This document shows, one piece after another, positions 1 through 34,706 of a stretch of DNA of 34,706 bases. The notes below the pieces were generated by a model. It was given only the letters and a program-made list of their open reading frames with translations. It was not told the origin of the DNA and ran no database searches. The stretch comes from Nitrospirota bacterium (GTDB lineage Bacteria; Nitrospirota; Thermodesulfovibrionia; Thermodesulfovibrionales; JdFR-85). The stretch covers positions 1 through 34,706 of the forward strand of contig DRKX01000015.1 in assembly GCA_011051565.1 (NCBI GenBank). Direction: 5' to 3'. Position 1 is the first letter of the stretch, and each line of letters opens with the position of its first letter. A program made the position numbers and the translations under genes.

Positions 1-72
1 GAAAAAAAGAGGGTTGGCAGAGAAACACTGTATCTGAACCGGAAATTGTATGATCTGCTATCGGGGAAGTAA
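1..72 (+). CDS. 3' end of an unidentified protein, possibly Fic-like winged-helix C-terminus (partial)
   Basis: An open frame runs from the first base of the window to a TAA stop. The visible tail is 23 residues and reads GRETLYLNRKLYDLL near its end. This pattern resembles the C-terminal winged-helix tail of Fic/DOC proteins and some HTH regulators, where a Gly-Arg turn precedes a Tyr-rich strand and a final helix. Too little is present for a firm name. The gene starts outside the window and is on the same strand as the defence operon, but more than 500 bases separate them. Confidence 0.45.
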   Translation, partial: EKKRVGRETLYLNRKLYDLLSGK

Positions 73-87
73 GTTATGCACTGGTTC

Positions 88-152
88 AGTGCATATCAAT
101 AGAATATGCCCTAAAAATGCAATAATTAGTGCATGTCAACAGGATGTGCCCT
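88..152. repeat. Two 25-bp imperfect direct repeats at a 40-bp period
   Basis: Units at 88-112 and 128-152 share the pattern AGTGCATrTCAAyAGrATrTGCCCT and differ at four positions, all transitions. Each unit has a palindromic outline; in the first unit gcatat pairs with atatgc. A further related element (aatgcatataagcatt) follows at about 158-173. The exact 40-bp spacing is near four helical turns, which suits a pair of protein-binding sites. The binding protein is unknown. Confidence 0.5.
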
Positions 153-246
153 TGTTTAATGCATATAAGCATTGTTGAGGGAATGACCGTGAGTGTTTTA
201 TCTAAGAACATGTCCATAAAGTATCTTTTTGGGATATGTTTTTCAT

Positions 247-269
247 ATATGTCCAAAGTATGGACATAT
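247..269. promoter_or_regulatory. Perfect 9-bp inverted repeat, operator-like
   Basis: The arms atatgtcca and tggacatat are perfect reverse complements around the 5-bp spacer aagta. A half-site version, atgtccataaagtat, lies upstream at about 210-224. A full palindrome plus a half site is typical of an operator for a dimeric repressor. No regulator gene lies next to it, so it may be left over from a lost gene. Confidence 0.45.
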
Positions 270-505
270 CCGGTGCCTTCTATGGAGATAATGTAGCAAT
301 AAATATATCACGCTTAATGATAAATGGTTATGAAGAAATTGAAATTCTCTCAAGTAAAACCCGGAATCGCAAACACCCCCGGCTTCCGCAGCCTGAAGGA
401 GATAAAACAGGCAGGCGACCCCGACAAGTCGACAGGACAGCCGATTTGGACGCACCGAAGGTGCGCCCGGAGGGTGCGACCCAGGGATGGCGAGCATCAC
501 GTCAC

Positions 506-534
506 TTGACACCAACTGTCACTAACTGTAAACT
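506..534 (+). promoter_or_regulatory. Probable sigma-70 promoter of the defence operon
   Basis: TTGACA at 506-511 is followed by a 17-bp spacer and TAAACT at 529-534 (perfect -35, 4/6 -10). It ends 61 bp before the first ATG of the operon. The spacer and the bases after it contain repeated aactgt/acagtt-type motifs (aactgtcactaactgt, then cagtt), which could be a binding site for the small HTH protein encoded just downstream. Confidence 0.45.
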
Positions 535-595
535 AAGTCAGTTGGATGAGGTACAATGACGCTAAAACTGCCTTGCGGCCAGAGAGGTGCTTCCG

Positions 596-814
596 ATGGA
601 TGAAAAACCAGGCGCCGTCCTGACCATCGACGAGTTGTCTACCTACCTGAAGATACCGAAGTCGACGCTCTACAAGCTCGTTCGGGAAGGCAAAGTCCCG
701 TGCCAGAAGATTGGCCGCCATTGGCGCTTCCGGAAGGAATCCATTGACCGCTGGTTGGAAGATAATCGTGCTGGCACGGATCCCAATGACCCTAAAAAGA
801 AACAAGGAGATTAG
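596..814 (+). CDS. Excisionase/MerR-like helix-turn-helix DNA-binding protein
   Basis: A protein of about 72 residues. It matches the small HTH_17 (excisionase, MerR-like) family: LTIDELSTYLKIPKSTLYKLV forms the helix-turn-helix, followed by the wing GRHWRFRKESIDRWL. I chose ATG 596 over the track's GTG 587 because the AGAGAGG Shine-Dalgarno (581-587) then sits 8 bases upstream of the start. The protein probably binds DNA as a regulator of the operon or as a targeting subunit. It lies 18 bp before the UvrD-like gene, so it is almost certainly co-transcribed with it. Such HTH proteins are also found with prophage integrases, but no integrase is visible here, so a regulatory role is the more likely reading (inference). 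Confidence 0.8.
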   Translation: MDEKPGAVLTIDELSTYLKIPKSTLYKLVREGKVPCQKIGRHWRFRKESIDRWLEDNRAGTDPNDPKKKQGD

Positions 815-832
815 GGAGCTGGAGCAGAGCGA

Positions 833-3781
833 ATGTTGGCACCGGATGACAAGAGAGCTCTGAAAATGCTGGGCAATGGCAATGAGGTTTTCGACCGTGC
901 TGGTACACCAGTGCCATCTTGTGAGGAAGATCGAGAGCACATTGCCCCTGACTTACAAAAAAAGTATCCCTATCTGAATGAAGCGCAACGTGCGATTATG
1001 GCTCATGCCGAAGGTCCACTCCTTGTAATAGCCGGCCCCGGTTCCGGTAAAACTTTCAGTTTGGCGCTGCGGGCGGTTAATCTTCTCCTTCTTGGTAAGG
1101 CAAGCCCGCGTGAGATAATCGTTTGCACTTTTACGGAGAAAGCGGCTTTCGAACTCCGAGACAGAATCTCGGCTATCGCAAGAAGCATTCATTACAAGGG
1201 GGACCTCTCAGAACTGAGGTTGTCCACGATACACGGCTTATGCAATCGCATTCTCACCGTGCACCGGCACAGAACACCCTTGGGGAATAACTGCGAAACT
1301 CTTGATGAATTGACCCAGTTGCTCTTTTTTTTCGATCACTTTGACGAGATTGTTGGCCCACCAGAAAGCGGGAAGTACATAGGGAAATGGACCACCAGAT
1401 GGACCACCATTAAAGGTCTAAGTGCGTATTTCAATAAGATCACCGAAGAACTTGTTGACCCCGAGAGCCTCCTTGCGTCGGAGAACCGTTTTCTTCAAAG
1501 TGTTGCTAAGGCCTATCTGGCCTATCGTGAAGCTCTGTTCGCCAACAACCGTCTTGATTTTGCCCATCAACAGAAAATCGTGTACGACCTTTTGCTCGAT
1601 ACTTCAATTGCGGAGAGCGTTACCCGAGGCTTGAAATACCTCATGGTGGACGAATATCAAGACACCAACTTTATTCAAGAGCAGCTCATCCTCAAATTAA
1701 CAGAGAAAACGCGCAATTTGTGCGTAGTGGGCGATGAAGACCAGAGCCTATATCGCTTTCGTGGGGCTACCGTTCGGAACATCCTGGAGTTCGCTTCCAG
1801 GGCTCCCGGTACGAGAGTAGTAAGACTTACTACAAACTATCGGTCTCATCCTCGAATTGTGGAGGCGTATGACCGATGGATGGCCTCGGCAGATTGGTCC
1901 AATCCTAGTGGACCACCGTTTAGATATGAGAAGACGATTCGTCCGAACCCTGAGGTGAAGTATCCAGAGTACCCAGCCGTCTTTGCAATCTGGGGAAAGG
2001 ATAAGCGGGATGAGGCGGAGCGGTTCGCCGATCTGGTGGCCTTTCTAAAAGAGAGTAACGTAATCGCGGACTATAGTCAGGTAGCACTTTTGCTCCACAG
2101 TGTTCGGCTGGAGCATAGTGGACCATACCTTGCTGCCCTTGAGGCGAGAGGGATTCCGGTTTTCTGCCCTCGTGCGCGTGCCTACTTTGAAAACGAAGAA
2201 GTACAACTGATGGTAGGATGTTTGGCTGTTATTTTCGGGTACCATGGTGACGGGCGCGGGGAAATAAGCGGTGGCACCTTAGCAGAGCTGGCGAATTATG
2301 TGGATGCCTGCATAGTAAAGCTGGCAAAGGAGTATGGTGGCGATCATCCATTGGCAGAAACACTCCGTAGTTTCGTTTCAGAGATCGAAGAGCTTCGAAA
2401 AGGAGACGCCTTAGACCTCCGTCCTGCAGACTTCTTTTACCAGCTCTTAGCACTTGAGCCTTTCGCGACCCTTGTAAAGAACGAGAATCGGGCTCGCAAC
2501 CTCGCCATCTTTTCACAGTTGCTCAACACGTTCCAGAACTACTATCACTACAGTGTTGTGACCTATAGGAATCGAGAATTCCTCCGGTTACATCTGTTCA
2601 ACAGCTTTCTGCGGCTGCTCTATGAAGGAGGAATCAACGAATACGAGGACCCGGAGCAACCTTTCCCCAAAGGCCATGTACAGGTGATGACCATCCACCA
2701 AGCCAAGGGCCTGGAGTTCCCAATTGTAGTGGTCGGTTCTTTGGACAAACAACTGTCGAGCCCAAAGCAGATCGATCGTGATTTGCAACCGTACTACCAC
2801 CGGCCGCAGTTTGAACCCGAGACTCGTATCACGCTCTTCGACCGTATGCGGTTGCATTACGTCGCCTTCTCACGAGCAGAAAAGGTACTGGTGCTTAGTG
2901 CCCACAGCAAACCCAAAGAACACTTCGATCCTATATGGCAGGGTTTGCCGCAATGGCCTTATGTAAAAAAGGAACTCCTCGCTGCGCAGCGATTCGAACT
3001 CAAAGAACGTATGCCTGTCAAGCGAGCGTTCAGCTTCACTGGCGATCTCAAGGTTTATGAAACCTGCCCCAGGCAGTATCAATTCTTCCGGGAATACGAT
3101 TTCACTCCTTCCCGTTCCGCGGTGATCTTCTTCGGCCTGTTGGTACATCAAACGATTGAGGAAATACACCGGCTTGTACTGGATGGTGAGCTGAAAGCAC
3201 TTACTGAGGATCGTATCCACAACATCTTCGAGAGAACATTCTTTTTCCTTACGTTGTCGGATGTCCGCCCAATTGGCAAAACGGCAAAAGAAGCTGCTTT
3301 CGAGCAGGTCATGAACTACTTTCGCCAAAACCGAGAGGATATGAAGAGAATCGTTGAAACCGAAGTCGACGTGTCCGTTGAGAAGGACGACTACATCCTG
3401 GTCGGCAAGGTAGACCTGCTGCTAGGCGGTGACGGCCGGCTGGAGTTGCTGGATTTTAAGACGTCGCCCAAACCCGTGGACTCCCCCGAACTCATTGCCA
3501 GCTATGAGCACCAGCTCTGCACATACGCATATATCCTCGAAGAGCGGTACGGGAAACGAGCGGAGCGACTCCTGCTTTACTGGACCTCAGAGCCCCGCAA
3601 GAAAGACGCTCTCATGGAGTTCCCGTACCGGCCGGAATTGGTCGAGAAAGCAGGCCGGTATTTCGAAGGGGTGGTAAGAAAGATCAAGAGCAAGGACTTC
3701 CGTGTCACCAAAATACCAGAACCCAACATATGCATGGAGTGTGACCTGAGACCATACTGCACCCAGGAGGGTACACTCTGA
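833..3781 (+). CDS. UvrD-like superfamily 1 helicase fused to Cas4/AddB-like Fe-S PD-(D/E)XK nuclease
   Basis: A 982-aa, ATP-driven 3'-5' DNA helicase and nuclease. SF1A motifs appear in order: AGPGSGKT Walker A (about 67-74), FTEKAAFELRDRI (Ia), STIHGLC, DEYQD (II, about 273-277), GDEDQSLYRFRGA (III), TNYRSH (IV), TIHQAKGLEF (V) and YVAFSRAEK (VI). The C-terminal 240 residues form a PD-(D/E)XK nuclease: VGKVD with Asp861, then LLDFKT with Asp874 and Lys876, and a later EHQLCTYAY. Cys745 (YETCPRQY) with Cys967, Cys970 and Cys976 (CMECDLRPYC) gives the four-cysteine 4Fe-4S arrangement of Cas4 and AddB. The stop overlaps the next start (TGATG). Known relatives resect or degrade DNA ends in repair or defence. 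Its role here as the unwinding and degrading arm of the system is inferred. Confidence 0.92.
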   Translation: MLAPDDKRALKMLGNGNEVFDRAGTPVPSCEEDREHIAPDLQKKYPYLNEAQRAIMAHAEGPLLVIAGPGSGKTFSLALRAVNLLLLGKASPREIIVCTFTEKAAFELRDRISAIARSIHYKGDLSELRLSTIHGLCNRILTVHRHRTPLGNNCETLDELTQLLFFFDHFDEIVGPPESGKYIGKWTTRWTTIKGLSAYFNKITEELVDPESLLASENRFLQSVAKAYLAYREALFANNRLDFAHQQKIVYDLLLDTSIAESVTRGLKYLMVDEYQDTNFIQEQLILKLTEKTRNLCVVGDEDQSLYRFRGATVRNILEFASRAPGTRVVRLTTNYRSHPRIVEAYDRWMASADWSNPSGPPFRYEKTIRPNPEVKYPEYPAVFAIWGKDKRDEAERFADLVAFLKESNVIADYSQVALLLHSVRLEHSGPYLAALEARGIPVFCPRARAYFENEEVQLMVGCLAVIFGYHGDGRGEISGGTLAELANYVDACIVKLAKEYGGDHPLAETLRSFVSEIEELRKGDALDLRPADFFYQLLALEPFATLVKNENRARNLAIFSQLLNTFQNYYHYSVVTYRNREFLRLHLFNSFLRLLYEGGINEYEDPEQPFPKGHVQVMTIHQAKGLEFPIVVVGSLDKQLSSPKQIDRDLQPYYHRPQFEPETRITLFDRMRLHYVAFSRAEKVLVLSAHSKPKEHFDPIWQGLPQWPYVKKELLAAQRFELKERMPVKRAFSFTGDLKVYETCPRQYQFFREYDFTPSRSAVIFFGLLVHQTIEEIHRLVLDGELKALTEDRIHNIFERTFFFLTLSDVRPIGKTAKEAAFEQVMNYFRQNREDMKRIVETEVDVSVEKDDYILVGKVDLLLGGDGRLELLDFKTSPKPVDSPELIASYEHQLCTYAYILEERYGKRAERLLLYWTSEPRKKDALMEFPYRPELVEKAGRYFEGVVRKIKSKDFRVTKIPEPNICMECDLRPYCTQEGTL

Positions 3782-6700
3782 TGGCGACAAACAATAGACA
3801 ACCCATATACAGACGTCGTGGTACAGATCACCTCGGATTCCTTGGTGCTAAGCTCCGCGACCTGCTAGGTTATCACACCCTTGCTCATGAACTTATACAA
3901 AATGCTGATGATGCCGAGGGAGCCACAGAGATGTGGTTTGACGTACGTGAGAACGCACTCATTGTAGATAACAATGGGGTCTTTTCGGATTGCGGAGCAC
4001 TGGATGACGGATACAACTGTAAATGGAAACGGGAAGACCCCCATAAAAGAATGTGCGATTTCCATCGCTTTCAGAACGTCGCTATTGCAGATAAGCGAGA
4101 TGAACTTGGAACAACGGGAGCCTTTGGGATAGGCTTTACAGCGGTATATCAAATCACCGATCAACCGGAGCTTATTTCCGCGGGCCGTCATTGGATAATA
4201 CGTGAACACCGCCAGGAATCCGAGCGTATAGAGGAGTGTCCGGAGTGCTCAGTTTGTACGAGTGACGATCTCCCCGGCACGCGGTTTATCCTACCTTGGG
4301 CCAGGGATGACGATAGCGATCTCCGACGGAGACTACGTGTAAACGCCATCTCATCGAGTACTCCTACAGATCTGCTAAAGGAACTCTTGGATGCTATTCC
4401 ATTAGCGATGTTGTTTTTGAAGCGTCTCCAGCGCATTTCTATTTCGAAAGAGGGCAAGACTGTAAGAACCTACGAACGATATATTGACTTGAAAAAGAGG
4501 GAAGTGATCATTTCAGACGGAACCTCGGTTTCCTTGTGGTTCTTGTTTCAAGCGAATTTTCAGCCCATCGCTAAGGAGCTTCGGGAACGGTATCCGGAGC
4601 GTATAGAAGAAAAAAGAATACCCCAAGTAACCGTTGCAGTTCCGGAAGAACACATATCAGAGGGAGTATTCTGTGCATTCCTTCCCACTAACCAGAAGAC
4701 AGGGCTTCCGTTACATATCAACGCCGACTTCTTTACGACAAGCAACCGAAAGGAGATTGTTTTAGAAGCTGACTATCAATCCGAATGGAATCGTGCAGCC
4801 ATAAAGGCTGGAGCCTATGCCCTAGCAAGGGATGTGGAGCGGTTGCGTGACTGCATTGGGCATAAGCAGTTGTGGCACCTCCTTGAATCTGCCTGGGTAA
4901 CAGCCAAATCAGCTAAGAGAGGAGAACGTGATCGCTCGCTCGCAGGCTATTGGGAACAGTTGGTGCAAGTTGTTGATAAAAAAGAGATCATCTATACGAG
5001 CACAGGGGAATGGACCACTCCAACGGAGAGCTTCTACCTTGAACAAAAAGAAGAGAGAGACGTGGTCCCCATCCTCGAGTCATTAGGTCTAAATGTCATC
5101 CATAAGGATTTGCGATTTGCCCAAAATCTTTTACTATCAGAGGCTATCAAGGTCCCCATTCTTAGCGCAATCGATGTCGCAAGAGCCTTACAAAACGCAG
5201 GTCTCAATGAACGGAAAACACGAAACGAGCTTCCTGAGCATCTCCGTTCCGATGAAGGGATAAAGCTGCTTTGGCAAGAGTTGGACATACTGTTAGCCCA
5301 GTATGCGCCTGGACGGAAACGGGCTAAGGAAGATAAAGAAAAGGTTATCTTAGAATTACAGCAATGCACACTTGCTCCGGCCTCCGACGATGCATTTTGG
5401 CCATGTAAAGATGTCTATCGAGCGGATTCGGCGACGACAAAGCTGTTCTTGAGGATTGATTCATCAATCCCCTTTCTAGTTGGAGATTGCGAAGGTCTTC
5501 CAAGAATGTTTGACGAGTTATGCCCCTGCTTTGACTGCTCCGCTGCGGTCTCTGTGTTGGAGCGACTGGGATCTGCAACTATCCGGAAAGCCATCGGAGA
5601 TAGGCGCCTGAACCTTGAGATTCTTGAGTGGTTCGCCGATCGGAGAGCGGAGATCCGTGCCAATCCTGACCTTATTAAGACATTGAGAGAATTGCCTCTA
5701 TATCCTAGTTCGGACGGGCCACGAACGCTCGATGAGCTTGCGCTCCCCGGCGACTTCATTGATCCATTGGGACTAGCCAACGTCGTGGATGTCGAGGCTA
5801 TTGGACAGCAACGTGAGTTCCTACGTGATCTAGGGGCTAAGGAGCTAACCTTTGAACATTATGCAGAAAACTACGCCCCCCGTGCTTTCCAGGAAAAGAA
5901 TATTGATGTGAACAAACGTCGTCAAGCCGTCCGATTACTGGCAAACGAGCTTGGGAGAATACGCGATAATGACGACATTCGTGACGTCTTAAGGGAAACC
6001 CCTATTGTTGAATGCGAAGACGGCAGGTTTAGGCATCCAGCAGAAGTTTACCTTCCTGACGATGTTGTCACGACTATTCTTGGCTCTGAGATACCCATAG
6101 CAAGGATACCGGAAGAATATGCAAAGTCGCTTCGGGCATTTTATGAATGGTTAGGGATCGAATATAAACCACGATTGTCCGATGTTGTTGATCGCATTAA
6201 AGATCTGACATCTAAACCACCATGCGAGGACTCTATTCGTACAATTCAAATATTGTTCGAACATCTGGGAAAGCGAGTAGAATCGGAAGGCGTCAAAGAC
6301 ACCGAAGATGCCTTGCTGTCCTTGAAGACCGAGCGATGGCTGCCTGCTCAAGGTAGAAGGGATCGCTGGTATCAGTCCGAACAACTGGCCGCAGATTTCG
6401 GTATCAGACATCTTTGTGAGTCACAAGTATTGTTCATTGACATCCCATATAATATCTTACGCGCAAGTAGTGAGCTTGTGGAAATCCTAGGGATTGCAAG
6501 GTCCCCTACAGTGAACCAAGTAGTGGCTCATGTACTCGACTGCGCTAAGAAGAAGACCCCGCTTCACCGAGATATTTATCGGTGGCTAAATGATCAAGCC
6601 GAAGATCAAGCAATCAGAAGATTGATAAACCAGCCTTGTTTGATGCTCCCCTGTGGGACATATGTATCAGCAAGAGATGTGTTTTGGCAAGAACATCCTT

Positions 6701-8316
6701 TCGGGAGATTTCGTCACCGTCTAAGCGAGGAACTCCGTAGGTACAATGATCTGTTTAGTAGGCTTGGGGTAAGAGAATATCCTGATTACAACGACGCATT
6801 ATCCGTTATCAAACAGATCGCTGACGATTACGGATCCAGCTCTCGACTTGATGAGGAAACACGGGGTGTTCTGCTTAATTGTTGGAAGATGCTATCAGAG
6901 GCACTGGAGGAGGAGAAAATATCTCGAGAAGAGCTACGCGGCTTATCGCAATGGAAGGTGATCTACAATAGAGAAAATATGTTGTACCCTCCACAGTGGA
7001 TGTTTTTTGATGATCGCCCAGGACTTGCTGCTAAGTTCGGTCCTGGTATCGAGAATAATGCTATCGAAAGGCCACAGGCTGCTTGGCGAGCAATGGCAGT
7101 GTCTGGAGTACGACCACTTAGTGAAGCAGTAACGGCACATCTTGTGGAATGTCAAGATCCGGTAGAGGACAATACGATAATTGAGTGCGCGCTCCAAAGG
7201 AAAGATCAATTAAGGCGCGTTCTCGATTTATATCTTAAGGGTGCCGATAGCAACCTTGATAAGCTCGCCTCGCTCAGATACATGGCAGTAAAAGAGCTGC
7301 AAGTACAATACACTCTACATGCTTTCAAGCGCGAGTGGACTACAAAGCCAGAACCCGTGGCCGTCCATTTCCTCCGTGATGATTTGATGTTTTATTTTGT
7401 TCGAAGAAACGGTGAACCATCATGGCCTACCATTGCCCGTGAACTTGCCACAATTCTCATCCCTGAGATCGATCCAGGACAGATTGCTTTTGCCATAAAG
7501 GACGTAATAGCTGCAGAGACTGCAGATAAAGCTGCCTCTATCCTGGATGAACTTGGCATTCCACGGCTTGACACTGACGATATGGGAAAACCCACAGCAA
7601 GCGAAATAAGGGAGCTGGGGGAAAGTCGCGACCTAGATGAATACCAAACGCAAAGCGGCGGGGTGGCTTATGGCGATACCACGACACCGAGTGGCGGACC
7701 GAGTACGGTACAAGAAGCAATAGAGACTATCCTGGGACCAGATACCCCCTCTCCCAAACCACCTCCTGCTGAACACGAGAAATCAGAATCTAACAATGGT
7801 AGAAGGTCTTCGAGTGAAATCCCTATGCCCCGCCGTTCTACCCATGAGACAAAAGCAGCACGAAAAGGTTATTCGCGTCTGCGAAGCTATGTGTTGCCGG
7901 ACAGCGACGGGAAGGAACAAATCTCTTCAGAGGAAGTCGAGCACCGCTCAGCGGTAGATGAAGCCGGTATCAAAAGAGTTGTCGAATATGAACGCAAGCA
8001 GGGCCGCACCCCGAAGGTCATGCCCCATACGCATCCTGGCTATGACATTGAATCATACGACGGCGAAGATGCTCGCCGCTATATTGAAGTCAAGTCTTTG
8101 TCAGGCGACTGGGGAGACTTCAACGCAGGGTTGACTGACACGCAGTTTAACGAGGCCATGAGACTGAGAGATAAATACTGGCTTTATATAGTCGAACGAG
8201 CAGGGCAACCAGATTACCGAATTCACCGTATCCAAGACCCTGCATACAAGGTAAATCAATTTTTGTTCGACGCCGGCTGGCAAGCGGTAACTGAGGAAGA
8301 CCCTGCAGCAGGGTAG
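3781..8316 (+). CDS. Giant sacsin-like HSP90-type ATPase with C-terminal DUF3883 domain
   Basis: A 1511-aa protein. The N-terminus is a GHKL/HSP90-type ATP-binding domain of the sacsin kind: HELIQNADDA (about 36-45, with the Mg-binding Asn), DNNGV (63-67), and the glycine-rich lid GTTGAFGIGF (about 110-119). The last 150 residues form a DUF3883 domain. Its HPGYDIES and RYIEVKSL motifs place Asp1422 and Glu1436-x-Lys1438 as in PD-(D/E)XK-type nucleases. The roughly 1100-residue middle is largely helical with no motif I can name, and a low-complexity Pro/Ser-rich linker (about 1300-1360) precedes the C-terminal domain. Related sacsin-like or DUF3883 proteins are frequent in defence islands. Its start overlaps the helicase stop, which suggests translational coupling. 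An ATP-gated sensor or switch controlling the C-terminal nuclease is an inference. Confidence 0.88.
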   Translation: MATNNRQPIYRRRGTDHLGFLGAKLRDLLGYHTLAHELIQNADDAEGATEMWFDVRENALIVDNNGVFSDCGALDDGYNCKWKREDPHKRMCDFHRFQNVAIADKRDELGTTGAFGIGFTAVYQITDQPELISAGRHWIIREHRQESERIEECPECSVCTSDDLPGTRFILPWARDDDSDLRRRLRVNAISSSTPTDLLKELLDAIPLAMLFLKRLQRISISKEGKTVRTYERYIDLKKREVIISDGTSVSLWFLFQANFQPIAKELRERYPERIEEKRIPQVTVAVPEEHISEGVFCAFLPTNQKTGLPLHINADFFTTSNRKEIVLEADYQSEWNRAAIKAGAYALARDVERLRDCIGHKQLWHLLESAWVTAKSAKRGERDRSLAGYWEQLVQVVDKKEIIYTSTGEWTTPTESFYLEQKEERDVVPILESLGLNVIHKDLRFAQNLLLSEAIKVPILSAIDVARALQNAGLNERKTRNELPEHLRSDEGIKLLWQELDILLAQYAPGRKRAKEDKEKVILELQQCTLAPASDDAFWPCKDVYRADSATTKLFLRIDSSIPFLVGDCEGLPRMFDELCPCFDCSAAVSVLERLGSATIRKAIGDRRLNLEILEWFADRRAEIRANPDLIKTLRELPLYPSSDGPRTLDELALPGDFIDPLGLANVVDVEAIGQQREFLRDLGAKELTFEHYAENYAPRAFQEKNIDVNKRRQAVRLLANELGRIRDNDDIRDVLRETPIVECEDGRFRHPAEVYLPDDVVTTILGSEIPIARIPEEYAKSLRAFYEWLGIEYKPRLSDVVDRIKDLTSKPPCEDSIRTIQILFEHLGKRVESEGVKDTEDALLSLKTERWLPAQGRRDRWYQSEQLAADFGIRHLCESQVLFIDIPYNILRASSELVEILGIARSPTVNQVVAHVLDCAKKKTPLHRDIYRWLNDQAEDQAIRRLINQPCLMLPCGTYVSARDVFWQEHPFGRFRHRLSEELRRYNDLFSRLGVREYPDYNDALSVIKQIADDYGSSSRLDEETRGVLLNCWKMLSEALEEEKISREELRGLSQWKVIYNRENMLYPPQWMFFDDRPGLAAKFGPGIENNAIERPQAAWRAMAVSGVRPLSEAVTAHLVECQDPVEDNTIIECALQRKDQLRRVLDLYLKGADSNLDKLASLRYMAVKELQVQYTLHAFKREWTTKPEPVAVHFLRDDLMFYFVRRNGEPSWPTIARELATILIPEIDPGQIAFAIKDVIAAETADKAASILDELGIPRLDTDDMGKPTASEIRELGESRDLDEYQTQSGGVAYGDTTTPSGGPSTVQEAIETILGPDTPSPKPPPAEHEKSESNNGRRSSSEIPMPRRSTHETKAARKGYSRLRSYVLPDSDGKEQISSEEVEHRSAVDEAGIKRVVEYERKQGRTPKVMPHTHPGYDIESYDGEDARRYIEVKSLSGDWGDFNAGLTDTQFNEAMRLRDKYWLYIVERAGQPDYRIHRIQDPAYKVNQFLFDAGWQAVTEEDPAAG

Positions 8317-8332
8317 TGGAGGAAGTTTAGGG

Positions 8333-10675
8333 ATGAACTTGAAGAAGGCCATCTTGAGCGTCATTGGCCGCGACACCCTCAAGGACATCGTGGATGCCCT
8401 TGAGATTGAAGGGGTGGATCGTCGCAGCGCGAAGGAGATGGCTGCGGCGGTGAAGCGGGCCCGTCGCGCCACGCCAGAGTTTCTCCTGGAATACCTGGGG
8501 GAGGCCGAGGTCAAGGAAGTATGTGAGGTCTATGGTATCTCCAGTAAAGGGCGTCGACGAGCGTTGGTAGAAGCGCTGCTTCAGGCTGAGGGGCCCAGTA
8601 GTAAAAAGATCCGAGCAAAGCGCGCTGGAAATGTTCAGGCTCGGAGGCAGAATATACACAAAACGGATAAGAACTCTTCGGAGGTGGAAACGCCCATGGC
8701 AAACGACAAGCAAAACGAAACGCGGGAACCCATACGTCTTCCTGATCCCCCGCCGGGCATGGTGCGGGTGAACAAGGTCGAGTTGGTCTGGCCCGGCAAA
8801 TACAACGAGGACGGCACCCGAAAGGAAGTGCCAAAGGTGAGCCTGCCCTTCCAGGTTATCGAAAGGATCAATGAGAGCCGGGCAACCCGTGAAAGCCAAA
8901 AAGGTCAAAACTTGTCTCTTTTTGATATTTATGCGGGGCAGGAAGGCGACACCTTCGAAGAGGGCTGGAAGAATAAGCTGATCTGGGGTGACAACCTGCT
9001 TATCATGGGCTCGCTTTTGGAAAAATTCGCCGGCAAGATCGACCTGATCTACATCGATCCACCCTTCGCTACGGGGGCGGATTTTTCGTTTGCGGCCCCA
9101 ATAGGAGAATCGGGAGAAGAGGTTTTCAAAGAACAGTCAATAATTGAAGAGAAGGCATACCGGGATACATGGGGGCGTGGAATCGATTCCTATCTTGAGA
9201 TGCTTGTACCAAGGCTGAGACTTATGAGAGAATTGCTTTCTGATAAAGGATCCATTTTCATACATCTTGGTGTTCAAGTTAATCATTTCATAAGAGTAGT
9301 ACTCGAAGAGGTGTTTGGGGTCGAGAATGTTATTGACGAAATCATTTGGAGCTATGGCACCCCATCAGGTGGGCGTGCCGCTGGCAATAAGGTTATAAAG
9401 GCTCATGAATATATCCTCTATGCAGTCAAGGGCTATGGACAACATGTCTATAATAAAGAGTTTCTTCCGTACTCAGAGAAATATATAAAAGAACGGTTTA
9501 CTTTTATAGATGAGGATGGGCGTAGATACCGAATCAGAACACGAGGTAAGGGAAAGGTTGAGCGTCAGTATCTAGACGAAAGTAAAGGTGTACCTCTATC
9601 TACAGTCTGGGGAGATATAAAGCAGACGTATGCAATGCACCTTGTCAAGCGCGCTGCTGAGGAAACGGGGTTCCCTACTCAAAAACCTGAGGCTTTATTG
9701 GAACGAATTGTCAAAATAGCTTCTAGCCCCGGCGACCTTGTTGCTGACTTCTTCTGCGGCTCCGGGACCACCCTTGCCGTAGCCGAGAAGCTCGGACGAC
9801 GCTGGATCGGGTGCGACCTTGGTCGCTGGGCGATACATGTTACACGCAAACGGCTACTTGAAATCGAAAGCTGCAAGCCCTTCGAGATCCTCAACCTCGG
9901 CAAATACGAGCGTCAGTACTGGCAAGGCGTCACCTTCGGCAATAAGAAGAACAAGACCATCACTGAACGGGCCTTGTATGAATACTTGGCTTTTATCTTG
10001 AAGCTGTATGGCGCGCAACCGGTTTCAGGCCTTGTTCATCTTCACGGCAAGAAAGGTCGGGCCATGGTCCACATCGGAGCGGTAGACGCGCCAGTCACCA
10101 TCGACGAGGTCAATGCCGCCTTGGACGAATGCGTCCAGCTTAAACAACCTGAACTTCATGTCCTCGGCTGGGAGTGGGAGATGGGACTTGCCGGGCCCAA
10201 CAATAGCTATCGCAAGGGCAGCCCCATGCATGAGATAGCGAAAGCAAAAGGAGTTAAGCTGGTGCTGCTCCAGATCCCGCGGGAGGTGATGGAGCAACAG
10301 GCAGTGGAGAAGGGAGATGTCCAGTTTTTTGAACTGGCCTACCTGGAAGTGGAAATCAAGAAACCGCGGAAGTTGACCGTAGAAGTCACGCTCAAGGATT
10401 TTGTCATCCCAAACACCGAACTGATTCCCGAAGACGTGCGCTCGAAGATCAAGAAGTGGTCGGACTACATCGACTACTGGGCCGTGGACTGGGACTTTCA
10501 AAACGACACCTTCATGCAGGGGTGGGTTACGTACAGGACGCGCAAGAACCGCACACTGGCCCTCACCTCTGATCCGCATACCTACGAGAAACCCGGACGC
10601 TACCGAATTCTCGTGAAGGTGGTGGATATCTTCGGGAACGATACCTCTCAAGCTTACGACGTGGAGGTGAAGTAG
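8333..10675 (+). CDS. Type III-like beta-class DNA methyltransferase with N-terminal SAP-like segment
   Basis: A 780-aa modification enzyme that transfers methyl from SAM to an adenine N6 or cytosine N4. The catalytic motif IV, IDPPFATG (Asp242-Phe245), precedes the SAM-binding motif DFFCGSGTT (472-480), the order of beta-class enzymes such as type III Mod. PTQKPEALLERI is motif X, and the variable target-recognition region lies between. The first 90 residues contain two helical repeats ending in a SAP-like motif (LGEAEVKEVCEVYGISSKG), an extra DNA-binding element not usual for classical Mod. The C-terminus ends in a beta-rich segment (GRYRILVKVVDIFGNDT), possibly Ig/PKD-like. It sits 4 bp upstream of a Res-like gene, as in type III systems. 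Its methylation presumably marks host DNA for the whole operon. Confidence 0.92.
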   Translation: MNLKKAILSVIGRDTLKDIVDALEIEGVDRRSAKEMAAAVKRARRATPEFLLEYLGEAEVKEVCEVYGISSKGRRRALVEALLQAEGPSSKKIRAKRAGNVQARRQNIHKTDKNSSEVETPMANDKQNETREPIRLPDPPPGMVRVNKVELVWPGKYNEDGTRKEVPKVSLPFQVIERINESRATRESQKGQNLSLFDIYAGQEGDTFEEGWKNKLIWGDNLLIMGSLLEKFAGKIDLIYIDPPFATGADFSFAAPIGESGEEVFKEQSIIEEKAYRDTWGRGIDSYLEMLVPRLRLMRELLSDKGSIFIHLGVQVNHFIRVVLEEVFGVENVIDEIIWSYGTPSGGRAAGNKVIKAHEYILYAVKGYGQHVYNKEFLPYSEKYIKERFTFIDEDGRRYRIRTRGKGKVERQYLDESKGVPLSTVWGDIKQTYAMHLVKRAAEETGFPTQKPEALLERIVKIASSPGDLVADFFCGSGTTLAVAEKLGRRWIGCDLGRWAIHVTRKRLLEIESCKPFEILNLGKYERQYWQGVTFGNKKNKTITERALYEYLAFILKLYGAQPVSGLVHLHGKKGRAMVHIGAVDAPVTIDEVNAALDECVQLKQPELHVLGWEWEMGLAGPNNSYRKGSPMHEIAKAKGVKLVLLQIPREVMEQQAVEKGDVQFFELAYLEVEIKKPRKLTVEVTLKDFVIPNTELIPEDVRSKIKKWSDYIDYWAVDWDFQNDTFMQGWVTYRTRKNRTLALTSDPHTYEKPGRYRILVKVVDIFGNDTSQAYDVEVK

Positions 10676-10679
10676 AGCC

Positions 10680-13463
10680 ATGGCCAAGAGCATCATTGCC
10701 TACGACAGGGATCTTCCTGAAATCCCGGGCCGCCGCCCTTGGGAGCGACCGACTTCTTATCTGGTCAAAGACGATTCCGCCCCAAACGGTTGGCGAGTGG
10801 AAACCTCTGGTCGGCGTCCCAGCAAACTTCTCCTGGTGGAGAAGCTGCGGAAGGCGGTGGACAAGTGGCGGTACGAGGGATATCCCGGTGCCTCGGATGT
10901 TACAAGGCGGCTGTTCGAGTACTGGTTCGAGGAAGACCACGAGGTCCCGGGCTTTCCCGTTCCATTCCGTTACTACTTCTGCCAACGGGAGGCTATTGAA
11001 ACCCTCGCGTACGTGGTGGAGATCGCCCAAAACCGCGACGCCAAAGATTTAATCAGGCAGTATGCGAAGATCTATCGCAAGGATCTCCTGTCCGATTCCG
11101 TTTCTTTTCAGGAAACGATGGATGGCCGACGGCAGATCCGGAGGTATGTAGCCGAGCTGGAAGCCGAGGGTGTTCAGGATCTTCCGCCCGTTGACCTACG
11201 CCGCTATGCCTTCAAGATGGCTACGGGCTCGGGCAAGACCTTTGTCATGGCCATGGTCGTGGTCTGGTCGCACTTTCACAAGAAGCTCGTTCCAGGTTCC
11301 GATCTCTCCACAAATTTCCTGATAATCGCTCCGAACGTGATTGTGTACCAACGCCTGGAGAAAGACTTCGCCAGTAACCGTATCTTCCACGAGCTCCCGC
11401 TTATCCCGCCGGAGTGGCGGGGTGCGTGGAGCCAAAAGGTCATCCTACGTGGAGAAAGCACCGAACCCGATCCTTCCGGCAACCTATTCCTTACTAACAT
11501 TCAGCAGCTTTATGAAGCGCGAGAACAAGACTGGACACCAGAAAACGCTGTAGACGCCCTGCTGGGGCGCAAGCCGGTGAAAGACTTGACTTCGCACCAG
11601 CGTTCCATGTTGGAGAGAGTGAAAGAACTTAGGGACGTAGTTGTTATAAACGACGAAGCACATCACGTCCACCGCGAGGATCTCGCTTGGAGCCGCTCAC
11701 TTCTTAGTATCCATCGGGCACTTCCTAACGGGCTTTCTCTCTGGCTGGACTTCTCCGCCACACCGAAAGATCAGAACGGTATGTACTTTCCGTGGACAAT
11801 TTGTGACTATCCTCTAGCCCAGGCAGTTGAGGATCGAATTGTCAAAGCACCGATCATCGTAACCAAGGAAGACGACCCTAAACAGCCATCACAGGACCCA
11901 GGTCACGTCACGAAAAAGAACGTTACCGAGAAATACGGATATTGGATACGCGCTGCCGTCCAACGCTGGAAAGAGCATTTCCAGACCTACACTAAGCTCG
12001 GAACAAAACCTGTGCTTTTCATTATGGCTGAAAAAAACGCATATGCGGATGCCATCGGTGAGTACCTTTGGAAGACGAAAGAGTTCGGCTTCAAGGAGTC
12101 GGAAGTGCTGGTCATTCATACGGACTCAGCCGGTGAGATTACCAAGAAAGACCTGGAAAAGGCCCGTCAGGTAGCTCGAGACATTGACAAGCGCGAAAGC
12201 AAGATAAAAGCCATTGTAAGTGTGATGATGTTACGGGAGGGGTGGGACGTCCGTAACGTATCGGTGGTCCTCGGCCTCCGGCCATTCACCGCTAGAGCTG
12301 AAATACTCCCGGAACAAGTAATCGGCCGTGGCCTGCGCTTGATGATCGGGGTGGGGCCAGACCGAACCCAAACATTGGAAGTGCTGGGTACTCGGAACCT
12401 CTTGAACGTACTTCGGGAACAGCTGGAAGCCGAAGGGGTGGGTGTCACCACAACGAAAACAGATCCCCCTCGTCCAGTGGTAATCGAGCCGGTCAAGGAA
12501 AGACTCGCGTATGACATTACCATCCCCATTACCAAACCGCGATTGGTCCACAACTTCAAGAAGCTGTCAGATCTTGATCCGGCTACCTTGGACGCCATCT
12601 ACGATCAGGAGGAACTCGACAAATCTCTCAAGGACAAGTTAAGGATGGCCTTTGCTACTACTGAAACAGAAGTTCACGAGGAGCCGCTAGCATATGGAAC
12701 CATTCCGATCACCAGTGAACTGCTTAGTTCTATCACCACCAAGGTGATTCAGCGAGCCCGGCTTACCAATGTGTTCAACGAATTGTTCCCGCTGGTGCGG
12801 AAGTACGTAGCAACGCGGTGCTTCGGGAAACCGGTAGACCTCGACAAGGAAAACGTACGGCTTCATCTACGCCGTCTGGAGCTCCAGGAAGGGATCGCCA
12901 AGTATCTGGCTCGCAAGATTGGCGAGCTGACTATCGAGAAGCGGCCTATCGAATTCGAACGAGCCGATTTCAAGCTGTCCGAGACAAAGCCGTTCACATG
13001 GCGCCGCAACCTTCCTCCATTAGAGGCGAAGCGAACAGTATTTAATTACGTCGCGACTTACAATGATTTCGAACGCGGGTTTGCCCAGTTCCTGGACGCC
13101 GCCCCTGATGTCCTACGTTTTGCCAGTTTGGGCACAACTGAGCAGGGAGAATCGGGCACACAGTTTCGTATTGACTACCTCAAGCCAAGTGGTGCGATTG
13201 GCTTCTATCATCCCGACTGGGTTGTTGTTCAACAGACATCCGATGGCGAGGTGAACTGGATCATCGAAACGAAGGGGCGAGTGTGGGAAGGAACAGAGGT
13301 CAAAGACGCTGCCATGCGTGACTGGTGCATCCGCATCTCTGAGCAAACAGGCCAGCAGTGGCGATACGCCCGTGTAAATCAGAGCGTGTTTGATACTGGG
13401 AAGCCCAAAACATTGCACAGTCTTCTTGGAGGAGACAAATCGTGTCAAAAGCACTTACTGTGA
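10680..13463 (+). CDS. Type III restriction enzyme Res-like SF2 helicase-nuclease
   Basis: A 927-aa protein. SF2 helicase motifs: MATGSGKT (180-187, Walker A), DEAH (325-328, Walker B), FSATP (III), then LREGWDVRNV (V) and QVIGRGLRLM (VI). The C-terminal nuclease has HPDW with Asp846 and IIETKGR with Glu863 and Lys865, the PD-(D/E)XK signature of type III Res. It should form a complex with the methyltransferase 4 bp upstream, translocate on ATP hydrolysis and cleave DNA lacking the methyl mark. The family's usual length is 850-1000 aa, so it appears complete. The spacing leaves no room for its own promoter, so it depends on the operon transcript. Confidence 0.92.
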   Translation: MAKSIIAYDRDLPEIPGRRPWERPTSYLVKDDSAPNGWRVETSGRRPSKLLLVEKLRKAVDKWRYEGYPGASDVTRRLFEYWFEEDHEVPGFPVPFRYYFCQREAIETLAYVVEIAQNRDAKDLIRQYAKIYRKDLLSDSVSFQETMDGRRQIRRYVAELEAEGVQDLPPVDLRRYAFKMATGSGKTFVMAMVVVWSHFHKKLVPGSDLSTNFLIIAPNVIVYQRLEKDFASNRIFHELPLIPPEWRGAWSQKVILRGESTEPDPSGNLFLTNIQQLYEAREQDWTPENAVDALLGRKPVKDLTSHQRSMLERVKELRDVVVINDEAHHVHREDLAWSRSLLSIHRALPNGLSLWLDFSATPKDQNGMYFPWTICDYPLAQAVEDRIVKAPIIVTKEDDPKQPSQDPGHVTKKNVTEKYGYWIRAAVQRWKEHFQTYTKLGTKPVLFIMAEKNAYADAIGEYLWKTKEFGFKESEVLVIHTDSAGEITKKDLEKARQVARDIDKRESKIKAIVSVMMLREGWDVRNVSVVLGLRPFTARAEILPEQVIGRGLRLMIGVGPDRTQTLEVLGTRNLLNVLREQLEAEGVGVTTTKTDPPRPVVIEPVKERLAYDITIPITKPRLVHNFKKLSDLDPATLDAIYDQEELDKSLKDKLRMAFATTETEVHEEPLAYGTIPITSELLSSITTKVIQRARLTNVFNELFPLVRKYVATRCFGKPVDLDKENVRLHLRRLELQEGIAKYLARKIGELTIEKRPIEFERADFKLSETKPFTWRRNLPPLEAKRTVFNYVATYNDFERGFAQFLDAAPDVLRFASLGTTEQGESGTQFRIDYLKPSGAIGFYHPDWVVVQQTSDGEVNWIIETKGRVWEGTEVKDAAMRDWCIRISEQTGQQWRYARVNQSVFDTGKPKTLHSLLGGDKSCQKHLL

Positions 13464-13624
13464 TGCCGGCAGAACCCGCGGGCATGCTTTTAGATGCAAC
13501 GACGTTCCGGGCCGACATGCTTTTGCGTCTTCAGAGGAGGGGCAATGTTTGCTTACGTATGGGCAGCGCAAAGGCTTCGCAGTTGGCAATGAACTTGTGC
13601 CTGGATCCCAGACTTGCGAGGTGA
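13442..13624 (+). CDS. Possible small protein between res-like gene and druA
   Basis: A 60-codon frame opening at GTG 13442, inside the last 22 bases of the res-like gene. A strong GGAGGA lies about 8 bases upstream, and the stop falls 9 bases before the druA start. The predicted product (MSKALTVMPAEPAGM...) is basic and has no domain I recognise. Its fit into the overlapping operon architecture supports real translation, at least to couple res with druA. It could instead be a decayed fragment. The track also offers a 94-aa frame here, which has no comparable ribosome-binding site. Confidence 0.4.
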   Translation: MSKALTVMPAEPAGMLLDATTFRADMLLRLQRRGNVCLRMGSAKASQLAMNLCLDPRLAR

Positions 13625-13633
13625 TTTCTACCG

Positions 13634-14803
13634 ATGGAAGAGAGCCCCGCTATAAACGAGAGAGAGGGAGCTGAATTGAAGAAGGCAATCATCAGCTCTC
13701 TTCGTGCTCAGGGTTTTCGCGTCAGAAATGGCAAAATATTGCCTCCAAAGGATATCTCAAAGGAAAACCTTCGCAAGCTTCATGCAACCGCCGTCGAACA
13801 CCGAATAAGCAAAGCAAAAGCCGGACTTGTTCGGAAGGAACCTTACCTTTTACAGCATATTGCTTCCGGTCGTGAAGTTGTACCGGAGAAGATATCGCCC
13901 CGGATGATAGAGGTTGCGCCAGATTCGGAAGAAGAACTGCTTTTTAGGTATGCTAGCTTACACTGGAGCATTCCAGTGTCTTCTGGTTATGGCAGACGAT
14001 TGCGATTTTTGGTCATAGATGAGTATAATAACAAGCTAATCGGAATAATTGGGCTGGGTGATCCCGTATTCAGTCTAAAACCGCGAGACGAGTGGATTGG
14101 TTGGTCCATTTCCGACCGTAAGCAACGCCTGAAGAGTGTGATGGACGCTTTTGTGCTTGGCGCCATCCCGCCTTATTCCTTTCTTCTGTGTGGAAAGCTC
14201 GTGGCAATGTTGGTTGCCAGTGATACAGTCCAAAAGGCCTTTAAGAGGAAGTATGGAGGTACACGCTCTGTCATTCAACGCAAAGAGCATGATGGCCGGC
14301 TCGCAATGATCACAACAACATCGGCTCTTGGCCGTTCCTCTATTTATAACAGGCTTCGTTTGGGAGATCGTCTTCTGTATCGAAGTGTCGGTTTTACCAA
14401 AGGCTCCGGTGAGTTTCATTTTTCAAATGGTCTGTATAGAAAAATATCGGAGTTTGCGGAGAAGCATTGCAAGCCTACGGCGAAACAGGAACGATGGGGA
14501 ACGGGCTTCCGCAACCGGCGGGAGATTGTCAGGAAGTGCTTACCTTTGCTCGGGCTATCAAGCGACTGGATTTATCACGGGGTTCAACGCGAGGTATTCG
14601 TGGTCCCACTAGCGCGCAATACACGCGAGTTCCTTCGCGGCGAGCACTCACGCCTGATGTGGTATCACCTGTCCGAAACCGATATCTACGAGTTCTTCCG
14701 AGATCGGTGGATGTTACCAAGATTATCTTGGGATAAAAGACTCTATTCCTGGTCCAAGGAGGATTGGGCCATCTGGGCGGGAAAGGAGGATGGTGGTGCC
14801 TGA
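13634..14803 (+). CDS. DruA-like protein (DUF4338), Druantia-associated
   Basis: A 389-aa protein of the DUF4338 family, whose founding defence member is DruA of Druantia systems. The recognisable core is the stretch around LLFRYASLHWSIPVSSGYGR, then LRFLVIDEYNNKLIGIIGLGDP, the hallmark RDEWIGWS, and PPYSFLLCGKLVAMLVAS. Molecular function is not established to my knowledge. The ATG has a GAGGTG ribosome-binding site 10 bases upstream. The 3' end overlaps the NurA gene by 8 bp. Classical Druantia also needs the very large helicase DruE, which is absent here. DruA is instead placed between a type III-like restriction gene and a NurA-HerA pair, so this is not a standard Druantia operon. Confidence 0.78.
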   Translation: MEESPAINEREGAELKKAIISSLRAQGFRVRNGKILPPKDISKENLRKLHATAVEHRISKAKAGLVRKEPYLLQHIASGREVVPEKISPRMIEVAPDSEEELLFRYASLHWSIPVSSGYGRRLRFLVIDEYNNKLIGIIGLGDPVFSLKPRDEWIGWSISDRKQRLKSVMDAFVLGAIPPYSFLLCGKLVAMLVASDTVQKAFKRKYGGTRSVIQRKEHDGRLAMITTTSALGRSSIYNRLRLGDRLLYRSVGFTKGSGEFHFSNGLYRKISEFAEKHCKPTAKQERWGTGFRNRREIVRKCLPLLGLSSDWIYHGVQREVFVVPLARNTREFLRGEHSRLMWYHLSETDIYEFFRDRWMLPRLSWDKRLYSWSKEDWAIWAGKEDGGA

Positions 14804-15923
14804 CACATTTTCAGATCTTCCCGATGCCCTCGTGCAAGATCTTCTGGCTCAGGCGACGCCCGTCGCGGAGCGGGTTTCGACACATTTGAATCGACTGCGT
14901 CAAGCCCGCAATTCAATACGGCAGCGAGTTCGATCAGAAGGGTTGATCGCACGTAAGGCGGATCTTGACGTGACGCGAGAACCTTCCGTGGTAGGAATTG
15001 ATGGCTCGTACCAGATCCACCGGCTTACGGCCCTGGACCTGTGTGCAGCGGCAGCTGTAGCTGTGGAAGGTACATCCAAAGAGGCTCGTCGTCACTGGCA
15101 GGAGCCGTACCACCGAATGTGGGTGAACTGTTTCGAGCACAGCAAGAACGCCACTAACACGTTGCGTGGGTTAATGATTTCAATGGAGTTAGACCTCGCA
15201 GCGGAGGCGCCTCATGATCTTGTACTTCTTGATGGGTCATTTATCGTCCTCTTGATTTATCTGAATCAAGGCCTCACCAGCTTCTACGAAGCCCCAACGC
15301 TTCTTCGGGAGGAGTTTCAAAGAAGATGGGAAGAGCATCAGGTGCTGGACCGTTTCCTTGAGCTCATTCAAAGCAACCGAACCGTAGCTGTTCCAAAATA
15401 TAGTGGCCGTAACGAACTCGCCAGTTTCACGCCGGATGAGAGGCTGCCAGAAACGGATGGAAGAACACTAGCTACTGTGATCCTTGAGCCGGATGAGTAC
15501 ATTAAGCCGCTGCCGATTTATCATTTCGGCGAAGAAGACAGAGAGTATCACCTACCGGAAAGTCACTGCCCACGTGAGAAGCAGGAAGTCATGAATCAAC
15601 ATATAGAAGGCATGCGAGTTGTTTTTTATCGTCCGTACGGTTGGGCCCCAGCTATCCGACTCGAACTGACGTCTCCAATTGCTACAAGCCAAACACGACT
15701 CTCGATGGTTCTTGAAGGGATCAAGCGCCAATTCTTCAGCCCGGCTGTAACTGAGCCATACCCCCTGTTCTTGGCAGACAGGATGGTAAAGAGTTTAGGA
15801 GCTGGCGTCTCAGTAATTGAGCAGGCTATCGCTCAGCAGGCGGTGGCTGTCTCCCCAGATGTCGAGGCGACGCTCCTATGCCTTCAGAACTATCGGACCG
15901 AAGGTGGTCGAGGAGGTAGCTGA
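14796..15923 (+). CDS. nurA: NurA-domain 5'-3' nuclease
   Basis: A protein of about 375 residues with the NurA signature: VVGIDGSY (Asp69, first metal ligand) after a helical N-terminus, then VLLDGSFI near residue 140 as the second acidic strand. NurA is an Mn-dependent, RNase H-fold nuclease that in archaea works with the HerA translocase to resect double-strand ends. The partner HerA gene follows immediately with a TGATG overlap, which strongly supports a functional pair. The track starts at ATG 14790, but the AAAGGAGG Shine-Dalgarno (14782-14789) touches that codon. GTG 14796 has the proper 6-base spacing, so I prefer it. Confidence 0.85.
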   Translation: MPDTFSDLPDALVQDLLAQATPVAERVSTHLNRLRQARNSIRQRVRSEGLIARKADLDVTREPSVVGIDGSYQIHRLTALDLCAAAAVAVEGTSKEARRHWQEPYHRMWVNCFEHSKNATNTLRGLMISMELDLAAEAPHDLVLLDGSFIVLLIYLNQGLTSFYEAPTLLREEFQRRWEEHQVLDRFLELIQSNRTVAVPKYSGRNELASFTPDERLPETDGRTLATVILEPDEYIKPLPIYHFGEEDREYHLPESHCPREKQEVMNQHIEGMRVVFYRPYGWAPAIRLELTSPIATSQTRLSMVLEGIKRQFFSPAVTEPYPLFLADRMVKSLGAGVSVIEQAIAQQAVAVSPDVEATLLCLQNYRTEGGRGGS

Positions 15924-17674
15924 TGCCGAATGATCGCAACCAGGATGTGGCAGTCGTCGGGAGTCCGTCGACCAATACGGAGCTAACAGTTGACCTGCTC
16001 CAAGAAGCTACAGAAGAGCGGTTGGTAGGAGCGCTCACGGCTTTTGAAGCTGTTCAGGACGGACATCCGATCACATGTGTAGGACAAATTGTGGGGATAG
16101 AGCTGAAGAACCGTTGGCATGAAGATTCTGTATTCCGGAATCTCGTGAAGAGGACAGGCGAAATTCCACCGATCACGAACCGCCAAGACACGCGAACTGC
16201 CGGCCTAGTTGTGGGTGCTACGTTCCGCCAAACGACAAATGGATATGAGCCGGATGTACTGGGTATGGTGCCTCCAACAGGAACAAGAGTTTATCGAGTT
16301 GATCAGGATCTTTTGGACCGTCTTCTTAGCGTCTATCAGTCTGAAATCGTGTATCTAGGCAGAGCGTATGCTAATGACGTTTTCTACCCCATGTGGTTCA
16401 AGCATTTCGGGAGCGGAGCGGGTGGCGCGGGCGAGGCTTATCATTTAGGTGTTTTTGGCAAGACCGGCTCGGGCAAATCTGGGCTCGCGAAGATGATGCT
16501 ATGTGCATATGCGCGGCATCCGCAGATGGGTATTCTAATCATTGATCCGCAAGGGGAATTCTCAGATGAGTTGAGCGGGGTGCGGCGCGGTCACCAGGGA
16601 CTGGCCTTAGACGAAGTGGTGCGCAATCTCGGTCGTCCGATTCAGCGGTATCGCATCGTAGATCTCCAACTCGACACCTGGGATCTTTTTCAGGAGTTAT
16701 TAATCGTCAGAAGGTTCATCCAAGATCACCTCGACGTAAGAGGTGCTGACAATATACCATTAGCGGCGGAATACATTCGAGAGGGTTTACAGCGGGCAGG
16801 GACAACTCTTCCCCATCTTGCCTCGCTGGACGCTCTTCGCGCTGCTCTAAATATCGTCTCACAAAGAGCAAACCGAATCTATACAGGACAAGCGAGAGCC
16901 GCACAACTACAAGATCGTGTTAATACAATCCTTAACTCCGAATTAGACACAACCTTTGAGAACGGATGGAGACCCATAGCGGATCTTTTCAGGTCTGGGC
17001 AAGGGAGAAGAACACTATTCGGAATCGTAAGGGATCTGATCCAGAGTGAAGGGGCCGGGCAGCCACGACCGGTAGTGGTCATCGATATATCAGAAGAAGG
17101 CAACCCGGGATTATGGGCAGAGGAGATTGAGCGGAGAGTAATGACCAGACTACTCAACGTGCTGATTATTCAATCAGCGCAGCGGTCGAGGAGACAAGAA
17201 GGAGCAAATGTACTTGTAATGATCGACGAAGCTGCCCGCCACGCACCTTCTGGTCGAATTGATGCAGGAAGTGAGGCGGACGTGTTGCGTAAGGTACTAC
17301 GTAATGCTGTCCGAGAGACACGAAAGTATGGCCTTGGTTGGTTTTTCATAAGCCAAACCTTAGGAGGGCTCGATAACGAACTTCTTCAGCAACTTCGGAT
17401 ATTGGTGTTTGGATTCGGATTAGCGATGGGGTCAGAGTTCGACCGACTCCGGGACTTCGTGGGCGGCGACAAGCGAGCCTTAGAGCTTTACCAATCGTTC
17501 CGTGATCCGCAGAGTTTTCCGCGGCGGGATCTACAGGAGTTTCCGTTCATGGCTGTTGGTCCGGTTTCTCCATTGGCGTTCAGTGGAAAGCCTCTATTCT
17601 TTACTGCCTTCACAGATTCACAGGAATTTCTGCGGGTCAACGGCTTGGAACCTGTGTCGCATGATGGAACCTGA
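15923..17674 (+). CDS. herA: HerA-like hexameric DNA translocase ATPase
   Basis: A 583-aa ATPase of the HerA/FtsK superfamily. The N-terminal beta-barrel (HAS-type) spans roughly 40-140. Walker A is GKTGSGKS (179-186) and is followed by ILIIDPQGEFSDEL. Walker B is VMIDEAARH (Asp435, Glu436). A later FISQTLGGLDNELLQQL matches the sensor/arginine-finger region of HerA proteins, and the C-terminal tail is short. HerA forms a ring that pumps double-stranded DNA and activates NurA. The pair is typical of archaea. In bacteria, HerA relatives occur in defence systems with various nucleases. The start overlaps the NurA stop, and its end overlaps the next ORF by 14 bp. Confidence 0.9.
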   Translation: MPNDRNQDVAVVGSPSTNTELTVDLLQEATEERLVGALTAFEAVQDGHPITCVGQIVGIELKNRWHEDSVFRNLVKRTGEIPPITNRQDTRTAGLVVGATFRQTTNGYEPDVLGMVPPTGTRVYRVDQDLLDRLLSVYQSEIVYLGRAYANDVFYPMWFKHFGSGAGGAGEAYHLGVFGKTGSGKSGLAKMMLCAYARHPQMGILIIDPQGEFSDELSGVRRGHQGLALDEVVRNLGRPIQRYRIVDLQLDTWDLFQELLIVRRFIQDHLDVRGADNIPLAAEYIREGLQRAGTTLPHLASLDALRAALNIVSQRANRIYTGQARAAQLQDRVNTILNSELDTTFENGWRPIADLFRSGQGRRTLFGIVRDLIQSEGAGQPRPVVVIDISEEGNPGLWAEEIERRVMTRLLNVLIIQSAQRSRRQEGANVLVMIDEAARHAPSGRIDAGSEADVLRKVLRNAVRETRKYGLGWFFISQTLGGLDNELLQQLRILVFGFGLAMGSEFDRLRDFVGGDKRALELYQSFRDPQSFPRRDLQEFPFMAVGPVSPLAFSGKPLFFTAFTDSQEFLRVNGLEPVSHDGT

Positions 17675-18059
17675 GACGATGTCCGAGCATTTAGATCTGC
17701 TGAGTACACTCCTGAAACCAAGCTATAGGCCACAGCGACCGCTCGATGATCGCTGGCCGACGGACCATTTCAATCAAGGCCAGGATTGGCTTCTGGATCT
17801 TCGGAACCTGCTGATAGGTCTCATGGAGTTCTACCAACGAAAGGAGCGTCGGCGGATGCGCAGCGATGTCTCTTTTCGGGTTACTCGCGGCTCTACCCTT
17901 GCGACCGAGGCGATTGAACCTCTGGCAGTTCTTTTAACAGATGTTTGCCCCCTGCTCTTTGGGATAATCGGGAGGGGATGTCTTCCGGGCCTTTTGATCC
18001 ACGACAGCCCGCGTGAAGCTGATCATGGGCTCATAATCTACCGGAGTTGTTTAGAGTAA
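17661..18059 (+). pseudogene. Short ORF with C-terminal SMC/Rad50-like ATPase motif, probably an internally deleted remnant
   Basis: A 132-codon frame from ATG 17661, overlapping the end of herA (the track's start at 17502 lies inside herA). The final 70 residues read like the tail of an SMC/Rad50-type ATPase: a signature-like segment (STLATEAIEPLAVLLTDV) and a Walker B/D-loop-like GLLIHDSPREAD. No Walker A and no coiled coil are present, so it cannot be a working ATPase alone. It may have lost its middle by internal deletion, and it ends abruptly (YRSCLE) just where codon usage changes. A complete Rad50-like partner next to NurA-HerA would echo the archaeal Mre11-Rad50-HerA-NurA operon. The identification rests on my reading of motifs, not on a search. 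Confidence 0.5.
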
Positions 18060-18496
18060 AGTAAGAGAGTAAAGGAACTCCTGCCACCAGGAGGGAGCCT
18101 TGCAGTGTATGTCGGGCAGTCGGAGCCAGACAAAAACCTACGGACTTTTCGATTAATATCCCCCCCTGTTTAACAGCCAGGTTGCAGGCGGGTATCCACC
18201 CGACCTGCCTGCGCCGCGTCCTCTGTCCTTCCAGGAAAGCCCGCAAAAAAAACAGCGCGGCAGGCGTTTCGAACTCTTTAGGAGGCGGCCTGTATCACCA
18301 ATGCGGGGGATGTCCCTCGAATGACAAAAGCGGTTTTCTCCCGAGACTGCCTTTGTTTCGGCTGAAGGAAGTCGGAAACATCCTCGGCGGGCTGTGTCGG
18401 GCAACGCCATTATGGGAAGCAAACAAGTGAATGAGTTGCTTCAATGAAGTCCTCGGGCTGGGTATGACCATCGGGCTTTCAGGGCAACAATGCTTC
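18060..18496. other. Junction between defence operon and toxin-antitoxin zone, no gene seen
   Basis: About 440 bases with only chance frames. There is a small hairpin, ctcctg-ccac-caggag (18078-18093), without a T-run, so it is not a convincing terminator. The cysteine- and arginine-rich translations on both strands do not look like real proteins. Base composition and codon style change across this stretch, so it is probably the right-hand edge of the acquired island. Confidence 0.5.
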
Positions 18497-18527
18497 TTGA
18501 CAATTTAGCCACCAAGTGGTTAAATTG
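18497..18527 (+). promoter_or_regulatory. Promoter overlapped by a 12-bp-arm palindrome; leaderless start
   Basis: TTGACA (18497-18502), a 17-bp spacer and TTAAAT (18520-18525) place the transcription start at about 18532, next to the ATG at 18533. No Shine-Dalgarno is present. The palindrome caatttagccac-caa-gtggttaaattg (18501-18527, one mismatch) covers the spacer and the -10 box, so a bound repressor would block the promoter completely. Confidence 0.65.
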
Positions 18528-18532
18528 TAACC

Positions 18533-19792
18533 ATGATAAAGAGACATATCGCTTCGGATATCTTAGATTCCCTCCGGCATTTCCCGGTAGTCCTTCTTAC
18601 CGGGGCAAGGCAGGTCGGCAAATCCACCCTGGCGGAGATGCTCTCGAAGACCAGGTGGAAGGCCGCATACCTTACGCTTGACAGCCGCGTGGTGCTCGAT
18701 GCCGCGCTTGCAGACCCGGACGGGTTCATAAGCGGCACTCCTGTCCCGGCGATAATCGACGAGGTGCAGAGGTCCCCCGACCTCATGCGTGCCATAAAGG
18801 GCGTTGTTGACAGAGACCGCAGGCCCGGGCAGTTCTTGCTTGCCGGCTCTGCCAACCTGATGACCCTTCAAAAGGTCTCGGAGACCCTTGCCGGCAGGGT
18901 GGCGCTCCATGAGCTCCAGCCCTTCATGTGGTCGGAGATAGCCAAGAAGAAGCCGCCCGCCATCCTGCGAGAACTCTTTTCGGCAGAGGACGCGGGGGCG
19001 CTCGCAAGGAAATGGAAGAGGCGCACATTTCCTGACAGGCGAAAGGAGATAGAGAAACTCATAATCGCAGGAGGTTATCCCACCCTGTCGCTTATGAAAT
19101 CGACCAGCGCCCGCAGGCGGTGGTTCGACTCCTACAGGCAGACCTATATCGAAAGGGACATCCGCGACATGGCTGCCATCCAGCACCTGCCTGACTTCGG
19201 CAGGCTCCTGAGCCTCCTTTCATTCAGGACAGGGCAGATGATCAACTTCTCGGAGGTATCGAGGGAGGTGGGCCTGCCGCTCAGCACACTCAAAAGATAC
19301 ATGGACCTCCTCGAGGTCACATACCAGATATATTTCCTGAGACCCTATTTCGTGAACATCGGCAAGCGCCTGATAAAGATGCCGAAGCTCTACTTCGGCG
19401 ACAGCGGCATGGCCTGCCATCTCTCGGCGGTCGAGGACTGGAAGACCCTCGAGCGGCAGGGCAGGGTCGGCAGCATGGTCGAGACATGGGCGGCCTCGGA
19501 ACTGAGAAAGCTCGTATCCCTTGGAGGGGCAAGGTATCAGCTCTATTTCTGGCGCACCTATGCAGGGCGGGAGGTGGACTTTATAATCGAACATGGGGAT
19601 AAGGTCGTTGCTATAGAGGTGAAGTGGTCTCAAAGTCTTGAGAACTCCGACCTCGCAGGGCTCAAGGACTGCGCCGGCGACCTGAAGGGAAGGCACGTCC
19701 TGTCGGTTCTCCTCTATCCAGGAACGGAACTTGTCGCTGTTGATAAGCAGACCATTGCAATGCCTTTTGGGGTCTTCTTCGGGGTTGATTGA
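18533..19792 (+). CDS. AAA_14/DUF4143 family ATPase
   Basis: A 419-aa P-loop ATPase. Walker A is GARQVGKST (24-32), Walker B is AIIDEVQRSPD, sensor-like FLLAGSAN and ALHELQPFMWSE follow, and a helical/winged region lies in the middle (SEVSREVGLPLSTLKRYMDLL). The C-terminal DUF4143 domain contains REVDFIIE and VAIEVKWS, a PD-(D/E)XK-like fold (Asp, then Glu-x-Lys). This family is very widespread in bacteria and archaea, often in accessory zones, with no settled function. The codon style (AGG, ATA) is like the right-hand chromosome rather than the defence operon. Its own promoter shows that it is not part of that operon. It is complete in length. Confidence 0.88.
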   Translation: MIKRHIASDILDSLRHFPVVLLTGARQVGKSTLAEMLSKTRWKAAYLTLDSRVVLDAALADPDGFISGTPVPAIIDEVQRSPDLMRAIKGVVDRDRRPGQFLLAGSANLMTLQKVSETLAGRVALHELQPFMWSEIAKKKPPAILRELFSAEDAGALARKWKRRTFPDRRKEIEKLIIAGGYPTLSLMKSTSARRRWFDSYRQTYIERDIRDMAAIQHLPDFGRLLSLLSFRTGQMINFSEVSREVGLPLSTLKRYMDLLEVTYQIYFLRPYFVNIGKRLIKMPKLYFGDSGMACHLSAVEDWKTLERQGRVGSMVETWAASELRKLVSLGGARYQLYFWRTYAGREVDFIIEHGDKVVAIEVKWSQSLENSDLAGLKDCAGDLKGRHVLSVLLYPGTELVAVDKQTIAMPFGVFFGVD

Positions 19793-19837
19793 TGATGGAT
19801 AAAGGAAAAATCGTGCCCTTCCGACCGGCTGAGCCTT

Positions 19838-19999
19838 TTACAAAGGAGGCCAAGGAGAGATGGTCTTGAGCGAGGGCTTGAGCTCCGGCAAGACGACCCG
19901 CTTTGCCTTCTTCCAGTCTACATAATCGGTCGAGTCGCGGGTGGCCCAGAACTCCCTCTCCTCGTCTTCGTTCTTGAATTTAGGAACCCTCTTTTTCAT
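19838..19999 (-). pseudogene. Truncated CopG/BrnA-like antitoxin
   Basis: A 53-aa minus-strand frame, too short for the track. It starts MKKRVPKFKNEDEEREFWAT, then DYVDWKKAKRVVLPELKPSLKTIS. This is the typical N-terminal two thirds of small CopG/BrnA-type antitoxins, where KTIS is normally followed by a ribbon-helix-helix segment of about 25 residues. Here the frame instead ends within five codons (PWPPL stop), so the DNA-binding part is missing. An AGGAGGG lies about 12 bases upstream. No cognate BrnT-like toxin is adjacent; the upstream gene is a PIN toxin. It is probably a deletion remnant. Confidence 0.65.
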
Positions 20000-20027
20000 T
20001 GTACCTGTAGACCCTCCTTTATACCCC

Positions 20028-20450
20028 TTATTTTACATCCTCAACCCACACAACATGTTTCCTGAACTTGCCGTTCTTGAGACCGTCATAGAGCCGCCGG
20101 TCTGCGGTCACCATCCTACCCTTGATAAGGGCTGCAAGGGCAACGTAGAGGCAGTCGTATATGCTCTGTCCCGTCTGGTTGGCGAAGGCGAAGGCTGAGT
20201 CAAGAAATGAAGTGAATGAATGATGCTGTATGGGATACCGTCGGAGTGCGTCCCTCAACTGCAGTGCCTCCTCCGTGGTGACGACACCGCGCCGCGTCCA
20301 TTTGCAGATTATGCTGTCCAGCTCTAAGAGCAGGAAATCAGGGGCGTGGAGCCGGTTTTTCTCCCTTAGGACCGAAAGCGCAGCCTCGCTGTGCTCCTCC
20401 TCGATGAACCATTTCGCCACCACGCTTGCATCGACAATGAATACGCTCAC
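20028..20450 (-). CDS. PIN-domain toxin, VapC-like (module 1)
   Basis: A 140-aa PIN-domain ribonuclease. The acidic metal-binding residues are visible as Asp7 (FIVDASV), Glu43, Asp99 (SIYDCLYVALA) and Asp117 (VTADRRL), the complete PIN quartet. Such toxins cut tRNA or other RNA when the antitoxin is degraded. Its ATG overlaps the last 4 bases of the antitoxin gene upstream, the usual coupling of type II pairs. It appears intact. Confidence 0.88.
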   Translation of the reverse strand: MSVFIVDASVVAKWFIEEEHSEAALSVLREKNRLHAPDFLLLELDSIICKWTRRGVVTTEEALQLRDALRRYPIQHHSFTSFLDSAFAFANQTGQSIYDCLYVALAALIKGRMVTADRRLYDGLKNGKFRKHVVWVEDVK

Positions 20451-20686
20451 CGTACCCGGTCCTCGTGGATAAGTTCGACCGTGTCGGGGAACCTCCTGCC
20501 TTTGAACCTCTGACGGAATTCTTCGCAGATCTTCCGGGCGGTCTCCACATCCACCCTGGGCTCAAGGGCGGCCTGCTCCAGGATAAGCTTCACCTCACTC
20601 TGAAGAGAACGCCCCTCCTCCATGGCGCGCTTTTTAAGGCGCTCTACAACCTCCTTGCTCAGGTTGCGAACCAGTATCTGTGCCAT
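20447..20686 (-). CDS. FitA-like ribbon-helix-helix antitoxin (module 1)
   Basis: A 79-aa antitoxin. The N-terminal MAQILVRNLSKEVVERLKKRA followed by GRSLQSEVKLILEQAA is the ribbon-helix-helix DNA-binding fold of FitA/VapB-type proteins. The C-terminal tail (RFKGRRFPDTVELIHEDRVR) should wrap the PIN toxin. GGGAGG lies 8 bases before the ATG. It should neutralise the neighbouring toxin and repress its own promoter, where a perfect palindrome overlaps the -10 box. Confidence 0.85.
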   Translation of the reverse strand: MAQILVRNLSKEVVERLKKRAMEEGRSLQSEVKLILEQAALEPRVDVETARKICEEFRQRFKGRRFPDTVELIHEDRVR

Positions 20687-20709
20687 GACTTAGCCTCCCA
20701 CACACATAA

Positions 20710-20748
20710 TGCTATCATTATGATAGCAAGAGGCCCTGTCCTTGTCAA
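20710..20748 (-). promoter_or_regulatory. Promoter and perfect palindromic operator of TA module 1
   Basis: On the minus strand TTGACA (20748-20743), a 17-bp spacer and TATCAT (20725-20720) form a near-consensus promoter. The palindrome tgctatcat-t-atgatagca (20710-20728), with perfect 9-bp arms, covers the -10 box. This is the expected site for autorepression by the antitoxin or the toxin-antitoxin complex. Confidence 0.75.
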
Positions 20749-20762
20749 CTTTATTGCTGGAT

Positions 20763-20998
20763 TTGCCGACTCCGCAAGCATCCGGTTGAACTCCTGTATC
20801 TGTCTTGCTTGGTCAGGTATCATAAGAAGCGGCCTCAGGCGGCGTTCCGAAAAATACCGGATTGCCCTCTGGTCATCCAGCCCCGGAAGAGTCCTCTGAA
20901 TCTCCTCCGGGAGCTTCAGGAGCCCCATCACCTGACACACCCTTGCTCGTGTAATCCCCAGTTCCCTTGCTATATCGGCCTGTGAATCGATTTCTTTT
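20763..20998 (-). pseudogene. Remnant of a ParB-like HTH gene (copy 1)
   Basis: The minus-strand translation contains SQADIARELGITRARVCQVMGLLKLPEEIQ, a ParB/KorB-type helix-turn-helix, followed by the tail LPGLDDQRAIRYFSERRLRPL. It lacks an N-terminal half, because the upstream end runs directly into the stop of the next PIN gene. Similar HTH tails occur in recombinase-linked genes, but that link is from memory. The central 103 bp recur almost exactly at 21765-21867. Confidence 0.55.
20814..20916. repeat. 103-bp direct repeat, copy 1
   Basis: This stretch matches 21765-21867 in the same orientation at 100 of 103 positions (three substitutions, no gaps, compared by eye). It encodes part of a ParB-like HTH gene tail on the minus strand. 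Each copy lies 130-165 bp upstream of a different VapBC-type module. Confidence 0.85.
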
Positions 20999-21397
20999 TT
21001 ATATCCTTAGCACCTTCAGCCTGGTGCATGCCCTAATGAGCTCAAAATCGCTGTCCTTGTGAAGGAGGGTCAGGTTGTTCTCCATGCATATGGCGGCGAT
21101 GATGCAGTCGACGGTCTTTCTTACGGTCTTGCCCCTTTTTCTGCAATCTCTGTAAATCCCGGCCGCCTTCAGGTAGGTCTCCGTGCCCTTCGGCCTATGG
21201 ATCGGGAGTTCCAGAAGATAGTCCTTCACCCTCTTGAAGTCCTTGTCCTCCTTTATCCCCTGGAGGATTTCGGTAAGAATTATCTCGGTGATGGAAATGT
21301 CTTCCTCTTCTTCAATGAGCCTGTGAAGGGCATGGCGCTCCTTGGAGTGTGCGCCATTCAGAAAATCTATCCAGACGCTCGTGTCGACAAGGATCAT
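20999..21397 (-). CDS. vapC: PIN-domain toxin, VapC-like (module 2)
   Basis: A 132-aa PIN ribonuclease with all acidic positions visible: Asp5 (MILVDTSVWIDFL), Glu43 (TEILQG), Asp97 (TVDCIIAA) and Asp115/Asp117 (HKDSDF). The opening LVDTSVWIDF is classical for VapC. It shares a 4-bp overlap with the antitoxin gene upstream. It is unrelated in detail to module 1, so the two modules were acquired independently rather than by a recent duplication of the toxin. Confidence 0.9.
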   Translation of the reverse strand: MILVDTSVWIDFLNGAHSKERHALHRLIEEEEDISITEIILTEILQGIKEDKDFKRVKDYLLELPIHRPKGTETYLKAAGIYRDCRKRGKTVRKTVDCIIAAICMENNLTLLHKDSDFELIRACTRLKVLRI

Positions 21398-21600
21398 ACT
21401 CTGTCTCTGCTTTTCCTCATCTCATCGAGGTTGCCCTGCCACTCGACCTTGCCTTCAAGCTCAAGGAGCTTTTTCCGCTTGAACCTCTTTACGAGTTCCT
21501 CAAGGGCGTAGTTCACAAGCTCTTTTTTGGTCTTTTTATGGGTGAGTTTCATGGCCTCGTCCACGAGCTTCTCGTCAAGCTCGATATTCGTTCTTAACAT
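21394..21600 (-). CDS. vapB: VapB-family antitoxin (module 2)
   Basis: A 68-aa antitoxin of the VapB (DUF2191-like) type. MLRTNIELDEKLVDEAMKLT plus KKTKKELVNYALEELVKR is the ribbon-helix-helix, and WQGNLDEMRKSRDRV is the toxin-binding tail. GGAGGA sits just upstream of the ATG. It pairs with the PIN toxin that follows with a 4-bp overlap. Confidence 0.87.
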   Translation of the reverse strand: MLRTNIELDEKLVDEAMKLTHKKTKKELVNYALEELVKRFKRKKLLELEGKVEWQGNLDEMRKSRDRV

Positions 21601-21621
21601 AGCGGTATCCTCCTCCGATTA

Positions 21622-21652
21622 CATACACCAAATATAGCATATTTATGTGTGT
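21622..21652 (-). promoter_or_regulatory. Palindromic operator-like site upstream of vapB
   Basis: The core aaatat-agc-atattt (21630-21644) is a perfect 6-bp inverted repeat. It extends imperfectly outward as acacac/gtgtgt-type flanks. It lies 22-52 bp before the vapB start, as expected for autoregulation. No clear consensus promoter could be picked with confidence. Confidence 0.45.
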
Positions 21653-21727
21653 GTAGCAAGGGGGATTTTTTGAACGATACGGGCATCGGTCGCGGAATGA
21701 GTGGAAGACAAAGTCTGCACCCTTTCA

Positions 21728-21890
21728 AGCATCCTATTGAACTTCCTCACCTGCTCATCCGGGCCAGGTATCATAAGAAGCGGCCTTAGGCGGCGTTCCG
21801 AAAAATACCGGTTTGCCCTCTGGTCATCCAGCCCCGGAAGAGTCCTCTGAATCTCCTCCGGAAGCTTGGGAGTGCCGGTTAACTCGATCG
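21728..21890 (-). pseudogene. Remnant of a ParB-like HTH gene (copy 2)
   Basis: The minus-strand translation is KLPEEIQRTLPGLDDQRANRYFSERRLRPLLMIP and then FNRML, the same tail as copy 1. The helix-turn-helix in front of it is missing: homology begins sharply at KLPEEIQ. It is a shorter fragment than copy 1 and cannot be functional. Confidence 0.55.
21765..21867. repeat. 103-bp direct repeat, copy 2
   Basis: Second copy of the 20814-20916 repeat, same orientation, three substitutions. The two copies are 951 bp apart and bracket toxin-antitoxin module 2. Confidence 0.85.
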
Positions 21891-21982
21891 GCCTGGACAA
21901 GCAGACTGACAAGTATACTTTGTATGTTATTGTTCATCGTTTAGATGATATTCCGACATAAACTCTGTACCAGTATAATTGA

Positions 21983-22019
21983 TATGCCATATTTCCCTTT
22001 TTCTGAGAATTATGGCATA
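21983..22019 (+). promoter_or_regulatory. Inverted repeat operator upstream of abiEi
   Basis: tatgccata (21983-21991) and tatggcata (22011-22019) are perfect reverse complements across a 19-bp spacer. The second arm ends 11 bases before the abiEi ATG. AbiEi antitoxins are known to bind inverted repeats in their own promoter and bend it, so this is the expected autoregulatory site. The start codon has no Shine-Dalgarno (ctaaatatactATG), so a very short or leaderless transcript is possible. Confidence 0.65.
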
Positions 22020-22030
22020 CTAAATATACT

Positions 22031-22837
22031 ATGGAAGATATCTTAGGCTTAGGTAAGGGGGACAGGAAACGACTGTCTGCTGTATTACGGGAGACGAAAG
22101 GGACTATTACTGTCCGGGAAGCGGCGGAGATATTGAAAGTCCCTCGGTTCGATGCAGCAAAGATGCTTTCCCGCTGGACTAAGAGGGGCTGGCTTTCCCG
22201 TGTCCGCCGTGGTCTCTATATTCGGGTACCGCTTGAATCACGAACAGCGGACATTCCGCTGGAAGACCCGTGGGTAATCGCTGACCGGTTATTCTCGCCC
22301 TGTTACATCGGAGGCTGGACGGCAGCCGAATATTGGGGCCTTACAGAGCAGATATTCCGTACTGTTGTTGTTATGACCTCAAGACAGGTGAGAGACCGCA
22401 CCCCTATCATAAAAGGGACAAACTTCTTGATTCGCACTATTTCACAAAAGGCGTTGTTCGGAACCAAACCGGTCTGGAGGGGACAGATAAAAGTATCGGT
22501 TTCCGATCCGGAGCGGACGATTCTCGATATGCTGGATGCTCCAAAGCTTGCTGGTGGGATTCGGCCGACGGCAGATATTCTTTCGAACTACCTGAAATCA
22601 GAAAAGATGAATCTTGAGCTTTTAATTTCGTATGCTGAACGCTTAGGGAACGGTGCCGTCTTTAAGAGGCTTGGCTTTCTGCTGGAGCGCCTTGCGCCTG
22701 AGCAGAAGGGCTTCATTAAGAAGTGCAGGACAATGCTGACAAAGGGCAATGCAAAGCTCGACCCGGCATTGAAGGCCGAGCAACTGGTAACCCGATGGCG
22801 GCTATGGGTGCCGGAGAGTTGGGCAAAGGAAGGCTAA
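22031..22837 (+). CDS. abiEi: AbiEi-type antitoxin / transcriptional regulator (type IV TA)
   Basis: A 268-aa protein. The N-terminal winged helix-turn-helix is visible as TITVREAAEILKVPRFDAAKMLSRW then GWLSRVRRGLYIRVPL, the typical opening of AbiEi. The larger C-terminal domain includes YIGGWTAAEYWGLTEQIF and SDPERTILDMLD, both characteristic of the family. AbiEi represses its operon and counters the AbiEii nucleotidyltransferase without a stable complex. The AbiEii gene starts at the base after its stop. The system is known for abortive infection against phage. Confidence 0.88.
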   Translation: MEDILGLGKGDRKRLSAVLRETKGTITVREAAEILKVPRFDAAKMLSRWTKRGWLSRVRRGLYIRVPLESRTADIPLEDPWVIADRLFSPCYIGGWTAAEYWGLTEQIFRTVVVMTSRQVRDRTPIIKGTNFLIRTISQKALFGTKPVWRGQIKVSVSDPERTILDMLDAPKLAGGIRPTADILSNYLKSEKMNLELLISYAERLGNGAVFKRLGFLLERLAPEQKGFIKKCRTMLTKGNAKLDPALKAEQLVTRWRLWVPESWAKEG

Positions 22838-24283
22838 GTGATCGACCGGCAGGAAATAAGCGACTTCTCAAGGGAATTCGGCCTTGCCGCCAATGTCATC
22901 GAGAAAGACTATGTCCTGGGATGGCTGTTAGCGGGAATCTCCGGTCATCCTGAACTCGGCTCAAGCTGGATATTTAAAGGAGGAACGTGCCTGAAGAAGT
23001 GCTACTTCGAGACATACCGTTTTTCAGAAGACCTTGATTTCACGGTCGTGCAATCCGATCATCAAGACGAGGCCTTTCTTGTCGAGGCGTTCAAGCAGAT
23101 CGCTGATTGGGTCTACGACGCCTCCGGCATAGAAATTCCCCATGAGCTGATCCGTTTTGATGTCTATACAAATCCTCGCGGTAAGATGTCTGTTCAGGGC
23201 AGGATTGGATATAGAGGGCCCCTAAGGCCTGGCGGTGATTTGCCGCGCGTTAAGCTGGATTTGATTGGTGACGAGTTGCTGGTTTTGGACCCTTCAAGCC
23301 GAGAAGTGCATCATCCTTATACCGATAGGCCGAATGGTGGAATATCTGTCCGGTGCTTCAGTTTCGAAGAAGTATTTGCGGAAAAAATCAGGGCATTGGC
23401 TGAACGCTTAAGACCTCGAGACCTCTATGATGTAATCCATCTCTTCCGTCACGACAGCACAAAACATAGCCGGGAGTTGATTTTGTCCACACTTGAAAAG
23501 AAGTGCGCCTTCAAAGGCATACCGCTGCCGACACTGGAGTTTCTTGCAGACAAACCAGAACGGGCCGAGCTTGAAACTGAATGGGAAAACATGCTCTGGC
23601 ATCAAGTGCCCGTATTGCCGCCCTTCGAGCAATTCTGGCAGGAGCTTCCGCAGATATTCGATTGGCTCTATCGTACCATCGTTAAGCCTGCACCTTCAGC
23701 CATGCCGGCTATGGGGCGTGCAGTTGATGTATCATGGCATCCGCCAGCTATGGCTCAAGCATGGCACGCGTCAGTTCCGCTTGAGCTGATTCGTTATGCC
23801 GCTGCAAACCGCCTTTGTGTCCAACTGAACTATACAGATGCAAAGGGAATTCAAAAGAACCCGGTCATAGAGCCATATTCTCTGCGCCGCACCAAGGACG
23901 GCAACCTTCTTCTCTATGCCGTGAAGTATGAGTCCGGGGAGGATAGGGCATATAGAGTCGATAGGATTCGGGGCGCAAAGGTTACGAAAATATCGTTTAT
24001 CCCCCGATACGTGGTTGAGCTGACAACACCCGGAATTATTTCCGCACCTCCCCTTACGAGGACACGCAAGACAGGTATTACAGGGAACACTGCTACAAGA
24101 AAGCCGAAGAAGAGGACTTCAGGTTTTGGGAGCTACGGACCGAAATATGTCTTCAGATGCATGATATGCGGCAGGAAGTTCACCCGAAAATCGTATGATG
24201 CGGCATTAAATCAACACAAGAATAGGCAGGGGTATCCGTGTCCCGGTCGAACCGGCATTTATGTAACCACAAAGTACCAGTAG
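22838..24283 (+). CDS. abiEii: AbiEii nucleotidyltransferase toxin with WYL-like and zinc-finger-like C-terminal extensions
   Basis: A 481-aa protein. The N-terminal 280 residues are an AbiEii toxin: FKGGTCLKK (46-54) and SEDLDF with Asp65 and Asp67 are the nucleotidyltransferase motifs, and AEKIRALAERLRPRDLYDV is the conserved helical motif. Unlike simple AbiEii (about 300 aa), it continues with a segment like a WYL domain (about 311-400: ELIRYAAANRLCVQLNYTD, IEPYSLRR, YRVDRIRGAKV). It then has a CCHC-type putative zinc finger, Cys441-x2-Cys444-x15-His460-x7-Cys468. It uses GTG as start with AAGGAAGG upstream. WYL domains often sense nucleic-acid ligands, so these parts may control the toxin (inference). 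Confidence 0.85.
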   Translation: MIDRQEISDFSREFGLAANVIEKDYVLGWLLAGISGHPELGSSWIFKGGTCLKKCYFETYRFSEDLDFTVVQSDHQDEAFLVEAFKQIADWVYDASGIEIPHELIRFDVYTNPRGKMSVQGRIGYRGPLRPGGDLPRVKLDLIGDELLVLDPSSREVHHPYTDRPNGGISVRCFSFEEVFAEKIRALAERLRPRDLYDVIHLFRHDSTKHSRELILSTLEKKCAFKGIPLPTLEFLADKPERAELETEWENMLWHQVPVLPPFEQFWQELPQIFDWLYRTIVKPAPSAMPAMGRAVDVSWHPPAMAQAWHASVPLELIRYAAANRLCVQLNYTDAKGIQKNPVIEPYSLRRTKDGNLLLYAVKYESGEDRAYRVDRIRGAKVTKISFIPRYVVELTTPGIISAPPLTRTRKTGITGNTATRKPKKRTSGFGSYGPKYVFRCMICGRKFTRKSYDAALNQHKNRQGYPCPGRTGIYVTTKYQ

Positions 24284-24736
24284 GTTGGTACTTCGAACTT
24301 CTCCATCAACCCGTCAATTACCTCATCCCTCTCCTTGGCAGATTCAAGCCCGGCTATCCTGAGAAGGGTCTTCCCGGAGAACAGTCTGATCAGGGCCTCG
24401 TCCTTGCAATGCCTCATGTAGGCCACAAAGTCCTCGGGTAGAAGATCGACTATCTTCATGAGCTGGGATGTTCTGGCCCGTGGAGACCTTGAAGTGCTGG
24501 TTTGCGTGCCGGAAATTTCTTTCAGGGCCATCAGTAAGGAATGCCTTGACCTTGAGGACCTCGGCGATGATATTCTTGGGTGCCGGCTTTGGAAGCGGTG
24601 GCTCTTCCGGCAGAGGTTCGCCGAAAACTATCCGGATGTGCCTTCCACGGTACTTGTACATTCTTGTAGGCAGCTGAACCGTCTTGCTTTTTGCGCATAG
24701 TTTCTCGTCCCACTCGAGAGGCGATCGAGTAAGCAT
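24259..24736 (-). pseudogene. Frameshifted gene of unknown function
   Basis: A minus-strand gene with GGGAGG 10 bases before ATG 24736 opens as MLTRSPLEWDEKLCAK and continues through RGRHIRIVFGEPLPEEPPLPKP. At about 24470-24500 plausible coding switches to another frame, reading SQLMKIVDLLPEDFVAYMRH to the end (PTYWYFVVT stop at 24259). Read together, the parts would give about 158 residues. I do not recognise the family. The end overlaps the 3' end of abiEii by 25 bp on the opposite strand. Either the gene is broken or one base is missing in the assembly. Confidence 0.45.
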
Positions 24737-24909
24737 TGAGCAGCCACCTCCCTTCGTGCAAGCCCACTGCTGTTGACCCCTGTTCGACGGTGACAGGCAA
24801 AAACGGACGCCTCGAGGAGCAGGAGTCCGGTCGGCGTGGCGAAGGCCGAGTCGTGAAAAGATACGGGTGGGGTGGTGCCGTGAGGCATTGAACCGGCCCT
24901 CTCGTCTAC

Positions 24910-25452
24910 TCACGGGATCAGCCTGTACTTCCCCCCACGCCGGATCAGCCTGTACTCCTTGCGGCTCTTCTTAGAGGGGCAGCACATCGGGTCGAAGAGG
25001 CCGCGCACCAGCATGTCGATCGTGATCGTGCCGGAGGATATCTCCACCGACCTGATCCCCAGGCCGTCACCAAGGTACGTGGTGCTCACATTCACCGGAG
25101 TGCCGCCTTCGTCGACGACTGCTGCGAGATAGTAGAACGTCCCGCTGCCTCCGCCGTCCCAGCTCAGTACGACCGCTGCGTCACTGATCCCGTCGCCGTT
25201 GAGGTCGCCGAGTGCGGCTGCGACGAGTTCCACCATGAAGTCGTAAGGCGGCAGGGACTTGCCGCTCTCAGGCCGGGTCTCAACGTACCTTCCGTTGCCG
25301 AGCCTCACCTCGGTCCCGTTCAGCCTGTAGGCGGAGTTCTCCAGCGCCTCGATTGTCAGCCCGCGGGCCTCGGATGCCCCACCTCCGCCGGCTGCGGCCG
25401 GGACGTTCAGTATCGACCAGAGTATGATGACCAGTGCTGTAAGTACTCTCAT
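24910..25452 (-). CDS. Exported protein with FG-GAP/EF-hand-like calcium motif
   Basis: A protein of about 180 residues. It begins with a signal peptide (MRVLTALVIILWSILNVPAAA), so it should be exported. The centre contains ALGDLNGDGISDAAVVL, the DxNxDGxxD calcium-binding loop of FG-GAP/VCBS repeats, followed by a beta-rich segment. Two adjacent cysteines (DPMCCPSKK) lie near the C-terminus. I prefer ATG 25452 to the track's TTG 25479 because it places the signal peptide at the N-terminus with AGGGA upstream. The role is unknown. It is divergently transcribed from hipB. Confidence 0.7.
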   Translation of the reverse strand: MRVLTALVIILWSILNVPAAAGGGGASEARGLTIEALENSAYRLNGTEVRLGNGRYVETRPESGKSLPPYDFMVELVAAALGDLNGDGISDAAVVLSWDGGGSGTFYYLAAVVDEGGTPVNVSTTYLGDGLGIRSVEISSGTITIDMLVRGLFDPMCCPSKKSRKEYRLIRRGGKYRLIP

Positions 25453-25500
25453 GACCGGTCCCTGAATCGCCTCCGCCAACCCCCCCGCTGCCTCTCAACC

Positions 25501-25564
25501 GCGGTCCCACCGGCCGGACCGCCTGATGATTATGATTTAACCACCTCTCGGCCGCATTTGTCAA
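25501..25564 (-). promoter_or_regulatory. Promoter and hairpin upstream of the exported FG-GAP-like protein
   Basis: On the minus strand TTGACA (25564-25559), an 18-bp spacer and TTAAAT (25540-25535) make a reasonable promoter. In the leader, gcggtcc-(8)-ggaccgc (25501-25522) is a GC-rich perfect inverted repeat that could be an operator or mRNA hairpin. Confidence 0.45.
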
Positions 25565-25597
25565 AACCGGCCCTTCGGCCCGCGAGGGAGGCCCCTG

Positions 25598-25720
25598 TTG
25601 ACTTTTGAGTCAATCGGTGCGTAAACTGTGCTTTGTTTTGATCTCAAAATCAATTCATTGATTGACAAACAACTCAAATTCAGTTATAATTTAGGTATCA
25701 GTTGATTGAGGAGTCAATCA
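25598..25720 (+). promoter_or_regulatory. hipBA promoter with three palindromic operators
   Basis: TTGACA (25662-25667), a 17-bp spacer and TATAAT (25685-25690) form a full-consensus promoter. Three related palindromes surround it: ttgact-tttg-agtcaa (25598-25613), aatcaat-tc-attgatt (25648-25663, overlapping the -35) and tgattga-ggag-tcaatca (25703-25720). Their centres are about 50 and 56 bp apart. The third contains the Shine-Dalgarno GAGGAG and touches the ATG. This fits cooperative autorepression by the HipB-like protein. Confidence 0.8.
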
Positions 25721-25971
25721 TGCAGGATGTGGTTTCGACATTACTCGGGCAGATCATCGCCGAGGGGAGGAAGCGGGGATTCGGCCAGAAGGAGATAGCG
25801 ATGAGGGCGGGGATATCGCAGGAGACCCTCTCGCGCGCAAAGAAGGCGTCGGACCTGCAGCTCTCCACCCTCATCCGGCTGGCCAATGCCGTGGGGCTGA
25901 AAGTAGCGCTGGTCCCTGCTGCCCCTGTCCTGGAAAAAATCCTCTCAGGAGGTCTGTTCCGTGAAGACTGA
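25720..25971 (+). CDS. hipB: HipB-like XRE-family antitoxin/regulator
   Basis: An 83-aa helix-turn-helix protein: FGQKEIAMRAGISQETLSRAKKASDLQLSTLIRLANAVGL is the XRE/Cro fold. I start it at ATG 25720 (MQDVVSTLLGQII), which has GAGGAG 6 bases upstream; the track used an upstream TTG. It is expected to bind the three palindromes in front of it and to neutralise the HipA-like kinase, whose gene overlaps it by 11 bp. Confidence 0.85.
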   Translation: MQDVVSTLLGQIIAEGRKRGFGQKEIAMRAGISQETLSRAKKASDLQLSTLIRLANAVGLKVALVPAAPVLEKILSGGLFRED

Positions 25972-27322
25972 CCGCGAGGCCGTGGTCTGGACGCGCATAG
26001 GGGGCCAGCCGGTGAAGATGGGGCGCATCTATGTGACCGATGCAGAGTGCCGGTTCACGTACAGCGGGGAGTTCCTCGATACCGGGCTCCCCGGCGTCGG
26101 CATCCTCTATCCGCCCGAGATAGTGCGGCAGACGACCATAGTGCGTCCGAGGACCGAGTTCTTCGACCTCCTGCCCCCGGTTCAGTCCCTGATACCGCCG
26201 CGGGGCGAGAAGAACTTTCAGCGTCAGCTCGTCCTGGCGTATCTGGCCAGTAGGGGTGTCGTTCCCAGGAAGGGGTTCGACGCGGACTGGGAGATACTGA
26301 TGATCGCGGGCCACGGCGGCATCGGCCACATAGACGTCTTCAGGGACGACGAGAAGGCCCTCGAGTGGTACTCCGCCCCTGCAAGGCATACCTTTTTCGA
26401 GATATCCGACAGGTTCGGCTTCTCCCTGAAGGAGTTCCTGACCTGGTTCGACGACGATGCCGCGGGTTTCGTCCAGATGATCGGTGCCACGCCCACAGTC
26501 GGCGGCGCCATACCCAAGCTCCTGATGAGCATTCCCGCCTCCGGGTGGACGGGGCAGGTGGGGCTTCCGAGCAAGTCCGGTGTCGAGGGAGTGACGGACG
26601 TCATACTCAAGTTCGAGCAGACGAGGAGCTATCCGGGCATCATTGAGCTCGAGGCCCTGGCACTCGACGTACACGAGGAGGCGGGCCTCGAGGTGCCGCG
26701 CAGGTGGAAGGCGGAGATAAACGGCATCCCGACGTTCGTCATAGAGCGGTTCGACCGCGACCGCGGCTGCAGCCCGGTCTTTACCGAGACCCTCTACTCG
26801 GTGTTCGCATCCGGTGACCAGGGCATAACCAGTCCCTACAGCACCACCTACGACGCCGTAGGGCGCGCAATCGACCGCTCCCCGATCGACATAGTCACCG
26901 ACAGGAGGGCAGCCAAGCAGCACCTCCTGAAACGCCTCCTCCTCGCCCTTGCAACCGGCAACGGCGACCTTCACCTTGAAAACCTCTCGATCGTGAAGCG
27001 CGGGGACGTGCTCGCCTTCTCGCCCGTCTACGACCCCACGCCCATGCGGGCCTACAGCATGCACAACCTGCTCGCACCGATGCCCTTCGGCGGCTACGGC
27101 GAGGGGGCCTCGCTCCCTGAGGCGCTTGTGCGCTTCACGAGGAACCTCGGCTTCAGGAAGAACCACCTCCTCGGCCTCGTTGAAGAGGTGCTCGACGTCA
27201 CGCGGGACTACGCCGAGCGTGTCAGGGCGTTGAGGACCCTGCCGGAGAGGAACAAGGAGCGCCTCGTGGCGGTCGTCGAGTCGGTGAGGGCCGGGCTGGC
27301 TGCCTGCTCGGGTGCGGGCTGA
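25961..27322 (+). CDS. hipA: HipA-family serine/threonine kinase toxin
   Basis: A 453-aa kinase-like toxin starting at GTG. The N-terminal couple_hipA-type domain (VKMGRIYVTD, FTYSGEFLD) precedes the kinase. VIERFDRD is the conserved HipA strand, ATGNGDLHLENLSI carries the catalytic Asp336 and Asn, and SPVYDPTPMR carries the metal-binding Asp358. HipA kinases phosphorylate targets such as glutamyl-tRNA synthetase and halt growth, and some act in phage defence. The length is usual for the family and the gene looks intact. It is GC-rich and uses chromosome-like codons. Confidence 0.87.
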   Translation: MKTDREAVVWTRIGGQPVKMGRIYVTDAECRFTYSGEFLDTGLPGVGILYPPEIVRQTTIVRPRTEFFDLLPPVQSLIPPRGEKNFQRQLVLAYLASRGVVPRKGFDADWEILMIAGHGGIGHIDVFRDDEKALEWYSAPARHTFFEISDRFGFSLKEFLTWFDDDAAGFVQMIGATPTVGGAIPKLLMSIPASGWTGQVGLPSKSGVEGVTDVILKFEQTRSYPGIIELEALALDVHEEAGLEVPRRWKAEINGIPTFVIERFDRDRGCSPVFTETLYSVFASGDQGITSPYSTTYDAVGRAIDRSPIDIVTDRRAAKQHLLKRLLLALATGNGDLHLENLSIVKRGDVLAFSPVYDPTPMRAYSMHNLLAPMPFGGYGEGASLPEALVRFTRNLGFRKNHLLGLVEEVLDVTRDYAERVRALRTLPERNKERLVAVVESVRAGLAACSGAG

Positions 27323-27334
27323 GGGCCGCTGTCC

Positions 27335-27365
27335 TTGATATTAACGTGTGCGTTGAGTATATAAT
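27335..27365 (+). promoter_or_regulatory. Promoter of the SH3b protein gene
   Basis: TTGATA (27335-27340) is followed by TATATA at 17 bp (27358-27363) or TATAAT at 19 bp (27360-27365). Either gives a transcript with a leader of only a few bases before ATG 27378. Confidence 0.5.
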
Positions 27366-27377
27366 GGATGTAGCGCC

Positions 27378-27827
27378 ATGAAGAAGATACTACTATCAGG
27401 GCTCCTTGCCGTCATGCTGGCGATCTCGTTCGGCACGCAGGCACTCGCCCTCTGTGTGAGCGCGCCCGAGGCGAACCTGAGGGGCGGGCCGGGGACCAAG
27501 TACGAGAAGAGGTGGCTCGTCTTCAAGTACACGGCCCTCAAGAAGATAGCCAAGAGGAAGGGCTGGTACAAGGTCCGCGACGTAGACGGCGACGTCCACT
27601 GGATATTCGGCCGCCTCGTGACCGACAGGTACAGGTGCGCGGTGGTCAAGGTGGAGAAGGCCAATGTCAGGATAGGGCCTGGAACGAGGTTCAAGAAGAG
27701 CGCGATGAGCCCGGCCATAAAGTACGACTCGTTCAAGGTGATCAGGAGAAAGGGCGAGTGGGTCAAGGTGATGGACGAGTTCGGCGACAAGGGCTGGATA
27801 CACAGAAAGCTGCTCTGGATACAGTAG
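27378..27827 (+). CDS. Exported protein with two SH3b repeats
   Basis: A 149-aa protein. A signal peptide (MKKILLSGLLAVMLAISFGTQALA) is followed by two bacterial SH3 repeats: EANLRGGPGTKYEK to DVHWIFGRLV, and KANVRIGPGTRFKK to DKGWIHRKLL. Each has the NlRxGPgT start and the W-x-x-v-x-d core (GWYKVRDVDG, EWVKVMDEFG). Such proteins usually sit in the periplasm and bind peptidoglycan or partner proteins. No catalytic domain is attached. It converges with the metallophosphoesterase gene and stops 4 bp from it. Confidence 0.88.
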   Translation: MKKILLSGLLAVMLAISFGTQALALCVSAPEANLRGGPGTKYEKRWLVFKYTALKKIAKRKGWYKVRDVDGDVHWIFGRLVTDRYRCAVVKVEKANVRIGPGTRFKKSAMSPAIKYDSFKVIRRKGEWVKVMDEFGDKGWIHRKLLWIQ

Positions 27828-27831
27828 GTGG

Positions 27832-28557
27832 TCAGACGCCCTCCCCGAGCCTCTCTATGAGGAATGCAGGCAGTCCCGCCTCCCTCATCTTCCTCTGGGT
27901 CTCTCCGATGTCGTAATCCACGCGGACTATCTCGGCTCCGTCAGGGGTCAGGACCGCATAGGCCGCCCTCGGGTCCCTGTCCCTCGGCTGCCCGACGCTG
28001 CCGGCGTTTATGATGTAGCGTGATGAGACCGAGAACCTCACCCTCTCCCTGTGGAGGACGAGCTCTCCAGCTGGGGTCTTCTCCACAATGAACGGGGTGT
28101 GGCTGTGGCCGAGCAGGCAGACCTTCTGTTCGAAGTACCTGAAGTTGACCTCGGCGTCTGCCAGCGTGATTATGTAGTGCCAGGCCTCGGGCCTCCTCGG
28201 CGTGGAGTGGACGAGGCAGAGGCCCTCAGGCTCGAGGATCTTGATGATGTCGAGACTCCTGAGCAGGGCGATGTTTTCAGGGCTCATCCGCCCGCGGGTC
28301 CACAGCACCGCCGCCCTGGCGTTCTCGTTGAAGTACTCGATCGGCGTATCGCCGGTCACGGCGCGGTCGTGGTTCCCCGCGAGCATGACCTCGCACACCT
28401 CCTTCAGGAGCTCGACGCACTCGTTCGGGCTCGGGCCGTAGCCGACCGCGTCGCCGAGGAAGAGTATCCTCCCGATGCCCCTCCTCCGAACGTCCTCCAG
28501 CACCGCGCCGAGGGCCTCGATGTTCGAGTGGACGTCTGAGATCACCGCGCTGGGCAT
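27832..28557 (-). CDS. Calcineurin-like metallophosphoesterase (YfcE/MJ0936-type)
   Basis: A 241-aa metallophosphatase. The di-metal motifs are complete: SDVHSN near the N-terminus, LGDAVGYGPSP, LAGNHDRAV and LGHSHTPF, with the closing INAGSVGQPRDRDPRAAYAVL of this family. It hydrolyses phosphate esters; the natural substrate is not known. It is the last gene of the minus-strand operon and lies 2 bp after nusB. Confidence 0.9.
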   Translation of the reverse strand: MPSAVISDVHSNIEALGAVLEDVRRRGIGRILFLGDAVGYGPSPNECVELLKEVCEVMLAGNHDRAVTGDTPIEYFNENARAAVLWTRGRMSPENIALLRSLDIIKILEPEGLCLVHSTPRRPEAWHYIITLADAEVNFRYFEQKVCLLGHSHTPFIVEKTPAGELVLHRERVRFSVSSRYIINAGSVGQPRDRDPRAAYAVLTPDGAEIVRVDYDIGETQRKMREAGLPAFLIERLGEGV

Positions 28558-28559
28558 AT

Positions 28560-28976
28560 TCAGTGCATTCTCTTCTTGAGTCTCTTTGCGATCCTGTCGA
28601 GCAGCCCGTTGATGAAAGAGGAGGACTCCCTGGCAGAGAACTTCTTGGCTATCTCTATGGCCTCGTTCATGGTGACGGCCGCGGGTACGTCGTTCTTGTA
28701 GAGGAGTTCGTAGGTGGCGAACCTGAGGATGTTCCTGTCGACTGCGGCCATCCGCTCCATCTCCCAGTGCTCGGCCACGGACCTTATCAGCGAGTCTATG
28801 CGGGCGAGGTTTCCGAGGGTGCCCCGGACGAGCTCCTCGGTGAATGCTCTCACGTCGTCGGGTGCGGGGTTCTCCTGCCAGAAGGCCTCGAAGTTTATGC
28901 TCTCCGGCGGCTTTTTAGTCAGGTCGCACTGGTACAGTATCTGTAGCGCATACTCCCTCGCCTTTCTTCTCTTCAT
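28560..28976 (-). CDS. nusB: Transcription antitermination protein NusB
   Basis: A 138-aa all-helical protein. It opens MKRRKAREYALQILYQCDL and contains MAAVDRNILRFATYELLY and PAAVTMNEAIEIAKKFSARESSSFINGLLD, the NusB signatures. NusB with NusE binds boxA RNA and prevents early termination of rRNA transcription. Placement directly after ribH is a common bacterial arrangement. Length is normal. Confidence 0.96.
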   Translation of the reverse strand: MKRRKAREYALQILYQCDLTKKPPESINFEAFWQENPAPDDVRAFTEELVRGTLGNLARIDSLIRSVAEHWEMERMAAVDRNILRFATYELLYKNDVPAAVTMNEAIEIAKKFSARESSSFINGLLDRIAKRLKKRMH

Positions 28977-28979
28977 CGG

Positions 28980-29441
28980 CTATATCTTCTTCATCAGGTC
29001 GGCCATCTCTATGGCCGTCATGGCTGCGTCCCAGCCCTTGTTGCCGGCCTTGGTGCCTGCACGCTCGATTGCCTGCTCGATCGTATCCGTGGTCAGGACG
29101 CCGAAAGAGACCGGCACGCCCGTATCCATGGCAGCGGCGGCGATGCCCTTGGAGGCCTCTGCAGCCACGTAGTCGAAGTGAGGGGTCGAGCCCCTTATGA
29201 TGGTGCCGAGCGCTATGATCGCGTCGTGACCTCCCCTGTCCGCGAGCCTCTTCACGACCATGGGGAGTTCGAACGCCCCCGGCACACGCACTATCTCGAT
29301 GTCCTTGTCCGAGGCCCCGTGTCTCCTGAGCGCGTCCACGGCCCCCTCGGTCAGCTTGTTCGTTATGAAGTCGTTGAAACGGCTCGCCACTATGCAGAAC
29401 TTCAGCCCCTTGGCGTTCAACTCACCTTCGTAGATCTTCAT
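28980..29441 (-). CDS. ribH: 6,7-dimethyl-8-ribityllumazine synthase
   Basis: A 153-aa enzyme joining the RibBA product 3,4-dihydroxy-2-butanone 4-phosphate with the ribitylamino-pyrimidine to make lumazine. Motifs seen: [45 protein letters not shown] and [22 protein letters not shown] lies just before the ATG. The gene stands between ribBA and nusB. Confidence 0.97.
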
Positions 29442-29474
29442 GGAGTCCTCCCTTTGATTTTAGCGGTTTTACGG

Positions 29475-30692
29475 TCAGACCTTCTCCAGCAGGTGGCCGA
29501 GCTTCTTCTTCTTGGTCTTCAGGTAACCGAGGTTCTTGTCCCCGGGCTTTATCTCGACCGGTATGCGTTCGACCACCTGCAGGCCGTAGCCCTCGAGCCC
29601 CACGATCTTGCGCGGGTTGTTCGTCATCAGCCTGATCTTCTTCACTCCAGTGTCGACGAGTATCTGGGCCCCGATGCCGTAGTCCCGCAGGTCGGGCTTG
29701 AAGCCGAGCTTTATGTTCGCCTCGACCGTGTCGAGCCCCTCGTCCTGGAGGACGTAGGCGCGCAGCTTGTTCACCAGCCCGATCCCGCGGCCCTCCTGCC
29801 TCATGTAGAGTATTACGCCCTTTCCGGCCTTCTCCACTATCCGCATGGCCGTATGGAGCTGGTCGCCGCAGTCGCACCTGCGCGAGCCGAAGACGTCACC
29901 GGTGAGGCACTCGGAGTGCACCCTCACGAGCGTGGGCTCGTCGGGGGATATCTCGCCCTTGACGAGGGCGAGATGGACGTTGTCGTCGACGATGTTCTCG
30001 TATGCGATCGCCCTGAACTCGCCGCCGTAGGAGGTCGGCAGTTTCACCTCCGCGACCCTCTTGACGAGTGTCTCCTTGCGCATGCGGTACTCGATGAGGT
30101 CCTTGACCGTCACGATCTTCAGCCCGTGCTCCTTGGCGAACTGCATCAGCTCGGGCACGCGTGCCATGGTGCCGTCCTCGTTCATTATCTCGCAGATGAC
30201 CCCTGCCGGGTAGAGCCCGGCGAGCCTGGCCAGGTCCACGGAGCCCTCTGTCTGGCCGGCCCTCTGCAGCACCCCTCCGGCCCTCGCCCTCAGTGGGAAT
30301 ATGTGCCCGGGCTTCACGAGGTCGTCGGGGCCGGTCTTGGGATCGATCGCCGTGAGTATGGTGGTCGCCCTGTCATGGGCCGAGATGCCGGTGGTCACCC
30401 CCCGCTTGGCCTCGATCGAGACGGTGAAGGCCGTCCCGTAGGGTGAGGAGTTTGCGTTGGTCATCATCGGCAGTTGGAGCTCCTCTATACGCTCGGGGGT
30501 GAGACTGAGGCAGATCAGTCCCCTGCCGTACTTGGCCATGAAGTTGATCGCCTCGGGTGTGACCTTCTCTGCGGCTATGCAGAGGTCTCCTTCGTTCTCC
30601 CTGTCCTCGTCGTCGACGAGGATCACGATCCTCCCCTGCCTTATCTCCTCGATGGCCTCTTCTATGGTGTTGAACCTGTACTTGCTTCTCAT
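29475..30692 (-). CDS. ribBA: Bifunctional 3,4-dihydroxy-2-butanone 4-phosphate synthase / GTP cyclohydrolase II
   Basis: A 405-aa enzyme carrying both entry reactions of riboflavin synthesis. The RibB half (1-200) has [11 protein letters not shown] and GRGLICLSL. The RibA half has [19 protein letters not shown] with the zinc cysteines, RQEGRGIGL and TNNPRKI. Both halves keep their catalytic residues, so a fully bifunctional enzyme is likely. Confidence 0.97.
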
Positions 30693-30744
30693 CCTGCCTC
30701 CTTCGTTCTTCTGTAGGATTTGTCGTTGTTGCAGCCTCCGGGCC

Positions 30745-31392
30745 TCAGAGGAACCCGGATTCGCCGAGGACGTTCAGGATGCTCTCGTCCTTCGTCTCAG
30801 CGGCCCGGGGTGCGAGGAACCTGGCGACGTACTTGCCGAGTATGTCGGCCTCGAGATTGACGGTGTCGCCAGCGCCCTTCATCCCTATGGTGGTGACCCT
30901 CTCGGTGTGCGGTATGATCACCACCTTGAACGCCCCGGCCGAGACGTCCACTACAGTGAGGCTGATGCCGTCTATCGCGATGGAGCCCTTCTTCACCACG
31001 TACCTCAGCACCTCGCCTGGAGCCTCTATCTCTATCTCTATGGTCTCGCCTCTGCGGTTCTTGCCCCTTATTCTGCCCACGCCGTCTATGTGTCCGGTCA
31101 CGAAGTGACCGCCGAGCCTGTCCGACGGCCTCAGGGCGGGCTCGAGGTTCACCCGCTCCCCCCTCCTGAGGGAGCCGATGTTCGAGGCCCTCAGGGTCTC
31201 GGCCGAGAGGTCGAAGTGCATCACCCCGTGCTCGATCGAGGTGACCGTGAGGCATACGCCGTTCACCGCGATGCTGTCGCCGATCCCGGCGTCCCTCACC
31301 ACCTCTTCGGAACGTATGCCGAGGCGCGTTACCGTGCCCCTCGCTTCGACCGACGAGACCGTGCCCATCTCAAGAACGATGCCGGTGAACAT
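30745..31392 (-). CDS. ribE: Riboflavin synthase alpha chain
   Basis: A 215-aa enzyme that dismutates two lumazine molecules to riboflavin. It shows the internal duplication of the family: [10 protein letters not shown] with [11 protein letters not shown] in the first half, and [12 protein letters not shown] with [12 protein letters not shown] in the second. It lies upstream of ribBA and ribH in the same operon. The pathway gene ribD is not in the window. I found no FMN riboswitch in front of it. Confidence 0.96.
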
Positions 31393-31395
31393 CTC

Positions 31396-31722
31396 CTACT
31401 CCTCGACGTCGATCTCGAAGTCGAGCGGCACCCTGTAGTAGCCGGCGAGGTCCACCACTTCGGACCACGCCGTCGCGATCCTCACGCGCCTGTCCGAGAC
31501 GGAGACGAAGATGTCGGATGGCTTGATCGGAATGTCGAGGGAACGCGCCTCCTCGTAGACGAGGGTCCTGTAGCGTTCGGGGTTGTTGTAGCTGAGCCTT
31601 GCTATGGCCTTTGTCTCCGCCTTCAGACTGAAGTAGCGGTAATAGGGCAGGGTGAACTCGTATCCTGTGTAAACGGAAACGAAGAGGATCAGGATACACA
31701 GAAGCGCTTTAAGGTTTCTCAT
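31396..31722 (-). CDS. Small single-pass membrane protein of unknown function
   Basis: A 108-aa protein. An N-terminal membrane anchor ([20 protein letters not shown]) is followed by a soluble domain ending [19 protein letters not shown]. No recognised catalytic motif. Its ATG overlaps the lepB stop by 4 bp, so it is translated with it. Other bacteria carry a small anchored DUF4845-type protein in the same position after lepB; relation is possible but not shown. Confidence 0.8.
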
Positions 31723-32329
31723 TTGACCAACCTCCCTATTCTGTTCAGCCTGGGAAGATGCCGGCTGCCGTCCCAGGACCAGTATATTATGAAGGCCTTA
31801 CCCTTGACGGCGTTGAGATCGACGAAGCCCCAGTACCTGCTGTCGTAGCTCTGGTCGCGGTTGTCCCCCATGACGAAGAGCTTTCCCTTCGGCACGTAGA
31901 GGGGGCCGAAATTGTCCCTGACGTCCTTGCCGATGGACCGTATGTCGTTGTCCGTGTGCTGGACGTAGGGTTCGTCGAGGAGCTTGCCGTTTACATATAT
32001 CTTCTTGTTCCTTCCCTCGACGACGTCTCCGCCTATGCCGATTACCCTCTTGATGAAGTCGCGGTCGGGGTCCTGCGGATACTTGAAGACTATGACGTCT
32101 CCCCTGCGGGGCTCCCTGAAGACGAGCACCCTCGTGTCGCTGAACGGTATCTTCGTGCCGTAGATGAACTTGGTCACGAGTATGTGGTCGCCGACCTGGA
32201 GCGTGGGTATCATCGAGCCGGATGGTATCTTGAAGGCCTGTATCACGAAGGCCCTGATTATGAGCGCAAGCAGCAGGGCGGTTATTATCGCCTCTGCATA
32301 CTCCCTGAATACACCCTTCTTTTTCTTCA

Positions 32330-32330
<1 letters not shown>
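31719..32330 (-). CDS. lepB: Signal peptidase I
   Basis: A 203-aa inner-membrane serine protease that removes signal peptides from exported proteins. One N-terminal membrane helix ([20 protein letters not shown]), catalytic Ser39 in PSGSMIPTL, catalytic Lys94 in DFIKRVIG, and the closing box [16 protein letters not shown]. The track's longer frame (to 33101) is read-through inside lepA. The real ATG at 32330 overlaps the lepA stop (TGATG). Confidence 0.95.
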
Positions 32331-34116
<1,786 letters not shown>

Positions 34117-34120
<4 letters not shown>

Positions 34121-34706
34121 CGGGTTCCGGCCTTGTCGAACGCCAGGCGTGCCGCACCTATGGCCCCGGCATCGTCCTTGAGCAGCGACGGAAGTATTCT
34201 CGCGGCTCCGAAGAGTTCGGGGAAGGCCCTCTTCGAAGCCTCCTTGATCGCGGTCTCTATGTATATGTTCCAGGCCCCCGTGAGTCCTCCGGCGAGGATC
34301 ACGGCCTCGGGGCTGAATATGTTGATCGCGTTCGCAATCCCGACGCCGAGGTGCCTGCCGGCGGTCTTGAGCGTCTCCCTTGCGAGGTTGTCTCCATCCA
34401 GGGCGTAGTTGTAGATGTCTTCCGGGGATATCTTGTAGACGTTTCCCTCGCAGCACTCCTTCAGCAGGCTCTCCGCGCCGCCCTCGATCGACTCCACGAC
34501 CCGCGCGGTCATCGCCCTGGCGGATGCGTAGGACTCGAGGCAGCCGTTGTTTCCGCAGAGGCACCTCACCCCGCCTGCCACTATGCTCATGTGCCCAAGC
34601 TCGGCCGCGACGTCGAGGAGCCTTCCGCCGTGGACCACCCCTCCGCCTATGCCCGTGCCGAGCGTGAAGAGGACGAACGAGTCGAACTCCCTGCCGGCCC
34701 CCCTCC
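34117..34706 (-). CDS. ROK-family sugar kinase, glucokinase-like (partial, 5' end outside the window)
   Basis: The frame is open to the end of the window; about 195 C-terminal residues are visible. [17 protein letters not shown] is the phosphate-binding turn. ELGHMSIV is followed by [14 protein letters not shown], the Cys-rich zinc-binding motif of ROK kinases, and [10 protein letters not shown] is the C-terminal ATP-binding turn. Family members phosphorylate glucose or N-acetyl sugars, or act as repressors. No HTH can be judged because the N-terminus is missing. It heads the visible minus-strand operon. Confidence 0.9.

Follow-up and report, generated by a model that had tools for sequence, protein, structure and literature searches.

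The TdpABC phosphorothioation and restriction system is compact, consisting of three genes and including a HerA-like ATPase. In Druantia, DruE is the sole component common to all subtypes (PMC13192584). Complexes of HerA with a nuclease act against phage elsewhere, according to one report (PMC11291478). In T. kodakarensis, HerA-NurA acts as an exonuclease on duplex DNA, and the authors of that work suggest an antiviral role for it; the archaeal complex makes no 3' overhangs (PMC12977600). Here we describe a locus that joins DruA to NurA and HerA, found in a 34,706-nt stretch of Nitrospirota DNA (contig DRKX01000015.1; the whole stretch analysed is referred to as the window). No paper in the PMC open-access literature mentions DruA together with both NurA and HerA, and none mentions Druantia together with NurA. 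The three genes look like a defence system, so far undescribed, that acts against foreign DNA.

The module is opened by druA (13634..14803, + strand), which encodes a 389-aa DUF4338 protein with a putative GNAT-like core. It is followed by nurA (14790..15923, +), encoding a 377-aa NurA-family nuclease, and by herA (15923..17674, +), encoding a 583-aa HerA/FtsK-type DNA-pumping ATPase. The coordinates and frames of the original prediction were correct on re-reading, and the overlaps it described could be read directly from the junctions. At the first junction, GGAAAGGAGG-ATG-GTGGTGCC-TGA, the nurA ATG at 14790 precedes the druA stop codon (14801-14803), giving an overlap of 14 nt, or of 8 nt if nurA starts at an alternative, better spaced GTG at 14796. 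At the second, GAGGAGG-TAGC-TGATG, the nurA stop codon (15921-15923) and the herA ATG (15923) share 1 nt. A spacer of 170 nt (13464..13633, +), in which a promoter and terminator scan found nothing over shuffled background, separates druA from four upstream genes on the + strand. These encode a UvrD+PD-(D/E)XK protein (833-3781), a SACS+NOV_C protein (3781-8316), a type III-like N6/N4 methyltransferase (8333-10675) and a ResIII+endonuclease protein of the BPTD_3080 type (10680-13463). They lie outside the module and are a separate restriction-modification-like operon.

All three module proteins are genuine members of their families. DruA matched Pfam DruA (PF14236, E=6.2e-124, residues 42-336) and PADLOC DruA (E=1.5e-121), and its AF2 model had a pLDDT of 92. 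The PF09376 match of NurA was 1.7e-5 in the window protein and 3.9e-12 in a relative, and a search of PDB sequences with the NurA profile gave a single match to a NurA (0.45) and none to TdpB; its identity was settled by fold. For the AF2 model (pLDDT 90.5), the top Foldseek matches were NurA from S. solfataricus (2e-11) and HerA-NurA from T. kodakarensis, solved as a complex (2.2e-11); identity of the model to solved NurAs was ~12-15%. D71 and D148 are invariant and E133 is at least 90% conserved; family order and spacing suggest that these three are the catalytic residues. HerA matched DUF87 (PF01935, E=6.1e-12), and its profile matched solved HerA/TdpA ATPases (best 3.3e-13; TdpA 1.2e-10). 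Its Walker A (FGKTGSGKS), Walker B (DEA), arginine fingers and sensor Q are invariant among relatives.

A Foldseek comparison of the DruA model with the PDB listed mostly GNAT acyltransferases, at E-values of 0.02-0.2 with none at or below 0.001, and a PDB sequence search with DruA found no relative. DUF4338 has independently been termed a GNAT domain (PMC10853773). DruA appears to carry a GNAT acyltransferase core with a near-invariant pocket, and the polar residues R121, D129, R151, Y181, K188, S235, S236, Y238, R240, R319 and R363 are invariant in every context. This makes an enzymatic role for DruA a live alternative to that of a passive loader. Against viral structures, DruA had homologues in giant viruses and in one phage fragment, with nothing Mom-like among the matches.

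Compared with type I Druantia, window DruA is homologous end to end to the DruAs of plasmid-borne Druantia operons (39-42% identity) and has the same invariant residues. The module is nevertheless not a Druantia system, because DruE is absent from it. No DruE, a YprA-type helicase, was found in the window, the accessory genes are missing, and the roles of motor and nuclease fall to HerA and NurA. Weak YprA-like matches occurred near only two loci of a HerA-seeded scan (L106 and L118). Sir2-HerA and HerA-DUF4297 operons are also patchily distributed and also place a gene for a HerA-family ATPase beside that for its nuclease, but the nuclease of the module is NurA, with an RNase H-like fold, rather than Sir2 or DUF4297; moreover, DruA is a third constant gene and the HerA proteins are only distantly related. 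The motor and nuclease folds are shared with archaeal and Deinococcus HerA-NurA, whereas the module sequences are diverged, DruA is a partner, the copies are scattered and Mre11-Rad50 was not seen alongside. TdpABC resembles the module in its three-gene layout and in the match of TdpA to the HerA profile, but DruA is GNAT-like rather than a PP-loop sulfur-transfer enzyme, and TdpB has no counterpart among the NurA profile matches. Finally, the IS66- and Tn5-linked DUF4338 proteins share the Pfam family of DruA. In contrast to the full-length window DruA, they are short, partly lack the conserved pocket and lie next to or are fused with a transposase; none of the genes adjoining window DruA encodes a transposase.

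Genomes were surveyed for DUF4338 proteins near NurA and HerA, as the original prediction had proposed. NurA adjoined HerA in all 80 loci of the HerA-seeded scan, and DruA lay directly upstream of NurA in 66 of the 73 loci testable for DruA, usually at a spacing of -17 to +28 nt. In two further loci a short DUF4338 protein filled the DruA slot, and L112, L114, L115, L134 and L151 carried nurA-herA without DruA. Since these loci were picked by HerA alone, the recurrence of the druA-nurA-herA order excludes a chance association. A reverse survey seeded by DruA covered 1,313 species and yielded 34 assessable full-length DruAs, 30 of them operonic with a HerA ATPase and 4 with DruE. The HerA-linked set comprised 24 DruA-NurA-HerA loci and 6 loci whose HerA belongs to other lineages; in two of these 6 the gene order was NurA-HerA-DruA. 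By hhalign, the middle gene of the DxH arrangement had no match to NurA, although it retains DG...DG...PxYP motifs. DruA had been thought to occur mainly with DruE-type helicases, but NurA-HerA is its usual partner in these species-level samples. The neighbourhood is not unique to the contig, as its carriers are bacteria of some two dozen phyla, together with one archaeal DruA-NurA-HerA locus. Within the phylum, a HerA relative was present in 12 of 396 genomes and missing from 3 sampled congeners. Viral carriage in IMG/VR was limited to 2 NurA loci. Together, these results strongly support a functional coupling of DruA to NurA-HerA.

The three genes differ in their evolutionary behaviour. nurA and herA co-evolve (r=0.92) and druA does not (r=0.40), the nurA-herA pair being inherited as a unit and exchanged relative to druA. 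Two loci (L103 and L205) retain a 3' stump from an earlier herA that has since been replaced. From these correlations and stumps we conclude that DruA is a separable module, and the exchange of nurA-herA under a constant druA makes a tightly co-evolved interface between DruA and HerA less likely. In the DruA tree, DruE-linked DruAs form one clade between two NurA-HerA-linked clades. Window DruA groups with the Druantia-type and NurA-HerA-linked DruAs, apart from short transposon-borne DUF4338 proteins, so that its descent from an unrelated mobile element is not borne out. In the course of evolution, DruA seems to have served as a general adaptor for more than one DNA-processing machine, namely NurA-HerA of several lineages, the DruE helicase and, for short DUF4338 forms, transposases.

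No constant fourth gene recurs beside the module across loci. The most widespread neighbour family was found in 4 of 94 loci, and the upstream genes of the window did not recur next to the module elsewhere, the one exception being SACS-NOV_C, of which 3 loci have a distant relative. Operon insertions in other copies include ThaI restriction-modification, GmrSD, BrxC/D-like, SACS-NOV_C and methyltransferase genes, and numerous copies are located amid housekeeping genes. We compared PADLOC and Pfam tallies for 125 module neighbours with those for 125 control genes from the same genomes. Methyltransferases made up ~5 of the 125 neighbours, the controls also held CRISPR, Avs2 and RM genes, and no clear enrichment of defence genes over these matched controls was seen. 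Neither a repair neighbour such as Mre11-Rad50 beside the module nor clade-wide vertical retention was seen.

A GNAT-type DruA might mark host DNA, with HerA-NurA degrading unmarked DNA in a three-gene restriction-modification system, an account that we consider unlikely. Phage Mom is a DNA modification enzyme and offers an analogy for such marking, as does TdpAB, said to work with TdpC, for the degradation of unmarked DNA. The GNAT-like fold, the many polar residues invariant in all contexts and the match of the HerA profile to TdpA are consistent with this account, and the keeping of druA while nurA-herA was replaced is expected were DruA to confer self-protection. However, Foldseek gave neither Mom nor any other DNA-modifying GNAT, and no solved GNAT at E<=0.001; the nurA-herA loci lacking DruA would be toxic, and any acyl-CoA binding or transfer by DruA would be putative. 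It is rather improbable that DruA is a GNAT-family DNA- or DNA-end-modifying enzyme in a phylum-spanning restriction-modification system of new chemistry, whose exchangeable HerA-NurA destroys unmarked duplex; if it were, Druantia type I would be a derived version with a helicase instead of HerA-NurA. DNA repair, in which HerA-NurA would resect or clean broken ends with DruA as an adaptor, agrees with the assignment of HerA-NurA to recombination in archaea and Deinococcus (reviewed in PMC12977600). Its prospects are slim, given a patchy, horizontally moving distribution, the absence of a constant repair neighbour, the defence genes inserted in the operon and the lack of 3' overhangs from the archaeal complex. 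The label of end-resection pair given to HerA-NurA in the original prediction is likewise doubtful in light of the exonucleolytic activity and proposed antiviral role of the T. kodakarensis complex (PMC12977600).

Two further accounts concern the boundaries of the system. The region 833-17674 could be a single seven-gene system in which the type III-like restriction genes have DruA-NurA-HerA as an accessory, as the shared strand, the 170-nt gap and the SACS-NOV_C protein inside three other module copies might suggest. We find this very improbable and rejected it, since the upstream genes are unconserved in any other locus and the SACS-NOV_C protein of the window shares only ~24% identity with those inserted in other copies. 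That DruA is a mobile-element passenger, functionally unconnected to nurA-herA, has next to no chance of being correct. Short DUF4338 proteins do precede IS66 transposases or are fused to a Tn5-type transposase, but they form a distinct subfamily without PPY...GK and SSxYxR, whereas full-length DruA occurs with HerA of several lineages, in either of two gene orders, and its overlapping coupling is conserved across phyla. Phylogeny, distribution and this conserved coupling rule the passenger account out.

We conclude that druA-nurA-herA is a self-contained, horizontally spread module whose most likely role is defence, through the destruction of foreign duplex DNA. This reading draws on the recurrent linkage of DruA with NurA-HerA in both surveys, the patchy distribution, the Ferroglobus copy that nests within bacterial ones in the tree, the defence genes inside the operon, and the exchange of the nurA-herA unit against druA that left herA stumps; it also draws on the antiphage precedents of HerA-nuclease complexes and on the degradation of dsDNA by archaeal HerA-NurA. 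The lack of clear neighbour enrichment, the copies amid housekeeping genes and the loci without DruA speak against it. We infer that HerA and NurA form a complex and that DruA is the recognition or trigger part. DruA would recognise or respond to a target and, once triggered, would license or recruit a HerA hexamer; such a target may be foreign DNA, an intermediate of replication or a signal of infection. The hexamer would thread duplex DNA into an attached NurA dimer, which would degrade it. A loading or directing role for DruA, as originally proposed, is plausible and compatible with the data; enzyme-like features would be superfluous for a pure loader.

DruA is named after Druantia, yet NurA-HerA is its commonest partner among the sampled species, and no name has yet been given to this widespread module, which has the best-studied archaeal DNA motor-nuclease as its basis. 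The occurrence of one DruA with two unrelated motors provides a two-way test of DruA function, and the nurA-herA swaps under a fixed druA point to separable parts that lend themselves to exchange tests. The module would also provide an antiviral setting for HerA-NurA, whose role in cells is disputed.

The reading frames of druA (13634-14803), nurA (14790-15923) and herA (15923-17674), all on the forward strand, lie exactly where the original prediction placed them, and both overlaps that it proposed were borne out. By junction sequence, druA and nurA overlap by 14 nt, or by 8 nt from an alternative nurA start, GTG at 14796, that is better spaced from GGAGG; nurA and herA share TGATG, read directly. 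In Pfam, DruA matched PF14236 at 6.2e-124 and HerA matched DUF87 at 6.1e-12, and the match of NurA to PF09376 (1.7e-5) was the weakest of the three assignments. The identity of NurA is settled by the predicted fold of an AF2 model (44 window and locus sequences, pLDDT 90.5), since this fold matches the solved structures of S. solfataricus NurA (2e-11) and the T. kodakarensis HerA-NurA complex (2.2e-11). The Walker A (179-186), Walker B (D435/E436), arginines 464/467 and Q478 of HerA were kept in 8/8 aligned relatives. Together, the HerA motifs and NurA fold match suggest that motor and nuclease look active.

A HerA alignment scanned against 85,462 species genomes returned 80 loci (individual loci of this and the later survey are cited by L-number) in Nitrospirota, Planctomycetota, Verrucomicrobiota, Chloroflexota, Bacillota, Acidobacteriota, Pseudomonadota, Bacteroidota, Gemmatimonadota, Armatimonadota, Deinococcota, Cyanobacteriota, Poribacteria and others. 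One archaeon, Ferroglobus (L108), has the complete DruA-NurA-HerA module and a second, Bathyarchaeota (L151), NurA-HerA only. NurA adjoined HerA in 80/80 loci. DruA lay upstream in 66 of the 73 testable loci (66/80 overall), because 7 of the 14 DruA-less contigs stop short of the DruA slot; the neighbourhood is thus not unique to this contig. Seven loci are exceptions: in L087 and L093 a short DUF4338 protein occupies the DruA slot, and the genome of L134 holds a further, complete copy (L205). Gene gaps were mostly -17 to +28 nt. No constant fourth gene was found, the commonest neighbour family occurring in at most 4 of 94 loci, and three genes make up the whole conserved unit.

Extra genes lie within the operon in a few loci only: a SACS-NOV_C protein between druA and nurA (L018:13667-16831, L097:3669-6800, L108:2769-5933), a ThaI restriction-modification pair between nurA and herA (L018), GmrSD (L107), NucS-like and BrxC/D-like proteins (L101/L025) and a pentapeptide-repeat protein (L020/L116). 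The inserted SACS-NOV_C proteins are 61-69% identical across three distant organisms, one archaeal, and the loci bearing them are possibly a fourth-subunit subtype. On a Rhizobium plasmid (L155:6842-11031), an unrelated 387-aa gene is followed by a NurA-HerA pair and an HSP90-like ATPase gene. The DruA slot beside NurA-HerA may be open to other partners.

To remove HerA seeding bias, a second survey searched 1,313 species genomes (396 Nitrospirota, 369 Gammaproteobacteria, 301 Chloroflexota and 247 Acidobacteriota) for DruA itself. Among 36 DruAs matching the entire Pfam profile, 24 were in DruA-NurA-HerA and three in DruA-X-HerA (L056, L057, L295), where X has NurA-like DG...DG...PxYP motifs and no profile match. 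Two followed a NurA-HerA of other families (L058, L237), one was separated from HerA by two genes (L229) and four lay beside DruE (L191, L230, L231, L294). Leaving out L059 (frame-broken) and L236 (contig end), a HerA ATPase accompanies 30 of 34 assessable DruAs, although independent events are fewer than genomes because some genomes are close relatives. The premise that DruA partners mainly DruE is corrected.

In an unrooted DruA tree (85 rows), six DruE-linked DruAs form a single clade (support 98/87). Two large NurA-HerA-linked clades flank this clade and the DruA-X-HerA pair. This topology allows Druantia to be a derived arrangement. Across 64 loci, identity matrices correlated at r=0.92 for NurA/HerA, 0.53 for DruA/NurA and 0.40 for DruA/HerA. 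L103 and L074 share 83% identity in DruA but 35% in NurA and 40% in HerA, and L100 and L075 share 77%, 38% and 41%; L121 and L018 share 76% in HerA but 36% in DruA. Directly behind the present herA, L103 retains the 3'-terminal 68 codons of a HerA of the L074 type (9759-9962, 93%) and L205 a stump of ~155 codons (13425-13874, 58% to the window HerA). These stumps are 3' ends of replaced window-type herA genes, fossils of nurA-herA replacement. Collectively, the discordant identities and the stumps indicate, at sequence level, that nurA-herA pairs were replaced as units with druA constant.

The AF2 model of DruA (60 sequences, pLDDT 92) had no PDB match at E<=0.001 in Foldseek; the weak hits to the predicted fold (E 0.02-0.2) were overwhelmingly GNAT acyltransferases, and an independent study termed DUF4338 a GNAT domain (PMC10853773). 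In DruAs linked to NurA-HerA, to DruE or to other HerAs, PPY(179-181), GK(187-188), SSxYxR(235-240), R151 and R319 do not vary, and part of this set is missing in short DUF4338 proteins, IS66-linked or Tn5-type transposase-fused. The short proteins of L297, L299, L300 and L068, upstream of an IS66 transposase or fused to a Tn5-type one in several copies per genome, are a transposon accessory family. The DruA domain is also embedded in 1,240-residue proteins with no other clear Pfam domain (L203:179-3904, L241:5896-9639), and its fold occurs in BFVD giant-virus proteins (A0A3G4ZXG3, A0A5K0UAJ3, A0A3G4ZRA1; Faunusvirus, Yasminevirus, Dasosvirus; E 7e-18 to 9e-7).

Upstream in the window, a four-gene operon (833-13463) encodes UvrD with a Cas4-like PD-(D/E)XK, a SACS+NOV_C giant protein, a type III-like MTase and a ResIII/BPTD_3080-type endonuclease, in itself an unusual restriction-modification arrangement. 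A 170-nt gap separates it from druA, and other copies of the module lack it; a seven-gene system is improbable. A 126-aa ORF (17679-18059) starting 4 nt past herA has no homologue in any fetched locus and looks like a truncated remnant. Downstream (18533-34706) lie an AAA_14/DUF4143 ATPase, an AbiEi/AbiEii pair and a HipA_C protein. Near 25 kb, G+C rises from ~52% to 60% and above, with riboflavin-synthesis genes beyond, which suggests the edge of an acquired island.

The anatomy, conservation and modular exchange of the module are direct observations. With DruA so regularly upstream, that it is a passenger is very hard to credit. A restriction-modification system with DruA as modifier is unlikely, and a DNA repair module slightly more so. 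DruA-NurA-HerA is probably a defence module. Among 125 neighbours of the module, compared with 125 control genes from the same genomes, no clear enrichment of defence genes emerged, as the controls held such genes too. The module may already be named elsewhere, since our search covered open-access PMC and defence databases up to PADLOC 2.0 (2023). Archaeal HerA-NurA digests dsDNA and has been proposed to be antiviral (PMC12977600). In the defence reading, HerA and NurA would form a complex that pumps duplex DNA and degrades it, and DruA would be the recognition or trigger part. In Druantia III, infection sensing is attributed to the partner DruH and the effector role to DruE (PMC13192584); the pairing of DruA with two different motors fits the same sensor/effector logic.
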